Part shown: positions 1 through 64,000 of the stretch, one piece after another
Layout of the letters: every line of letters starts with the position of its first letter
How positions within the stretch are numbered: position 1 is the stretch's first letter
NCBI RefSeq assembly: GCF_030409055.1
Contig: NZ_CP116619.1
Location: 1,645,628 to 1,709,627 of the forward strand
Length of the DNA: 64,000 bases
Origin: Trichocoleus desertorum NBK24
Lineage (GTDB): Bacteria; Cyanobacteriota; Cyanobacteriia; FACHB-46
Direction of reading: 5' to 3'
The notes under the pieces: model-generated
Told to the model about the DNA's origin: nothing
Seen by the model: the letters and a program-made list of their open reading frames with translations, nothing else
The model's database searches: none
Made by a program: the position numbers and the translations under genes

Positions 1-415
1 AATTGTGGCTGATGCTTTTCCTGATCAAGTGTTTCAGGGCAAAGTTCGCCTAATTGCTCCTGCGGCGGTCGAGGAGCAAAATGTCACCTCCTTTCAAGTG
101 CGGGTGGCTCTGGTGACGGGTAAAGATAAGCTGCGATCGGGCATGAATGTCGATCTCACTTTTCTAGGCAAGCAGTTGGATCAAGCCTTGGTCGTTCCGA
201 CAGTGGCGATCGTCACCAAGGAAGGTGAAACGGGAGTCTTAGTCACCGATGACAAAAACCAACCCACCTTTAAGCCTGTCACCATTGGCCCTACCATTGG
301 CAACCAAACTCAAGTGCTGGAAGGGTTAGAAGCAGGGGAAAAAGTGTTTGTTGAGTTGCCAGAAAATAAGAAGCTGGAAGACTTTACCCAACCTAAAGGC
401 GAAAAGAAGCCATAA
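1..415 (+). CDS. RND efflux membrane-fusion (HlyD-family) protein, C-terminal part
   Basis: This is the 3' end of a gene that starts before the window; the frame is open from base 2. The visible ~137 residues run from a beta-barrel domain (segment beginning VADAFPDQVFQGKV, then TSFQVRVAL, LRSGMNVDLTF) into a membrane-proximal domain (ALVVPTVAIV, VTIGPTIGNQTQVLEGLEAGEKV). This order is typical of periplasmic adaptor subunits of RND or MacAB-type exporters, which bridge the inner-membrane pump and the outer-membrane channel. The pump gene would be expected upstream, outside the window. The next gene, on the opposite strand, converges with it. The family call is solid; the substrate cannot be inferred. 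Confidence 0.85.
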   Translation, partial: IVADAFPDQVFQGKVRLIAPAAVEEQNVTSFQVRVALVTGKDKLRSGMNVDLTFLGKQLDQALVVPTVAIVTKEGETGVLVTDDKNQPTFKPVTIGPTIGNQTQVLEGLEAGEKVFVELPENKKLEDFTQPKGEKKP

Positions 416-438
416 CCAACGCAGCTTCAATTAAACCA

Positions 439-1431
439 TCAACTAAACCAACTCAGCCACAGCGGTAGTACGAGCAGCAACCCGATAAAACTTAGAGCAA
501 TGCTACCTGTGAGCAATTCGCGATCGAGATTGTAGACCTCTGCCAGAATCAACACTGACAAACCTGTGGGCGTCCCAGACATCAGCACCAAGACTAATCG
601 AGGTACGCCTGTCACGCCAAGGCATGTAGCCCCTACTCCCACCAGCCCAGGTACGATCAAAACTTTGAGCAGGGTGGGCAAGACCGCACGCTGGAGACTG
701 CGCCAGCCTTTAATCGAGCCAAGGCGTAAGCCCACTAGTAACAAAGCACTCGCCATCACGACCCAGACCGCTTGATTCAGCCCAGTTTCGATCGCCTCTG
801 ATAAAGCGATCGCGCGAGTACTAAATCCTAAAAGAAAGGCCCAAGTACTTGGAACAGTTACTACGTCCCGTAACTGCACCCACCAGTGATTCTTGGTTGC
901 ACTATGACCAAAATAGCTAGCAATAAACACAGCAATGCCATAGTTGCCCACCACGTTGCTAGTGACGCTAAAAAGGACTGCCCAGCCTAAATCATCTATG
1001 CCAAACAACACTTGAGCCAAGGCCAAGCCGACAAAGCCTGTATTCCCCAACATTGCCGCCAGAATAAAGCTGCCTAGCGTGGCTCGCTGGGAGACAGGGG
1101 GGCTGCTCGATCCCAAGTTTATAGGAAGTTGAGAGGAGTCAGCGATCGCCACTGGAGTTGGTTCAAACTGCTTCTGGAACCCCCACCAAAAAACTAAGGA
1201 CAAAAACAGGCTCAGCACGAGCACCCCGACTGCCACGGCTGGAATAAAGCCCACGCGATCGGACAGCTCGGTTTGACGTCCTAGCACCAAGAGTTGTAAA
1301 GGGACTCCAACCCAATACAGTGCTTGTCCCAGCAACCGGGGGAACCGATTGGGTACCCACCGTAGGAGCAATAGCCCTAACCCTGGCCAGATCAGCAGAG
1401 GAGTGTAAGCACGGAACAGGGTATCCAGCAT
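439..1431 (-). CDS. AEC-family (auxin efflux carrier-like) permease
   Basis: A 330-residue, very hydrophobic protein with about ten predicted membrane segments in two halves separated by a polar linker near residues 90-115. The N-terminal LLIWPGLGLLLLRW and the C-terminal GTPTGLSVLILAEVYN segment fit the AEC (Mem_trans) family. Members export or import small organic anions in bacteria; the substrate here is unknown. It lies 66 bases from the protease gene on the same strand, so the two could be co-transcribed, but nothing links their functions. The start was taken as the ATG that opens directly into the first membrane segment. Confidence 0.8.
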   Translation of the reverse strand: MLDTLFRAYTPLLIWPGLGLLLLRWVPNRFPRLLGQALYWVGVPLQLLVLGRQTELSDRVGFIPAVAVGVLVLSLFLSLVFWWGFQKQFEPTPVAIADSSQLPINLGSSSPPVSQRATLGSFILAAMLGNTGFVGLALAQVLFGIDDLGWAVLFSVTSNVVGNYGIAVFIASYFGHSATKNHWWVQLRDVVTVPSTWAFLLGFSTRAIALSEAIETGLNQAVWVVMASALLLVGLRLGSIKGWRSLQRAVLPTLLKVLIVPGLVGVGATCLGVTGVPRLVLVLMSGTPTGLSVLILAEVYNLDRELLTGSIALSFIGLLLVLPLWLSWFS

Positions 1432-1497
1432 CAGAGGACTCGGTAGGGCTATTAATCAAGCGAAGCCGCCTTAAAAGACGTCTGAATGGACTTAAAA

Positions 1498-2796
1498 CTA
1501 GCGCTCTAGCTTAGGACGAGGCACATCTTGTAAATCACCAGGTCGAATGGACAGTTGCTGAGTTTGTTCTCCCCGTTGGGTTTGCAATTGCAAAGGCTGA
1601 TTGACTCGGCTTTGTTCTACTGCCCGCTGCAATTGCTCAGCAGTTTTGACAGACTTGCCTTCGACCGCAGTAATCACATCACCTCGACGCAAACCTGCCG
1701 CTGCTGCTGGGCTATTGGGCATTACCTGCATCACCAAAACGCCATTCACTTCTGGGACAGCGAAGGGGGAATTGGGGTTGTTGTTAGATTCCTGGGCTAG
1801 TTCTGGGGTCAGGGTGAGCAATCGAACGCCAATATAAGGATGGGGAACTTTGCCGCCTCGAATTAGCACATCTTTGATTGCCTTGGCTTTATCGATGGGA
1901 ATGGCGAAACCAATCCCTTGAGCATCAGCTCGGATAGCAGTGTTGATTCCAATTACTTCACCGCGATCGCTCAACAACGGCCCCCCAGAGTTGCCAGGGT
2001 TAATGGCTGTATCGGTTTGGATAAAGTCGAGGCGCTTGTCTGGGATACCAACCTGGGCGCTAGAACGGTTGAGGGTGCTGATGATGCCCAGGGTAACGGT
2101 GTTATCTAGACCTAAAGGGTTGCCCACTGCGATCGCCCAATCTCCCACTTGCACATCGCTAGAGTTACCTAGTGGAGCCACAGGCAAATTCTGGCCGTTG
2201 ATTTTCACCACTGCTAAGTCAGATGGCTCATCAATGCCGCGCACTTCGCCCTTGAAGGTACGACCATCTTTGAGGGTGACGCTGACCGTATCTGCTCCAC
2301 TCACCACATGAGCATTGGTCAAGAGAATGCCATTGCGATCGATGATGAAGCCAGAGCCTTGACCGCGTTGGTGATATTCCTGCGGGGCGCGGGAGTAGCC
2401 ATCGCCAAAGAAGGGGCTAAAGAAAGGATCATCAAATAAGGGGTCTGCTGGGCGAGTGGTAATTGTGCGATCGGTGTCGATTCGCACTACGGCTGGGCCA
2501 ACTCGATTAACGGCGGCAGCCACAAAGTTACGGCCACTTTCTTGACTAGGTACGATATTGGGCACAATATTAGGCGCGGTATCGAGCGCAATATTAGGCG
2601 CGATCGCAGCGGTAGGTTCTTCCACTGTTTCGGGGCTAAGCAGCGTAGATTGGTTGAGCAGCGCTGAAACCTTGGGAAGCCAAGCCGATGGAAAAGTCCA
2701 AAGCACAGCCAAAGTCAAAGCAACGCTCAACACAACCACCAAGGCGTAGCTACTAATTTGACGAAGCGGAAAAAAGCGTTGCTCCGAGGACGACAT
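1498..2796 (-). CDS. HtrA/Deg-type periplasmic serine protease with PDZ domain
   Basis: A trypsin-like protease of the HhoA/HhoB/HtrA group that acts in protein quality control outside the cytoplasm. Seen: an N-terminal membrane anchor (about residues 14-38), a low-complexity linker with NIVPNIVP repeats, the catalytic triad His163 (LLTNAHVV), Asp193 (SDLAVVK) and Ser270 (NPGNSGGP), and one C-terminal PDZ domain (VMPNSPAAAAGLRRGDVI). Total 432 residues, normal for cyanobacterial Deg proteins. The start is placed at the internal ATG at 2796 because GGAGG lies seven bases upstream; the longer frame from 2823 would place that ribosome site inside the coding region. Which of the three cyanobacterial paralogues it is cannot be decided without alignment. 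Confidence 0.92.
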   Translation of the reverse strand: MSSSEQRFFPLRQISSYALVVVLSVALTLAVLWTFPSAWLPKVSALLNQSTLLSPETVEEPTAAIAPNIALDTAPNIVPNIVPSQESGRNFVAAAVNRVGPAVVRIDTDRTITTRPADPLFDDPFFSPFFGDGYSRAPQEYHQRGQGSGFIIDRNGILLTNAHVVSGADTVSVTLKDGRTFKGEVRGIDEPSDLAVVKINGQNLPVAPLGNSSDVQVGDWAIAVGNPLGLDNTVTLGIISTLNRSSAQVGIPDKRLDFIQTDTAINPGNSGGPLLSDRGEVIGINTAIRADAQGIGFAIPIDKAKAIKDVLIRGGKVPHPYIGVRLLTLTPELAQESNNNPNSPFAVPEVNGVLVMQVMPNSPAAAAGLRRGDVITAVEGKSVKTAEQLQRAVEQSRVNQPLQLQTQRGEQTQQLSIRPGDLQDVPRPKLER

Positions 2797-2823
2797 CACA
2801 ATTCCTCCAGGTTTCTCAATCAC

Positions 2824-3178
2824 TTGTTAGAACTGCAAAAACAAAAGCAAGATAAGACAAAACGCTCGGTGTAGCCACGATACCCCTAACCCAGCAAACG
2901 CTGTTGCAGCCCCAACGTTAATTATGCTCTGGCAGCGGTCTAATTTTCTCCGCGTTTGGAGCTAGGTTGGAAGCTAGGGATGGCGACGACAACGACCAAG
3001 CCTCTGTACTCGTATTCTAATTTTTCCACCCGTAAAACTTGAACATTTTATTCCTTATCGAGGCTCTGTATTACGGAATACAAAAACTGCTGAATCTTAG
3101 ATTAGCTTCCTTACCTAATATTGATGCGAGTTACCGTCTCATCAGTTTCATGGAAGAAGCTGTAGAGATTGTCCCTTT
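2824..3178. other. Intergenic region between divergent protease and oxidase genes
   Basis: About 355 bases with no convincing gene. It should hold the promoters of two divergent genes. The only structure I can point to is a 16-base inverted repeat at 3067-3082, listed separately. The part next to the oxidase start is AT-rich. Confidence 0.6.
3067..3082. promoter_or_regulatory. Palindrome upstream of the oxidase gene, possible operator
   Basis: TGTATT-ACGG-AATACA is a perfect 6-bp inverted repeat with a 4-base spacer, about 100 bases upstream of the PTOX-like gene. Its size fits a dimeric regulator site. No regulator can be named, and such a short palindrome could be chance. Confidence 0.25.
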
Positions 3179-3928
3179 ATGATTCGTCTGCTGGTTAACT
3201 TTCTGGTCGCTGTGTTGAATACGTTTTATCGGGAAGACGATGGCCCTGATTTATCAGTGCAGGTCTACCGTCGCTTTTTCGTGTTGGAAACCGTGGCACG
3301 GGTGCCTTATTTTGCCTACTTGTCCGTGCTGCATCTATACGAAACGATGGGTTGGTGGCGCAAATCGGACTGGTTGAAGATTCATTTTGCCGAAGCCTGG
3401 AACGAGTTACACCATCTCCTAATTGCCGAAGCTTTGGACGGCGATCGCTTTTGGATCGATCGATTTGTGGCGCGCGCAGGGGCGTTTGTCTACTACTGGA
3501 TTTTGGTGCCTGTCTATATGATTTCACCCAGATCGGCCTACCACTTCATGCAGTTGGTAGAAGAGCATGCCTATCAGACTTACGACACTTTTTTGCAAAA
3601 GCATGAGGCGGCTCTCAAGGCTGAACCTGCCCCGGAAGTGGCTACTACGTACTACCTCGAAGGCGACATGTATCTGTTTGATGAATTTCAAACGGCGCAG
3701 GGTTCGGAGCAGCGCCGTCCTAAAATCGAAACGCTCTATGATGTATTTCTGGCGGTGCGCGATGATGAACTGGAACATGTCAAAACTATGATTGTCTGCC
3801 AGCAACCAGATGCTCAAGCCAACTTCCAAAGCCCCCACAATAGCGAGAAATTGGCTTTACCAGAGTCAACTACAACCGCGATCGCGGCTACTACACAGCA
3901 GTTAGTGCGAGAAGAGGCGAAATGCTAG
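3179..3928 (+). CDS. Alternative oxidase / plastid terminal oxidase-like quinol oxidase
   Basis: A membrane-bound diiron quinol:oxygen oxidoreductase that takes electrons from plastoquinol and reduces oxygen to water. The iron-ligand motifs of the AOX/PTOX family are all visible: LET (Glu37), NELHH (Glu76, His79), VEEHA (Glu128 region) and RDDELEH (Glu197, His200). The overall pattern (FFVLETVARVPYFAYLSVLHLYETMGWW) resembles PTOX rather than mitochondrial AOX. Length 249 residues; the last ~45 residues are polar and not part of the fold. In cyanobacteria such enzymes act as an electron safety valve in excess light. The start is the ATG at 3179, which leads directly into the amphipathic N-terminus. 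Confidence 0.9.
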   Translation: MIRLLVNFLVAVLNTFYREDDGPDLSVQVYRRFFVLETVARVPYFAYLSVLHLYETMGWWRKSDWLKIHFAEAWNELHHLLIAEALDGDRFWIDRFVARAGAFVYYWILVPVYMISPRSAYHFMQLVEEHAYQTYDTFLQKHEAALKAEPAPEVATTYYLEGDMYLFDEFQTAQGSEQRRPKIETLYDVFLAVRDDELEHVKTMIVCQQPDAQANFQSPHNSEKLALPESTTTAIAATTQQLVREEAKC

Positions 3929-3930
3929 GT

Positions 3931-4980
3931 CTATCTAGGAGCGATCGCCTTTGAGCTTCTGGAACTTTTGGATACCATTGCTAAAGCTTCACGGACGACC
4001 TCAGAACCAGCACCCGCAAGGCAAGAATTTTCTGTGAGATGTCGTTTCCAAATTCGGCTTCCGGGTTGTCCTGCAAACAGTTGCAGCATGTGTCGGGTGA
4101 TTTTGTGGAGCTTCAAACCTTTAGCGATCCAAAAGTCAATGTAAGGCAATATTGCTTCAGCCACTTCCTGAGGAGTGGGAGGGGTAGTTTCTTGGGCGTA
4201 GATCAGGCGATCGCTTTGGGCAAACAAATAAGGCTGATCGTAAGCGGCACGACCGATCATTACTGCATCCACCGAGCGCAACTGTTCTTGCACTTGGGCC
4301 AAGTTGGTGAAACCACCGTTAATCTCGATGAATAGGTGGGGGAAGTCTTGCTTCAACCGATGCACGTCTTCATAACGAAGCGGTGGGATATCTCGGTTTT
4401 CTTTGGGACTGAGTCCTTGCAGCCAAGCTTTGCGGGCATGGACGGTAAAGCGCTCACAACCTGAGGCGGCAACGGTTTGGACAAACGTCACCATATCCTC
4501 GTAGCGATCGCGATCATCAATACCGATGCGATGCTTGACGGAGACTGGAATGCTGGTTGCTTGCATCATGGCAGCGACACAATCAGCCACTCGCTCTGGT
4601 TGGGCCATCAGGCAAGCGCCAAAGTTACCGTTTTGAACGCGATCGCTAGGGCAGCCGACGTTGAGGTTGATTTCGTCGTAGCCTAGGTCGGCGGCAATTT
4701 GGGCACAGATGGCAAGGTCTTTGGGGTTATCTCCACCCACTTGCAGCGCTAAAGGCTTTTCTTCGGGGGAAAACGCTAGTAATCGTTCGCGATCGCCATG
4801 CAGAATTGCGAGGCTCGTCACCATTTCGGTGTACAGCAGGGTTCGCTGGGTGATTTGCCGCATGAAGTAGCGGAAGTGGCGATCGGTGCGATCCATCATG
4901 GGGGCGACGCTGAGGGGGTTGCCGATGAGAGGGCGATCGCAATGGTGGGATAGATTGGGTGCTGTGATGGAAGCGGTCAT
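3931..4980 (-). CDS. dusA: tRNA-dihydrouridine(20/20a) synthase
   Basis: An FMN- and NADPH-dependent enzyme reducing uridine to dihydrouridine in the tRNA D-loop. Family motifs are clear: SVAPMMDRTDRHFRYFMRQI near the N-terminus, LQVGGDNP, the catalytic-cysteine region INLNVGCPSDRVQNGNFGACLM, then SVKHRIGID, FTVHARKA and VMIGRAAYDQPYLF. The long MVTSLAILHGDRERLLAFSPEEKP segment is specific to the DusA subgroup. Length 349 residues is usual for the family. It converges with the oxidase gene with only two bases between their stops. Confidence 0.95.
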   Translation of the reverse strand: MTASITAPNLSHHCDRPLIGNPLSVAPMMDRTDRHFRYFMRQITQRTLLYTEMVTSLAILHGDRERLLAFSPEEKPLALQVGGDNPKDLAICAQIAADLGYDEINLNVGCPSDRVQNGNFGACLMAQPERVADCVAAMMQATSIPVSVKHRIGIDDRDRYEDMVTFVQTVAASGCERFTVHARKAWLQGLSPKENRDIPPLRYEDVHRLKQDFPHLFIEINGGFTNLAQVQEQLRSVDAVMIGRAAYDQPYLFAQSDRLIYAQETTPPTPQEVAEAILPYIDFWIAKGLKLHKITRHMLQLFAGQPGSRIWKRHLTENSCLAGAGSEVVREALAMVSKSSRSSKAIAPR

Positions 4981-5034
4981 TGGTTTGAGGGATGTTTCCT
5001 CTAGTTTTTCATCTCTGTTGAAAGAGCCGAACCC

Positions 5035-5054
5035 TTGGGGGCACCTGCCCCCAA
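5035..5054. repeat. GC-rich hairpin repeat unit
   Basis: TTGGGGGCA-CC-TGCCCCCAA forms a perfect 9-bp stem with a 2-base loop. It is followed by CCCCC and a second small hairpin GGACG-GCTG-CGTCC at 5067-5080. This has the look of a dispersed cyanobacterial intergenic palindrome family. Only one copy is visible in this window, so dispersal is inferred. Confidence 0.5.
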
Positions 5055-5136
5055 ACCCCCGCTGAAGGACGGCTGCGTCCTCCAGACCTCCTCCAGAAGG
5101 GTAAGGTTATGCTTTAGTTTCCTAATCTAGCTTCCC

Positions 5137-5253
5137 CCAGTATTGGGGGACTGAGGGGGCAGTACCAGGAGTTAAACGGCATTCCAGTTTACTTTCATCA
5201 ACATGAAACCACCCTGCCAGTATTAGGGGATTTAGGGGGCAGTACCAGGAGTT
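5137..5253. repeat. Two direct copies of a 37-bp intergenic repeat
   Basis: Copy 1 at 5137-5173 and copy 2 at 5217-5253 both begin CCAGTATT and end CAGTACCAGGAGTT. They match at 34 of 37 positions and lie 80 bases apart start to start. Each contains a short self-complementary CCCC/GGGG core. They sit directly downstream of the stop of the 160-residue hypothetical gene on the minus strand and may act as its transcript end or as dispersed repeats. Confidence 0.65.
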
Positions 5254-5258
5254 GGAGG

Positions 5259-5741
5259 TTAAGCAGCAGTGGTGGCTTTGTCTGCTTCGCGGGCTCCTAC
5301 GGCTAATACTAAGCATAGGGCGGCGATCGCGGTTTGCCATTCTTGGCGAACGCTGGTGTCTTCTACATCATCAAATAAGCTGACTAAACGTGGGATGGAG
5401 CGTTCCATTGCGGGACGAGGTACGGGTTGGTGCAGTTCGACTAAGCGGGTTAGGCTTTCTTCGTTGTTGAGGAAGTTGACAACCCAGCGAGTGGCATGGT
5501 CAGGGCTATCGGGGACTCGCTTCACATTTAGCTCTGTTTTTAACCAGATATAGAACGGGGGCAGGTTCTCTGCTAAGACTTGACCTGCGGTGGGTAAGGT
5601 TTGCCGTAGTAGCTCAACATTCAGGCTAGCTAGCTTTTGTTGAACTGCGGGGTTCGCCAACAACTCGGACAAGTTGCAGGCTAGCAACGCTTCAACATCA
5701 GCAGGAGCAAGATTGAGGTTTTGAGCAAAGGTATTCAGCAT
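5259..5741 (-). CDS. Hypothetical protein, helical, 160 residues
   Basis: I do not recognise this family. The protein reads as soluble and mainly alpha-helical, with leucine-rich N-terminal repeats (LAPADVEALLACNLSELL, QQKLASLNVELLRQTL) and no signal peptide or membrane segment. Codon use resembles its neighbours and the frame is intact, so it is probably a real gene. It stands alone between a repeat-rich spacer and the SLH gene, which is divergent to it. No function is proposed. Confidence 0.6.
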   Translation of the reverse strand: MLNTFAQNLNLAPADVEALLACNLSELLANPAVQQKLASLNVELLRQTLPTAGQVLAENLPPFYIWLKTELNVKRVPDSPDHATRWVVNFLNNEESLTRLVELHQPVPRPAMERSIPRLVSLFDDVEDTSVRQEWQTAIAALCLVLAVGAREADKATTAA

Positions 5742-5979
5742 GATTAATTGTCTGGGAACTGGATTAGGACTGACTCATAGAACTACTGAGACTCAAAGAG
5801 AACCTCAAGGAATCTACGTATCTCTAGCACTTAAACATGAAGCCCCTGCGAAAGAGTCCGTAAAAACGCCAAGTTGGCAGCAGCAGTTGCTAACAGCGGT
5901 GTTGTAATGGGAACTCTCGGCCCTCAACTAAATTCTGATCAGATAAGGTGAAAGAGTCAGTGGCAAGGAGCCAGAAGCG

Positions 5980-6411
5980 ATGTCTAGAGTTTCGTTCGTC
6001 AGCCATGCAATCAGGTCTTCTCTAGGAATCGCGATCGCCCTTGGAGTCACAGCGATCGCGACTGCACCCAACCAAGTGTTGGCCCAGACTGCTCCGACTA
6101 ACGCCCCTAGCAGCAATTCACAGCCTCAATCTGGCTGCATTTCTGGCTATCCCGATGGCACCTTTCGCGGCGATCGCCCAGTCACTCGTTACGAATTTGC
6201 GGCTGGCTTAAATGCTTGCCTGAATAACATTGAGCAACAGATTCCTACAAGCCGCGCTAACTTAGCGACCAAGGCCGATTTTGAGGCACTGATTCAACGC
6301 CAACGGGAGCTAAATGCTCAGGTGAAAGATTTATCGAGCCGCGTAGATGGTATTTCTACTAAGCCCATCACTCGTCCTCGCCAGCCTCTCAGACATGGCC
6401 CTAAGCTATAG
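5980..6411 (+). CDS. Short SLH-domain protein (porin-like N-terminus without barrel)
   Basis: A 143-residue exported protein. It has a signal peptide (hydrophobic core about residues 14-30, Ala-rich cleavage region near VLAQT) and one S-layer-homology motif (GYPDGTFRGDRPVTRYEFAAGLNACL, about residues 52-77). A short heptad region follows (ADFEALIQRQRELNAQVKDLSSRVDGI), then a basic tail. Cyanobacterial SLH porins start exactly this way but continue for 400 or more residues as a beta-barrel; here the protein stops after the coiled coil. It may be a genuine small peptidoglycan-binding periplasmic protein or a truncated porin gene. No barrel-like remnant follows before the terminator. Confidence 0.75.
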   Translation: MSRVSFVSHAIRSSLGIAIALGVTAIATAPNQVLAQTAPTNAPSSNSQPQSGCISGYPDGTFRGDRPVTRYEFAAGLNACLNNIEQQIPTSRANLATKADFEALIQRQRELNAQVKDLSSRVDGISTKPITRPRQPLRHGPKL

Positions 6412-6433
6412 ACTCATCAGGCCATAGAGCCAT

Positions 6434-6480
6434 GAAAAAGCGATCGCTGGCGCTAGGGTTCTCAAAAGCGATCGCTTTTC
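6434..6480. terminator. Bidirectional terminator built on HIP1 octamers
   Basis: AAAAGCGATCGC on the left pairs with GCGATCGCTTTT on the right across a 20-base loop, giving a 12-bp stem with flanking A and T runs on both strands. It lies between the convergent SLH and methionine aminopeptidase genes, so it can serve both. Confidence 0.75.
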
Positions 6481-6510
6481 TATTGGTTTGTCTAAAGGCC
6501 CGTCTAAAGT

Positions 6511-7335
6511 TTAGACTTTGGTGCGATCGGTGAGGATTTCGTAACCCTCTTCAGTCACCAAAACGGTGTGCTCAAACTGAGCTGAGAGTGAGTTATCTAC
6601 TGTCACCACCGTCCAGCGGTCTTGCAAGGTGCGGGTGACTTTGGAGCCAGCATTCAGAATCGGTTCGATCGCCAGGGTCATACCTGCCCGCAGCTTTACG
6701 TTGGGCATTTGACGGGTACGGAAGTTAAACACAGAAGGTTCTTCATGCAGGTTACGGCCTACGCCATGTCCGGTGTAGTCTTCTACGATCACAAAACCAT
6801 TCGCCTCAACGTGATCTTGCACCGCACCCGCCAAGTCCAGCAGGTACTTGCCCGCTTTGACTTGCTCAATACCTTTGTAAAGGGCTTCTTCAGCCACTCG
6901 GATTAACTTAGCTGCGTCCGGGGTCACTTCTCCCACACCGATAGTGATGCAAGAGTCGCCATGAAAGCCTTGAAAGTAAGCTCCCGTATCAATCTTGACC
7001 ACATCTCCGGTGCGAATCACCTTTTTGGCGTTGGGAATTCCATGCACCACTTCGTTATTGATGCTGGAGCAGATAGAAGCAGGGAAGCCGTGATAGCCCT
7101 TAAAGCTAGGAGTAGCTCCCATTTCGCGAATCCGCTTTTCTGCATGAGCATCCAGATCAGCAGTCGTCATCCCCGGTTGAATAATTTGGGAAATTTCCTT
7201 CAACACGGTCGCGACAATTTTGGCTGACTCCCGCATAATCTCAATTTCACGCGGAGACTTGATCTCAATTCCCCGACGTTGCTTAACACGGGGCGGCTGA
7301 GACGCTTGAGGAATCAAATTGCTGAGGATGTTCAT
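6511..7335 (-). CDS. map: Methionine aminopeptidase, type I
   Basis: Removes the initiator methionine from nascent proteins. The metal-binding residues of the pita-bread fold are seen in order: Asp in VKIDTGAYF, Asp in FHGDSCIT, His in [13 protein letters not shown], Glu in LAIEPIL and Glu in [11 protein letters not shown]. Length 274 residues; the first ~25 residues (to [11 protein letters not shown]) are a short extension before the type Ia catalytic core. Monocistronic by layout, with a terminator-like hairpin downstream shared with the SLH gene. Confidence 0.95.
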
Positions 7336-7395
7336 GGAGATCGAGGAGTACTGATAGGAGCTTATCTTTAGATCTAAGTTAACCCAATTTGCTCT

Positions 7396-7434
7396 AGGAC
7401 AGCAGAGCGATCGCTGTCCTAATTCTGCTGTCCT
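7396..7434. terminator. 11-bp perfect hairpin between the M16 peptidase and map genes
   Basis: AGGACAGCAGA at 7396-7406 pairs perfectly with TCTGCTGTCCT at 7424-7434. The loop carries a HIP1 octamer and a second copy of GTCCTAAT. It sits immediately after the M16 peptidase stop on the minus strand. The T run (TTTTTT) follows it only on the plus strand, so as a minus-strand terminator it lacks a U tract. The structure is certain, the role is not. Confidence 0.5.
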
Positions 7435-7440
7435 AATTTT

Positions 7441-10281
7441 TTAGGGAGCGGTTGCGGCTGGCGCACCTGCGGTCACTACCACTAAACGATCCGGTTGGAG
7501 CAATTCTTGGATAGCTTGGTTCACTTGTTCGACCGTTACCGCTTGAATCTTGTCGCTCACCTGTTGCAACTCTTCTCGCTTGAGACCATAAACCTCATTC
7601 ATCAAAATTTGTTCGACTAGGGTTTCGGGGTCAGCCAGTTCAACCGGATAGCCACTGGCTAGAGATTGCTTCGCGATCGCCACTTCAGAGGCACTCACTC
7701 CCTGCTCACGCATCTGCTTCAGCAAAGCCAACGTGCTAGCGATCGCCTGTTGGGAGTCTTCGGGCGCGGTTTGCATGGAGACCAAGAACGGCCCTGCCGA
7801 GGTGCCAGCTTGGAAGTAGCTATAAATGCCGTAGGTGAGTCCTTGGCGATCGCGAATTTCTGTTCCTAGACGGCTAGAGAGGGTACTCCCTCCCAAAATC
7901 TCGTTTAGCACTAAAGCTGGGTAATAGCGGGGGTCTTGGCGATCGATGCCCTGGTAGCCCAAGTAAGTAACGGATTGGGTTTTTCCGGGCAAAGGAGCCG
8001 CTAAATAAGTCAATTTTTCGGGAGCAGACACGGTTGGGAAATTGAGCTTCGGAGCTTGCCCAGCCGCTTGCCAAGTCCCTAGTTGTTGCTTGAGGAGCGA
8101 TCGCACCTGTGCGGGGTCAAAGTTACCAACTAAAGCCAAAACGGTTTTGTCCGGTCGATAATGCGTGCGATAAAACTGCACTACATCTTCACGGGTAACC
8201 TGCTTCAGGCTTTCCGGGGTGGGGAAACTGTGGAAAGGATGATTGGCTGGATAAATAGCTTGCTGAAACTGACGGCGGCCCAGGGAACGGGGATCATCTA
8301 ATTGCTCCTGCAAACCAATCAAACCTCGTTGCCGACTCAACTCCAGCTCATCGGCAGGGAAGGAAGCGTTTTGTAAGACATCGGCTAACGTTTGCACCAG
8401 CAAGGGCAAATCGGCTGCTAAACCATCACCATCAATCGTGACCCCTTCGCGATTGGTATCAAAGGATAAGTCAGCTCCTCGATCTTCTAGTGTTTCAGCC
8501 AGTGTTAAGGCGTCTTTGGTTTTGGTGCCGTTCATCACGTTTTCGGCAGTCAAGTCAGCCAGTCCCGCCTTCTCGATGGAGTCGTACTCGGAGCCAGCGC
8601 CAATGTGACCACTCAGCGTGATGGTTGGCGTACTGGTGTCTGGTAGCAACAGAATGCGTAAACCATTTTCCAGCGTGATTGCTTCTGGCAAGGCTTGGGT
8701 GTTTTCGGAGGTAGTTGTCTCTATACGGGGCAGATATTGTTCTAGCTCCGCCGGATCAACGGGTTCACCAGCACTAAAGTTTTCAGTTGTTTGGGTCGAT
8801 CCAACGCCTGTCCCTCCAGTACTTGCTTGCAGTTGAGTCGGTTCAAAAAAGCCAACGGTACGGCTAGTTGACTGGAAATAAGTTTTGGCGACCCGCTGCA
8901 CATCCGTTGTGGTGACTTGAGTGATCGCGGCTAACAAGCGATCGCTATAACGGTAATCTCCCGCCACACTTTGGTCATCGGCCAACTGCATCGCCTGACT
9001 CGTAACATCGCGGTTCTGCAACAATCGAGAAGCGCGTAATTGGTTTTTGGCCCGCTGGAGTTCTGCTTGGCTCACGGGTTTATCTCGGAGGTTAGCAAGC
9101 GATCGCTGCAACACTCGATCAATCTGGCTCAGCTTCTTGCCAGGGGCTGCGGTCACAGACAAGCTATACCAACCAGAGTCGAGTAAGTTGGCAGCATAGC
9201 CACCCGCTTCACTGGCTAAACCCGATTCCACCAAAGCTTGGTACAGCCGAGAACTACGGCCTCCAGTCAAGATGTAGTCCATGACCTGGAGCGCAGGCAC
9301 ATCTGGATGGCTCAGATCAGGCAAAGGATAGACTGCATGCAGTAGAGCTGCACTTCCCGGCTCTCGCAGCACAATCGGTGTCTGAGCTGTAGCGGCAGGT
9401 TTGGGCTTAGTTGGGGCGATCGCTGAAGCTACAGGTTTTGCGGTTCCCACCTGCTCCTCATTTGGAATTTGTCCAAAAGCTGATCTAACGGCTTGCAGGG
9501 TAGGTTCAGTTTCAAAATCTCCCACAATCACTAGCGTGGCGTTTGTAGGACTGTAGTATTTGCGGTAGTAGTCTCGTACTTGCTCAACCGTAAAAGTTTC
9601 CACATCAGCTTTCGTGCCACCTATGGGCAAACCATAAGACTGCTGGGGGAATGCCGCTTTCCGCACCGCTCGTTCTAAACGGTAACCTGGCTCATTTTCA
9701 TACCCTTGCAGCTCCGAGATCACGACTCGCTTTTCGCTCAGCAGTTGCTCAGGATTGATCAGTGCATTTTTCATGCGATCTGCTTCCAGAACTAGCAGGG
9801 CTGGCAGTTTGTCGCGTTCTACGGTGCCGTAATAGGCAGTTTGGTCATAAGCAGTAAACGCATTCGACTGGCTACCCAGCGCACTAAATAAGCGACCGAA
9901 TTGCACAGGCCGATTATTGGTGCCCTTAAACATCAGGTGCTCAAGCAGATGAGAAATTCCGCTCAAGCCTGCGGGTTCATCGTACGAGCCGACTCGGTAC
10001 CAAACCTGGACGCTCACCACCGGAGCTGTATGGAGTTCTTTGGTTAAAACCGTCAAACCATTATCTAGTACTGTTTTTCGTACTTCTTGAGTTAAGGAAG
10101 CAGTAGGCATGACGCTAGAAGACGGCTTCATATCAGGCTTAGTCTTAGAATTAAGAGTTGCAGAAACGGTGGAAAGTGCCAAAGTAGGGGCAGTTTCACT
10201 GGAAATCAATAAAACAGTAGTTAAGCAGAGGGCAAGCAAAACAGGCCCAGTCGCGCGACGCACAAAAGCTAGCAATGACAT
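7441..10281 (-). CDS. M16-family (insulinase-like) zinc peptidase, two tandem halves
   Basis: A 946-residue exported or membrane-tethered peptidase: a hydrophobic N-terminal segment (about residues 10-28), a short low-complexity linker, then two M16 halves. The first half carries the inverted zinc motif HLLEH (His111, Glu114, His115) and the downstream SEKRVVISELQGYENEP region that supplies the third ligand. In the second half the equivalent position reads AGLADLTAENVMNGT, so the zinc site is lost; it keeps the fold and probably closes the substrate chamber. This active-inactive pairing is known for single-chain M16 enzymes such as PqqL. It degrades unfolded peptides or processes an exported substrate; the substrate is unknown. 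Confidence 0.9.
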   Translation of the reverse strand: MSLLAFVRRATGPVLLALCLTTVLLISSETAPTLALSTVSATLNSKTKPDMKPSSSVMPTASLTQEVRKTVLDNGLTVLTKELHTAPVVSVQVWYRVGSYDEPAGLSGISHLLEHLMFKGTNNRPVQFGRLFSALGSQSNAFTAYDQTAYYGTVERDKLPALLVLEADRMKNALINPEQLLSEKRVVISELQGYENEPGYRLERAVRKAAFPQQSYGLPIGGTKADVETFTVEQVRDYYRKYYSPTNATLVIVGDFETEPTLQAVRSAFGQIPNEEQVGTAKPVASAIAPTKPKPAATAQTPIVLREPGSAALLHAVYPLPDLSHPDVPALQVMDYILTGGRSSRLYQALVESGLASEAGGYAANLLDSGWYSLSVTAAPGKKLSQIDRVLQRSLANLRDKPVSQAELQRAKNQLRASRLLQNRDVTSQAMQLADDQSVAGDYRYSDRLLAAITQVTTTDVQRVAKTYFQSTSRTVGFFEPTQLQASTGGTGVGSTQTTENFSAGEPVDPAELEQYLPRIETTTSENTQALPEAITLENGLRILLLPDTSTPTITLSGHIGAGSEYDSIEKAGLADLTAENVMNGTKTKDALTLAETLEDRGADLSFDTNREGVTIDGDGLAADLPLLVQTLADVLQNASFPADELELSRQRGLIGLQEQLDDPRSLGRRQFQQAIYPANHPFHSFPTPESLKQVTREDVVQFYRTHYRPDKTVLALVGNFDPAQVRSLLKQQLGTWQAAGQAPKLNFPTVSAPEKLTYLAAPLPGKTQSVTYLGYQGIDRQDPRYYPALVLNEILGGSTLSSRLGTEIRDRQGLTYGIYSYFQAGTSAGPFLVSMQTAPEDSQQAIASTLALLKQMREQGVSASEVAIAKQSLASGYPVELADPETLVEQILMNEVYGLKREELQQVSDKIQAVTVEQVNQAIQELLQPDRLVVVTAGAPAATAP

Positions 10282-10702
10282 GAGAAATCAGGATGCAATA
10301 ATTGCACTAATGAAAAATCGCCTTAACGTAAGAATTTAGACGAGTAGGGCTGCATGAGCCTGACATCTACTCTAGTTCACTTCCTTTACACTCAACTTGC
10401 GGCCCCTTTGTCCGAGCTAGAGCGATCGCACTTCCCCATCACTGTGTCCCATCCCTGTGCTTGTGCTTTTGGCTCAAATCAAGGTGAAGTCAGGCGATTG
10501 TGATTAACTTGACACAGAAACATAACATCGCTCGCAGCCTTTCATCCAAGGTCTTTCTTTAGAGAGATTTGTGGCAAAACAAAAGCAAATTTATCCTTAA
10601 AAAGCGAGAAATTAGCTCTCAGATGCCCCAGCGGGGCATTGCTTGTTTAAGCAAGCTAAAGCTTCAATTTTCTATGCCCCCCGTACGTAAAGGAAAGTCA
10701 GG
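10282..10702. other. Divergent intergenic region upstream of the metal ABC transporter
   Basis: About 420 bases without a supported gene. It must contain promoters for the M16 peptidase (minus) and the transporter operon (plus). Two adjacent hairpins at 10623-10654, listed separately, lie in the presumed transporter leader. I do not see a clear Zur- or Fur-like operator. Confidence 0.6.
10623..10654 (+). promoter_or_regulatory. Twin hairpins in the leader of the metal transporter operon
   Basis: ATGCCCC-AGC-GGGGCAT (10623-10639) is a perfect 7-bp stem. It is followed immediately by TTGCTT-GTTT-AAGCAA (10639-10654), a 6-bp stem. They lie 50-80 bases before the binding-protein start. They could be a post-transcriptional control element; they do not match a manganese (yybP-ykoY) riboswitch that I can recognise. 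Confidence 0.35.
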
Positions 10703-11773
10703 ATGAAACCCTTTGTCGTTCTGTCGCTTCTTAGTTTGCTACTGCTAGGCTGTAACGCAACTCAGAATTCAACTTCTCCTAGTTCAGCCCCCGCCAGTTC
10801 CCCCGCTCAATCCAGTCAGTCGAGCGATCGCCAAGCTCAAGGCAAGCCGATAGTTGCCACCACCGTTGCCCCTTTGACGAACATCGTCAGCAATATTGCA
10901 GGCGATCGCGCTGACGTGAAAGGCATTGTTCCGGAAGGCACCAACTCTCATACCTTTGAGCCTCGACCCTCCGATGGTGAACTCCTTAAGCAAGCCGATC
11001 TAATTATTGCTAACGGTTTGCAGCTAGAGGTTCCCACCTTAAAGTTAGCTGAAGCGGCTAAACCCAAAGAGACGAAAATCTACGAAGTGGGTACCAACAC
11101 GATCACGCAAGACCAGTGGATCTTTGATGCCAGCTTTCCCCAAGAGGGCGGCAAGCCCAATCCTCACCTCTGGGTTAACCCCAAATATGCAGCGGCCTAC
11201 GCTCGGCAGGCAGCAGAGCAGCTCACCGCATTAGATCCCGCTGGAGCTGAGTATTACGCTGCTAATCTTAAAAGCTATCTACAACGATTAGATCAACTTG
11301 ATCAAGTGACTCGAAAAGTGGTCGCCAGTATTCCACCCGAAAATCGCAAACTTCTTACCTACCACGACTCTTGGGCCTACTGGGCTCGCGAATATGACGT
11401 TGAGGTGATCGGTGCCATTCAACCCTCTGACTTCAACGAACCCTCTGCCCAAGATGTCGCGGGGCTGATCGATCAAATCCGGGAAAGCAAAGTCCCTGCT
11501 ATCTTTGGGTCGGAAGTATTTCCTAGCAAAGTGGAAGAACAGATTGCTCGCGAAGCCAATGTCAAAACCGACAATACGAGTGACGACGATTTACCCGGTG
11601 AAGGCTCTGCCAATGCGATGGAAAATAACAATCCTGAACATACTTACATCGGTATGATGGCCGAAAACCTCCGCATCTTGGCGAAGAATCTAGGCGGCGA
11701 TCCGAGCCTAGTAGATAGCTTAGAAACGGCCAACATCGTTGGGCCAACTGCCACCGCTCAAGCCAAGCCATAA
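10703..11773 (+). CDS. Metal ABC transporter substrate-binding lipoprotein (Mn/Zn type)
   Basis: Cluster A-I metal-binding protein capturing Mn2+ or Zn2+ in the periplasm. Seen: a lipoprotein signal (LLLLGCN, Cys17), a Ser/Gln-rich linker, a first metal-ligand His in NSHTFEPRPSD, a second His in NPHLWVNP, and a C-lobe ending in EHTYIGMMAENLRI. There is no His-rich loop of the kind found in most ZnuA proteins, which leans towards manganese (MntC-like). The third and fourth ligands are not obvious: the segment IFGSEVFPSKVEEQI may supply Glu and DNTSDDDLPGE an Asp. The gene heads a three-gene operon with the ATPase and permease. The start has AAAGGAAAG upstream. Confidence 0.85.
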   Translation: MKPFVVLSLLSLLLLGCNATQNSTSPSSAPASSPAQSSQSSDRQAQGKPIVATTVAPLTNIVSNIAGDRADVKGIVPEGTNSHTFEPRPSDGELLKQADLIIANGLQLEVPTLKLAEAAKPKETKIYEVGTNTITQDQWIFDASFPQEGGKPNPHLWVNPKYAAAYARQAAEQLTALDPAGAEYYAANLKSYLQRLDQLDQVTRKVVASIPPENRKLLTYHDSWAYWAREYDVEVIGAIQPSDFNEPSAQDVAGLIDQIRESKVPAIFGSEVFPSKVEEQIAREANVKTDNTSDDDLPGEGSANAMENNNPEHTYIGMMAENLRILAKNLGGDPSLVDSLETANIVGPTATAQAKP

Positions 11774-11783
11774 CGTAGAAAGC

Positions 11784-12620
11784 ATGCAACCTTTGCTGGA
11801 AGTCAAAAATCTTGCCTGTGGCTACCAAAGCCAAACCATTTTTTCAGATGTCAATTTCTCCTTGTACCCAGGCCAATTTTCTGGTTTGGTGGGGCCTTCG
11901 GGAAGCGGGAAAAGTACCCTACTCAAAACTATTGTGGGACTGCTGCCTCCTTGGGCTGGAGAAGTTTGGTATCGAGGACGCCGCCTAAAGCCAGGAACTT
12001 CCCCGGTTAAGGTGGGCTACGTTCCTCAAGTAGAGACGGTAGATTGGGGCTTTCCCGTCACCGCCGAAGAAGTGGTGATGATGGGGCGTTACCGACAGCA
12101 AAGGCTTTGGCCTTGGCCTTCCCCTTGCGATCGCACCAAGGCCAGAGAATTACTCAGCCGCGTTGGCATTGAACATGTAGCGCGTCAGCCCATTGGTGAA
12201 CTATCCGGTGGACAGCAGCAACGGGTGTTTCTCGCCCGAGCGCTCGTGGGTGATCCCGAAATCGTGTTACTCGATGAGCCAACCAGCAGTTCCGACTTGC
12301 ATGTCCAGCACGAACTCCTGCATCTGTTAGCTGAGTTAGGGCAGCAGGGCTTAGCCATCTTAATTTCTACTCATGATCTCAATTCTGTCGCTACTCATCT
12401 GCCTTGGGTGATCTGCTTCAACCACGGTCTCATCTGCCAAGGCCCACCCAAAGACGTTTTCACGCCCGAAAGCTTAGGAAAAACCTTCCGAGGTGAAATG
12501 GTAGTATTTCGGCAAAATGAGCGGATTTTGGTTGCGAGTGGAGCTACCTCCTTACTGCATGAAATGCAAGCCAACCTGCCACCCGCCCTCTACAAATCTC
12601 TACCTTCTAAATCTGTCTAA
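11784..12620 (+). CDS. Metal ABC transporter ATP-binding protein
   Basis: Cytoplasmic ATPase of the Mn/Zn importer. Walker A GPSGSGKST (about residues 37-45), signature LSGGQQQR, Walker B IVLLDEPT and H-loop STHD are all intact. The start is set at the ATG at 11784, ten bases after the upstream stop. A longer frame from 11739 would overlap the binding-protein gene by 35 bases and add 15 residues not typical for the family. Length 278 residues. The short C-terminal extension after GEMVVF is normal for MntA/ZnuC-like proteins. Confidence 0.92.
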   Translation: MQPLLEVKNLACGYQSQTIFSDVNFSLYPGQFSGLVGPSGSGKSTLLKTIVGLLPPWAGEVWYRGRRLKPGTSPVKVGYVPQVETVDWGFPVTAEEVVMMGRYRQQRLWPWPSPCDRTKARELLSRVGIEHVARQPIGELSGGQQQRVFLARALVGDPEIVLLDEPTSSSDLHVQHELLHLLAELGQQGLAILISTHDLNSVATHLPWVICFNHGLICQGPPKDVFTPESLGKTFRGEMVVFRQNERILVASGATSLLHEMQANLPPALYKSLPSKSV

Positions 12621-12647
12621 TTTCTTGCACCAACGTCTGGATTGACT

Positions 12648-13505
12648 ATGGAGTTCCTGCTCAAACCCTTTCAATACGAGTTCTTTAGTCGAGCCATGTG
12701 GGTCGGGATGATGGCAGGGTTGTTGTGCGGGGTGATGGGAGTCTACATCACCACCCGACGCATGAGTTACATCGCCCACGGTTTATCTCACGCTATCTTG
12801 GGAGGTGCTGTAATTAGCTATGTTCTAGGCTTCAACTTCTACATCGGCTCTGGAATTTGGGGGTTTGGCACTGCCCTACTGATTCAATACCTCACAGGCC
12901 GCAAAATTTACTCTGATGCTGCGATCGGCATCGTTACCACCGCTAGTTTCGCCTTGGGCGTTGCCATTATCAGCACCTATCGCAGCTTCACTCAAAGCTT
13001 TGAAGCAGCCCTATTTGGCAATGTTTTAGGCATTACACCCACAGATCTTTGGGTCGTGACAGGCGTAACTGTATTGCTGCTGAGCCTGGTCTTTATCTTC
13101 TACCGTCCCTTACTTTTTTGGTGTTTTGACCGGGAAGTAGCCAAGGTACATGGCGTGCCAGTTTTTGCAATGGATACGCTGTTTGCCCTGATGATGGCAA
13201 CGCTGTTAGTCGCCACCTTACAAGTGTTGGGCGTCACCCTGATCATTTCAGCCGTGGTAATTCCCGCTTCAATCGCTCGCCTCCTCAGCAATCGATTTGG
13301 CACCATGATGCTGCTTTCAGGCGGACTTGGAGCCGCGATCGCCTTTGTCGGCATCTACATCAGCTACTACTTCGACATCGCCTCTGGGGCCAGCGTTGTC
13401 CTGCTCTCCACCCTAGTTTTTAGTCTCGTTCTAGGGTGGACCCGTTTCCAACAGCGCCAAAAACGTTATTTACCCCCATCCCTGCATGCGGAGAAATTGC
13501 AGTAA
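12648..13505 (+). CDS. Metal ABC transporter permease (ABC-3 family)
   Basis: Inner-membrane channel of the same importer, 285 residues with eight or nine hydrophobic segments. Family signatures: MSYIAHGLSHAILGG near residue 45, GIVTTASFALGVAII, and VVIPASIARLLSNRF near residue 205. The ATG at 12648 is preferred over the TTG two codons upstream. It follows the ATPase gene by 27 bases, and the order binding protein-ATPase-permease matches cyanobacterial mntCAB. Confidence 0.92.
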   Translation: MEFLLKPFQYEFFSRAMWVGMMAGLLCGVMGVYITTRRMSYIAHGLSHAILGGAVISYVLGFNFYIGSGIWGFGTALLIQYLTGRKIYSDAAIGIVTTASFALGVAIISTYRSFTQSFEAALFGNVLGITPTDLWVVTGVTVLLLSLVFIFYRPLLFWCFDREVAKVHGVPVFAMDTLFALMMATLLVATLQVLGVTLIISAVVIPASIARLLSNRFGTMMLLSGGLGAAIAFVGIYISYYFDIASGASVVLLSTLVFSLVLGWTRFQQRQKRYLPPSLHAEKLQ

Positions 13506-13588
13506 GTAAGGCAATTCTAAAAACTAAGGACTAGACCGAAAGCCTTTCTTCGAGTTACTATTGGAGACTGTGAGTTTTTTAAAAACCT

Positions 13589-13951
13589 ATGAACGCGCAG
13601 GAAGTCATCCGCTCGATTGAAGCGGAGCAGTTAAAGGCAAATCTCCCTGAAATTTATGTTGGCGACACCGTTAGGGTAGGCGTCATCATTCAAGAGGGGG
13701 GCAAAGAACGGACTCAGCCTTATGAAGGCGTCGTGATTGCCAAGCGTAATGGTGGCATCAACGAAACGATTACAGTACGTCGCGTCTTCCAAGGCGTGGG
13801 TGTCGAGCGAGTGTTTTTAGTTCACTCTCCCCGCATCGAAAGCGTTAAGGTGGTTCGTCGAGGTAAAGTGCGTCGCGCTAAGCTATACTACTTACGCGAT
13901 CGCGTGGGTAAAGCAACTCGCATTAAGCAGCGCTTCGACCGCGCCCTCTAG
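13589..13951 (+). CDS. rplS: Large ribosomal subunit protein L19
   Basis: Bacterial L19, located at the 30S-50S interface. The sequence is fully typical: [65 protein letters not shown] and [16 protein letters not shown]. Length 120 residues is normal. It opens the ribosomal/secretion cluster and lies about 90 bases upstream of the tRNA-Trp gene. Confidence 0.98.
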
Positions 13952-14043
13952 TGCAAGCTCAGCTTCCACAGCTCTAAGGTTGACGCAAAACAGCTTTAGA
14001 ATTACAATGCGAAAGCTGAGCGTTGAGCCTGAGCTCAACTTGG

Positions 14044-14116
14044 GCGCTCTTAGTTCAGTTGGTAGAACGCAGGTCTCCAAAACCTGATGTCGGGGGTTCG
14101 AGTCCTCCAGGGCGCG
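14044..14116 (+). tRNA. trnW: tRNA-Trp (CCA anticodon)
   Basis: A complete cloverleaf can be folded by hand. Acceptor GCGCTCT pairs with AGGGCGC, the D stem is GTTC/GAAC, the anticodon stem CAGGT/ACCTG holds loop CTCCAAA with anticodon CCA, and the T arm is GGGGG-TTCGAGT-CCTCC. G is the discriminator base and the 3' CCA is not encoded. Its position between rplS and secE is a conserved cyanobacterial arrangement. Confidence 0.96.
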
Positions 14117-14352
14117 CTGGATGATTACCATGACGGTTCTACTCGGAAGTGTCTCCAAGATTGGTGAACAGGTGCTGCAAGTACCTACTTTCGGGTAGAA
14201 TTGTTGTTTGGGCGATCCACCGAGCATTGTAATATGAGTTCCTACTTTTAGGTGAAGCAACAGTGCATACTTGCTTGCAGCTCTCTTGAGCAGGGTTGCC
14301 TAAATTTAGCGGGAAACCGCTCATAGCTGCACTGATAGGGGAATGAGCAATT

Positions 14353-14574
14353 GTGGCTAAAAAAGACGAAGTAGAAATACAAGAGAAAAGTTCAGGATTT
14401 GATGCAGTTGGCTTCTTCAAAGAATCCAAAGAAGAGCTAGATAAGGTCGTTTGGCCAAGTCGTCAACAGCTCGTCAGTGAATCCTTAGCAGTATTGCTGA
14501 TGGTAACCCTATCTGCAACCCTCATCTACTTGGTGGACAACTTCTTCAACTGGGTAGCTGGAAAGGTGTTTTGA
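14353..14574 (+). CDS. secE: Preprotein translocase subunit SecE
   Basis: Small essential subunit of the SecYEG channel. At 73 residues it has the single-span cyanobacterial form: an amphipathic segment GFFKESKEELDKVVWPSRQQL followed by one membrane helix (about residues 44-65). Translation starts at GTG. The stop overlaps the nusG start as TGATG, indicating translational coupling. Confidence 0.96.
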   Translation: MAKKDEVEIQEKSSGFDAVGFFKESKEELDKVVWPSRQQLVSESLAVLLMVTLSATLIYLVDNFFNWVAGKVF

Positions 14575-15221
14575 TGACTTCTGCATCAGATGAATCATAC
14601 AATGCCCTCCCACCGGAAGTGAGAGTGGAGAGCCATGAGGAGGAGTCTTTCGCTCCTAATACTTCTCATTGGTATGCCGTTCAAGTAGCTTCTGGTTGTG
14701 AAAAGCGGGTAAAAACTAACTTGGAGCAGCGAGTTCAAACGATGGATGTCGCTGAGCGAATCCTTCAAGTAGAAATTCCTCAAACTCCTGCTGTTAAGAT
14801 TCGGAAGGATGGCAGTCGGCAAAATTCGGAAGAGAAAGTCTTTCCAGGCTATGTGCTAATTCGCATGGTCATGGACGACGAGACTTGGCAAGTTGTCAAG
14901 AACACCCCGAATGTGATTAACTTTGTCGGCGCTGAGCAAAAGCGTCGCTATGGACGCGGGCGAGGCCACGTCAAGCCAATGCCGTTAGGTGCGGCAGAAG
15001 TAGAACGTATCTTCAAGCGCGCTCAAGAGCAGAAGCCAGTCATCAAAATTGATATGGCAACCGGAGATAAAATTCTGGTGCTCTCGGGTCCTTTCAAGGA
15101 TTTTGAAGGGGAAGTGATTGAAGTCAGTCCAGAGCGCAGCAAGCTCAAAGCCTTGCTTTCCATCTTTGGGCGAGACACTCCCGTAGAACTGGAGTTTAAT
15201 CAGGTTCAAAAACAGAGCTAG
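14574..15221 (+). CDS. nusG: Transcription termination/antitermination factor NusG
   Basis: NusG binds RNA polymerase and couples transcription to translation and Rho. NGN domain: HWYAVQVASGCEKRVKTNLEQR to VINFVGAEQ. KOW domain: GDKILVLSGPFKDFEGEVIEVSPERSKLKALLSIFGRDTPVELEF. An acidic N-terminal tail of about 30 residues precedes the NGN domain, as in other cyanobacteria. The ATG at 14574 overlaps the secE stop by one base; 215 residues. Confidence 0.97.
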   Translation: MTSASDESYNALPPEVRVESHEEESFAPNTSHWYAVQVASGCEKRVKTNLEQRVQTMDVAERILQVEIPQTPAVKIRKDGSRQNSEEKVFPGYVLIRMVMDDETWQVVKNTPNVINFVGAEQKRRYGRGRGHVKPMPLGAAEVERIFKRAQEQKPVIKIDMATGDKILVLSGPFKDFEGEVIEVSPERSKLKALLSIFGRDTPVELEFNQVQKQS

Positions 15222-15228
15222 AAGATAA

Positions 15229-15654
15229 ATGGCAAAGAAAGTAGTTACGGTCATTAAGTTGGCCATTAACGCAGGTAAGGCGAACCCTGCGCCTCCAATT
15301 GGCCCTGCGCTCGGTCAGCACGGCGTCAACATCATGATGTTCTGCAAGGAATACAATGCTAGAACTGCTGATCAAGTAGGTTTAGTCGTTCCTGTAGAAA
15401 TCTCTGTCTACGAAGATCGCAGTTTTACCTTCATCCTCAAGACACCTCCTGCCTCTGTACTAATTCGCAAAGCCGCAGGTGTAGAACGGGGTTCTGGTGA
15501 GCCCAACACCAAGAAAGTTGGATCAATTAGTCGGTCTCAACTGCAAGAAATTGCTCAGACCAAACTCCCTGATCTAAATGCCAACGATGTTGAAGCAGCC
15601 ATGAGAATCGTGGAAGGAACTGCACGCAACATGGGTATTACTGTCAAAGACTAA
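15229..15654 (+). CDS. rplK: Large ribosomal subunit protein L11
   Basis: L11 forms the GTPase-associated centre with 23S rRNA. Typical sequence: [37 protein letters not shown], and C-terminal [13 protein letters not shown]. 141 residues, seven bases after nusG, so the operon continues without a break. Confidence 0.98.
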
Positions 15655-15719
15655 CCTCGAATATAAACAGTTATCACGGGGGAGAAGCAGCGCTTCGTTA
15701 ATGACCCCAGGAGAGGAAA

Positions 15720-16436
15720 ATGGCAAAGAAGGTATCGCGTCGGCTCGCAGAGCTGAATAAGAAAGTAGAAGAGAGAGCGTATGAGCCGATGGAAGCGCTC
15801 AACCTCTTGAAAGAGACAGCCACTGCTAAATTCACAGAATCAGCAGAAGCGCACATTCGTCTTGGTATTGACCCCAAATATACCGATCAGCAACTGAGAA
15901 CCACTGTGGCTCTCCCAAAAGGCACCGGACAAACTGTTCGAGTTGCAGTTATTGCTCGGGGTGAAAAAGTAGCTGAAGCCAACAACTCTGGCGCTAATAT
16001 CGCTGGATCTGAAGAGTTGATTGATGACATCCAAAAGGGCATGATGGACTTTGATGTCCTGATCGCAACACCTGATATGATGCCTCAAGTGGCAAAACTA
16101 GGTCGTTTGCTCGGACCTCGCGGTTTGATGCCTTCCCCAAAGGGTGGCACAGTGACATTTGATTTGGCCCAGGCTATTTCAGACTTCAAAGCTGGGAAAC
16201 TAGAATTCAGAGCCGACCGAACTGGTATCGTCCACGTTCTTTTTGGCAAGTCTGACTTCTCAGCAAACGATTTGCTAGTTAACTTGAAAGCCCTGCAAGA
16301 GACGATTGATCGGAACCGTCCTTCTGGTGCTAAAGGTCGTTACTGGCGATCGGTCTTTGTTTCTGCAACAATGGGACCTTCGATCGAAGTAGATGTGAAT
16401 GCGCTGCGCGACTTAAAGCTGACTGACGTAGCTTAA
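15720..16436 (+). CDS. rplA: Large ribosomal subunit protein L1
   Basis: L1 of the ribosomal stalk and, in many bacteria, repressor of its own operon. Signatures: [43 protein letters not shown] and [15 protein letters not shown]. 238 residues. The 65-base gap after rplK ends in an AGGAGAGG ribosome site; this spacer could hold the L1-binding autoregulatory site, but I did not fold it. Confidence 0.98.
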
Positions 16437-16723
16437 GCCTAGCACTGCATCTAAAGTACTTCCCGGAGTGGAGGAGCAACAAGTTTTACCCATAAAATCC
16501 CAATTGAATAAACAAAGCCAGAGACAGCAGGCGCAGATTGCTTAATCTCCTGCCGAGGTTTTAACCCTACTAGTAATTGGTCCCTCTAGTTTTGAAGGCC
16601 AATCCCTGTAGTGTTTAACCCGGCTCAATGTCCGGGTTTTTTTCTGGTTTGAGTTGGGCTTTGTTTAGGGATGGGTTTAGATTTGGCATTCTGCGTTTTT
16701 TCTTAAGGAGGTGAGTATCAAGT
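16437..16723 (+). promoter_or_regulatory. rplJL leader region (L10 leader)
   Basis: A 287-base untranslated spacer before rplJ. Long leaders at this place bind the L10(L12) complex and autoregulate rplJL in most bacteria. Here the leader contains a strong intrinsic terminator hairpin about 80 bases before the rplJ start (16617-16643). This suggests regulation by transcription attenuation, or separation of rplKA from rplJL. Confidence 0.6.
16617..16643 (+). terminator. Intrinsic terminator/attenuator in the rplJ leader
   Basis: AACCCGG at 16617-16623 pairs with CCGGGTT at 16632-16638 and runs into a T tract (TTTTTTT). The 7-bp GC-rich stem with an 8-base loop is a textbook intrinsic terminator. 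It sits inside the rplA-rplJ spacer on the coding strand. Confidence 0.85.
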
Positions 16724-17260
16724 ATGGGCAGAACGCTAGAAGATAAGAAGGCAATTGTGGCCGAACTCAAACAGCAGTTGAGCGAGTCCCAACTTGCATT
16801 CGTGATCGACTACAAGGGCCTAAGTGTGGCTGAGATCACTGATCTGCGGCGACGTTTGCGTCCCGTAGGCGCAACATGCACGGTCACCAAGAACACACTG
16901 ATGCGGATTGCGGTTGACGGGGATGCAACCTGGCAGCCAATGACTGAACTTGCATCTCAGTCTTCCGCTTTCTTGCTGGTGAAGGACGACATTGGTGGTG
17001 CCATTAAGGCTTACCAAGATTTCCAGAAGGCTACGAAGAAGACTGAACTTCGTGGTGGCGTCATGGAAGGCCGTGTCCTCAGCGCCAATGATGTCAAGGC
17101 GATTGGTGAGTTGCCGTCTAAGGAACAGCTCATTGCTCAGATTGCAGGGGCTATCAATGGTGTCGCGACCAAGTTGGCTGTGGGTATCAACGAAGTTCCT
17201 GGTTCTCTGGCTCGCGCCATCAAGGCTGTGTCCGAGAAGGACGACCAACAAGCGGCTTAA
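16724..17260 (+). CDS. rplJ: Large ribosomal subunit protein L10
   Basis: L10 anchors L7/L12 dimers to the ribosome. Typical N-terminus ([39 protein letters not shown]) and C-terminal L12-binding helix. 178 residues. Preceded by a strong AAGGAGGTGAG ribosome-binding site. Confidence 0.97.
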
Positions 17261-17356
17261 TGCTTTTGGATTCTAGATTTTAGAGTTTGGGCTTGTACCA
17301 AGTTCTAGTTTTTCAGGCCAAACGGTTTACGCAAAAAATTCCTAGGAGTTAACTAA

Positions 17357-17749
17357 ATGTCTGCTACAACTGACCAAATTCTGGAACAACTTAAGTCTCT
17401 GACTCTGCTAGAAGCAGCTGACTTGGTTAAGCAAATTGAGGAAGCTTTCGGTGTTAGCGCTGCGGCTCCCGCTGGTGGCATGATGATGATGGCTGGGCCT
17501 GGTGCTGGCGCTCCTGCGGAAGAAGCAGAAGAGCAAACTGAGTTTACTGTCATGCTTGATGAAGTTCCTGCTGATAAGAAGATTGCAGTTCTGAAAGTTG
17601 TTCGAGTTTTGACAGGTCTAGGCTTGAAAGAAGCAAAAGACCTTGTAGAAGCTGCGCCTAAGGCAGTGAAAGAAAATATTGCTAAGGGTGACGCTGAAGA
17701 TGCTAAGAAGCAACTCGAAGAAGCTGGCGCTAAGGTAACGATCAAGTAA
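17357..17749 (+). CDS. rplL: Large ribosomal subunit protein L7/L12
   Basis: The multi-copy stalk protein that recruits translation factors. N-terminal dimerisation domain ([23 protein letters not shown]), an Ala/Gly/Met-rich hinge ([18 protein letters not shown]), and a C-terminal domain with [22 protein letters not shown]-like sequence and [10 protein letters not shown]. 130 residues. Last gene of the cluster; an intrinsic terminator follows at 17783. Confidence 0.97.
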
Positions 17750-17782
17750 GCTTCCGCTGCTATTCGTTCTATCTCAATGAGC

Positions 17783-17811
17783 AAAGGAGCCTAAATTAGG
17801 CTCCTTTTTTT
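17783..17811 (+). terminator. Intrinsic terminator after rplL
   Basis: AAAGGAGCCTA pairs with TAGGCTCCTTT around a 2-base AT loop and continues into T7. It closes the ribosomal gene cluster. Confidence 0.9.
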
Positions 17812-17882
17812 GGGGCTTTTGTGATGAATAGGCGATCGCCCAGCCTTATCTAAAACCATACGGGATCGCTAGACGGCTAATG

Positions 17883-18422
17883 CTACTTCAGGTCTAATAA
17901 GCCAGTCTCTTTCAACTTAGGATTGAAGCGAATTTGCATCTGAACGCCGCGATCGCGTAGCTGGGCTAAGACTTGCTCTTCGACTCGCCTAGCCACCCGC
18001 TTCAGCAGCTTTATTTGAGTCATTTCATCAGCTTCGCGATAATCAGTCTGCTCTTCCTCAGTCATGGCGAGCTTGGCATCAATCGGCTGATTCCAAAGAT
18101 TTTGCTCCTCCGCATTGCCTACCGGAGTTTTGCCGTTTTCAGAGATCCAAGCATCTCGAATCGCTTCTAGCGCAGTACGATTGGGGCGATCGCTCGTCTG
18201 AACTTTGAACCAGTAACAAGCTTGAGGCCGACGCACTAAATGCTGTTGGAGACTGAGATAAATATCTCGTGAGTAGCCAATAAATTGCAGAGTTTGGGCT
18301 TGGTCAAAAATTGCATAAACGCCAACTTTCCCTTGAAATTGCTCGTTGACTTGACCAGCATCATCGAGGTAGGGAATGTATTCTAAGTCGGCAAGAATAG
18401 GAATATCAGTGATAGAAGTCAT
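17883..18422 (-). CDS. GIY-YIG nuclease-like domain protein
   Basis: A 179-residue soluble protein whose N-terminal half has a divergent GIY-YIG pattern: GVYAIFD about residues 33-39 in place of GIY, and FIGYSRDIYLSLQQHL about residues 48-63 in place of YIG. Similar proteins are common in cyanobacteria and plant plastids and have no proven nuclease activity. The C-terminal half (EEEQTDYREADEMTQIKLLKRVARRVEEQVLAQL) is helical. It is 21 bases downstream of the small hypothetical gene on the same strand, so they may be co-transcribed. Confidence 0.7.
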   Translation of the reverse strand: MTSITDIPILADLEYIPYLDDAGQVNEQFQGKVGVYAIFDQAQTLQFIGYSRDIYLSLQQHLVRRPQACYWFKVQTSDRPNRTALEAIRDAWISENGKTPVGNAEEQNLWNQPIDAKLAMTEEEQTDYREADEMTQIKLLKRVARRVEEQVLAQLRDRGVQMQIRFNPKLKETGLLDLK

Positions 18423-18443
18423 GCGTTGCTTAAAGAAATAGTT

Positions 18444-18767
18444 TTAGTCAATTTTGTGATAGATAGCACACAAGCGACTAGGCTGAAAAATCTTAGCCTT
18501 AAACATAAAGTTAGGCGGCACATTCACAATCACATACTGATTAGATTCATAATATTTTTCAAACTCTTGAGGCATACCTTTAGGACTTGACGTGCTATAG
18601 GGCACAGGCTGAAATAGTAATCCTGTAAATTCTACTTGCTCACATTGCGACTGTTGAGCCACTTGTTGTAAAAAGGCTTCACTTCTCAACAAGCTAAATA
18701 AATCTGCTTGGGCTGATGGCTCCAGAGTAAATCCGCTATCAAAATGTTCAATAATTTTAAGTTTCAT
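18444..18767 (-). CDS. Hypothetical protein, 107 residues
   Basis: I do not recognise this protein. It is soluble, without a signal peptide, and contains FTGLLFQPVPYSTSSPKGMPQEFEKYYESNQYVIVNVPPNF. It lies 21 bases upstream of the GIY-YIG gene on the same strand. It is AT-richer than the neighbouring housekeeping genes and lacks HIP1 octamers inside. Confidence 0.5.
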   Translation of the reverse strand: MKLKIIEHFDSGFTLEPSAQADLFSLLRSEAFLQQVAQQSQCEQVEFTGLLFQPVPYSTSSPKGMPQEFEKYYESNQYVIVNVPPNFMFKAKIFQPSRLCAIYHKID

Positions 18768-19202
18768 TGTTCATAACAGTTCGCTAACTGGGCGATGAAA
18801 TATCAAACGAAAATGAGGCAGCGATCGCTTAATTTGCACAGAAAAATTAATACTAATTCCTGGGCATTAGCTTTGATGACTACTTTGATTTAGCCTATTA
18901 GATTCTGAAGCGTCTGTCAGCAATACCTCTTCATCTTGATATTAAGAATCATGACTTCATCGCTCCATCTAGATGTGCAACTTCGGGCACAAAAAGTATC
19001 TGTAGCCTGAAATTTTACTGCTCAATAGGCTTAGGTGATTTTAATTTGACTCCTTCTTAGGCTATAAAACATAGCTGCAATCTCCTAAGTCTTACCTGAG
19101 GTATAAAACCCTGCCAAATCTAGCCCCTAGGCTGGTGGAGTGGCAGATAAATGCAGAGTTAGCTCTCGTTAGTTGCCACCCATAAGAAAAAGGAGGAAAG
19201 AT
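18768..19202. other. Intergenic region upstream of the YsnF-like gene
   Basis: About 435 bases, AT-rich, divergent between a minus-strand hypothetical gene and the YsnF-like gene. I see no gene or clear RNA. Two TATAAAA-like stretches near 19062 and 19100 could be -10 elements of a stress promoter for the downstream gene, but matching -35 boxes at good spacing are not evident. Confidence 0.5.
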
Positions 19203-20168
19203 ATGGCTGATTTAGATAAAAATCGAGATTTGAATCAAGGAAATGAGGCTCATGAGGCCGATGCGAACCGTGACCCACTTTCTGGTCAACCCGGTGCTCA
19301 TCCCGTAGGAACTGGCATTGGTGCCGCTGGAATTGGCACAGTGGGTGCGGTAGTAGGGGGTGTAATTGGTGGTCCTGTCGGCGCAGTGATTGGAAGCGCA
19401 GTTGGCGCAGTAGCAGGTGGTTTGGTTGGCAAAAGTGCGGCTGAAGCCGTTGACCCCACCGTTGAAGAGGAATACTGGCGCAATAATTATGCTTCTCGGC
19501 CTTATGTAGAACCAGGCCACACCTACGATGATTATCAGTCAGCTTACCGAACAGGGTATGAGGGCTATGGTCGTCATGCAGAGACTGGAAGAAAGTTTGA
19601 TGAGATCGAACCCCATCTTCGGAGCGATTACGAAACCCGTCATGGCGGTAAAGGTCTAGGTTGGGATAAAGCAAAGCACGCAGCCCGGGATGCTTGGGAT
19701 AAGGTTGAAAATACAGTCAAAGGTTCTGGCGATCGCAACTCTGGACAAAATCTTGCTAGCCGAGGCGACACTCAACAAGTCAACCTGTACGAAGAAAGAC
19801 TGATTGCTGACAAAACCCGTGTCAAAACTGGTGAAGTCAACGTTGGTAAGCATGTAGAAACTGAAACTGCCCGCGTTAGCGTTCCGGTTGAGAAAGAGCG
19901 TGTAGTTGTAGAGCGCACTACCCCAACGAATGCGGGTAACGCAGTTACACCTGGAGAAGCTACCTTCCATGAAGGAGAAGTAGCACGGGTAGAAATCTAT
20001 GAGGAGCGAGCTGACATTCACAAAGAGGCGGTACTACGCGAAGAAGTGAATATCAGAAAAGAAGTCGATCATGAGACGGTTCAGGCAGAAGAGCAAATTC
20101 GCCGGGAAGAACTAGACATCGATCGCCAAGGTCGTGGAGTGAGCGATCGCTCTAATCCTTTAACCTAA
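19203..20168 (+). CDS. YsnF/AvaK-domain (DUF2382) stress protein with glycine zipper
   Basis: A 321-residue protein with three parts. A Gly/Ala/Val-rich glycine-zipper membrane-interacting segment spans about residues 36-80 (GAVVGGVIGGPVGAVIGSAVG). A Tyr/Gly-rich middle follows (YDDYQSAYRTGYEGYGRH). The C-terminal half is the charged YsnF/AvaK repeat (VNLYEERLIADKTRVKTGEVNVGKHVETETARVSVPVEKERVVVERT, and a second EIYEERADIHKEAVLREEVNIRKEVD unit). Such proteins are linked to general stress and desiccation in Firmicutes and cyanobacteria; the molecular role is unknown. The start at 19203 is supported by AAAGGAGGAAAG upstream; the longer frame from 19173 runs through that site. Confidence 0.85.
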   Translation: MADLDKNRDLNQGNEAHEADANRDPLSGQPGAHPVGTGIGAAGIGTVGAVVGGVIGGPVGAVIGSAVGAVAGGLVGKSAAEAVDPTVEEEYWRNNYASRPYVEPGHTYDDYQSAYRTGYEGYGRHAETGRKFDEIEPHLRSDYETRHGGKGLGWDKAKHAARDAWDKVENTVKGSGDRNSGQNLASRGDTQQVNLYEERLIADKTRVKTGEVNVGKHVETETARVSVPVEKERVVVERTTPTNAGNAVTPGEATFHEGEVARVEIYEERADIHKEAVLREEVNIRKEVDHETVQAEEQIRREELDIDRQGRGVSDRSNPLT

Positions 20169-20235
20169 CTCTGAGCTAACCAGATAGTTAGGGAATAAGT
20201 GCATTGCAATCAGAGTAGATTGCTAGTGTGATCGA

Positions 20236-20268
20236 GGGTGGGCTTAATGACTAGGCTCACCCTTTTTT
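20236..20268 (+). terminator. Intrinsic terminator after the YsnF-like gene
   Basis: GGGTGGGC at 20236 pairs with GCTCACCC ending at 20262 and is followed by TTTTTT. The stem includes a G-T pair. It lies about 70 bases after the stop codon, in front of the convergent rhomboid gene. Confidence 0.75.
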
Positions 20269-20317
20269 CAGATTTCTACAAAGCTCAACGAGCTGCACTC
20301 ACAATCAACTTGGCTCG

Positions 20318-20905
20318 TCAAATAGACTTTTTACGTCGGGCTAAAAGACGCGCTGCTAGAAGTCCACCTAGAAAACCGAACAAGTGGCCTTCCCAAGAGA
20401 TGCCATTGCGAATAGGCAACACTCCCCAGATCAAGCTGCCATAGAGAGTACCGACCAGAAGCGAAACGGCAATCCCCACCATGCTTCTTTCAAAGTAACC
20501 CCGTGACACTAAAAAGCCGAAGTAGCCAAAAACAACACCGCTGGCTCCAATGTGAATCGAATTAGCGGAGCCAAACAACCACACACCCAAGCCACTCGCC
20601 AGGATTGTAATCAGACTCACGATAAAAAAGTCGCTGATTTCTCGGAGCATCACAAACCATCCCAAAACCAGAAAGGGGATGGTGTTCGCCATTAAGTGCC
20701 CTAAACCTCCATGCAAAAACGGGGCAAACAGAATACCCCACAAACCGCTAATACTACGAGGACGGATACCGTAGAGGTTGAGAGCGTTGCGGAAAACAAA
20801 TAAATCAATAATTTCTAGCAACCAAATACAGACAATGAAGCTGCCTAGAATCAGAGCATGACTTCTGAGTTCACGGGCGATCGCACTTTTATCGTCATTC
20901 TTCAT
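20318..20905 (-). CDS. Rhomboid-family intramembrane serine protease
   Basis: A 195-residue, six-span membrane protein. The catalytic dyad is Ser122 in GASGVVFG and His174 in WEGHLFGFLGG. The HGGLGHLMANT segment near residue 65 (His70, Asn74) supplies the oxyanion-hole residues. The fold size matches bacterial rhomboids of the GlpG type without extra domains. Substrates are unknown. It converges with the YsnF-like gene. Confidence 0.88.
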   Translation of the reverse strand: MKNDDKSAIARELRSHALILGSFIVCIWLLEIIDLFVFRNALNLYGIRPRSISGLWGILFAPFLHGGLGHLMANTIPFLVLGWFVMLREISDFFIVSLITILASGLGVWLFGSANSIHIGASGVVFGYFGFLVSRGYFERSMVGIAVSLLVGTLYGSLIWGVLPIRNGISWEGHLFGFLGGLLAARLLARRKKSI

Positions 20906-21055
20906 GGCTTTGCCTCAGCAGTATCCCACCTGAGATTTGCCCCTTAAATTATCAGGGTCCTGTTCTACAGTTTTAGCTTGCTGAAGGCAGTTTTCTCCAT
21001 AATTCAATTTTTGAAGGCAACCACAGAGAATTCTCTTACAGTTGCCTTACACCCG

Positions 21056-21889
<834 letters not shown>

Positions 21890-22019
21890 CTACTCTGCTG
21901 CTTAACCGATGGGCTGCTTACCGATGGGCTCCTTAACCAAGGCTTCTTAACCGAGGACAGATGAGCTACAAAAGATTTGCATTAGGATCAAAGCAGTGAT
22001 TCGCAACTGGTTGTGTCCT

Positions 22020-22349
22020 ATGGCTACCAAAAAACAGTTCAGTAACTTTCAAGAATTGTTATCTGGTTCTGAGTTACCAATGCTAGTAGATTTTTATGCG
22101 CCTTGGTGTGGCCCTTGCCAAGTTATGGCTCCGATTTTAGAGCAGGTCAATGCTCAAATGAAGGAACAATTGCGCGTCGTGAAAATCAACACAGAAACTT
22201 ATCCAGAATTGGCATCTCAATACCAAATTCATGCGCTGCCAACGCTGGTCTTATTTAAGGATGGACAGCCAATCGATCGCATAGAAGGTGTGATGCAGGC
22301 AAAGCAAATTGTGCAACGCTTACAACCGTTTATTTCAGCAAAGGCTTAG
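22020..22349 (+). CDS. Thioredoxin
   Basis: A 109-residue single-domain thioredoxin with the redox site WCGPC at residues 29-33, the Asp of LVDFYAPW and the cis-Pro loop ALPTLVLFKDG. It reduces target disulfides with electrons from thioredoxin reductase. The ATG at 22020 gives a normal-length protein; a GTG at 21996 would add eight residues. The m- or y-type subclass was not resolved. Confidence 0.93.
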   Translation: MATKKQFSNFQELLSGSELPMLVDFYAPWCGPCQVMAPILEQVNAQMKEQLRVVKINTETYPELASQYQIHALPTLVLFKDGQPIDRIEGVMQAKQIVQRLQPFISAKA

Positions 22350-22457
22350 AAATTGCGATCGCACAACTCAATTAAACCTAGCAGTCCTGAAATAAGATCT
22401 ATAGGTGCTGATCTATCGCGGTGGTTATGCAGTGGGTTAGAACAGCACTACAGGCTT

Positions 22458-22850
22458 TTAATTGGATTTCTTTTGCTGAGTACTGAGCATGGCTTCGATC
22501 CCCTTCATATCTTCAAGAAACTGCTGCTGAGCCATCTCAGAGCTCTTCCTCCAAGCTTCAATTTCAGCTTCTATGGCAGCTAGTTCGGCTGTAGCTTTTT
22601 TGTTGCTAGCTCTCATCTCAGCAAACATTTCTCTGCTATTAAACAGCACCCATCCAAACTGCCCAATAGCCACTAACAAATAGATCCAAATATTAATAAT
22701 TACAATACTGCTGACTACTTCCAGCGATACTCCTGCAAAAAGCAAAGAAAGGATCGCAGCATTGGCACCCAGAAAAATGTATTTGGCATACTTTTTCAAG
22801 GCACGAATTACTGGTTTAAGTTCTACTAGCTGAGTGGTTGGTCGCACCAT
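22458..22850 (-). CDS. Hypothetical membrane protein with coiled coil
   Basis: Unknown 130-residue protein. Two adjacent hydrophobic segments (about residues 24-42 and 48-70) are followed by a helical, probably coiled-coil tail (EMRASNKKATAELAAIEAEIEAWRKSSEMAQQQF). A small inner-membrane protein with a cytoplasmic tail is the likely topology. It is divergent from the cyclase gene, whose start is 90 bases away. Confidence 0.55.
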   Translation of the reverse strand: MVRPTTQLVELKPVIRALKKYAKYIFLGANAAILSLLFAGVSLEVVSSIVIINIWIYLLVAIGQFGWVLFNSREMFAEMRASNKKATAELAAIEAEIEAWRKSSEMAQQQFLEDMKGIEAMLSTQQKKSN

Positions 22851-22939
22851 AAAGATTAGTGTAATTCACTATTCTCCACTACAGTGTCCAGTAGACCTGC
22901 TCCAGAAATACTGTCAAATTCCTCTGTCCTCCTAGCTCT

Positions 22940-23548
22940 ATGCACCCTCAAAACACCAAAGCTGAATTGCACCGCCTCCTTCAAGATCGCAACGAGCATC
23001 CCGAAAAGATCGCTGAAATTGACGCTCAAATTCATGCCATTTTTGCCGAAACTCACGCAATTCTGGTATTGGATATGTCAGGCTTTTCTCGGCTGACGAT
23101 TCGGCATGGCATTATTCATTTCTTGGCTATGATTCATCGCTTAAGTGCGATCGCCACTCCCCTAATGGAGCAGCAAAAAGGCACCGTAATCAAACAAGAA
23201 GCTGACAACCTATTTGCGGTTTTCCCCACAGTTGAGTTTGCGGTGAGCGCTGCGGTGGATGTCTTAAAAAGCTTAGCGGCTGTCAATTCGGGCTTACCAG
23301 ATGCAATGGATTTGTACGCTAGCATTGGCATCGGCTACGGGGAAGTGCTGCTGGTGGCGGGCAAAGACCTGTACGGCAATGAAATGAATTTGGCTTCCAA
23401 ATTGGGAGAAGACCTAGCGCGATCGAACGAGATTTTACTGACGGAGTCGGCGTTCCAGCAGTTGCAATCTACTTGGACGTGCGAGGCAATTGAACTCTCT
23501 GTTTCTGGCTTGGAGCTAACGGCTTATCAGGTGCAGTTTCCTAAATGA
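22940..23548 (+). CDS. Class III nucleotidyl cyclase domain protein (possibly inactive)
   Basis: A 202-residue protein made of one adenylate/guanylate cyclase catalytic domain without sensor domains. The metal-binding aspartates are recognisable: Asp45 in LVLDMSGFSR and Asp89 in KQEADNLFAVF. In the transition-state motif GNEMNLASKL the Asn is present, but the Arg normally four residues later is Lys, so activity is doubtful. The domain lacks the usual dimerisation arm and is compact. It could be a signalling remnant or a cAMP-independent regulator. Confidence 0.7.
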   Translation: MHPQNTKAELHRLLQDRNEHPEKIAEIDAQIHAIFAETHAILVLDMSGFSRLTIRHGIIHFLAMIHRLSAIATPLMEQQKGTVIKQEADNLFAVFPTVEFAVSAAVDVLKSLAAVNSGLPDAMDLYASIGIGYGEVLLVAGKDLYGNEMNLASKLGEDLARSNEILLTESAFQQLQSTWTCEAIELSVSGLELTAYQVQFPK

Positions 23549-23573
23549 TCCCAATTACCGAACACCCAATTGC

Positions 23574-25358
23574 CTAACAACGGTACAAACGGTATCGGTA
23601 GCCATCGGTACGATGCTTGTGCTGTGGATCGGCGATACAACGCTCTCCTGCCAAGAGAGAGGCTAAATTCGTTGTCTCGTCTGGATTAGGAAAGTTGAGC
23701 AACCATAGATCCAGCGGGCGAGGCAATTGGCTTAAGGTTTGCTGGAGCGCGATCGCACTAGATAGCGGATTTTGATCTTGGTGGGCCAGCAAGAAGAGGG
23801 GATTGGCTAATACCCCTGTGATCGGTTGGCGTTTCAGCTCCCAAGCCAAACCCATCAGCCTGCCTGTTTGTCCATGAGTCATATGGGCGATCGCGATCAA
23901 GGGAGGAGATTGAGCCGCTTGCTGAAGATGTTGCACCACCACATCAGGGCGATGAGTTTTCTGATAACCCAATCCTGTCGCAACGGTCAGGCCACTGAGC
24001 AGGCCAACCAGCCAAACAATCATCACCACTGTTTTACCGTTGGGTTGCCACCGTTGCCAAATATTACCCACTGGTTTTGGGGGTGACACTTCGGGTTGAA
24101 GCGTGACGGATTCAGACCAAAAAGCAGCAAGGCTAGCTGCCAGTAAAGCAACAACAGCAGGAAAATAAACAAAGCTGAAACGAAAAGCACTGTTAATCTC
24201 GGTTCCCAGACCGTATGCGATCACAAAAAAGAGGGCGATCGCACTGAGGACAAAACCACCTAATACTTGCAGCGCCAATCGGCTCTGGAGTTGCTGCCAC
24301 TGCTGCTTTAACCCTTGGTAAATTAGCGGAGCTGACCAGGCACAAAACAACAGCATACCCAGGCCAGACAGAATCACTAGGGTAAAACTGGGGGCTTGTA
24401 CGGGTAAAAAAACCAGCATGGTGATCCATCCCACCAAAGCCTGGAGCACTGGATCGAACCAACCCAGCCCAGATCGGGTACCGCTATAGATCCAGGTGGT
24501 TAGCTGATTGCCGTAAACTCCTTGCCAAGCAGGTAACCAAACCACGATGCCAGCTACAGTTCCAGCGACCACCCCATAAATTCGTCCCCACAGTTTAAGC
24601 GCTGGTAACTGGAAGGGCAGATGAGATTGATTGGGCCTAGCTTTCCGCCCCGCCGAAAACCAAAATCCCAGTAATACCAAAGCCTCTGCGAATAAAGTCA
24701 GGACGAAGAAGTAATGGGTTGCCATCCCCAGCGCATTCACCCCAACCCAACTTACCCCAACTCGTAGGGGTAAAGGTTTATGAACCCGCAGCGATCGCAG
24801 CGCAACGACTAAGCAGCCCAAGGAAGCGATCACCCACAACACAGCCAGGGTATAGTGACGCGCTTCCTGAGCCAAGTAGATACCATACGGGGAAACGGCC
24901 ATCACCGCTGCTGCCAGATGCCCAACTAAGCGAGATCCAAAAGCCAGCCACCCCAGACCAAACATCGCCGGAATTGAAACAGCCCCAAAGATGGCAGGGA
25001 GCGATCGCGCTGCCCAAATGGACACCAATCCCTCTTGAGCCGGAAACCATTGCAGCCACCAATGAGCCAGCACAAAATACAGAGGAGGATGAGTGCTTTC
25101 CTGCATCAAGTGCTCCAATACCGCAGCCACCCCTGTTTGTGTATCTATCTGTAAAGGTTGCAGGAGGGTATCCAGAGCGATCGCCTGATCCAGCGGAATG
25201 GTGCGAAAACTGTGCCCTAAGCTAAACACCAAAGTGGCAAATTCATCCGTCCAAACTGATTTCGAGTCAAGGCATAGGAAGCGTAGCCCTATACCCACAA
25301 CCAGCCAAAACAACAGCAGTAGGAGATGCAGCCAGCGGCTGTGAAGCAAAGTTTTCAA
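23574..25358 (-). CDS. GT39-like polyprenyl-phosphate-sugar glycosyltransferase (GT-C)
   Basis: A 594-residue polytopic membrane protein. The first periplasmic loop carries the acidic motif SVWTDEFATLVFSL that follows the first helix in ArnT/PMT-type enzymes, then THPPLYFVLAHWWLQWF and about eleven further membrane segments. The C-terminal ~130 residues are a soluble domain (VVVQHLQQAAQSPPLIAIAHMT to RTDGYRYRLYRC). Such enzymes transfer a sugar from a polyprenyl phosphate donor outside the membrane. It is 201 bases downstream of the GT2-GtrA gene, the likely donor maker, in the same orientation. Confidence 0.8.
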   Translation of the reverse strand: MKTLLHSRWLHLLLLLFWLVVGIGLRFLCLDSKSVWTDEFATLVFSLGHSFRTIPLDQAIALDTLLQPLQIDTQTGVAAVLEHLMQESTHPPLYFVLAHWWLQWFPAQEGLVSIWAARSLPAIFGAVSIPAMFGLGWLAFGSRLVGHLAAAVMAVSPYGIYLAQEARHYTLAVLWVIASLGCLVVALRSLRVHKPLPLRVGVSWVGVNALGMATHYFFVLTLFAEALVLLGFWFSAGRKARPNQSHLPFQLPALKLWGRIYGVVAGTVAGIVVWLPAWQGVYGNQLTTWIYSGTRSGLGWFDPVLQALVGWITMLVFLPVQAPSFTLVILSGLGMLLFCAWSAPLIYQGLKQQWQQLQSRLALQVLGGFVLSAIALFFVIAYGLGTEINSAFRFSFVYFPAVVALLAASLAAFWSESVTLQPEVSPPKPVGNIWQRWQPNGKTVVMIVWLVGLLSGLTVATGLGYQKTHRPDVVVQHLQQAAQSPPLIAIAHMTHGQTGRLMGLAWELKRQPITGVLANPLFLLAHQDQNPLSSAIALQQTLSQLPRPLDLWLLNFPNPDETTNLASLLAGERCIADPQHKHRTDGYRYRLYRC

Positions 25359-25559
25359 GTGTCAGCACCCAAAGCCAGCGCTTTCAAGAATTGTAGGTCA
25401 GCCACTTAGCAGCCACTTAAATGATGAATTGCCCCCATCGATCTCAGCAACTCATCTAAGCACTTTCCTCCAAGTCAATCAGTTTCTCACAAATTTAGGT
25501 TAAGTGTCTGTTAGCAAAACACTTCTAGCAAAACGCTTCTTGGGCCGCTAGCCTGCATC

Positions 25560-26786
25560 TTATTTGACTTCGGTAACTCGCCAACTCAATTTCAAGTTGA
25601 TCCAGAAATTCCAGAACAGCACGACTGCGATCGCGATCATTTTGGCGGCATATTGATTAACGTGAAAAACGTTATACAAACCGTTAACAATCAAAGTATT
25701 AAGAACCAAACCCAATAAACAAACCACATTGAATTTCAGCAATCGTTTGGCACGTTGTCGCCATCCCTGCTGCCGACTAGAAACGTCGCTAAAAGTCCAA
25801 GCATCATTCCAGAAAAAGTTATTAATAATGGCCAACTCCACCGAGATCGTGTTGCTTGTTGTCAGTCCTAATTGCAGCTCCTCCCGCAGCAAATAGAAGA
25901 CAGACATATCGACAAACAAACCCGTTAGCCCAACAAAGCCAAACCGGATGAAGCGACCAAACGGTGACAACGCCAAACGCAGACGGCCTAGGTGACGCAA
26001 ATAATCCACATACTGCTTCCAAGTAACCTTGCTCTCGCCTCCCTGCCGCTCCTGAAATACATACCCTACTTCTGCCACTCGCCCGATGCTGCCTCGGCCC
26101 AGCACTTCAATCAAAATTTTGTAACCGACAGGACTCAGCGTTTTCCCGGCGATCGCACTACGCCGTATTAAGAAGTAGCCGCTCATAGGGTCCGAAACTC
26201 GACCCACCACACCTGGTAGAATCACTAACCCAACCAACTGGGCTCCCCGTGATAGAAAACGCCGCACCACACTCCAGCTACTAACGCCACCTCCCTCCAC
26301 ATGGCGACTCGCTGTGGCTAGATCTGCCCCCTGCTGCGTCTCTGCAATCAGCTGGAGCAAAACCTCCGGTGGATGTTGGAGATCTCCATCAATGACACCG
26401 AGCACTTCTCCTCTAGCCACTTGCCAACCTCGAATCACCGCAGTAGACAACCCCCGCTCCTGTTGCCGCCGCATTACCCGCACCTGGGGATACTCACTCA
26501 CCAGCTCTTGAGCAATCTTCCAGGTATAGTCTGGGCTATCATCATCGACCACGATCAATTCATAGTTGCCTGGTAGCACCTGATCCAGCAGCCGACTCAG
26601 CAGCTCAATCATAGCTTCGATGTTCTCACTCTCATTGAAAGTGGGAATCACCAAAGATAGATAAACCCCATGAGAGGGCGATGCTCCAGGAACCTCCAGT
26701 TGAAGAGCAGGCTCAATCTTAGACTCACTAATTGTCAAAGAGCCAGAAGGCGCTGCTAACAGGAAAAGAGATGGATCAATACTCAT
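25560..26786 (-). CDS. Dolichol-phosphate-mannose-synthase-like GT2 fused to GtrA
   Basis: A bifunctional 408-residue protein. Residues about 40-270 are a GT2 domain (SLVIPTFNESENIEAMI, VVDDDSPDYTWK with the metal motif, GVIDGDLQHPPEVL) that makes polyprenyl-phosphate sugar. Residues about 275-400 are a GtrA-like four-helix membrane domain (FIRFGFVGLTGLFVDMSVFYLL) thought to help flip the product. It follows the upstream GT39 gene by ten bases. Together with the flanking GT-C enzymes this gives donor synthesis, translocation and transfer in one operon. Confidence 0.88.
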   Translation of the reverse strand: MSIDPSLFLLAAPSGSLTISESKIEPALQLEVPGASPSHGVYLSLVIPTFNESENIEAMIELLSRLLDQVLPGNYELIVVDDDSPDYTWKIAQELVSEYPQVRVMRRQQERGLSTAVIRGWQVARGEVLGVIDGDLQHPPEVLLQLIAETQQGADLATASRHVEGGGVSSWSVVRRFLSRGAQLVGLVILPGVVGRVSDPMSGYFLIRRSAIAGKTLSPVGYKILIEVLGRGSIGRVAEVGYVFQERQGGESKVTWKQYVDYLRHLGRLRLALSPFGRFIRFGFVGLTGLFVDMSVFYLLREELQLGLTTSNTISVELAIINNFFWNDAWTFSDVSSRQQGWRQRAKRLLKFNVVCLLGLVLNTLIVNGLYNVFHVNQYAAKMIAIAVVLFWNFWINLKLSWRVTEVK

Positions 26787-26796
26787 CTAGAAAGCC

Positions 26797-28578
26797 TCAG
26801 GTTGCAGAAGAGCGGGTATAAAGACGGACAGTCAAATCATCCAAAAGCATCGTGCCTGTTAAGTGCTGAGTTTGGGTTTGGCGGTACTGTTGATCCAGCA
26901 CTTTTTGTACTTGCTGTTTTTCAGCCTCAGTGGTGCTAGGAGACCACACGGGTTTGGCGCTCTCTAACCAAAGCACGCGATCGTATAAAACTGGGATCGA
27001 GGCCAAACAGTTAGATGCTAAGCGAGACGTTGAAAATTCCTTACAGCTTTTCTCTGAAGTGCTTTGTCCCTCCAAAACCTTTTCTAGCGATAGTGCTAAA
27101 TCGCTGCTCTTTATGGCTAGTAGCGTTACAGGAGCCTCTGGAGGGACGTAGTATGCCAAACGCATTACATGTCCCCATGCCTGAGAGTTCATCACAATTA
27201 AAGTAGATGTTGGATTGCTAGCAACTGCCTGAGGTGTAGCGGTGACAATCTCTGATAGCTCATGGAACATCGAGCGCGGCCTGAGGGTAAAGTCACCAGT
27301 ACTAATACCGATGTATAAGAGCAAAACAACCGCAGCTACTGGTTGACGCCAGCTTATAGATACCTGCTCCAAGCACACTGTCAGCAGCAGTAAACATCCG
27401 GGCAGGATGACGATCATACTTCTTCCCCAACCGAAGCCCAAAGTAAACTTGCCTGCGGCAACGTCCAAACTTAAGGCTAGCAACAAGGGGAAAATTCCCA
27501 AAATCAAAGCGACTCCCAGGGGTCGCCTTTCACTCTGCTTCCAAAGCGTGGTCACTGCAACCAACAGGAAACTGATCACCACCACACCCGCAGTTGTGAT
27601 GATGTTTTGCGGCAAACTGGTAACCCAATCCCCTAAAAGTAAATGCGTCCCCAAAGTATTGGCTACGTCTCCTAAATGAGCGATCGCTGCTCCCAAAAAT
27701 CCAGATGGAGCATCAAAACGCCCTAAGTCAGCGTTCCGCAGTTGCTGTCTAGTCCCCCACAGCACCCAAGGAACAGTTAACAACACACTCAATCCAAAAC
27801 GCAGCCCATGATGCCACCATCGCCGCCAATCTAGATAAAGCACCACTACTGCCAAAGATATTACCCAGTAGGCAAAAAGATAAAACGTCATCAGTCCAGA
27901 TGTTACTGAACCGATAAATATAAGATTCCAAAAGATAGGATTGAGCTTTTGGTCTTGGCGAGGTCGAACATCGTTAGCCTCTTGATGCTCAATGCCAATG
28001 ATCTCTAGTAGAGACCAAGCACTTAAAACTGCCCAGAGCACTAAAGAACCATACATCCGCACATTTAAGGAGTGAAAAAGGTAAAAGGGGTTAGTGGCTA
28101 GAAGCGCTGCCAGGAGGAGGCCACCGCGATTTCCTAACAACACTCGCCCTAAACCATAGGAACTGGCGATCGCTCCCACACTCAGCAAAGCACCCAGGCT
28201 TCGCACGGCTGCCACTCCATTGCCAAACAAACGCAGCCACAGATGTTGAGCCAGAAAGAACAGTGGAGGATGCGGTTCTCCGCCTGCCAGACCTTTCAGG
28301 AGGTTTGCCACTGTCTTCACAATGTCCTTGACTGTCGCTTCTGGTGGCAAATCTAATAGAAGACTGTATTGGGCTAAAACAACAGGTAACTCTTTTGGAC
28401 CACGATAAGCAGTTTTTTGTCCAGTTGACAAAAGCAGTGACAAAACCTCGTCGTACCAAAACTCGCGGCTACCTAAGTTAAGCAAGCGGAGCAAAACACC
28501 GATCGCGATCGCCAGGATCAGCAGAGTTTCTAGGGAAACAACAAACTTAAATCCAAGGACTTTAAAGTGCTTATACAT
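26797..28578 (-). CDS. GT39-like membrane glycosyltransferase
   Basis: A 593-residue polytopic protein of the same kind as the 23.6-25.4 kb gene: the first helix is followed by REFWYDEVLSLLLSTGQ (the acidic GT-C motif), then EPHPPLFFLAQHLWLRLFGNG and many membrane segments, with a soluble C-terminal domain. It lies between a GT-C-like gene (13 bases upstream) and the GT2-GtrA gene (10 bases downstream), a tight operon. The sugar and acceptor are unknown. Confidence 0.8.
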   Translation of the reverse strand: MYKHFKVLGFKFVVSLETLLILAIAIGVLLRLLNLGSREFWYDEVLSLLLSTGQKTAYRGPKELPVVLAQYSLLLDLPPEATVKDIVKTVANLLKGLAGGEPHPPLFFLAQHLWLRLFGNGVAAVRSLGALLSVGAIASSYGLGRVLLGNRGGLLLAALLATNPFYLFHSLNVRMYGSLVLWAVLSAWSLLEIIGIEHQEANDVRPRQDQKLNPIFWNLIFIGSVTSGLMTFYLFAYWVISLAVVVLYLDWRRWWHHGLRFGLSVLLTVPWVLWGTRQQLRNADLGRFDAPSGFLGAAIAHLGDVANTLGTHLLLGDWVTSLPQNIITTAGVVVISFLLVAVTTLWKQSERRPLGVALILGIFPLLLALSLDVAAGKFTLGFGWGRSMIVILPGCLLLLTVCLEQVSISWRQPVAAVVLLLYIGISTGDFTLRPRSMFHELSEIVTATPQAVASNPTSTLIVMNSQAWGHVMRLAYYVPPEAPVTLLAIKSSDLALSLEKVLEGQSTSEKSCKEFSTSRLASNCLASIPVLYDRVLWLESAKPVWSPSTTEAEKQQVQKVLDQQYRQTQTQHLTGTMLLDDLTVRLYTRSSAT

Positions 28579-28591
28579 AAGCTTGGGCTAT

Positions 28592-30265
28592 CTATGCCTC
28601 ATTTCCAGCTTGGTTAGATAGAGCGTCTGAGGGTCTAGAACTCTGCATGATCGATACTTCATAGATGGGATACTTACCCAACTTACCCAAATCCGAGAAC
28701 TGTAGTGTAAATCCCTGATTTGCTTGCAGAAACTTTAAATTATCAGGGCTAGTTTGAGGGGTATTGCAATCACGATGGGGATAACAAACATACAAAAACT
28801 TTTTATATCCCTCAGACAACAGTGTTTCACCGAGACGCTTCACAGCTTCGTTATCTTCAGTTAAGAAAAAGGTTTTGTCAGGTAGAGAGGGAGAAAGGAT
28901 TTGAGCCACGTACTCATGAGACATCGCAATGATGGAGTTTGGTTGCGATCGCAATCCTGCTACTGCGGGTACGGTGAGCTGGTAACTACGAGCTAAATCG
29001 ACCGTTCCCAGAAAAGTATTGATATACAAGCCCACCAACCCAAATACAGCCAGCAGTCCCATGAATGCCAACTGCAAGTTTCGTTGATGAGTCTGCATTA
29101 ACGATTTCAGTTGCATCGCTACTAGCAAAGCAATCAGTGGAACTGTGATTAACAAGAAACGTGGTCCCCATTGTTTACCACCTGCACCGGCAGGCACAAT
29201 CAGAGGCACGGCTAGAACAAATAAAATGCTGATGAGCAAAATCACCTGCATTTTAGGAGTCAGTTTCGACTTACCTCCTAAAAAGGCCAGAAAGGTATAA
29301 ATTAGGGAAAAGAAAACAACTGGAAAATAGTAAGCAAGACTAAATAGCAACTGCTTAAGATTATCTAATGCCGTTCGCAAGCGTTGGCTCAAAGTGAATT
29401 CTTCAACGATTTGAACAGAATGAATTCCCAAAGGATGCTGATAAACCAGCAGATTGATCCCAAAAAATATTGCCACTGACAGCATCATACTAATCGCGAT
29501 CGCGATCGCCTTCTGCCCAACAAAACTAAATTCTTTTAATGGTTTGGTTTGAGTGACAGCTAGCCACACAAGCATGATCCCAACCAGGCATAAAAACTCT
29601 GGTCTAAACCATACAGATAAGCCAATCAATCCTCCACTGAAAATTGCATCTCTAGTAGAGAGACCCTTAACAGGAGGAACGAGCGCTAAAGCTAAACCGT
29701 GAAACGCTAAAGCCACAGCCAATGTATGCTCCCAATACATCGCACTATACAAGGACAAGGGAGCTGTAAAGATCAGGACGACTAGAGCGATCGAAGTCCT
29801 AATCGTACCTAGCTTCAAGCGTTGGCAGGCTGAGTAAAAACTAAACCAAAGTGCCCAAGTAGAAACTAAAGGAACGACATAGAGCCCTCTAAAGCCCAAC
29901 AGAGCATGAAAAGGAGCAGTTACCAGCGGGAAGGTAAAAGGGAAGGTAACGAAGTAACGGTTCTCTACGTTGTAGACAAAGGGAGGCCGAAAGGGATATA
30001 GCCCAATGTCCCATAGGCTTTGTATCCAGGTATTTACAGGTAGCCGCAGATCAAAGTGAAAGCTTCCAGCACTAAATTGTTGCGCCAACAAAGCTTTCAA
30101 CCCACCATCACCACTGTAAAAAACATCATTTGGCACCAAAGTTTGCAAGCACAAAGAAAATAGAATGCCAACAAAAATGACGATGAGCGGAATACTAAAT
30201 CGTGGAGCTTTTCTGGTTTCCTTGCCTAAGAATTCTTTAGCCCTAAGGTCTGATTTTGATATCAA
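28592..30265 (-). CDS. GT-C-like integral membrane protein
   Basis: First gene of the minus-strand operon, 557 residues, about eleven membrane segments. After the first helix it reads PNDVFYSGDGGLKALLAQQF, a loop with Asp residues in the position of the GT-C catalytic motif, and NVENRYFVTFPFTFPLVTAPFHALLGF. I infer a glycosyltransferase-like role from topology and context; the exact family is not certain. A soluble C-terminal part (VKRLGETLLSEGYKKFLYVCYPHRDC) follows. Confidence 0.6.
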   Translation of the reverse strand: MISKSDLRAKEFLGKETRKAPRFSIPLIVIFVGILFSLCLQTLVPNDVFYSGDGGLKALLAQQFSAGSFHFDLRLPVNTWIQSLWDIGLYPFRPPFVYNVENRYFVTFPFTFPLVTAPFHALLGFRGLYVVPLVSTWALWFSFYSACQRLKLGTIRTSIALVVLIFTAPLSLYSAMYWEHTLAVALAFHGLALALVPPVKGLSTRDAIFSGGLIGLSVWFRPEFLCLVGIMLVWLAVTQTKPLKEFSFVGQKAIAIAISMMLSVAIFFGINLLVYQHPLGIHSVQIVEEFTLSQRLRTALDNLKQLLFSLAYYFPVVFFSLIYTFLAFLGGKSKLTPKMQVILLISILFVLAVPLIVPAGAGGKQWGPRFLLITVPLIALLVAMQLKSLMQTHQRNLQLAFMGLLAVFGLVGLYINTFLGTVDLARSYQLTVPAVAGLRSQPNSIIAMSHEYVAQILSPSLPDKTFFLTEDNEAVKRLGETLLSEGYKKFLYVCYPHRDCNTPQTSPDNLKFLQANQGFTLQFSDLGKLGKYPIYEVSIMQSSRPSDALSNQAGNEA

Positions 30266-30899
30266 CTCAAAACCTCACTTTTTCTACTGTTTTTCTGAGC
30301 AGATCTGACGTATCGCTTAGATATAAATTGTTTCAGCCAATGACTCCGGAAAAACTGGTCACAGCTTTGTCAAACCAGTAAATGTACACATGGCTTGAAT
30401 TCCATCCAACTTAACTTGTCAACTAACACTTCTTTTGACAAATCCTCAAATCAAAAAATTCAGCAAATTCACTATCATCTTGACTGTAGAAGGTAAAGCC
30501 TTTATCCACATTTTTATGCTTCTCCAGATTGTCTCTGCACAAAAATGGGCTTTAGAGAAGCTTTATCGTCTAGCCCAGACTGTCAGCATTTTTACTGGCC
30601 TCTCGACTATCCCCTCGAAATAAGACTGAAGTTTACGAATGAATGCTTGAGCTGATTTGCAGTCAAAGCTCCTAGTGACGACCAAAATGAAACTTTTAGC
30701 AGGTAGATCAGGGCTGAATCAGGCGATCGCGGGACTGAGAATATGCCAATCCCTAACAATCAAGCTTTTTCATTAAGAAGTATTTCCGTAATTACCGAGA
30801 CTTCGCTACTTACTCTGAGCATCTATTTAGCAGAGCTAGCTGTATTTTGGACAACAGAATTCCGTAGCTATACTGAAACTTCACAATTCACTCAAGCGA

Positions 30900-30922
30900 A
30901 GCCTCAGTGATCTACTGAGGCT
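30900..30922. repeat. 8-bp perfect hairpin in the divergent spacer
   Basis: AGCCTCAG-TGATCTA-CTGAGGCT. No T run follows on either side, so it is not a simple terminator. It could be an operator, an RNA element or a remnant repeat. Confidence 0.4.
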
Positions 30923-30969
30923 AAGTCATCCTAAAACCAACACTTTGAGGGATTCTCCTAGGAAAAATA

Positions 30970-31002
30970 TCACTCTTTGGAGGAGTGACTAGATTTTTTT
31001 TT
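30970..31002 (+). terminator. Terminator-like hairpin upstream of the FAAL gene
   Basis: TCACTC pairs with GAGTGA over a 7-base loop and, five bases later, a run of nine T begins (30994-31002). The stem is weak. If transcription of the FAAL operon starts upstream of it, this may be an attenuator; otherwise it could end a small RNA encoded in the spacer. Confidence 0.35.
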
Positions 31003-31216
31003 GATAAAAATGGGTCGAAAGACTAGTAATGCTCAAACCCAATATGCCAGACTCTGCACTTAAGTTCGGTATTCACTTACGGGGAACCACTTAGACGTTA
31101 TTTAACAAATAACGCTTAGATAAGTTTTTTAGCGAACAAAGCTTAAAATGCCAACTTTGGTCAGAGCATAACCGAGGAACTCCCTAGAGTTGGCTCTATC
31201 CTTGCGGAGTCTAGAG

Positions 31217-33049
31217 ATGCCCCAATGTCTTTCTCAACCCACTGTTGAGTTTTCTACATTAATCAAGTTGCTGCGTTGGCGATCGCAGCAGCAGCCTGAT
31301 CAGCAAGCTTATACGTTTTTGATTGATGGCAAGACAGAAGGCCCAGCACTAACCTACGCTGAATTGGATCGTCAGGCCCGATCAATTGGCGCTTTGCTGC
31401 AACAGCATCAAGCTCAGGGAGAGCGAGCCTTACTGCTATATCCACAAGGACTAGAAGTACTTGCGGCTTTTTGTGGGTGTCTCTATGCGGGCGTGATTGC
31501 GATTCCAGTGCCGCCACCTGATGGTAGTCGGCTAAAGCGCACCCTACCTCGTTTACGCGCGATCGTTAAGGATGCACAGGCTTCGATTGTACTGACCACC
31601 AGCCGCATTTTTGATATTTTGGCAAATGCGGGGTTGGAGTTTCCTGAGTTTCAAAGCATGCGTTGGATTGACACTGAGCAAGTTGATCTCAGCTTGGCAG
31701 ATCAGTGGCAAGACCCTGACGTTGACAGCAATACTCTTGCTTATCTGCAATATACTTCTGGCTCAACTTCCACACCCAAAGGGGTGATGATCAGCCATAA
31801 GAATTTAATGTTTCACTCGGCCTATCTGCAAAGGGCTTGTGGATATACCCCAGAGAGTGTGAGCGTCACTTGGATGCCCTACTTTCACGATTACGGCTTG
31901 GTGGAAGGGCTAACTCAACCGCTTTACAACGGTACCCCTTGCTATGTGATGTCACCGTTTGCTTTTATCAAGCAACCTGTCCGGTGGCTGCAAGCCATCT
32001 CTCGCTATGGTGCCACCCATAGCCAAGCTCCTAACTTTGCTTACGATCAGTGTGTCCGACGAGTTACTCCTACTCAACTAGAAACGCTGGATCTCAGGAC
32101 TTGGCAAGGAGCAGGCAACGCTGCCGAACCGATTAACCCCAGAGTGATGGAGAACTTCTACGAAAAGTTTGCTCCCTGCGGGTTTCAATGGCACGCCTTT
32201 GCCCCAGCATACGGGCTCGCTGAAGCAACCTTGCTAGTTTCCACCAGCCCTGTCAACACATCGCCTGTAATTTGTACGGTTGAGGCAGCAGCGATCGAGA
32301 AGAATCGCATTGTGATTGCACCGCCTAACCAACAAGAAGGATCCCGAACCATTGCTAGTTGTGGGCAGTTAGTCTGCGAAACTCAAGTGGCGATCGCCAA
32401 TCCTCAAACCCTAAATCGTTGTGCAGTAGATGAGGTGGGAGAAATCTGGGTATCAGACCCCGGTGTAGCTCAAGGATATTGGCAACGACCAGAGGACACT
32501 GCTACTACCTTCCAAGCTTACTTAAGTGATAGCGGTGAAGGCCCTTTTCTGCGCACCGGTGATTTAGGGTTCATCCTGGATGGGGAGTTATTTATCACGG
32601 GTCGAATCAAAGACTTGATCATTATCCGAGGCACCAACCACTATCCTCAGGATATTGAATGGACTGTTCAGGAAGTTCATCCAGCCTTGCGTCCCGACTA
32701 CGGTGCTGCGTTCTCGGTTGAGTTTGAAGGAGAAGAAAGGCTGATTGTGGTGCAAGAAGTAGAGCGACAAGCCCAAAACTTGGATGTAGATGAAGTTATT
32801 GCCGAAATTCGGCAGGCGATCGCTGAGCAACATGAGCTGCAAGTTTATGCAGTGGTTCTAGTAAAACCAGGCAATGTCCTCAAAACCTCCAGTGGCAAGA
32901 TTCAGCGTCAAGCTTGCCGATCTAGCTTCTTAGCTGGAGAACTAGAAGTTTTAGCAGACTGGAGCGAGAATCCGCAGATTCGGTCGAACTTCCGTCATTT
33001 ACAAGGAGATGTCAACTCTCTCCTACAACGCATACAACCCACCCACTAA
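31217..33049 (+). CDS. Fatty acyl-AMP ligase (FAAL)
   Basis: Activates a free fatty acid as acyl-adenylate and, unlike acyl-CoA ligases, hands it to an acyl carrier protein. Seen: ALTYAELDRQARSIGALL, the P-loop YTSGSTSTPKGVM, TWMPYFHDYGLVEGL, FAPAYGLAEATLLV, LRTGDLGFI, KDLIIIRGTNHYPQDIE and a C-terminal lysine motif LKTSSGKIQRQ. The pattern RLKRTLPRLRAIVKDAQASIVLTT is typical of FAALs. The ATG at 31217 has GCGGAG upstream and gives 610 residues; a TTG at 31190 with GAGGAA upstream would add nine. It opens the acyl-modification run with ACAD and ACP genes directly behind. Confidence 0.92.
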   Translation: MPQCLSQPTVEFSTLIKLLRWRSQQQPDQQAYTFLIDGKTEGPALTYAELDRQARSIGALLQQHQAQGERALLLYPQGLEVLAAFCGCLYAGVIAIPVPPPDGSRLKRTLPRLRAIVKDAQASIVLTTSRIFDILANAGLEFPEFQSMRWIDTEQVDLSLADQWQDPDVDSNTLAYLQYTSGSTSTPKGVMISHKNLMFHSAYLQRACGYTPESVSVTWMPYFHDYGLVEGLTQPLYNGTPCYVMSPFAFIKQPVRWLQAISRYGATHSQAPNFAYDQCVRRVTPTQLETLDLRTWQGAGNAAEPINPRVMENFYEKFAPCGFQWHAFAPAYGLAEATLLVSTSPVNTSPVICTVEAAAIEKNRIVIAPPNQQEGSRTIASCGQLVCETQVAIANPQTLNRCAVDEVGEIWVSDPGVAQGYWQRPEDTATTFQAYLSDSGEGPFLRTGDLGFILDGELFITGRIKDLIIIRGTNHYPQDIEWTVQEVHPALRPDYGAAFSVEFEGEERLIVVQEVERQAQNLDVDEVIAEIRQAIAEQHELQVYAVVLVKPGNVLKTSSGKIQRQACRSSFLAGELEVLADWSENPQIRSNFRHLQGDVNSLLQRIQPTH

Positions 33050-33111
33050 GGCTTACAGTCCTGCTGTAGTTGTACTGTCGATCATCTGGCGATCGCTCCA
33101 AGGAGAATGCA

Positions 33112-34920
33112 ATGCATCCACTCAAACAATACTGGGTCGCGGAAGCCCTTGAACGAGATTTAGGAGATCCCTTTAATCCAGATAGCCTGATGTCTTTTCA
33201 GCAGGTGGTAGAACTGGACGAGCAGGAGAATTTTCCTACAGATCTGCTTAATTGGCTCTATAACTGGAAGCTCAATCATTACTACATACCCACTGCATGT
33301 GGGGGTGAATTTACCTCCTTTGAGGAGTTCATCGCCTTCGTCCGGGTCATGTCTCGTCGAGATTTGACAACTGCTATCAGCTTCACCACGCTGTTTTGGT
33401 CTTATCTGGTTTGGATGGCAGGCACGGATGAACAGAAGCAACGGTTAGCCAGCTTCATCAAAGATCACAACGGTGCGATGTGTCTGGCTTATTCCGAAAG
33501 GGCACATGGCAGCGATTTGGTCGCTAGCGATGTGCAGGCAAGCAAAGTAACCGGAGGCTATCTCCTTAATGGAGAAAAGTGGCCGATTAATCGAGCGACG
33601 ATCTCCGGTGTTACCTTCGTCTTGGCTAAGACCGATGACTCAGGGGGAGCCCGCAGCTTATCCCTATTCATGGTGGAGAAAAGCCAACTTGATCCCAGCA
33701 CTTACTACAACCTGCCCAAGATCCTGACTCATGGCATTCGCGGTTCTGACATGAGCGGCATTGGATTTAAAGACTGCTTTGTCTCAGAGTCTAGCCGTAT
33801 CGGGGCAGAGGGAGCAGGTCTAGAATGGGCGCTTAAAGGATTCCAAATTACTCGCGCCCTTTGTGCCGCCTTTTCTCAGGGAGCCGCAGATACCGCTCTC
33901 AGAACTACCCTCAACTTTGCGCTGGGCCGTAAGCTCTACGGCAAGACTGTTTTTGACATGCCCCAACCTCGGCGAACTTTGGTTGACGCTTTCTTAGACA
34001 TTTTGATCTGCGATTGCGCCACCATTGGAGCTGCCAGAGGTTTCCATGTCATCCCTGAACAGTTCAGCGTTTGGTCGGCAGTGGTGAAATACTTTGTCAC
34101 GACCACGCTAGAGAACATGGTGACGAATGTTTCGGTGGTGCTGGGGGCTCGCTACTATATGCGCGACGCTCATGACTGGGGCATCTTCCAAAAAGTTGTG
34201 CGAGACAACGCCATCATCAGCGTGTTTGATGGTAGCACTGTAGTCAACTTACATGCCCTACTGCTGCAACTGCGACAACTGGCAAAACAGCGATCGCGCC
34301 AGAAGAATCGTAATCTGGAAGCTTTGCAAGCTCGTCTGGCAGCTTGTTTCTCCCTAGACCAATCAGTTCCCACATTTGACGGTCGCAAATTGGAGCTGTT
34401 TAGTCGCGGTGCAGATGATGTCTTACAAGGTCTGGAATTAGCGCTAGAAAAGCTGCGAAGCCTAGAAACAGATCCTAATCTCGATTCTGGCGTATTGCAA
34501 CAAATTGGTGGGTTCACTCATCTCCTTTTAGAAGAACTCAGCGCTCTAGATCAGAGCTTAGAGAACTCTACTTTTGAGTTTGGGCACGACCAATCGCCAG
34601 AGTTGTTTGACCTGGCTAAACAATATTGCACCTTACATGCCGCCGCAGCTTGTGTGCATACGTGGCTCCACAACCGCCATCATTTGGGTGCATTTTTTGC
34701 CAGGGGTGAATGGCTAGCGCTCTGCCTCAGAAAGCTGGCCCTCTCATTCCGCCCTGCTCACAGTCTTGCTTCTCGAATTAACGACGAAGCGATCGCTCAG
34801 GAGCTTCTACAGCTTCACATGGAGAACAAGCTCTTTTCCATCGTTCCTTTTCAATTAGCAACATCAAAAGTAAAAGAGGATCAAACTAATGCAACTTCAG
34901 AACTCCAGCTACAAGCCTAG
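33112..34920 (+). CDS. Acyl-CoA dehydrogenase-like flavoprotein, probably acting on acyl-ACP
   Basis: A 602-residue ACAD-family enzyme. The FAD/substrate region is present: MCLAYSERAHGSDLVASDVQA, YLLNGEKWPINRA, and GRKLYGKTVFDMPQPRRTLVDAFLD. In place of the usual (Y/F)EGTxE catalytic-base segment it reads ISVFDGSTVVNLHALLLQL, so the base residue may differ. A C-terminal helical extension of ~200 residues is larger than in housekeeping ACADs. Between a FAAL and an ACP it most likely introduces an alpha,beta double bond in the ACP-bound acyl chain, as TamT is proposed to do in tambjamine biosynthesis. The ATG at 33112 has AAGGAG upstream; the 33070 frame start is less likely. Confidence 0.85.
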   Translation: MHPLKQYWVAEALERDLGDPFNPDSLMSFQQVVELDEQENFPTDLLNWLYNWKLNHYYIPTACGGEFTSFEEFIAFVRVMSRRDLTTAISFTTLFWSYLVWMAGTDEQKQRLASFIKDHNGAMCLAYSERAHGSDLVASDVQASKVTGGYLLNGEKWPINRATISGVTFVLAKTDDSGGARSLSLFMVEKSQLDPSTYYNLPKILTHGIRGSDMSGIGFKDCFVSESSRIGAEGAGLEWALKGFQITRALCAAFSQGAADTALRTTLNFALGRKLYGKTVFDMPQPRRTLVDAFLDILICDCATIGAARGFHVIPEQFSVWSAVVKYFVTTTLENMVTNVSVVLGARYYMRDAHDWGIFQKVVRDNAIISVFDGSTVVNLHALLLQLRQLAKQRSRQKNRNLEALQARLAACFSLDQSVPTFDGRKLELFSRGADDVLQGLELALEKLRSLETDPNLDSGVLQQIGGFTHLLLEELSALDQSLENSTFEFGHDQSPELFDLAKQYCTLHAAAACVHTWLHNRHHLGAFFARGEWLALCLRKLALSFRPAHSLASRINDEAIAQELLQLHMENKLFSIVPFQLATSKVKEDQTNATSELQLQA

Positions 34921-35317
34921 CGAAGTTTCGAGCCCAATCGCTTTACGCGATCGAACCACAGAAACTTCTCCAGCAGAAGCAATTCAACAGTGGCTGGTCA
35001 GCCAATTGGCAAAGCAGTTATCCCTTGATCCCAACAACGTTAAGGTTCAAGAACCTCTCACTCGCTACGGCTTAGACTCTATTGATGCCGTAACTCTAGT
35101 AGGAGAGCTAGAAGATTGGCTGGATCTAGAACTCCCTTCTACTTTGTTGTGGGATTACCCCACTGTGGAGAAAGCAGCCACCTTCTTGGTGCAAGAGTTT
35201 GATATAGCCACGGCCCTGAACCAGGTCAAGACCGAGCCAATAGCCGCTGCTTCTCAGGAGAAAACAGAGAAATCTTCTGGTTGGGGTGGCCTGTGGAATC
35301 GGATTAGTGGTAGCTAA
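34889..35317 (+). CDS. Acyl carrier protein
   Basis: A 142-residue carrier protein with one phosphopantetheine-binding domain (about residues 30-108). The attachment serine is Ser64 in GLDSIDAVTL. Flanking tails are Ser-, Thr- and Glu-rich. The start codon lies inside the 3' end of the dehydrogenase gene (32-base overlap in another frame) with AGAGGA upstream, indicating coupled translation. It should receive the acyl group from the FAAL and present it to the dehydrogenase and, possibly, to the MBOAT acyltransferase that follows. Confidence 0.92.
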   Translation: MQLQNSSYKPSEVSSPIALRDRTTETSPAEAIQQWLVSQLAKQLSLDPNNVKVQEPLTRYGLDSIDAVTLVGELEDWLDLELPSTLLWDYPTVEKAATFLVQEFDIATALNQVKTEPIAAASQEKTEKSSGWGGLWNRISGS

Positions 35318-35467
35318 TTTGTCGCTTAAGAGCCTAATTTCATGGCTGACTCAAAGCAGTTGTGACTTTTAAGGCTCTCTCACAATCATGGTTCTACAGA
35401 GCAACCTACTGAATCAGCCTGGATAGGGGTTGAGAAGGGACACTTAAGCTTGGGGAGGATGGGTTAA

Positions 35468-36931
35468 TTGAACTTTTCGGAATTCTCCTTCTGGTGGATA
35501 CTGTTACTCTTTAGTATTCCATTTTTTACAGTTCGCTTGGTCGCCCAGTCCTTTAACCTGTGGCGACCTGCCTTCGACGGCCTTGGCCTAGCTGCGATGT
35601 CATTGTTTTTGTTCGTCAATGCATCGCGCTCAAGTTTTCTCATCTTTGTCTTTGAAATTATCTTCAACTACATCATGGTGCGGCTAATGCTGCGTCGCCA
35701 AGGATGGACAGCGAAAATAATTGCCACCAGTGTGATTGCGATCGATATTGCCATCCTCGCTTACTTCAAGTACCTCAACTTCTTTGTCGAAGATGTAGTA
35801 GGGCTACTATTGCCAGGGGCGGCCGCTAGCTGGAGGTCACAAGGGGAAATTCCAGGTATGGGAGCAATTCCGCCAGGTCTTTCCTTCTATACCTTTCAAA
35901 TGGTCGCTTTTGTCGTTGACTCCTTCACTAGCAAGAAGAAGCGCCCGATCGGGGTAATTGATTATGTCAACTTTGTCTCCTTTTTCCCCCAGGTTGTCGC
36001 AGGCCCAATTGAGCGCCGCGCAGATCTGTTTCCCCAAATCGAAGGATTTCGGTTCAAATTTACCTTGGATAACTTTGAGGCGGGCTTAAGATGGCTGTCG
36101 CTCGGCTTGTTCATGAAGTTTGTTCTCGCTGATAATATCTCTCCCTACATCGATTTAGAAGAAGCCAGTAATGCATGGCTGGTTTGGTTTTCGGCCTATC
36201 TATTTACTTTAAGAATTTATTTTGACTTTGCTGGCTACAGTTTTATCGCGCTAGGACTTGCCAAGTTTGTCGGGATTAGGCTGACAACTAATTTCCTGGC
36301 TCCTTATACATCCCAAAGCATCAACGAGTTCTGGCGGCGGTGGCATGTCACCCTCAGTACTTGGTTCCGAGATTATGTGTTTTTGCCGCTAATGGGTTCT
36401 AAGAAACAGTGGGCTCCTTTCTTTTTGTTTCTGACTTTTACCCTCTCTGGATTTTGGCATGGAGCCGCTTGGAACTTCATCCTTTGGGGTGCCTATCACG
36501 GTCTATTGCTGCTTGTTCTTCGCTATGCAGGACGACCTTTTTATAGCTTTGTAGGTCAGCGATTGCTCATGCCCCAGTTTATTTCTTGGGCCTTGACCTT
36601 CGGATCAGTCATCCTCGGATGTCTGTTTTTCATGGAAACTAATGTACGCCGTTTAGGCACCAAGCTACAGACCTTAGTTAACCCGGAAGCCTACTCTTTT
36701 AGCAACATTAGCAGTGCGTTTAGCTCGTTTAGTACTAACGAGGCTGTCGTTCTCGCTCTCACTCTGGGGCTGGCAACCTTAGTGCTGTTACTTGAACATA
36801 TAGCAGTTTGGCAGAAACGCGAATCTGAGTATGACCTGCTAACTTCTCCTTGGGTGTCACGGGCTTTATTGGCTTTGACAGTCTTATTGGCTGCAAACAC
36901 TCCTTCTCAGTTTATTTACTTTGAGTTCTAA
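35468..36931 (+). CDS. MBOAT-family membrane-bound O-acyltransferase (AlgI/DltB-like)
   Basis: A 487-residue multispan enzyme that moves an acyl group across the membrane to an extracytoplasmic hydroxyl. Seen: GLSFYTFQMVAFVVDSF, FFPQVVAGPIERR, NEFWRRWHVTLSTWFRDYVFLPL with the conserved His293, and GFWHGAAWNFILWGAYHG with catalytic His331. The start is TTG at 35468, supported by GGGGAGG upstream; an ATG at 35459 is followed at once by a stop. The stop overlaps the next start (TAATG), so it is coupled to the SGNH-like protein. This pairing recalls AlgI-AlgJ and DltB-DltD O-acylation systems. Confidence 0.92.
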   Translation: MNFSEFSFWWILLLFSIPFFTVRLVAQSFNLWRPAFDGLGLAAMSLFLFVNASRSSFLIFVFEIIFNYIMVRLMLRRQGWTAKIIATSVIAIDIAILAYFKYLNFFVEDVVGLLLPGAAASWRSQGEIPGMGAIPPGLSFYTFQMVAFVVDSFTSKKKRPIGVIDYVNFVSFFPQVVAGPIERRADLFPQIEGFRFKFTLDNFEAGLRWLSLGLFMKFVLADNISPYIDLEEASNAWLVWFSAYLFTLRIYFDFAGYSFIALGLAKFVGIRLTTNFLAPYTSQSINEFWRRWHVTLSTWFRDYVFLPLMGSKKQWAPFFLFLTFTLSGFWHGAAWNFILWGAYHGLLLLVLRYAGRPFYSFVGQRLLMPQFISWALTFGSVILGCLFFMETNVRRLGTKLQTLVNPEAYSFSNISSAFSSFSTNEAVVLALTLGLATLVLLLEHIAVWQKRESEYDLLTSPWVSRALLALTVLLAANTPSQFIYFEF

Positions 36932-37905
36932 TGCAGAAACTTCTCAAGCTCACCAGTTGGGTCGCGATCGCAGGTTTAGCTTGGACGGCTGGCTACTTCT
37001 ACAATGCCCGCTATGGAGGTGAGCTAAGCTGGTTGCGCATGATGTATGAGCAAAAGATGGCCTTGGCAGATCAGGTTCAGGGGTCGCGACGAGTCCTGAT
37101 TTTAGGGGGTTCTGGCGCTCATTACACGGTAGATGCGGGGGTGATGCAGCAAGAATTAGGCATCCCTGTCCTCAATCTGGGCGTGGATGGCCCTGTAGGT
37201 CTGGATGTGATTATCCCTAGTATCAAGGATAAGATTCGTCCGGGAGATATTGTCTTGCTGATTCCCGAATATCTGCTACTTCTAGATAACGATGGGTTTG
37301 GCGATCGCTCCGGGCAGTTTGGTATCGCGATCGGTCAGCCTGGTCTGGGAGGGATTCCTGCTAAGCAACTGGCTCAAGACACACTGATGGTAGGAGCACC
37401 CACTTTGCGAGCCTTGACCAAATCCTCACTCGATCTGGTGGAGAAGGGCAAACTCACAGGTTACTACTCAGATCCTATAAGTCAGAATGGCGATCCGACG
37501 GTTTTAAAGCGGCGTACCAAGTCCAAGTGGTGGCAGATGAAGATCAAAGAACCCATCTCTGACTATGCCTATGAGCGCATCAAAAAATTTCGCCAAGAGG
37601 TAGAAGCCAAAGGAGGCACGCTAGTCTTAGGGTTGCCTTGGCTGTATGCCAGCGATGACCCACAAACAATCGAAAATGTGCAAAAAACTGCGACCAAGCT
37701 AGAGGCGATCGCCCCCGTTCTTTATGACAAAGCTTCTTTCAATCTCAAGATAGACCCTAGCTTATTTGCGGATACTCACTATCACTTGAATCAACCTGCT
37801 AGAAGGATACGCTCTACCGAACTAGCCCAGCAATTTAAGCAAGTGATGGGAGATCAGATGGCAGCATCACCGATCACCCAACGACCTCAATCTCAATCTC
37901 AATAG
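36931..37905 (+). CDS. SGNH-like extracytoplasmic protein, partner of the MBOAT
   Basis: A 324-residue protein with an N-terminal membrane anchor (about residues 7-24). A GDSL-like nucleophile segment VLILGGSGAHYTVDAG (Ser61), VLNLGVDGPVG, and a C-terminal DTHYHLNQPARR with Asp281 and His283 complete a plausible SGNH triad. AlgX/AlgJ- and DltD-type partners use the same residues to pass an acyl group from the MBOAT to a polymer. The ATG overlaps the MBOAT stop by one base. The acceptor is unknown; the neighbouring glycosyltransferases suggest a glycan or glycolipid. Confidence 0.75.
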   Translation: MQKLLKLTSWVAIAGLAWTAGYFYNARYGGELSWLRMMYEQKMALADQVQGSRRVLILGGSGAHYTVDAGVMQQELGIPVLNLGVDGPVGLDVIIPSIKDKIRPGDIVLLIPEYLLLLDNDGFGDRSGQFGIAIGQPGLGGIPAKQLAQDTLMVGAPTLRALTKSSLDLVEKGKLTGYYSDPISQNGDPTVLKRRTKSKWWQMKIKEPISDYAYERIKKFRQEVEAKGGTLVLGLPWLYASDDPQTIENVQKTATKLEAIAPVLYDKASFNLKIDPSLFADTHYHLNQPARRIRSTELAQQFKQVMGDQMAASPITQRPQSQSQ

Positions 37906-37916
37906 ACATAAGTCTG

Positions 37917-39350
37917 TTGAGGCTAGGTCAAATCGCAGTCGCAAGCCTCACTCCGTCAGCCTCACTTCGTCAGCCCCCCTACGCCACTCACCCTAATTCG
38001 CTAATAATGATGTACTGCAAAAAAGATAGGCTTGCAGATCAACCTGAAACACTTCCTACCCCTTTTCTAGGCATCAATCCTATCCGGATTTGCATTTTGG
38101 GAGGAGGATTTGGGGGGCTTTATACCGCCTTATACTTACAGCGCACTCTAGGCAAGAAGTTCAAAAATTATCAAATTAGGCTGGTTGAGCCGAAAGATCA
38201 TTTTCTGTTTACACCGCTCCTTTATGAACTGGTGACAGGGGAACTCCAAACTTGGGAAATTGCCCCCACTTATCAACAACTTCTGGCTCACACTAACGTT
38301 GAGCTGTGGCAGGAAGCGGTTTCCAACGTTAATTTAGCGCACCGTCGTGTCCAACTTCAGAATGGTGAATCCCTAGCCTATGACTACTTGGTTTTGGCAG
38401 TAGGTGGAGAAACGCGACTTGACACCATTCCGGGTGCAATTGAACATGCTTCTCCTTTTCGCTCCCTAGCTGATGCAGTGCATTTAAAGGAGAAACTTCG
38501 TTTTTTGGAGGCATCTGAGCAAAACAAAATCCGAGTGACGGTTGTTGGCGGAGGCCCAAATGGCGTAGAACTCGCTTGTAAGCTGGCAGATCGCTTAAAG
38601 GCCAGAGGGCAGGTGCGGTTAATCGAGCGGGGCGATCGCATCCTGAAAACCTTTTCGGCGGCAAGTCGAGCAGTGGCCTACAAAGCGCTGCGACGCAGAG
38701 GGGTACAGATTGAGTTGGAAACTGGGATCGAGGCGATCGCGGCCCAGCACCTGACACTCGTTCATCAAGAGCAAACTCGCACAATCGAGACAGATCTAGT
38801 GTTATGGACTGCTGGAACTCAAACTCTAGATTGGGTAAAAGATCTGCCTTGCCAACAGAATTCGCAGGGACAACTGCTCACATCACCCACCCTGCAATTG
38901 GCAGATTATCCAGAAGTATTTGCGCTAGGAGATCTGGCAACAATTCAAACGGCAGGACGACAGCCAGTTCCCGCTACCGCTCAAGCGGCTTACCAACAAG
39001 CGAGTTGTGCCGCTCGCAATCTCCGCGCCGTGATCACAGGGAGAGCCTTGCATTCTTTCCGCTATCTGCATTTAGGAGAGATGTTGACGTTGGGCAGCAA
39101 ATCAGCCGTGGTCTCAAGTTTCGGTCTTACCTTGCAGGGAGCGATCGCCTGTGTGGTTCGGCATTGGATTTACTTACAGCGAATGCCAACCCTGCGCCAT
39201 CGTCTCCGTGTCATCAGACATTGGCTTGCTAGCGGTCTCCTGCGGTGCTTGCCAACTCCCACCCGCCAACCTATTCGCCAAGCTTGGAAGCGGTTAACCA
39301 GGCGATCGCGACGAACCATAGCTCACTATCCCCGACGTTTGCCTTACTAA
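37917..39350 (+). CDS. NDH-2-like NAD(P)H:quinone oxidoreductase (FAD)
   Basis: A flavoprotein with two Rossmann folds: FAD site ICILGGGFGGLYTALYLQ (about residue 59) and NAD(P)H site VTVVGGGPNGVELA, plus the second FAD contact VFALGDLA. Overall it matches type II NADH dehydrogenases and the related quinone reductases (FSP1/AIFM2-like). A C-terminal amphipathic, basic region would attach it to the membrane. The start is uncertain: TTG at 37917, twelve bases after the SGNH stop, or the ATG codons at 38007/38010, which remove a 30-residue poorly folded leader. It sits inside the envelope operon and is followed by the HTTM-DCC1 gene. Confidence 0.85.
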   Translation: MRLGQIAVASLTPSASLRQPPYATHPNSLIMMYCKKDRLADQPETLPTPFLGINPIRICILGGGFGGLYTALYLQRTLGKKFKNYQIRLVEPKDHFLFTPLLYELVTGELQTWEIAPTYQQLLAHTNVELWQEAVSNVNLAHRRVQLQNGESLAYDYLVLAVGGETRLDTIPGAIEHASPFRSLADAVHLKEKLRFLEASEQNKIRVTVVGGGPNGVELACKLADRLKARGQVRLIERGDRILKTFSAASRAVAYKALRRRGVQIELETGIEAIAAQHLTLVHQEQTRTIETDLVLWTAGTQTLDWVKDLPCQQNSQGQLLTSPTLQLADYPEVFALGDLATIQTAGRQPVPATAQAAYQQASCAARNLRAVITGRALHSFRYLHLGEMLTLGSKSAVVSSFGLTLQGAIACVVRHWIYLQRMPTLRHRLRVIRHWLASGLLRCLPTPTRQPIRQAWKRLTRRSRRTIAHYPRRLPY

Positions 39351-39410
39351 AAACAGATTCAAATAAATCCAAAAAACCGAACTTAATAAAAGATTTTTCT
39401 GAGGTTGAAT

Positions 39411-41237
39411 ATGGTGACTGAGGCGCAAAAACCTAAATCCCTACTGAGAACCAAGCTAGAAGAACTGTTCGGCTTAGACTTGCGCTCATTAGCTGTGTTT
39501 CGCATTGGCTTAGCACTGCTCATTCTCACCGATTTGATCATTCGTTCCGGAGATCTGGTCGCCCACTACACAGATGCTGGTGTCTTGCCGCGATCGCTAC
39601 TCACCGAGGCTCTCTGGAAACCAGGCTATTGGTCTATTCACCTGATCAGCGGTCAGCCCCTGGTTCAAGCCTTGATCTTCTTAGTGGCTGGTCTGATTGC
39701 TCTGGCTTTGTTGGTGGGCTACCAAACCCGACTCGCCGCGATCGCCTCTTGGGCACTGATCATCTCCCTCCATAACCGTAATCCCACTCTGATTTTTGCG
39801 GCAGATGATGTCCTGCGGGCCTTACTATTTTGGTGCATGTTTCTGCCGCTAGGCGCTTACTATTCTATCGATCGCGCCCTCAACACCTCTTCTAAACCTC
39901 TGCCTAAACGGATACTCTCTGGCGCTACCCTGGCCCTCACTTTCCAAATCTGCTTTGTCTATTGGTTTTCTGCGGCTTTCAAAACCACCAGCCCGATTTG
40001 GTGGCCTCAAGGCGATGCCGTCTACTACGCCTTGAGCTTTGATCAGTACGCCACTCAGTTTGGTAAATTTCTGCTGAACTTCCCGCCCTTACTTACCTTT
40101 TTTACCTTAAGCACTCTGCTACTAGAGTGGATAGGGCCATTGTTTCTCTTTGTGCCGTTCCGCACCACCTGGTTCCGCTGTGGCACCATTATCACGTTTA
40201 TCTTGCTGCATATTGGTTTCGGTGTCAGTCTTCATATCGGCATCTTTCCAATGTTGAGTATCTTTTGCTGGCTAGTGTTTATCCCTAGCGAGGTTTGGGA
40301 CCGTTGGGGGAAACGCCTGTATACAGCAGAGCGAGCTGGATTACAGATTTACTACGACCGTGAATGCGGCTTCTGCAAAAAAGTGGTGCATTTACTCCGA
40401 ACTTTTCTGCTGCTGCCCAATATCCCCTTACTCATGGCGCAGGAAGATCCCAGCATCTTTGCGGATATGCAAACCTACAACTCCTGGGTGGTCGTAGATT
40501 GGCAAGAACGTAGACATTACAAGTTTGAGGCGATCGCCTATATTTGTTCTCTTTCCCCTGTGTTCAGGATCTTGACTCCGGTGCTGCGGTGGCGACCTGT
40601 GATGTCTGTGGGAACTAAGTTTTATGAAACCATTGCCACCAATCGTCGTACTGCCGGGAAGTTCACCAAACCCTTCAAATTCCGTCCTTTAGAGGTGCGA
40701 TCGTCACGGCCCCTGAATCTCATCACCTTATTGCTATTTGCTTACACCTTTATTTGGAATCTCAGAAGCTTTGCTCCGGATGTTTTTAATCGCAGAACCC
40801 TGAATTCTGTGGATGGAATTAGCCGAGTCACCCGACTCAATCAGTCATGGAGTATCTTCGCCCCCGCTCCACCGAGAGATGATGGTTGGCATGTGATTCC
40901 GGGTCAGCTAGCCGATGGCACAGAAGTAGATGTGTTTAAAGATGGCGCACCTGTGTCCTATGAAAAGCCCAGCCTCAAGGTGCGGAATGACCTTTATCGC
41001 AACATGCAATGGCGCAGCTACTTGATTAATCTCAACCGAGCGATCGGTAAAAAGCTGTATCCCTACTATGGCGAATATCTATGCCGCGACTGGAACGCCC
41101 GACATCAAGGCGCAAAACAGATCCGGAGTTTAGAAGTTTTCTTCATGAAGGAGAGAACGGTTCCACCCGGACAAACCCAAACCGTAGAGAAAACCCAAGC
41201 TTGGCAACAGTCCTGCTCCCAGCCTAATCAACCATAG
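39411..41237 (+). CDS. HTTM membrane protein fused to a DCC1 thiol-disulfide domain
   Basis: A 608-residue fusion. Residues about 15-305 form an HTTM domain, the membrane module related to vitamin K-dependent gamma-carboxylase (LDLRSLAVFRIGLALLILTDL, then several spans and CFVYWFSAAFKT). Residues about 310-420 are a DCC1-like (DUF393) domain with the D-x-x-C-x-x-C motif in YYDRECGFCKKVV. The C-terminal part (LNQSWSIFAPAPPRDDGWHVIPGQLADGTEVDVF) is the usual HTTM tail. Biochemical activity is unknown for bacterial HTTM-DCC1 fusions. The neighbouring quinone reductase makes a quinone-linked reaction an attractive guess. The ATG at 39411 is chosen over a TTG two codons upstream. Confidence 0.82.
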   Translation: MVTEAQKPKSLLRTKLEELFGLDLRSLAVFRIGLALLILTDLIIRSGDLVAHYTDAGVLPRSLLTEALWKPGYWSIHLISGQPLVQALIFLVAGLIALALLVGYQTRLAAIASWALIISLHNRNPTLIFAADDVLRALLFWCMFLPLGAYYSIDRALNTSSKPLPKRILSGATLALTFQICFVYWFSAAFKTTSPIWWPQGDAVYYALSFDQYATQFGKFLLNFPPLLTFFTLSTLLLEWIGPLFLFVPFRTTWFRCGTIITFILLHIGFGVSLHIGIFPMLSIFCWLVFIPSEVWDRWGKRLYTAERAGLQIYYDRECGFCKKVVHLLRTFLLLPNIPLLMAQEDPSIFADMQTYNSWVVVDWQERRHYKFEAIAYICSLSPVFRILTPVLRWRPVMSVGTKFYETIATNRRTAGKFTKPFKFRPLEVRSSRPLNLITLLLFAYTFIWNLRSFAPDVFNRRTLNSVDGISRVTRLNQSWSIFAPAPPRDDGWHVIPGQLADGTEVDVFKDGAPVSYEKPSLKVRNDLYRNMQWRSYLINLNRAIGKKLYPYYGEYLCRDWNARHQGAKQIRSLEVFFMKERTVPPGQTQTVEKTQAWQQSCSQPNQP

Positions 41238-41260
41238 CGTTCCAGAAAGGACATTTACTC

Positions 41261-42247
41261 ATGCTGGATCAACTATCAACCATTCAGCCTACGGCTCGCC
41301 TGACATCCAGGATTGCGGTCTTGGTCCCCTGCCATAACGAGGCTTTGACGATCGCCCAGGTGGTCGCAGACTTCCAAACCGCGATGCCAGAAGCCAAAAT
41401 CTACGTTTATGACAATCGCTCAGGGGATGATACAGCAGAAATAGCAAGCGCAGCAGGCGCGATCGTTCGCTATGAACCTGTACCTGGGAAAGGCAATGTT
41501 GTCCGGCGGATGTTTGCCGACATTGAGGCAGATGCCTATGTGATTGTAGATGGCGACAACACCTATGAAGCAGGCGCAGTCAGGCATCTAGTCACTCGCT
41601 TACTGGATAATCAGCTAGATATGGTGGTGGGAGTACGGCGCAGCACGCCCAGTGAGTTAGCCGCTTATCGACGCGGACATCGCGGTGGCGCTCTCATGCT
41701 GACGTATTTCGTTCGAATGCTGTTCGGAGCCCAATTTTCCGACATGCTTTCAGGGTATCGAGTGTTCTCACGTCGCTTTGTCAAATCTTTTCCAGCATTG
41801 TCAAATGGCTTCGAGATTGAAACTGAGTTTACCGTTCATGCCCTAGAACTGAAAATGCCGTTTGCTGAAGAACCTACCTGGTACAAATCTCGTCCACCTG
41901 GTTCTACTAGCAAGCTCAAAACTTTTAGTGATGGTTGGCGCATTGTCGGAACTGCTTTGCTGCTGTTTAAAGAGGTGCGACCTCTATTATTTTTTGGCCT
42001 GATCTTTTTACTTTTGGCTTTCATATCTGTTCTTTTAAGCATTCCAGTCCTGACCACTTTCTGGGAAACCGGACTGGTTCCTAGATTTCCGACTGCGATT
42101 CTCTCAGCGTCCATTATGCTGCTGGCTTTCTTGAGCCTGACTTGCGGCATGGTTTTGGACTCAGTGGCAAGAGGACGTCGGGAAGCCAAACGCATGATTT
42201 ACCTGTCTTACTCAGCGCCAGGAACCCGCGAATTGCTCCACCAGTAA
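41261..42247 (+). CDS. GT2-family polyprenyl-phosphate glycosyltransferase
   Basis: A 328-residue GT-A enzyme: AVLVPCHNEALTIAQVV, YDNRSGDDTAEIA, the metal-binding VIVDGDNTYEAG, and DMLSGYRVFSRRFVKSFP. Two membrane helices (about residues 240-265 and 280-300) close the protein. It resembles DPM/ArnC-like synthases that load a sugar onto polyprenyl phosphate. It lies 23 bases after the HTTM-DCC1 gene and would supply the donor for the following GT-C-like protein. AGAAAGGAC precedes the ATG. Confidence 0.9.
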   Translation: MLDQLSTIQPTARLTSRIAVLVPCHNEALTIAQVVADFQTAMPEAKIYVYDNRSGDDTAEIASAAGAIVRYEPVPGKGNVVRRMFADIEADAYVIVDGDNTYEAGAVRHLVTRLLDNQLDMVVGVRRSTPSELAAYRRGHRGGALMLTYFVRMLFGAQFSDMLSGYRVFSRRFVKSFPALSNGFEIETEFTVHALELKMPFAEEPTWYKSRPPGSTSKLKTFSDGWRIVGTALLLFKEVRPLLFFGLIFLLLAFISVLLSIPVLTTFWETGLVPRFPTAILSASIMLLAFLSLTCGMVLDSVARGRREAKRMIYLSYSAPGTRELLHQ

Positions 42248-42351
42248 GGCGACATTAGGGTGCACTGAGATCAATCTCCTGAAAAGGCAGGACGAGCCAC
42301 TGAACTGCTTGACGATATTGAAGCCTTAGAAATTTACTGGAGTTCATCTCA

Positions 42352-44001
42352 ATGCAATGGCTCACCCGACCCAATAACTTGGCTACAGGGCAACATCCCC
42401 AAGCCACCCGCACCCGTAAAACCGTTGTCAAAACAGTGCTGACTCTGGCCCTGATTACCTGGTTGTGGGCGATCGCCGTTACCTCGGACACCTTAGGGCT
42501 AGACACAGATTTGCGATTGCAAATGGCTCATGCCTGGTGGACTGGCACCGAAGAAGTGATCATCACGCCTGACATGACTCCTAAAGTCCGGGGAGATATT
42601 CGGTTCGGCGTTGTAGGCGCGGGAGGGAAACGGTATATTGCCTATGAGGTGGGGCAATCGATGTTGATGTTACCGGGAGACTGGGTTGGTACTCAACTTC
42701 ATCGAGTATTTCCAGCGATCAACTCCTTCCAGTGGCGCGCCTTAGCCATTAACTTTCTGATCTTTATTCCCCTCAATGTAGCTGCGGTTATCTCTTGCTT
42801 CTGGCTCCTCCGTTTGTTTAACTTTGACGAGCAAATCGCTGGACTGACCAGTATCACTCTGTTCCTCGCGACCACTATGCTGCACTACGCCCAAGTGCCT
42901 CAACAAAACAACCAGTTATTGCTGTTGGTAACACTGGGATACGCTGCTGCCCTCGCTTATGTGCATCAAAGGCAGCGTTCTTTTGCACTTCTGAGTGGTT
43001 TAGCGCTCGGCGGAGCCTTACTGATCCGTTCCACCAGCACTTTACATGGATTCACCGTATTACTCTTTCTGGCTGGCTGTGAGATTTACCAAAGCCGTAG
43101 CATCGCCAAAACGTTCCAAGCAGTGCTGCTATGGGTAGCAGGCTTTATCCCTTTAGCTTTAGTGAGTCGTATCCTAGATAACTGGCGGTATGGCGGCTTT
43201 TGGGCAACTGGCAAAGTCGTTGAGCAGCAACAGTTAACCACAGATCCCATGTGGAATGGGTTGCCTGACTTACCAGCAAATTACCCCTTGATCAACCATC
43301 CTTCTGTGGGCATTTTAGGAGCGCTTTTCTCTCCAGCCAAAAGCATCTTTCTTTATGATCCCCTACTCATACCTTGTCTGATTCTAGGCGTGGTGCTTTG
43401 GCGAAAGCTTCATCCCTTTCTCAAGTGGTACTTAGTCGTTGGGGGGATAAACCTAGGGTTGCATCTCTTGGCTTACAGTCGCTTTGTATTTTGGCATGGA
43501 GATGCAGCTTGGGGAGCCAGGTACCACGTCACGTCTGTCCATCTCTTGCTAATCCCTCTGCTAGCTCTTTTTGTTCAGCGCTTGCTCCACAGCAGAAGAT
43601 TAAAAGCTTGGGTGATGCGCAGTTTGATCGTTTTGGCGATCGTGATTCAACTTGCATCAGTGGCAATGCCGAGACAAATGGAGGAAACTCAGACTCTAGT
43701 TGGGGCTCCTGGCTCGCGTCTACAATTCCGTCTGGCTCAGCGCGTGATCAATATTGCCTGCTTAACCAATAGTTCTATTTCAACCCGCTGCTCTAGCGAG
43801 CTACCTCCCAAAATTAGCAATTATCTCAAGGAATACAACTCGATCACCTTTTTACCATTTAGCTTCAGCCAGCAAGCGATTAAGAACCCAGCCCTCGCTC
43901 CAATTGCCAAAGTTTTATTCGTAATTTGGGGAGTCGTTGTGGCGATCGCAGTGGTCAGCGCCCTCCTCTATTACCGCCATCTTTTTCTGCCGACTGCTTA
44001 G
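42352..44001 (+). CDS. GT-C-like integral membrane protein
   Basis: A 549-residue polytopic protein with a first helix about residues 27-44, then TSDTLGLDTDLRLQMAHAWW with acidic residues in the loop where GT-C enzymes hold their catalytic Asp. LNVAAVISCFWLLRLF, HYAQVPQQNNQLLLLVTLGYAAAL and further spans follow. I infer a glycosyltransferase-related function from topology and from the GT2 gene upstream. Its last codon lies 18 bases before the IS66 target duplication, so the gene itself is intact. Confidence 0.6.
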   Translation: MQWLTRPNNLATGQHPQATRTRKTVVKTVLTLALITWLWAIAVTSDTLGLDTDLRLQMAHAWWTGTEEVIITPDMTPKVRGDIRFGVVGAGGKRYIAYEVGQSMLMLPGDWVGTQLHRVFPAINSFQWRALAINFLIFIPLNVAAVISCFWLLRLFNFDEQIAGLTSITLFLATTMLHYAQVPQQNNQLLLLVTLGYAAALAYVHQRQRSFALLSGLALGGALLIRSTSTLHGFTVLLFLAGCEIYQSRSIAKTFQAVLLWVAGFIPLALVSRILDNWRYGGFWATGKVVEQQQLTTDPMWNGLPDLPANYPLINHPSVGILGALFSPAKSIFLYDPLLIPCLILGVVLWRKLHPFLKWYLVVGGINLGLHLLAYSRFVFWHGDAAWGARYHVTSVHLLLIPLLALFVQRLLHSRRLKAWVMRSLIVLAIVIQLASVAMPRQMEETQTLVGAPGSRLQFRLAQRVINIACLTNSSISTRCSSELPPKISNYLKEYNSITFLPFSFSQQAIKNPALAPIAKVLFVIWGVVVAIAVVSALLYYRHLFLPTA

Positions 44002-44019
44002 ATCGTTTTTTCGCCAGAA

Positions 44020-44027
44020 CTATCAGT
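44020..44027. repeat. IS66 target-site duplication, left copy
   Basis: CTATCAGT; the identical right copy is at 47859-47866. Collapsing the pair rebuilds the uninterrupted spacer ahead of the glycosyltransferase pseudogene. Confidence 0.95.
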
Positions 44028-45048
44028 GTAATTGCTCAACCCAGTAGCCAATCTGTCTGCTGTGAGGTAAGGGCACGGGAAATGGCATCAAAGGCAGCAA
44101 TGCCCTGACGCTTCGCAGTGTTGACAAGCGATCGCACCTGAGCGAACAGCTCCGCTCCCCAGTCCGAGCGGAATCCGTTCGTCACCTTGCGAAAGACGAC
44201 GCTCCAGCGCAACGCCTGCTCACTGGCATTATTGGTTGACGGAATTGTCTCATCCGTCAAAAACAGCAACAGATGAGCCCGAATCTTCTGATAGCGTTTG
44301 AGCAACCGCTGTCCCTCGAGCGATTTGGGTTGCAGATTCAAGATCTCCCGCAGTAAGCCGCGAAATCGAGAGCAATACTGCTGAACGGTTGAGGCAGCCA
44401 GGGTGTGTCGTCGCCGTTGCAGGGCAATGGCTTTGAGGAGCAGCCATTTCATCCGGGGCGCAAACAACTCATCACCCGCATCCATGGCATACTGACAATC
44501 GCGCAGTTGATGGGCTAGACACACTTGCCAGTCGTGCGCCGGATGGGCGGTCTGGGCACTGAATAAATCAGACACCCAAACCTGTGGTTGATGCCCCGCC
44601 ATCACGGTATCAATGACCGTTTTGCCACGACTGGGACGAATCACGTGCAAACACACCTGGTCGTTCTGAAACACCCATTCCCACTGGTTGGTCCCCTTCA
44701 CTCGTGCCCCCGTCTCATCACTGCCGACGAGACGAGCACTGCGTAAACGTTCGACAATCTTGGCCACCGGGTTTTCTAGCTGAGAGCGCACCCGTTGCAG
44801 GAGATTGGCAATCGCTCCTTCGGACAGGCTGAGACCGTAAAGCTCACTCATCAGCTGGCTCAGCCGTTGATAGCTGATGGCATGGCTGTAACGGAGATAG
44901 GTCACTAAACTCACGACACTGGTGCCAAAGGGAGACCCTGGCTCCAAACCGACTGGAACAGGCGCTTCATACGCCTGCTGACAACACTGGCAAGTCCCGC
45001 CGTAACGTTCAACCCGGGTGATGTGAGGAGTCATCGGCGGCAATTCAA

Positions 45049-45573
45049 TCTCTGCGGGTAGATTCCCCGCCCCTCGGGGCGTAAAATGCCAGGATGAGTG
45101 AGTACATTCACAAGAGTCATAACGTTACTGTTTTGTTATATCACTTGGTGTTTCCTGCAAAGTATCGACGGGCTGTGTTTGATGAACAGGTTGATGCAGT
45201 CTTACGTGAGGTCTGCCTTGAAATCGAGAAGCGTTATGAGATTAAGTTTGTCGAGATTGGGATCGACAAAGACCACGTGCATTTCCTAATTCAGTCGGTG
45301 CCGACGTACAGTGTGACGAAGTTGGTGACGATGCTCAAGAGTCTAACAGGGCGAGAGGTATTCAAACGGTGTCCAGGGGTAAAAAAGCAGCTGTGGGGTG
45401 GGGAGTTTTGGAGTGACGGTTACTTTGCGAGTACGGTGGGCAAGCATGGGGATGAAGGCATGATTGCCAGGTATGTCAAAAAGCAGGGCAAGGAGTATCT
45501 GCAACTACATCGAGATGAGCAATTAGCTCTCTTTTGAAGCTGATACCCCGCTGCTTGCGGCGGGGTAGTTCAT
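45049..45573 (+). mobile_element. IS200-type element (Y1 transposase only)
   Basis: A ~525-bp element with hairpin ends and no target duplication, as in IS200/IS605. The left-end hairpin GCCCC-TC-GGGGC is at 45069-45080. The right-end hairpin is at 45546-45565 (CCCCGCTGC-TT-GCGGCGGGG), followed by TAGTTCAT. Left flank TTCAA of the IS66 gene is the likely target motif. Exact ends are uncertain by one T, because the flanking IS66 sequence would supply it on either side. Confidence 0.82.
45094..45537 (+). CDS. tnpA: IS200 transposase TnpA (HUH, Y1)
   Basis: A 147-residue single-strand transposase. HUH motif His61-x-His63 in DKDHVHFLIQ, catalytic Tyr127 in IARYVKKQGKEY, and GEFWSDGYFASTVG typical of the family. 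The length is normal and the frame is intact, so the enzyme may be active. No tnpB accompanies it. Confidence 0.95.
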   Translation: MSEYIHKSHNVTVLLYHLVFPAKYRRAVFDEQVDAVLREVCLEIEKRYEIKFVEIGIDKDHVHFLIQSVPTYSVTKLVTMLKSLTGREVFKRCPGVKKQLWGGEFWSDGYFASTVGKHGDEGMIARYVKKQGKEYLQLHRDEQLALF

Positions 45574-47443
45574 GTGTGCCGGACATGTGGACACGCTAGG
45601 AGGTGAAAGTCCTTTCCCAACCTGATGGAGGTGAAGGGTAGTGAAGCGCAAGGGCGTTATCGCGAGGTAAGGTCTGAAGGAAGCGTGGAGCAAAGGTATG
45701 AGCCGACGAATAGAAACTGGATCAGAGGCGTGAAGGTGGGACGAGTGAGCATGAGATCACAAAGTCCATATCCATCAAGCACCGGCAACGTAAATCCAGC
45801 GGTTGTGTACCAAAAGTGTGTGAACTTACTCCGGGAGGTCTGTGGCATGTTCAAACGGACTGAGAGTAGAGCAATCTGCTCTAACCCTGACGCAGAAGTC
45901 AGCAGCGGACATAGTAGGCAAGCGATTGCTGAAGGTCCAAACAATCGAGAGTGGTGAATAAGACCTGGAACCTATGAGTAATTCTAAAAGGCAGATAACT
46001 TCGCAAGGAGCGTCTCCCGCACGAGAGCAGGTGAAGCCTGGGGCGAATGCGGGAACGGCTGATTTACTCATAGCGGGACAGCCTTCCCAAAGCCCGATGT
46101 TTGATGCAGCGTTAATGGAGGAAATTTGTCAACGAAGTAACTTGCTCCCAGCGCTGAAGCGTGTGATGCAGAATCAAGGAGCCCCTGGGGTAGACGGAAT
46201 GACCGTCGAGGAACTACCAAACTACCTCAAAGCTCACTGGCTCGACATCAAGGAACGTCTTCTTCGTGGGGTTTACAGACCACAGCCGGTTAGGAAGGTG
46301 GCAATCCCAAAACCGAATGGTACAGGAGTTCGCCAACTTTGCATTCCCACTGTATTAGATCGCCTGATTCAGCAGGCAACTTTGCAGGTTCTGCAAGCAA
46401 AGTGGGATAGAAGCTTCTCTGAACACAGCTACGGATTTCGCCCTCGGCGGTCGGCCCATCAAGCCGTAGCACAAGCGCAAAGCTACCTCAAAGCAGGGTA
46501 TGAATGGGTGGTTGACCTCGATTTGGAGAAATTCTTCGACCGAGTGAATCATGACCGCCTCTTGAGTGCCCTAAGTCAACGGATTAGCGATGTCCGAGCG
46601 CTTCAATTAATCCGAGCGTATCTGGAAGCTGGTGTTTTAGAGAATGGCTTAGTGAGCCCTCGCCACGAAGGAGCAGCCCAGGGTGGACCACTTTCACCAT
46701 TCCTGTCCAACGTCGTTTTAGATGAACTGGACAAGGAATTAGAGAGACGAGGACACCAGTTTGTGCGCTACGGGGATGATTGCAACATTTATGTGTGCAG
46801 TCAACGAGCCGGGGAACGAGTGATGGCGAGCATTAGCCGATTCATCACCCATCGCCTCAAGCTCAAGATTAATCAGAGCAAGAGCGCAGTGGCTCGCCCT
46901 CATGAGCGCAAGTTTCTGGGATTCAGCTTCACAGCAAGCGGAGGACTGCATCGACGGAAAGTGGCTAATGAAGCCATTCGGCGATTCAAGCACCGAGTGC
47001 GGCAATTGACTCGCCGGACTCGAAGTGTGAACTGGCAGGAACGGATAGCCGAGTTATCCCGATACCTGCGAGGATGGAAAGCCTACTTTGGATTTGCCGA
47101 AACCATCCGGCAATTCAAAGACCTCGATAGCTGGATTCGTCGTCGATTGCGTTGTGCATTGTGGAAACAATGGAAAACCTATCGGCGGCGCAAGTGGGAG
47201 TTGATAGCGTTAGGCGTTCCACCGTTGTTGGCTCATACCACTGCGTGGAGTAACAAAGGACCGTGGCGGATTTGCCATACACCTGGCGTTCAACTGGCGT
47301 TAAGCAACGATTACTTCAACAGACAGGGACTACCAAAACTTAGCGACTGATTTGACATTCAACTCGATTGAACCGCCTTGGTACGGACCCGTATGCCAGG
47401 TGGTGTGGGAGGGGGGAACTGCGAGGTTTCTCCCTATCCCGAT
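45574..47443 (+). mobile_element. Group IIC intron with its maturase, complete
   Basis: The 5' end begins GTGTGCC (GUGYG consensus), followed by the conserved domain I opening ACACGCTAGGAGGTGAAAG and CTGATGGAGGTGAAGGG. The reverse-transcriptase gene lies in domain IV. Domain V is the stem GAACCGCCTTGG...CCAGGTGGTG around 47368-47404. A domain VI helix GGGAGGGGGG/CTCCCTATCCC follows and the intron ends in CCCGAT. About 1,870 bp. It is inserted exactly eight bases after the IS200 right-end hairpin. Class C introns use terminator-like hairpins as targets, so the site fits the class. Confidence 0.88.
45974..47350 (+). CDS. ltrA: Group II intron reverse transcriptase/maturase (class C)
   Basis: A 458-residue multifunctional protein for intron splicing and reverse transcription. 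RT motifs: RNQGAPGVDGM-like NQGAPGVDGMTVEEL, PKPNGTGVRQLCIPTVLDRLIQQA, SYGFRPRRSAHQA, VVDLDLEKFFDRVNHDRL, PLSPFLSNVVLDELDKEL. The catalytic box reads RYGDDCNIYV, so YGDD replaces the usual YADD. The maturase (X) domain is at IRRRLRCALWKQWKTYRRRKWELIALG and GPWRICHTPGVQLALSNDYF. There is no C-terminal HNH endonuclease, as expected for class C. Similar to GsI-IIC-type enzymes. Confidence 0.95.
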   Translation: MSNSKRQITSQGASPAREQVKPGANAGTADLLIAGQPSQSPMFDAALMEEICQRSNLLPALKRVMQNQGAPGVDGMTVEELPNYLKAHWLDIKERLLRGVYRPQPVRKVAIPKPNGTGVRQLCIPTVLDRLIQQATLQVLQAKWDRSFSEHSYGFRPRRSAHQAVAQAQSYLKAGYEWVVDLDLEKFFDRVNHDRLLSALSQRISDVRALQLIRAYLEAGVLENGLVSPRHEGAAQGGPLSPFLSNVVLDELDKELERRGHQFVRYGDDCNIYVCSQRAGERVMASISRFITHRLKLKINQSKSAVARPHERKFLGFSFTASGGLHRRKVANEAIRRFKHRVRQLTRRTRSVNWQERIAELSRYLRGWKAYFGFAETIRQFKDLDSWIRRRLRCALWKQWKTYRRRKWELIALGVPPLLAHTTAWSNKGPWRICHTPGVQLALSNDYFNRQGLPKLSD

Positions 47444-48076
47444 TGCGTTCGTAAGTCCCGCTCAAGCGTTGTGTTGATAGCTCCACTTCGACCCCACAGT
47501 GGGGACAACTCTTGGCTTGGGCAACGACGACTTGATCCGGTTGTTGGCTCAATTCTCGCCCACCGTTACGGTGACTTCCCGTTTCCTCACCATTGAGGGC
47601 AGGGGACTGAGCCCTCCTCTGATTTGGCTTGAAGCCCTGAGAAGGAGGCAAACTTGAATTACGGGAGGTTTTCTTGACCCGTTTTTGCTTCAGCTTTTCG
47701 ACCTCTGAGCGCAACGTTTGCAACTCCTGCCACAGCCCTTGAATCAGGGCATCCTTTTCTGCGTGACTCAGTCCAGCGAGAGGGGGCAGTTCCTTCATGG
47801 CAAAAGTTTATCATCTTCTACCAAAGGCGTGCTTAGGTCAACCTAGTTGAGCAATTACCTATCAGTTTTTGAGTAATACATCCTAGACATGAGAATCAGA
47901 AAATCAATCCCTCCCTATGCAAGCAATTCCGCGGAGCTTGTGGGAAAAGTCCTAATTCTCTTAGCAATTGGTTTTGGTTTTTTCAGCCGATTTATCAGTG
48001 TATTTCAGTACAACACTTTCGATGTGGGATTCTCTCCAGATCAAGTGAGAGATGCCCACGTTTACATGAAGATGTG

Positions 48077-49234
48077 ACATCTTCAGGGAGCATGTCAGTT
48101 TTGCAAACCGATTAGACCATTGAGATAAGCGCAACGATGAGCTAGCACTTGTGGAACATTCTCACGCTTCCACTGCGCGCCTGATATTTGAACGCGACGG
48201 TCAATCTGCTTGATAGTCGATTCAACCGCACCCGAACCCACCGAACACAGCCCTTCCGCTTGGAAGTAGTCGTAATTCACAATGCGGTGGCGATGTTTGC
48301 GCAGATACTCACAGAAGTTCTTTGCCTGTTTTTTCTGAACGTCTTCAAACAAGAGAATGGTTGCATCCACTTTCCCCCGCCATAGTAGCGCTTCGGCTTG
48401 ATGGAGACGCTTGAGCAAACCGCCGACCTTGTAGAGATTCTCTTTGAGATGATACCAATCGAGGATCTCCCGACGACACTCTGCGGTGGCGATTTGAGCA
48501 ATCAGATTCCAAACTCCATCATGGCCATCTCCTAAACAAGTCAAGGGATTTTCTAAAGTTTGAGCATTAACCCAGCCAATCAGTTGAGCATTGTTTTGAA
48601 AGTTGGCAACCCTACCTTGTTCAGTGGCAATGGCTTTGTAGTCTCGCCATTGACAGGCCTCCCCCAACGGCGTTCGCACCCGCACCTTGCCCCCATCCAC
48701 ACCGAGTTCTGCAATGGGCTGCTGGGCCGTTGGCAACTCAAAGCTCTGATGATGCACCAAGCGTTGTTGAGTTTTAGCTGGAATGCGAATCCCGGTGAGA
48801 TAAGCTACATCACGCTCTGCCTGCTCATAGGAGACATTGGCACTTAAGCGCAGACAGCATTTCTCTAAATGGGGACTCAACTGTCGGGAGGGAGCAACTG
48901 CCAGTTTCTCTGCTTGGCCCGTGGTGAGTTCTAGCTCTCCCAGTGTACTTTTTAGCCTTCGCACTCTTCCTGCTTGCGTACCGCTAACCGCTCGGATAAA
49001 AAACACCCTAATTCGGGACTGACATGGGCTTGAATCTGCTCTCGCAGAGTCAACTCAATACCTTCGAGTGTTTTCATCGCTTCCGGGTCACTTTCGGCGT
49101 ACAGAATTTGAGCAATCGCTTCGAGATGAACTTGGAGGGCTTGGGCTTGAGCAGGAGTCATGTCAGGGGTTGCAGCAATGAGTTGCCTCTATCCTGACTG
49201 ATTTCACCGAACCTTGCAAAGGTGACCTGCTCCC
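48077..49234 (-). mobile_element. ISKra4-like insertion sequence
   Basis: A 1,158-bp element flanked by perfect 8-bp duplications AAGATGTG at 48069-48076 and 49235-49242. The near-terminal inverted repeats contain GGGAGCATGTCAG on the left and GGGAGCAGGTCA on the right, both followed by TTTGCA-type sequence. Removing the element and one duplication restores VYMKM-WQGVW in the host gene. The two transposase frames are described separately. Confidence 0.88.
48095..49161 (-). CDS. ISKra4-family transposase, two frames joined by a probable -1 frameshift
   Basis: Frame 1 (49161-48952, 69 residues, MTPAQAQALQVHLEAI) is helical. Frame 2 (49006-48095) carries the DDE core: ELGVDGGKVRV, CLGDGHDGVWNL and SVGSGAVESTIKQIDRRVQ. 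They overlap at the sequence T-TTT-TTA (minus strand, about 48998-49004), a canonical -1 slippery heptamer in register with frame 1. A frameshift would give one ~345-residue protein (CFL-IRAVSGTQAGRV). Alternatively this is a mutation. Family assignment rests on the DDE motifs and WYHLKENLYKVGGLLKRL. Confidence 0.8.
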
Positions 49235-49618
49235 AAGATGTGGCAAGGAGTTTGGCCTAGCTTAGGGCCAGCCTCCTCAATTGGTGGCTACAATATACCA
49301 CCGCTTTACTATTATTTGGTTTTTCCGTTTACTGTTTTTGGCCCCAATCCAGTTTTTCAAGCTTTACCGAATGCTCTCTTTTCCTTTTTATCAATTCCAC
49401 TCTTAATTTATTTGGTCTACCAGCTTCTAGATAACCTCAGTTCTAGCAAACGACTGTTTTTAGCAGGCTTAGCAGGTTTTTGGTATAGCAGTCTTTTCGC
49501 TGACATTTATCTGAGCACCTACCAGTGGAACCCTAGCCCTATTCCATTCTTCTTAATGAGTTTTTTACCTCACCGTTCGCGTAATCGAGCCTGACTATTC
49601 TGAATTACCAATTAGACT

Positions 49619-50855
49619 CAGTAGATCGCAAATTCTCTAGGAAAGGGGTAGGGTCAGGCTAAAAGCATTAGATCAAGCCATGACGACCTACCCATCTTCA
49701 TTATCTCCTGCTCCCGCTCTGACCGATGAAGGGACACTGGAAGCTGCCCTTGATTGTCTACTCGAGTCTGTTCCACTGAACATGGAAGGCGGATACACCC
49801 CCCAAGACCTATTCGAGATCCTGCTGCGGGCTGCCAGCCGAGGCGATAGCATCGAACACACGGCTCAACGCTTGCAAGGTACACCCAGTGGTAATGGTAT
49901 CCGCTATCACTTGGATAAGTTGGATGAGATGGCCACACTGGAGAGCCAACTCAATGCGGCTCTGCAAAGCCGAATTCCACCCAAGATTTGCAGAAGGCAG
50001 CATCGCATTGCCATCGATTTACACTTAATTCCCTACTACGGCAACCCAAGTGAGGTGGAGGCTCCCTACATCTACCGCTCTCAAGCTAAAGCTGGAACTA
50101 CCTCATTCTTCGCCTATGCCACAGTCTATGTTGTCTGTCGTCACAAACGTGTGACCCTAGGGATTCATGCAGTGCATCGTCAAGAAACCTTAGTGGCGAC
50201 CCTGACTTATTTGCTCGCGAGGTTGAGTCCGCTGCGAGTCCGAGTCAAACGGCTTTACCTGGACCGAGGGTTTTATAGTGTCCCTGTCATCCGTTGGCTG
50301 AAGGCATTGCAGATTCCCTTCCTGATGCCTGCGGTGATTCGGGGCAAAACTGGAGGAACCCGTCAACTGCTAAGGGGACGGCGCAGCTACCAGACACCCT
50401 ACACCCTCAACAGTCCCCAGTATGGTTCGGTCAGCTGTCAGATGCGGGTCATTTGTAACTATTACAAAGGGCTCAAGGGCAAGCATGGGATTCAATACAC
50501 TGTCTATGTGCTGCATCGGGTGAAGGTTGCCCTGCACCAGACCCATCGGCATTACAGAGACCGTTTTGGCATTGAAACCAGTTACAGGATCAAGAACCAG
50601 TGTCGCATCCGCACCACGAGTAAAAATCCTGTAACCCGCTTTCTGTTTGTCGCTCTAGCGTTTGTCCTAGTCAATCTTTGGGTGTATTTGCTGTGGTTCT
50701 TTATCAGTTGGACGCAACGAGGAGGACGAGTGGTTTACCGAGAACTGTTTGCCCTCAAGACAATGCTGGAATTCCTGTCCCAGGCAGTGGAGCGGCATTT
50801 TCCAGTCATCACAGCCATCTACTTACCCGCTCTGGAATGAATTTGCGATCTACTG
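49619..50855 (+). mobile_element. ISH3-family element nested in the IS1634 element
   Basis: 1,237 bp with 17-bp perfect inverted repeats CAGTAGATCGCAAATTC at 49619 and its complement ending at 50855. The 5-bp target duplication AGACT is at 49614-49618 and 50856-50860. It entered a few codons before the end of the IS1634 transposase gene. Intact ends and transposase make recent movement likely. Confidence 0.92.
49680..50840 (+). CDS. ISH3-family transposase
   Basis: A 386-residue DDE transposase. Catalytic residues are in HRIAIDLHLIPYYG (Asp), KRLYLDRGFYS (Asp) and YRDRFGIETSYRIKNQCRIRT (Glu, with the YREK-like signature of the wider IS4 group). C-terminal hydrophobic segment FVLVNLWVYLLWFFI is typical. 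ATG at 49680; the stop lies 15 bases inside the right inverted repeat boundary. The frame is complete. Confidence 0.93.
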   Translation: MTTYPSSLSPAPALTDEGTLEAALDCLLESVPLNMEGGYTPQDLFEILLRAASRGDSIEHTAQRLQGTPSGNGIRYHLDKLDEMATLESQLNAALQSRIPPKICRRQHRIAIDLHLIPYYGNPSEVEAPYIYRSQAKAGTTSFFAYATVYVVCRHKRVTLGIHAVHRQETLVATLTYLLARLSPLRVRVKRLYLDRGFYSVPVIRWLKALQIPFLMPAVIRGKTGGTRQLLRGRRSYQTPYTLNSPQYGSVSCQMRVICNYYKGLKGKHGIQYTVYVLHRVKVALHQTHRHYRDRFGIETSYRIKNQCRIRTTSKNPVTRFLFVALAFVLVNLWVYLLWFFISWTQRGGRVVYRELFALKTMLEFLSQAVERHFPVITAIYLPALE

Positions 50856-52579
50856 AGACTACTGTAAATGTCTGGAGGCAAGCCTAAAAGCCGAATAATC
50901 TCTTGTTGGAGAGCATTGAGGGGTGGCACATGACCAAAGGATTTTCCATGCACATCGATGAGGGTGACAGTAATATTGCGAAAGGCTTGTAACACCCGTT
51001 CCGCCGTTGGATGGTCGGTCGCTTGCTTGGGATTATTCGAGTTCAAGCCCACCAAGGTGGTTTGTTCGCATTGCAGTTGACGACGCACGACGAATTCAAT
51101 CAGGGTGAGTAACCGCAGCGCTAGAGACAACAAGTGAAATAGGCCTTTGACTTGGTCATCTCGTTGAACAAACAAAGGACTGATGGAAAGGGGAGCTCCT
51201 TTGAGGCGATGAAACCCGCGTTCGACGATCCATTCATCCCGATAGCTTAACACCGCATCGGGAAGGGAGAGTTGGGTGGCTGGAGCATTGGAAACATAAG
51301 CCCGCCAGCCAAATGTCCGTTCTGCTGCGGTAATGGACTCTTCCTGGCGACGGACGGCGCTGATCTGGTAGCGGACGGCTTCGCTCAGTTGCTTGGGACG
51401 ATCCGATGCCCGCCCTCGACCGACATAGCGCTCTGTCTGAGTCACGTGTTTCTCGTATTGATAATCCAGCAAGCCTTCCACCCGATGCTGGCTCAGAATG
51501 GCTTGGGCTTGTTGTTGCAGCAGGGCCTCCTCTTTGATTTGCCGTTTCCCACGACCGGGGGTGGGTGTCAGCGCGAGTAACTTTTCCGTGGCCGTCTGCA
51601 ATCGTTGTGCCAGTCCCTGTCGCTGTTGCTGGGCGAATTGAGGAGACTGAATCACGAACACCCGCTCTGACCAGGTCAACTCCGGTTGTTCATCCGACAG
51701 ACTGACTGGCCGACTCACCTCGATTCCTTGAGCCATCACCCGCTCAATCGGTTTCTGCCCTGGACTTTCCGGTTTGAGCACTTTGACCTCCATCAGTTGA
51801 GTGGGTTCGCTCAAGGCTTGAGCAACCCAGGTAGACAGCAACTGAGGAACCTGCCCAGTGAAGGCCAATGGACAGAGATAGTAATGACCTTGCGTGTGCA
51901 AGTAACGACGAGTGGACAAGGCGGCCATTTTGCAATCCCCCACAAACAAGAGTCCGGGTTGGTTCAGGGTTTGCTGCACCTCAGCAATGGCCGGAATGTA
52001 GAGTCCGTCATCGGCTGTTTCCCCAGACACCACTTGAGTGACCAACGGCAGACCCAGTGGGTCTAGCACCCCTAGCATCAGCTTGACTTGGGGCAAGCTC
52101 GGGTCAGCTTTGCTATGACCAAACTGGAATAATCGTTCCTCGGTACTCGAGTGATAGCCACTGACGGTCGTGGCGTCCAATCGCACCCGCTGAGGGTGTA
52201 ACGGGTAGACCCGCAGCAGTTGCCGATTCAATCCTTGTTCAATCGCCCTCCAGGTCTCCTCCCGGCTCAATCGTCGTAGCAAGATACTTAAGCGGTCATC
52301 GCTAAAGTCGGTCTCTCGCAAGTCCAGGTTGCACACTTGCTCAATGCTATAACGCCGTTGTGCCACCCATTCTTGCACCCAGACTTTACGGTGGTCTCCT
52401 TGAGACACGATGTAGCACAACCAGATGGTGGCCACCCAGCCTAAATCGAGTCCTTCCTGTTTCCAGTGCCGGGGCAAGTGTTCATTCAGAAGTCCGGGTA
52501 ATCCCATTTGCATCATGACATGCAGCAGTAGCACGACGTCGTCAATCCGTTCCGAGGCCAAGCTGATTGCGTCTGTCAT
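50819..52579 (-). CDS. IS1634-family transposase with altered C-terminus
   Basis: A 586-residue DDE transposase. Key segments: VRLDATTVSGYHSS (Asp), LLFVGDCKMAAL (Asp) and YRDEWIVERGFHRLKGAPLSISPLF (Glu). The ISH3 insertion replaced the native tail: without it the protein would end SSLIGNSE and stop at 49595. Now it reads SSLSRSQIHSRAGK, encoded by the ISH3 end, so the two transposase genes overlap tail to tail by 22 bases. Only about five native residues are lost, so activity could survive. Confidence 0.92.
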   Translation of the reverse strand: MTDAISLASERIDDVVLLLHVMMQMGLPGLLNEHLPRHWKQEGLDLGWVATIWLCYIVSQGDHRKVWVQEWVAQRRYSIEQVCNLDLRETDFSDDRLSILLRRLSREETWRAIEQGLNRQLLRVYPLHPQRVRLDATTVSGYHSSTEERLFQFGHSKADPSLPQVKLMLGVLDPLGLPLVTQVVSGETADDGLYIPAIAEVQQTLNQPGLLFVGDCKMAALSTRRYLHTQGHYYLCPLAFTGQVPQLLSTWVAQALSEPTQLMEVKVLKPESPGQKPIERVMAQGIEVSRPVSLSDEQPELTWSERVFVIQSPQFAQQQRQGLAQRLQTATEKLLALTPTPGRGKRQIKEEALLQQQAQAILSQHRVEGLLDYQYEKHVTQTERYVGRGRASDRPKQLSEAVRYQISAVRRQEESITAAERTFGWRAYVSNAPATQLSLPDAVLSYRDEWIVERGFHRLKGAPLSISPLFVQRDDQVKGLFHLLSLALRLLTLIEFVVRRQLQCEQTTLVGLNSNNPKQATDHPTAERVLQAFRNITVTLIDVHGKSFGHVPPLNALQQEIIRLLGLPPDIYSSLSRSQIHSRAGK

Positions 52580-53122
52580 TGTCCAGCGATAACTCTGAAT
52601 TCTATGCTGGATGATGCTTTAACCGATCTCTGCTAATTTAATCTTTTCTGCTGCTTATTACGCGAACGGTGAGTTTTACTGCTCTACAAATTTCAATTGG
52701 AAACCCATTTACCTCTCAAAGTTCAAGCAGTTAGCTGGGTTGCCTATGGTGTGGTGTTGGCTATTTTAGCTAGCCTGCACTCTAGCACCATGTTTGTGAT
52801 GCCAATTGTGTTTGTTGCTAGTTCAATTTTATTTATTGCCAAAAACCGGAAGCGCTGGCAGCAGTGTTGTCTTCCTACCTATTCTATTTTGACAGCCTTA
52901 CTTTGTCTGATTCCTTATTGGAAAGGGGAAGCTAGCCGTGGATGGGAGAATACTAAAGAAATTTTGCTAACGATTTTCAATTCCAACCGAGAAGTACAAG
53001 GTTATACACCTTGGGGAAAAGTTGGTCGGATCTTATTCAATTATTCAGAGTTAGGACAACAAGCCTACTTTATTAACTCTTCTTGGCTATTTACAGCCGT
53101 TGCCATGATATTTTCATTCTTA

Positions 53123-54249
53123 TACCAATTCAATTTAAGGCTGCATAGAATAGGGCTTCTAAAATGAAATCATAACTGGTCAATGAAGCGACTTGTTCGG
53201 GAAGGAGTTCGCCTAAAATCTGGCTCAATCGCTTCTGCATCTGTGCGATCGTTGTGAAGTGCTCGCCCTCTAGCTGAGATTTGAGATACTGCCACAATCG
53301 TTCTGCTGGATTCAACTCTGGTGAGTGAGCAGGTTGCAGTACCGGAATCAGATTCTCTGCCCGACGCAAACTCTGAGCTTGATGCGCTTGCGCTCGGTCT
53401 AATTGAATCAGTGCCCGATCCTCGCCAAGTTCCGTTGAAAGTGCATCTAGGAAGGATTGAAACTGCTCAGAGTTGAGCTGAGTATACTCCTGCTCAAAGT
53501 GCCATCCACTCAGCGGTTCAACGACTCCATAGACCCAGAAGTTATCTCGCTTCCACGCTACTTTCGCCATCGGCTTCACTCCACAAGCAGTGATGACTCG
53601 CCCTGTCTCCGTTTTCAGTCCCAAGCGCATCTCATCTTGGCACAAATACCGCAACCGTTTGCCTTGACCAAACAGGTTCTGCAAAGTTAGAAGGGCAAGG
53701 GGGATGTTTTTTTAAACAAGGTGACTGCTTGCGGATCTTGCTGAATGCTTTGAGGACGAGGCACCTTCAATTTTGCTTTCAGCCGATAACGCACGGTTTT
53801 ATGCACCGTTTTGTATTTCACGGCTTTGCCCAATTCGCTTCGCACCCACTGTTCGACCTCCCCATAACTTTTGAATCCCTCCGGTTGTGCCAAACGCTCT
53901 TGCAGTTGCCGCAGCATCTCATCATCCATTTCTGGTGGACGACCCGGTGACTTCTTGAGGCGCAGCAACTCACTGATACCTCCTTGGCGATACTGTTGCA
54001 GCCAGTGAGTAATGGTTGAAGGATTGCGGCCCAAGCGTTGAGCAAGTTCTTGATGTTGCTGCACTTGAGCACTCTTGAGCCACCACAGCATTTGTAGTTT
54101 CTCTTTTTGGCTCACTCTTCGGGCTTGGTGCAAGCTCTTTTCGAGATACTCCACACTCTCTTGAATTTCAACGTGAAAGGGGCGGGCCATGATTGCTCAG
54201 AGTCAGTTAATTCTTCTTCTTAATTCTATGCACCGTTAAATTGAATTAG
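53123..54249 (-). mobile_element. IS630-family element
   Basis: Terminal inverted repeats CCAATTCAATTTAAGGCTGC on the left and CTAATTCAATTTAACGGTGC on the right, both followed by ATAGAA. The IS630 target is TA. Taking TA at 53121-53122 and 54250-54251 as the duplication restores the host gene in frame (FSFL-LVG). Taking the TA at 53123-53124 instead leaves it out of frame. The left end is therefore uncertain by two bases. Confidence 0.85.
53130..54190 (-). CDS. IS630-family transposase in two frames
   Basis: Frame 1 (54190-53687, 167 residues) holds the helix-turn-helix DNA-binding part (AQRLGRNPSTITHWLQQYRQGG). Frame 2 (53684-53130, 184 residues) holds the DDE catalytic part: QDEMRLGLKT (Asp), ALIQLDRAQAHQA (Asp), SPELNPAERLWQYLK (Glu). 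Switching to the -1 frame at a run of seven A (minus strand, 53707-53713) gives FKKN-IPLALLTLQNLFGQGKRL, a natural join. IS630 elements often use such slippery A runs; a mutation cannot be excluded. Confidence 0.85.
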
Positions 54250-54408
54250 TATTAGTAGGTATAGTTTTATCAATTGGCATCAATCTCAATATGGACTACA
54301 CCTACTTAGCCGGGAAATATGGTCAAAATAGAGTTATTTCAACTCAAGAAATGGTTGAAGTACTCAATCAACTCCCTGCCAACTCAACTATCTGCGATCG
54401 CAACCTTA

Positions 54409-55320
54409 GAGGGTGTTTGAAAAGTCGGATAAACAGTAGAAAAGCTCACTCAGTGTAAGCTGCGAATACGAAAGAACACAGCACCGAGTGAGCTAGATGG
54501 GTAAATCCTATCCCAGTAATCTGACCCGTGCCGAATACGAATTTCTCAGTGACCTGATTCCAGAAGCAAAACCCGGTGGTCGCCCACGCAGCATCGAGAT
54601 GTGGGCAGTTCTCAATGCCATCTTCTACGTCCTAGTCGAGGGGTGTCGTTGGCGAGCGTTGCCGGGAGACTTTCCGGCATGGCAGACGGTGTATACCTAT
54701 TTTCGCAACTGGCGCAAGGACGGCACTTGGATTGTGATTCATGACCGCTTACGTGAGTGGACGCGCATCGAAGTGGATCGCCAGCCCAGTCCCTCTGAAG
54801 CGATCCTCGACTCGCAAAGTGTCAAAACGGCGGCAGGGGTGAGCGAACAGGTGGGATTTGACAGTGGCAAAGTGATCAAGGGGCGCAAGCGGTTTATCAG
54901 TGTCGATACCTTGGGACTGGTGCTGCGTGTGTTCGTGACTGCTGCCAGTGTGGGAGAACGAGCAGGGGGCAAACGGGTACTCAAGCGGGTCAAACGGATG
55001 AACAAAGTGTGTTTCGTCTAACCACCATTTGGGTCGATGGTGGCTTTGATGGCGCACCGTTCCTAATGTGGGTGATGGACGTTTGCCGTTGGATTATCCA
55101 AGTGGTGCTGCGACCTGAACAAACCAAGGGGTTCGTGCTGCTCAAAAAGCGATGGGTGGTGGAGCGGACATTCGGTTGGTTGATGCACTGTCGTCGTCTA
55201 GTGCGTGACTATGAGTTATTGCCAGAGACCTCAGAGACATTAATCTATCTGGCAATGATTCGGATAATGGTCAAGCGATTGGCGTAAACTTTGACTCGTT
55301 ACAACTTTTTAAACACCCTC
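54409..55320 (+). mobile_element. IS5-family element
   Basis: 912 bp. Terminal inverted repeats GAGGGTGTTTGAAAAGT (54409) and, at the right end, the complement of GAGGGTGTTTAAAAAGT (ending 55320), one mismatch. 3-bp duplication TTA at 54406-54408 and 55321-55323. Precise removal rejoins the host gene as DRNL-RGWRK. Confidence 0.9.
54497..55287 (+). CDS. IS5-family transposase, frameshifted
   Basis: Frame 1 (54497-55021): [47 protein letters not shown] and the first catalytic Asp in [11 protein letters not shown]. Frame 2 (from 55009 to 55287): [14 protein letters not shown] (second Asp) and [24 protein letters not shown] (Glu). A -1 shift near 55010-55014 (GTGTGTTTCG) joins them as KVCFRLTTIW. 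The site is not a classical slippery heptamer, so a true mutation that inactivates the copy is as likely as programmed frameshifting. Confidence 0.85.
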
Positions 55321-55725
55321 TTAGAGGATGGAGAAAAGTTAACAATCCCTACAGCTACATTGACACGTATATAACCAAAAAAAGATTTACAGCGATTCTC
55401 GGATTGGTAAGCCACAGGGAAACGCGAACAGTAAACTTTTAAGCTGGTAGCTGTGTGGCTTACTCAAACGGCAACCGCTGTAATATTACCGCACAATGCC
55501 AACCAGGGAATTACGCACTGCATAATAAATTTTATTATCAGTTCCTAGAAGATAACTTGTGGCATGCTCTCAAAGTTTCTAAAACTGGGTCTTTCAAAGA
55601 ACCTGCAACTCTGCTCTGGGAAACGCCAACTACTTTTGCTTATCAGCTTCAGTAATCCCTGACCTAATTTGAGATTTTAGGCACACCAATTTCACAAGTG
55701 CAGTCGCACAATCTAAAATCGGGGG

Positions 55726-58167
55726 ATGACGAATCAGCATCCTCTTTCAGAAATTCCTGCTTGTGCTTGGCAACGACCGATTGGCTTAGGTTGGGACAAG
55801 CCCTACACTGTTCGCTACGCTAGCAATTTAGATGACGGCCCCTGGCATGGCATGCCCTTAGGCGGCTTTGGGGCTGGATGTATCGGTCGCTCCTCGCGAG
55901 GAGACTTCAACCTCTGGCACATCGATGGCGGTGAACATGTCTTTCAATCGATTCCTGCTTGCCAATTCAGTGTTTTCGAGCAAGTGGGGACAGAAACCCC
56001 TCAAGCTTACGCCCTCTGCACCGAACCCCCAGCCGACGGTAGCCTGAACGAGTGGCAATGGTACTCCAAAGAATCTGGCACTTACCACGCTCTTTATCCC
56101 AGAAGTTGGTTTGTTTACTCTGGGGTGTTTCAAGCCGAACTCACCTGTCAGCAGTTTTCACCCATTTGGGCACATAACTACCAGGAAGCTAGCTATCCGA
56201 TCGCGGTTTTTGAGTGGACGGCTCACAACCCCACCGACCAACCAATCACCCTCAGCATTATGCTGACTTGGCAAAATATGGTGGGTTGGTTTACCAACGC
56301 CAACAAGTCACCAGAAGTAAAAGTACGAGATGATGGTAGCCCCGTTTATGAGTACCAACCGCGCTTAGGAGAGAGCCAAGGCAATTTCAATGAGTGGGTC
56401 GTGGATCGCCATCGGGTTGGATGTGTATTAGATCGTGCGGGCCGAGATGCCAACGCCAATCCCCAAGAAGGAGAAGGACAGTGGGCGATCGCTTCCCTAG
56501 CACCTCCCTATACGTCAGAAGTGTTCTACCACACCCGCTGGAATCCAGTTGGGGATGGGGCTGAGATTTGGCAAACCTTTGCCCAAGACGGGTCTTTAGC
56601 AGACTGTAGCGACGAAACCCCCGCAGCAGCAGGAGAGCAGGTGGGAGCCGCGATCGCCATCCGCTTTATCCTCGCACCCGGTGAGTCGCGCCAGATTCCC
56701 TTTGTGCTGGCTTGGGATTTTCCTGTCACTGAGTTTGCCGCTGGAATCGAGTACTATCGCCGCTATACCGATTTCTTTGGCCGCAATGGGCAGAATGCTT
56801 GGTCGATGGTGCGTACCGCCTTAAAGCATTACGAAAACTGGAATGCCAAAATTCAAGCTTGGCAGCAGCCAATTCTAGAGCGAACTGATTTGCCCCACTG
56901 GTTCAAGATGGCGCTGTTTAATGAGTTGTACGACCTCACGGATGGCGGAGCGCTGTGGAGTGCGGCGAGCGATCGCGACCCCATTGGTCAGTTTGCCGTT
57001 TTGGAATGTATTGACTACCGCTGGTACGAAAGCTTGGACGTGCGGCTGTATGGCTCCTTTGGGCTACTGATGCTGTGGCCCGAACTAGAAAAATCGGTGA
57101 TGCGAGCTTTTGCCCGTGCCATTCCTGCCGCTGACGATCGCACCAGGGTGATTGGTTACTACTACACCATCGGCGCAGAAAGCCCCACAGCGGTGAGAAA
57201 AGTGGCGAACGCCACCCCGCACGACTTGGGCGCTCCCAACGAGCATGTGTGGGAGAAAACCAACTACACCAGCTACCAAGACTGCAATCTCTGGAAGGAT
57301 TTGCCCTCCGATTTTGTCTTGCAGGTGTACCGGGATTACCTGCTCACCGGGGCCAACGATGTTCAGTTTTTAGAAGAGTGCTGGCCCTCCGTCGTGGCGG
57401 CGTTGGCCTATCTCAAAACCTTCGACCTCGATGGCGATGGCATCCCGGAAAACTCTGGTGCCCCCGACCAAACCTTCGATGATTGGCGATTGCAGGGTAT
57501 TAGCGCCTACTGTGGTGGCTTGTGGATTGCTGCTTTAGAAGCCGTGATCGCCATTGGTCAGATTCTCATCAGCCAGCCTGCTGCAACTAGCCCGACAGCT
57601 GATACGGCTGAGATTATGAGCGCGATCGCTACTTATCAAACTTGGTTAGCTCAAGCTCGTCCGCTCTATCAAGCAAAACTGTGGAACGGCCAATACTACC
57701 GCCTCGACAGTGGAAGTGGCTCAGATGTGGTGATGGCAGACCAGCTCTGCGGTCAGTTTTATGCTCGGTTGCTGAGCTTACCCGATGTAGTCCCCCTAGA
57801 TTGTGCTCACACCGCCCTAAAGACCATCTATGAAGCTTGCTTCTTGAAATTTTTTGACGGTGAATATGGAGCAGCCAATGGAGTGAAACCGGATGGCTCT
57901 CCCGAAAATCCCAAAGCGACTCATCCGTTAGAAGTTTGGACTGGAATTAACTTCGGACTCGCTGCTTTTTTGCTACAGATGGAGATGAAGACTGAGGCAT
58001 TTCAACTGACCGAGGCAGTCGTGCAGCAAATTTACAATCACGGTTTGCAATTCCGGACACCCGAAGCGATTACCGCCAATGGCACCTTTCGAGCCAGCCA
58101 TTATTTGCGGCCAATGGCAATCTGGGCGATCTACGGAGTTCTGAGTGGGTTTCATACGGAGTCTTAA
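55726..58167 (+). CDS. GH116 glucosylceramidase/beta-glucosidase-like enzyme
   Basis: An 813-residue glycosidase related to GBA2 and archaeal SSO1353. N-terminal beta-rich domain (GMPLGGFGAGCIGRSSRGDFNLWHIDGGEH) and C-terminal (alpha/alpha)6 domain. The family nucleophile corresponds to Glu427 in FAVLECIDYRWYESLDVRLYGSFGLLMLWP. The acid/base is Asp581 in SGAPDQTFDDWRLQGISAYCGGLW. No signal peptide, so probably cytoplasmic. It hydrolyses beta-glucosides, possibly glucolipids such as the monoglucosyl membrane lipid or a product of the nearby glycan genes; the substrate is inferred only by context. The ATG has GGGGG directly upstream. Confidence 0.92.
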   Translation: MTNQHPLSEIPACAWQRPIGLGWDKPYTVRYASNLDDGPWHGMPLGGFGAGCIGRSSRGDFNLWHIDGGEHVFQSIPACQFSVFEQVGTETPQAYALCTEPPADGSLNEWQWYSKESGTYHALYPRSWFVYSGVFQAELTCQQFSPIWAHNYQEASYPIAVFEWTAHNPTDQPITLSIMLTWQNMVGWFTNANKSPEVKVRDDGSPVYEYQPRLGESQGNFNEWVVDRHRVGCVLDRAGRDANANPQEGEGQWAIASLAPPYTSEVFYHTRWNPVGDGAEIWQTFAQDGSLADCSDETPAAAGEQVGAAIAIRFILAPGESRQIPFVLAWDFPVTEFAAGIEYYRRYTDFFGRNGQNAWSMVRTALKHYENWNAKIQAWQQPILERTDLPHWFKMALFNELYDLTDGGALWSAASDRDPIGQFAVLECIDYRWYESLDVRLYGSFGLLMLWPELEKSVMRAFARAIPAADDRTRVIGYYYTIGAESPTAVRKVANATPHDLGAPNEHVWEKTNYTSYQDCNLWKDLPSDFVLQVYRDYLLTGANDVQFLEECWPSVVAALAYLKTFDLDGDGIPENSGAPDQTFDDWRLQGISAYCGGLWIAALEAVIAIGQILISQPAATSPTADTAEIMSAIATYQTWLAQARPLYQAKLWNGQYYRLDSGSGSDVVMADQLCGQFYARLLSLPDVVPLDCAHTALKTIYEACFLKFFDGEYGAANGVKPDGSPENPKATHPLEVWTGINFGLAAFLLQMEMKTEAFQLTEAVVQQIYNHGLQFRTPEAITANGTFRASHYLRPMAIWAIYGVLSGFHTES

Positions 58168-58314
58168 TTCAGACAATCCATAGATTGTTTAAATTTGCGC
58201 TACTTCTGCCATTGTTTAGGGATAGCTTTATAGGACTGTCTCGCTTGATGGTGCAGGAGTTGCTCCCTACCCTCCAGCACCATTCAGCTTCTCGTAATCG
58301 GCAGTAGGGGCGCA

Positions 58315-61251
58315 GTGGGTGAAATGAAAAAGTTCTCGTTCTATATTGCTTTTCTGTGTAGCTTATTTCTATTTTTAGGAGTGGGTCTGGTTCAAGCTTA
58401 TGAGCCTCAGGCCCATGAGAATCAGGCCCGTGAGAGTCAGGCGATCGCGCCACCTCCAGAGTTGCTTGCTACCGCTCAGGCTAAGGCTCCTCCGGTCTTT
58501 GCGCCGATGGAGAGTCCCATGGGTAATGAAGCCACAACTAACCTTGAAGCCCAAGCGATCGCCTCTGCTGACAACGACTCGGAAGATGCACCAGCAGAGG
58601 ATTCGGATCTGCCTGATCTACAACCCTTCGATAAAGTCATTAAAAAAACACGGAAATCAGAAGGGCTATTTACCCTTTACCGCAATAAAGAATCAGGCAA
58701 AATCTACGCTGAAATCAAGCCAGGACAGCTAAACCAAAACTTTTTAGCGACCATGACCCTAGAGTCGGGGATTGGGGAAAGCGGCCTCTACAGTGGTTTA
58801 CCAACTGGGGACTTTCTGTTTCAGTTTCGGCGGGTGAATCAAAACATTCATTTTGTGGTTCCCAACACCTACTTCCGCACCCGTGCAGGAGATCCACAAC
58901 AGCGCTCCATTGACCGCTCCTTTAGTGACTCTGTACTCGCATCTCTGCCGATCAAAAGCATTCACCCCAAGCGAAAAACTCTTTTGGTCGATTTAGGGCC
59001 AATGTTGCTCAATGACTTTGCCAGCCTCTCTCCAGTTGTGAGCTGGATGCTAGAAACCCCCTATAGTATCGATGCGAGTAAGTCTTACTTTGGGCCTGCT
59101 AAAGCATTTCCGTTTAACGTAGAAATCGAGTCAGTCTATGGCTTTTCGGGCGGAGGTGACGAGGGTGGTTCCTCTTATGTCAATGCCTTACCAGACAGCC
59201 GAGGGTTGACCTTGCGGGTGCACTACAGTTGGTCAGAACTGCCAAAAAATAACCCCTACCGTCCGCGATTAGCAGACGATCGCGTCGGTTACTTTATTAC
59301 GGCTTACCAAGATTTTTCAGACAGCAACCGCCGAGAGCCTTTTGTTCGCTATATCAACCGATGGGACTTACAGAAACAAGACCCTGATGCTGCTCTGTCA
59401 CCACCAAAACAGCCCATTGTGTTTTGGATTGAGAACACAGTGCCCCTAGAGTACCGGGAGACCGTGCGAGAAGGGGTCTTGATGTGGAATCGAGCCTTCG
59501 AGAAAATTGGCTTCCTCAACGCGATCGAAGTCAAGCAGATGCCTGACAACGCCACTTGGGACCCTGCTGACATCCGCTACAACACGATCCGCTGGTTCAA
59601 TTCCTTTGACAGCGCTTTTGCGATGGGGCCTTCCCGCGTCAATCCGCTCACAGGAGAAATCCTTGACGCTGACATTATTGTAGATGCCAACTTCATTCGC
59701 TACTTGAAGCAAGGTTTTCAGGCATTAGTGTCGCAAAACCAACCCTCTAGTCAGCCTTCGGGTCAGCCTTCTGGTCAAGCAGCCCCTAAGAACTTATGTG
59801 CCCTTAGTGGGGTTCAACCACGTTACCTACAAGCCCTACAAGCAGACTCTGCGATCGCTAAGCCCGCTATTCCCTCCGCTGTAGCCCGGATCGTGCAGCA
59901 GACCCATGAACAAGATGCTTGTTATGGCATGGAACTAGCTCATCAATTTGCCGCAGGGCACCTCTCCCTATCTCTGTTGCAGAATGTCATGCCTCGCGGC
60001 CCAGAGATGCAAAAGTATATCCATCAGTTCATGCGAGAGCTGATTGCCCATGAAGTCGGTCATACCTTAGGACTACGGCATAATTTTCATGGCAGCACAA
60101 TGGTTCAGCCCCAAGACCTAAACAAGACTAAACTCACTCAATCTCAGGGTTTAGTGGCCTCGGTGATGGACTACAATGCCGCCAACTTAGCCCCCCAAGG
60201 TAGCAAGCAAGGAGACTATTTTACTGAAGTAGTCGGTCCCTACGATGAGTGGGCGATCGAGTACGGATATAAGCCAATTGTCGCAACCGTGCCACAGGCA
60301 GAAGTCCGAGAGCTACAGGCGATCGCCCAACGCGCCCCCCAATCAGAACTAGCCTACGCTACCGACGAAGATGTCATGGCAGGTCTTGATCCAGAGGTGA
60401 ATGCCTTCGATCTCAGTGGCGATGTCCTACTCTACTCGCAGTGGCAAATGGACAACGCTCGTGAAATGTGGAAGCGTCTAGAGAAGCGATATCCCGTGGC
60501 AGGCGAAAGCTATAGCGAAGTTCGAGATATCTTTGACACCATCTTTTTCTACTACTTAGGCTACGCCCTCAACGCCAACAACTTTATCGGTGGGCAATCT
60601 CTGAGCCGTTATCACGGTGGAGACGCAGCGGGACGCTTGCCCCTAGAACCAATCCCTGTAGAACAACAGCGGCAAGCCCTAGCGGTAGTGCAAAAATATG
60701 TGTTCAATGAGGAGTCGTTCCAGTTCTCCCCCCAACTCCTGAACAAGTTAGCACCTTCACGCTGGAACCATTGGGGCACCAATGTACCCGTGTTTAATCT
60801 CGACTACCCTATCCACGATCGCGTCTTATTCTTGCAAAAGATTGTGCTGCGAGATCTACTCTCTGCCGAGCGCCTCAGCCGTCTGCAAGATACAGAACTT
60901 AAAACTGAGCCTGGTAAAGCTTTAACCTTGCCAGAACTCTTCGACACTCTCCAAACCAGCATATGGCAAGGGGTAGTGAAATCCAATGACCAGCCGATGA
61001 AGTTTTCCAGCTTGAATCGCGCCCTACAACGCGAGCATCTTAATGTCTTAACAGCAATGGTGCTGCGGAAGCGAGAAGCTCCAGAAGATGCCCGCACCCT
61101 GGCATGGTACGAACTACGCCAATTACACAGCTCGCTGAGCGCCACCTTACGCAAACAAGGCCGCAAGCTAGACACCTACAACAAAGCCCACTTAGAGGAA
61201 ACCCGCGATCGCATTGCTAAAACCCTAGAAGCCCAGTTGCAAACCAACTGA
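58315..61251 (+). CDS. Secreted zinc-dependent metalloprotease (HExxHxxGxxH)
   Basis: A 978-residue exported protein. A signal peptide (hydrophobic core about residues 9-24) is followed by a Gln/Ala-rich linker. The middle region reads DKVIKKTRKSEGLFTLYRNKESGKIYAEIKPGQ, as in the DUF5117/DUF5118 metalloproteases. The zinc site is HEVGHTLGLRHNFHGS (His579, Glu580, His583, His589), with a Met-turn-like SVMDYNAAN. A Gln/Pro/Ser insert (SSQPSGQPSGQ) interrupts the loop before the active site. The start is GTG at 58315 or, better, the ATG at 58324. The substrate is unknown; it acts in the periplasm or outside. Confidence 0.9.
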   Translation: MGEMKKFSFYIAFLCSLFLFLGVGLVQAYEPQAHENQARESQAIAPPPELLATAQAKAPPVFAPMESPMGNEATTNLEAQAIASADNDSEDAPAEDSDLPDLQPFDKVIKKTRKSEGLFTLYRNKESGKIYAEIKPGQLNQNFLATMTLESGIGESGLYSGLPTGDFLFQFRRVNQNIHFVVPNTYFRTRAGDPQQRSIDRSFSDSVLASLPIKSIHPKRKTLLVDLGPMLLNDFASLSPVVSWMLETPYSIDASKSYFGPAKAFPFNVEIESVYGFSGGGDEGGSSYVNALPDSRGLTLRVHYSWSELPKNNPYRPRLADDRVGYFITAYQDFSDSNRREPFVRYINRWDLQKQDPDAALSPPKQPIVFWIENTVPLEYRETVREGVLMWNRAFEKIGFLNAIEVKQMPDNATWDPADIRYNTIRWFNSFDSAFAMGPSRVNPLTGEILDADIIVDANFIRYLKQGFQALVSQNQPSSQPSGQPSGQAAPKNLCALSGVQPRYLQALQADSAIAKPAIPSAVARIVQQTHEQDACYGMELAHQFAAGHLSLSLLQNVMPRGPEMQKYIHQFMRELIAHEVGHTLGLRHNFHGSTMVQPQDLNKTKLTQSQGLVASVMDYNAANLAPQGSKQGDYFTEVVGPYDEWAIEYGYKPIVATVPQAEVRELQAIAQRAPQSELAYATDEDVMAGLDPEVNAFDLSGDVLLYSQWQMDNAREMWKRLEKRYPVAGESYSEVRDIFDTIFFYYLGYALNANNFIGGQSLSRYHGGDAAGRLPLEPIPVEQQRQALAVVQKYVFNEESFQFSPQLLNKLAPSRWNHWGTNVPVFNLDYPIHDRVLFLQKIVLRDLLSAERLSRLQDTELKTEPGKALTLPELFDTLQTSIWQGVVKSNDQPMKFSSLNRALQREHLNVLTAMVLRKREAPEDARTLAWYELRQLHSSLSATLRKQGRKLDTYNKAHLEETRDRIAKTLEAQLQTN

Positions 61252-61497
61252 GTCGCACAGGATGGAGATGGCAGGAAAACGGCAGAGGCTGTATAGAAAC
61301 GCGCTCATCTTTCCTCCATCTCTCCTAAGAATTACAGGGCTCTTAATCTTGAACTGCACTTGCGAAGGGGATCACGTTAGTCTTTCGAGACAGGATTCCT
61401 CCGGAGTTTTGGCGCATCGTTAGAAATATCTATTGGCTCAGGTTCGTGTTACGGCACTTCATGGGCCGACATGGAATAACGAATTCAAGAGAAAACC

Positions 61498-61710
61498 ATG
61501 TTTGCAGACTTCAAGCCCACTGCAGTGCTAGAGGAAAACGAACTCCCTAGTCAAGACTCCCCCCTAGATATCGCGGGTGCCTTTGATCCATTCCTCAGCT
61601 TAGGAGCCCTTGATAGCGATGCCGAAAACTGGGCAGAATTACTCGCCTACTCCTGGGGTGTTGACTGGACGACTTCAGATTCGGCTACCAGTGATGTAGA
61701 TGCAGCCTAA
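61498..61710 (+). CDS. Small acidic protein, 70 residues, unknown
   Basis: No family recognised. The protein is strongly acidic with one Lys and no Arg, Cys or His: it opens MFADFKPTAVLEENELPSQD, has a hydrophobic/aromatic centre (FDPFLSLGAL, WAELLAYSWGVDW) and ends in a Ser/Thr/Asp tail. AAGAGA lies eight bases upstream of the ATG. It stands alone, 246 bases after the metalloprotease. It could be a small secreted or regulatory protein; no maturation enzyme is nearby that would make it a peptide precursor. Confidence 0.5.
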   Translation: MFADFKPTAVLEENELPSQDSPLDIAGAFDPFLSLGALDSDAENWAELLAYSWGVDWTTSDSATSDVDAA

Positions 61711-62117
61711 ACAAACCCTTTACCAGTCTCAGACCTCATCATCCAGGCTTTAAGGCAGCCTCAGCTAAAGATTTACTCACCACGTTAAACTCAATACTTT
61801 CAAGCGATCGCCCTTTGTCATCCCCCTAGACGAAGCGGCGATTATTTTTACCTCAAAGTTGGGAATACTGAAGTCTTGGACTCTCAGCCTTTACCTGCTT
61901 TGTCTACAGATTAAAAGATTAAGTCTTCTCACCAAGAGTAATTTCTGCGATTTTCCGCCCTTTAGGAACAGTATAAATTTATACTTCGTCTCCCTCTTAT
62001 ATCCAAGACATGATTTCCTTTTGCTCAGCTTCAATTCTTATGTCAGTTCCCGCTGCAATCTGCGATCGCTAGAGCCTTACTCATTTCTAAGCTTCCTCAG
62101 GGACTTATCAGCCAACC
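61711..62117. other. Intergenic region, nothing recognised
   Basis: About 400 bases. A T-rich, AT-rich stretch between 61860 and 62040 has no gene-like codon pattern. No tRNA, strong hairpin or repeat was found. Confidence 0.5.
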
Positions 62118-62552
62118 ATGAAAAAATTACTGTATTCAGGCATGATCATTGTCTGCCTCGCCGCCGTGACGATGCCTGCGATGGCTAAAGGCAAACCTCA
62201 AAAGCAACAGAAGCCGCAAAAAACAGAGAAAGTTTCCGAGCAGCCTAGCTCAACCGATCCAAATCTTCAGCCAATTTGCCAGCAAAGCCCTCTAAAGACT
62301 GGGGCCAAGGCTTCTAACCTGCGTTCTAACAAAGGTGGAAAGTTACGCGGTCAAGCTCGTGCCGAATATGTACATCAACTCAACCAAGCTAGGAAGAGTC
62401 AGCGAGCGGGACAAGTAGCAAATGCCTGCACCGGACTGCCGCAACTACCCCCAAGTTCCACTGCGCCGTCAACCTCCACAACCTCCACAACCTCTACCAC
62501 TAACTCCACGAGCCAAACTTCTACCTCAGTTGAGGTGAATAACGTAAGATAA
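62118..62552 (+). CDS. Exported basic protein of unknown function
   Basis: A 144-residue protein with a clear signal peptide (MKKLLYSGMIIVCLAAVTMPAMA, cleavage after AMA). A Lys/Gln-rich segment (KGKPQKQQKPQKTEK) follows, then a central part with two cysteines (PICQQSP, NACTGL) and a Ser/Thr repeat tail (TSTTSTTSTTNSTSQTST). The tail is low-complexity and probably extended. No family is recognised; likely a small periplasmic protein. Confidence 0.6.
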   Translation: MKKLLYSGMIIVCLAAVTMPAMAKGKPQKQQKPQKTEKVSEQPSSTDPNLQPICQQSPLKTGAKASNLRSNKGGKLRGQARAEYVHQLNQARKSQRAGQVANACTGLPQLPPSSTAPSTSTTSTTSTTNSTSQTSTSVEVNNVR

Positions 62553-63026
62553 GCGTTTGCGAAACCTATGTCTCTGCTCGGATCTTGCAATGCCGTGTAA
62601 CACTTCTTTCAATTTGCAAGATCTGCATCTTTGCTAAAGCACCTCTGGCCTCCAGGCTGGAGGTTTTCTCTTACTTCAGGTAGGGATTAGGGTCTCAATA
62701 TCCGCCATTCAAGAAATTTGTTGTTAGACTCGTTCTAGCAGCTGGTAGCTACACAACATATCTAGTAAGCTTATTGACTGGTTTATTACTTTCTAAGCAT
62801 CCAATCTAAGCATCTAACGACTGCCATTTCTTCACAGCAGATGTAACTTTTCTCCACACACTGCGAAAGCTGGAAATTAACTAGAACTGCTGACTCAATA
62901 GCGATTGCTATGAATTGGGCATTCCTGCATTGAGCAGGGTTAAGCACTTGGAGCGCTTGGGGGATTTGAGCCAGTCCATGCAGAACTAGATGAGCTACCT
63001 CATTTGTGTTCAATGGGAGGTTGGAT
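62553..63026. other. Intergenic region upstream of the SSADH gene
   Basis: About 470 bases. It contains the terminator at 62649-62669. The rest has no supported gene; a minus-strand open frame overlapping the SSADH start is a shadow. The SSADH promoter should lie here. Confidence 0.55.
62649..62669 (+). terminator. Intrinsic terminator after the exported basic protein
   Basis: CCTCCA-GGC-TGGAGG is a 6-bp perfect stem followed by TTTTCTCTT. It lies about 97 bases after the stop codon. Confidence 0.75.
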
Positions 63027-64000
63027 ATGGGACTCGCAACGATTAACCCAGCCACAGGAGAAACGCTTAAGACATTTGAACCCCTTACAGATGTAGAACT
63101 AGAAGCCAAACTTCATCAAGCAGACCGAACCTTTCAGGAATATCGAAAAACTGCGATCGCTCAACGGGCGGAGTGGATGCAAGCCGCCGCTCAGATTTTG
63201 GAGACGAATAAAGAGCATTTTGGCAAAATCATGACCCTGGAAATGGGCAAAACTCTCAAGTCAGCGATCGCTGAGGTCGAGAAGTGTGCCTGGGTCTGTC
63301 GCTACTACGCGGAAAACGCCGCAGAATTTTTGGCAGATGTCCCCGCTCAAACGGATGCTAGCCAAAGCTTTGTGCGCTACCAGCCCATTGGGGCAGTGCT
63401 CGCGGTGATGCCGTGGAATTTTCCCTTCTGGCAGGTCTTTCGCTTTGCAGCTCCAGCGCTAATGGTAGGCAATGTTGGCTTGCTAAAACATGCCTCAAAC
63501 GTACCGCAGTGCGCCTTAGCCATCCAAGACGTTTTTGACAAAGCGGGTTTTCCACCTGGAGCGTTCCAAACGCTACTGATCGGCTCCGATCGCGTTGCGG
63601 CGCTTGTGGCAGACGATCGCGTTAAAGCCGCCGCCCTAACGGGGAGCGAACATGCTGGGGCTAGCCTCGCCTCTGCTTGTGGCAAGCAAATCAAAAAAAC
63701 GGTATTGGAACTGGGCGGCAGTGACCCCTTTATTGTCTTAGAGAGCGCTGATTTAGAGGCTGCTGTCACCACCGCTGTAACTGCGCGCCTGCTAAATAAC
63801 GGTCAATCTTGCATTGCTGGCAAACGCTTTATTATTGCTGAGGCGATCGCCGATGAGTTTGAGCGCCGCTTAGTTGAGAAGTATCAAGCGCTGAAAGTGG
63901 GCGATCCAATGGAACTCGACACCGATATTGGCCCCTTGGCTACCCCCGACATTCTGCAAGACTTAGACCATCAGGTGCAGGCTTGTCTAGAAAAAGGTGC
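63027..64000 (+). CDS. NAD(P)-dependent succinate-semialdehyde dehydrogenase, 5' part
   Basis: An aldehyde dehydrogenase cut by the window end after 324 codons. Seen: INPATGETLKTFEPLTDVE, VLAVMPWNFPFWQVFRFAAPALMVGN, LTGSEHAGASLASACG, the Glu base in VLELGGSDPFIVL, and the catalytic Cys in NNGQSCIAGKRFI. The NPATG start and QSCIAGKRF pattern match the cyanobacterial SSADH that, with 2-oxoglutarate decarboxylase, bypasses the missing step of the TCA cycle. GGGAGG precedes the ATG by seven bases. Fusion or other substrates cannot be excluded without the C-terminus. Confidence 0.88.
   Translation, partial: MGLATINPATGETLKTFEPLTDVELEAKLHQADRTFQEYRKTAIAQRAEWMQAAAQILETNKEHFGKIMTLEMGKTLKSAIAEVEKCAWVCRYYAENAAEFLADVPAQTDASQSFVRYQPIGAVLAVMPWNFPFWQVFRFAAPALMVGNVGLLKHASNVPQCALAIQDVFDKAGFPPGAFQTLLIGSDRVAALVADDRVKAAALTGSEHAGASLASACGKQIKKTVLELGGSDPFIVLESADLEAAVTTAVTARLLNNGQSCIAGKRFIIAEAIADEFERRLVEKYQALKVGDPMELDTDIGPLATPDILQDLDHQVQACLEKG

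Follow-up and report, generated by a model that had tools for sequence, protein, structure and literature searches.

Five independent insertions (ISKra4, IS1634 carrying a nested ISH3, IS630, IS5 and a 91-bp MITE-like element) break a single gene in the 64-kb stretch of cyanobacterial DNA analysed here, which we call the window and which spans positions 1645628-1709627 of a genome consisting of a single 5.46-Mb contig. We consider it probable that a gene of GT-C type was turned into a pseudogene only recently, in a host undergoing IS expansion, and that selection was relaxed after the first hit and the AT-rich gene took up further elements. That several independent element families had struck one gene was already claimed in a preliminary description of the window, and it is supported by the intact genes of two sister species and by the collinearity of the junctions. 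The case is one of ordinary gene decay during a recent transposon burst and does not reveal a new system. It provides a clean, dated snapshot of an IS burst erasing a gene, with five element families, readable junctions and two intact sisters, and with selection relaxed so recently that substitutions lag behind insertions. Such a newly dead gene offers a measure of IS insertion against substitution.

The broken gene and its intact counterparts

When the five pieces 47889-48076, 49243-49568, 52680-53122, 54252-54408 and 55324-55655 were joined and translated, the single frame of 482 codons given in the preliminary description was reproduced, with one TAA. The frame stood, but 482 codons as the length of the gene did not, since 31 codons of the MITE and one duplicated TTA at the IS630 site were counted in; without them, the residual gene comprises 449 codons and is stop-free. 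Neither is the gene fully reconstructable, as had been supposed: 237 bp (79 codons) are missing at the IS630 site and 449 of 528 codons are left. The TAA (55440-55442) had been read as decay of the gene. We rejected point decay because this codon lies inside the MITE-like insertion, which is flanked by TA.

All gene fragments lie on the forward strand. Fragment 1 (47889-48076; codons 1-62 and part of 63) ends with the target copy AAGATGTG at 48069-48076, matches itself at 98% over query residues 1-63 and has 89% DNA identity to the intact gene of the sister genome G001. Fragments 2 (49243-49568), 3 (52680-53122) and 4 (54255-54408), which end with the target copies TTTTAC, TTA and TTA, respectively, were recognized by own-genome match and G001 alignment. 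The same holds for fragment 5b (55483-55655), which runs to the native stop, while fragment 5a (55324-55389), ending with the target copy TA, was placed by the G001 alignment. When the genome itself was searched for paralogues or a further copy, only the gene's own pieces were returned. Upstream lies an intact gene of 549 aa (42352-44001, forward strand), which matches PMT_2 weakly; in G001, about 50 bp separate it from the counterpart of the broken gene.

Two same-genus genomes of sister species, G001 and G002 (drafts of about 90 contigs each), carry the gene uninterrupted, with about 90% and 77% identity to the window pieces, respectively. Intact homologues thus exist, but of 528 codons instead of the anticipated 480 or so residues, 79 of these codons being missing from the window copy. 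Collinearity with G001 breaks exactly at the insertion points, where the overlaps in the DNA alignment are approximately of duplication size. The G001 alignment spans all joins and that of G002 those which it reaches, with the 79 codons absent at the IS630 join. The window as a whole is collinear with G001, the breaks being the insertions and a few short gaps elsewhere. A segment of about 590 bp at 22336-22928, which contains a membrane ORF of 130 aa, corresponds to only about 56 bp in G001.

Orthologues from more distant cyanobacteria share 38-58% identity with the G001 gene, and nine of ten are open across the matched length. The frame-broken one was not counted as a parallel loss, as the title of its contig indicates about 4x coverage and an insertion is absent.

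The inserted elements and their junctions

The element families named in the preliminary description (ISKra4, IS1634 with ISH3 inside, IS630 and IS5) were borne out by matching transposase models for all five, as were the perfect target duplications at all inserts. Each insert has a duplication of its own, namely AAGATGTG for ISKra4, TTTTAC for IS1634, TTA for both IS630 and IS5, TA for the MITE and AGACT for the nested ISH3.

The ISKra4-family element (48086-49234, reverse strand; NF033572, 9.9e-84) is 1149 bp long, has the ends GGGAGC...CTCCC and occurs in 4 copies in the genome; its right target copy AAGATGTG lies at 49235-49242. At its left junction, nine additional bases, ACATCTTCA (48077-48085), repeat the neighbouring target sequence TGAAGATGT in inverted orientation and are without counterpart in the other ISKra4 copies or in the empty site of G001. 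At this junction (48069-48085), the nine bases have the look of filler copied from a template during insertion.

The IS1634-family element (49569-52673, reverse strand; NF033559, 1.2e-91; transposase at 50819-52579, reverse strand) has its right target copy TTTTAC at 52674-52679, and no second copy of it was found in the genome by DNA search. It is interrupted by the ISH3-family element (49619-50855, forward strand; NF033541, 5.8e-68), with AGACT at 49614-49618 and 50856-50860; 5-bp duplications were present at all nine other ISH3 copies checked. The IS5-family element (54409-55320, forward strand; NF033580, IS5_3 model) is 912 bp long, with the right copy of TTA at 55321-55323, and its transposase is split by a 1-nt deletion relative to copies of 913 bp. 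As for the MITE-like element (55390-55480; ends CAGCGATT...CCGCTG; TA at 55388-55389 and 55481-55482), an inverted repeat at 55387-55483 marks it as the fifth insertion. Three copies occur in the genome, two besides the one in the broken gene, and the corresponding G001 site is empty.

The IS630-family element (53123-54251, reverse strand; NF033545, 2.5e-31; ends TACCAATTC...GAATTAGTA) is flanked by TTA at 53120-53122 and 54252-54254 and is represented by 7 near-identical copies. Its duplication had been described as TA. We rejected this in favour of TNA on three grounds: all seven copies fit a TNA duplication, mostly in CTNAG-like sites (TTA at the broken gene); the empty site of the sister reads CTTAG; and removal of the element with one TTA at another copy restored a frame of 387 aa. 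The transposase model NF033545, terminal inverted repeats and fixed target specificity are common to this element and the IS630 family (ISY100, PMC2170065), whereas the 3-bp TNA of the seven copies departs from the family's usual TA. The 237 bp held by G001 and G002 (in frame, 15% of the gene) are absent exactly at this site, between CTTAGT and TCTAGT. The deletion probably arose between these short repeats at, or beside, the IS630 insertion.

The intact gene of 549 aa is separated from the broken one by an IS66-family element (44028-47858, reverse strand; duplication CTATCAGT at 44020-44027 and 47859-47866). We considered it as the first, silencing hit and dropped it, as both of its halves are 100% identical to other copies in the genome and show no surplus of differences. 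The element is interrupted by an IS200-type element (45050-45573, forward strand; TnpA at 45094-45537; PF01797, 2e-37), inserted 3' of TTCAAT without duplication, and by a group II intron with a GTGTG start (45574-47444, forward strand; RT/maturase at 45974-47350; RF02001/RF01998 of Rfam, PF00078, PF08388), which abuts the right end of IS200. Together, IS200 (524 bp) and the intron (about 1870 bp) form a 2395-bp unit with identical boundaries in several copies: three sites in this genome (45050-47444 of the window and the loci L062 and L063), at 100%, and one in G002, at 93%. IS200 without the intron is present in G001 and in many cyanobacteria. Joint movement of both parts is possible, which would make the unit a group II counterpart of IStrons; repeated independent homing of the intron beside the IS200 hairpin is equally likely. 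With IStrons, which combine an IS with a group I intron (PMC4227781), the unit shares an IS200/IS605-type TnpA element joined to a self-splicing intron at the same boundaries across copies. It differs in that its intron lies outside the right end of IS200 and belongs to group II, Rfam giving group II domains and none of group I.

Age and causes of the insertions

Comparison of the broken gene with that of G001 gave a dN of 0.040 and a dS of 0.337 (dN/dS 0.119); the corresponding ratios were 0.153 for the intact upstream gene and 0.073 and 0.067 for two downstream genes. Single changes, counted for each lineage at those codons on which the remaining two genomes agree, were nonsynonymous in 3 cases and synonymous in 20 for the window lineage, against 5 and 29, respectively, for G001. 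A Poisson bound at the codon level limits the neutral period to at most about 10-15% of the branch. Lineage-specific residue changes numbered 17 in the window and 9 in G001, a mild excess which is not significant (hand chi-square about 2.5). No significant rise of dN/dS after inactivation was detected, inactivation being too recent. These values show that purifying selection acted on the gene for nearly its whole history since the split from G001. The inserted elements carry 0 to 6 private differences per copy (about 0.5% at most, save for one change in the 91-bp MITE), the highest numbers being those of ISKra4 and IS5 and the nested ISH3 having none. Since purifying selection is still visible and private differences are few, the gene died recently, and the recent insertion suggested in the preliminary description is upheld by both lines of evidence.

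One of the insertions, whichever it was, would have ended the function of the gene. Later ones would then have been neutral and would have accumulated quickly, because several families were active and the gene is AT-rich (39-39.7% G+C against 49.4% in the window, which places it in the lowest 1% of local windows). Under a uniform model of neutral insertion, 0.0002 to 0.2 slots with five hits in 1.44 kb are expected, depending on the assumed IS number and neutral fraction. The five hits exceed this expectation and are unusually dense; therefore, relaxed selection alone may be insufficient without a target or regional bias. AT-richness may add a target preference for elements using TNA and TA.

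Carried further, the same observations would make the gene an insertion hotspot, to which several families would be drawn, irrespective of selection, by its AT-richness, the abundance of CTNAG/TA sites or a silent state. Besides the low G+C content and the excess over the uniform expectation, this agrees with the TNA targets of IS630 and IS5, with the TA target of the MITE and with the gaps relative to G001 elsewhere in the 64 kb, which are short and, among those examined, never an IS. We regard it as unlikely all the same, for orthologues elsewhere are uninterrupted, the equally AT-rich one of G001 included, and other IS copies lie in flanks that are only mildly AT-rich, with family averages of 43-49% G+C. 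Besides relaxed selection, positive selection had been offered as a cause of the insertions, the advantage lying in loss of the glycosyltransferase and hence of an envelope sugar (phage resistance, for example). Of the two, it is relaxation of selection once a first hit had occurred that fits. The recent death of the gene from a constrained state would suit selection for loss, as would the GT-C fold class, which modifies envelope or lipid-linked sugars. However, such selection acts on the first hit only and cannot explain four further ones, which were neutral on a dead allele; the gene is whole in the two sister species, as are most of its distant orthologues, so that there is no parallel loss. 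Nothing was found in support of phage resistance, and the flanks, as far as they were read, showed no phage-related context. Selection for loss thus appears quite improbable as the driver.

Cyanobacteria are often polyploid. Together with the assembly of the genome into a single contig, this could suggest an assembly artefact or merged alleles of a polyploid culture; but exact target duplications, a separate one for each junction, and pieces that keep their order and their collinearity with G001 across all boundaries make either hardly credible. Five insertions per 1.4 kb at about 0.5% neutral substitution could also reflect a true multi-family hotspot, or repeated knock-outs on different polyploid chromosome copies under selection for loss, merged by recombination. 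To this pair of scenarios we give little credence.

The IS expansion, which together with relaxed selection after a first hit makes up the reading we prefer, is apparent throughout the genome. Two transposase families alone accounted for 53 (DDE_Tnp_1) and 32 matches, many of the IS matches being nearly identical to each other, and a census of these two families and a few further elements, to be read as a lower bound, reached at least 89 matches. In this partial census, 21 neighbour pairs lay within 3 kb of each other, against 4.3 expected at random. The 53 DDE_Tnp_1 matches compare with 19 and 21 in the two sister genomes, figures which are probably underestimates as repeats are lost from these drafts. 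Other genes broken by single IS copies could be rejoined into open frames of 701, 655, 417, 387 and 385 aa. A second, intergenic IS nest with five IS matches in about 4.5 kb occurs at 2121631-2126040 of the contig, flanked by rpsB/tsf-like (ribosomal-protein) genes and a glycosyltransferase-like gene.

A recent IS expansion has been described in another cyanobacterium, Acaryochloris marina CCMEE 5410, where 400 generations of evolution in the laboratory were reportedly dominated by one element, ISAm1, with some insertions being beneficial (PMC8763236). Common to both are several IS families, near-identical copies, an excess over sisters, frameshifted transposases and genes that were hit. In contrast to A. 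marina, five hits are stacked in one gene here, with no sign of benefit.

The putative gene product

The gene had been called a glycosyltransferase. Models of Pfam and NCBIfam matched neither the broken gene nor nine of its orthologues, and a search of PDB by sequence for the function of the gene was without result; only fold comparison was informative. The predicted structure of the Microseira orthologue (pLDDT 73, pTM 0.76) matched STT3, AglB, AftA, DPY19 and ArnT in PDB, with the top fold matches being GT-C at probability 1.00 and with sequence identity of only 9-14% in the top alignments. The original designation is thus favoured by the fold of a predicted model but not by family models, and from the fold matches it is likely that the broken gene coded for a membrane glycosyltransferase of GT-C type. 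D42, Q43 and D46, which are invariant in nine orthologues, are candidates for the acidic motif that GT-C glycosyltransferases carry in their first large loop, with a putative catalytic role. The predicted fold, a multi-helix membrane part with a mixed domain at the C terminus, is shared with known GT-C glycosyltransferases (STT3/AglB, ArnT, AftA, DPY19), from which the gene differs in having no match among curated family models and, in the window copy, by the lack of the 79-codon stretch.

Elsewhere in the window (23574-30265, reverse strand), three ORFs of 557-594 aa are located beside an ORF of 408 aa that by eye resembles GT2/DPM1-GtrA. One of the three matches PMT_2 of Pfam; the other two, without a Pfam match, look PMT/GT-C-like by eye.
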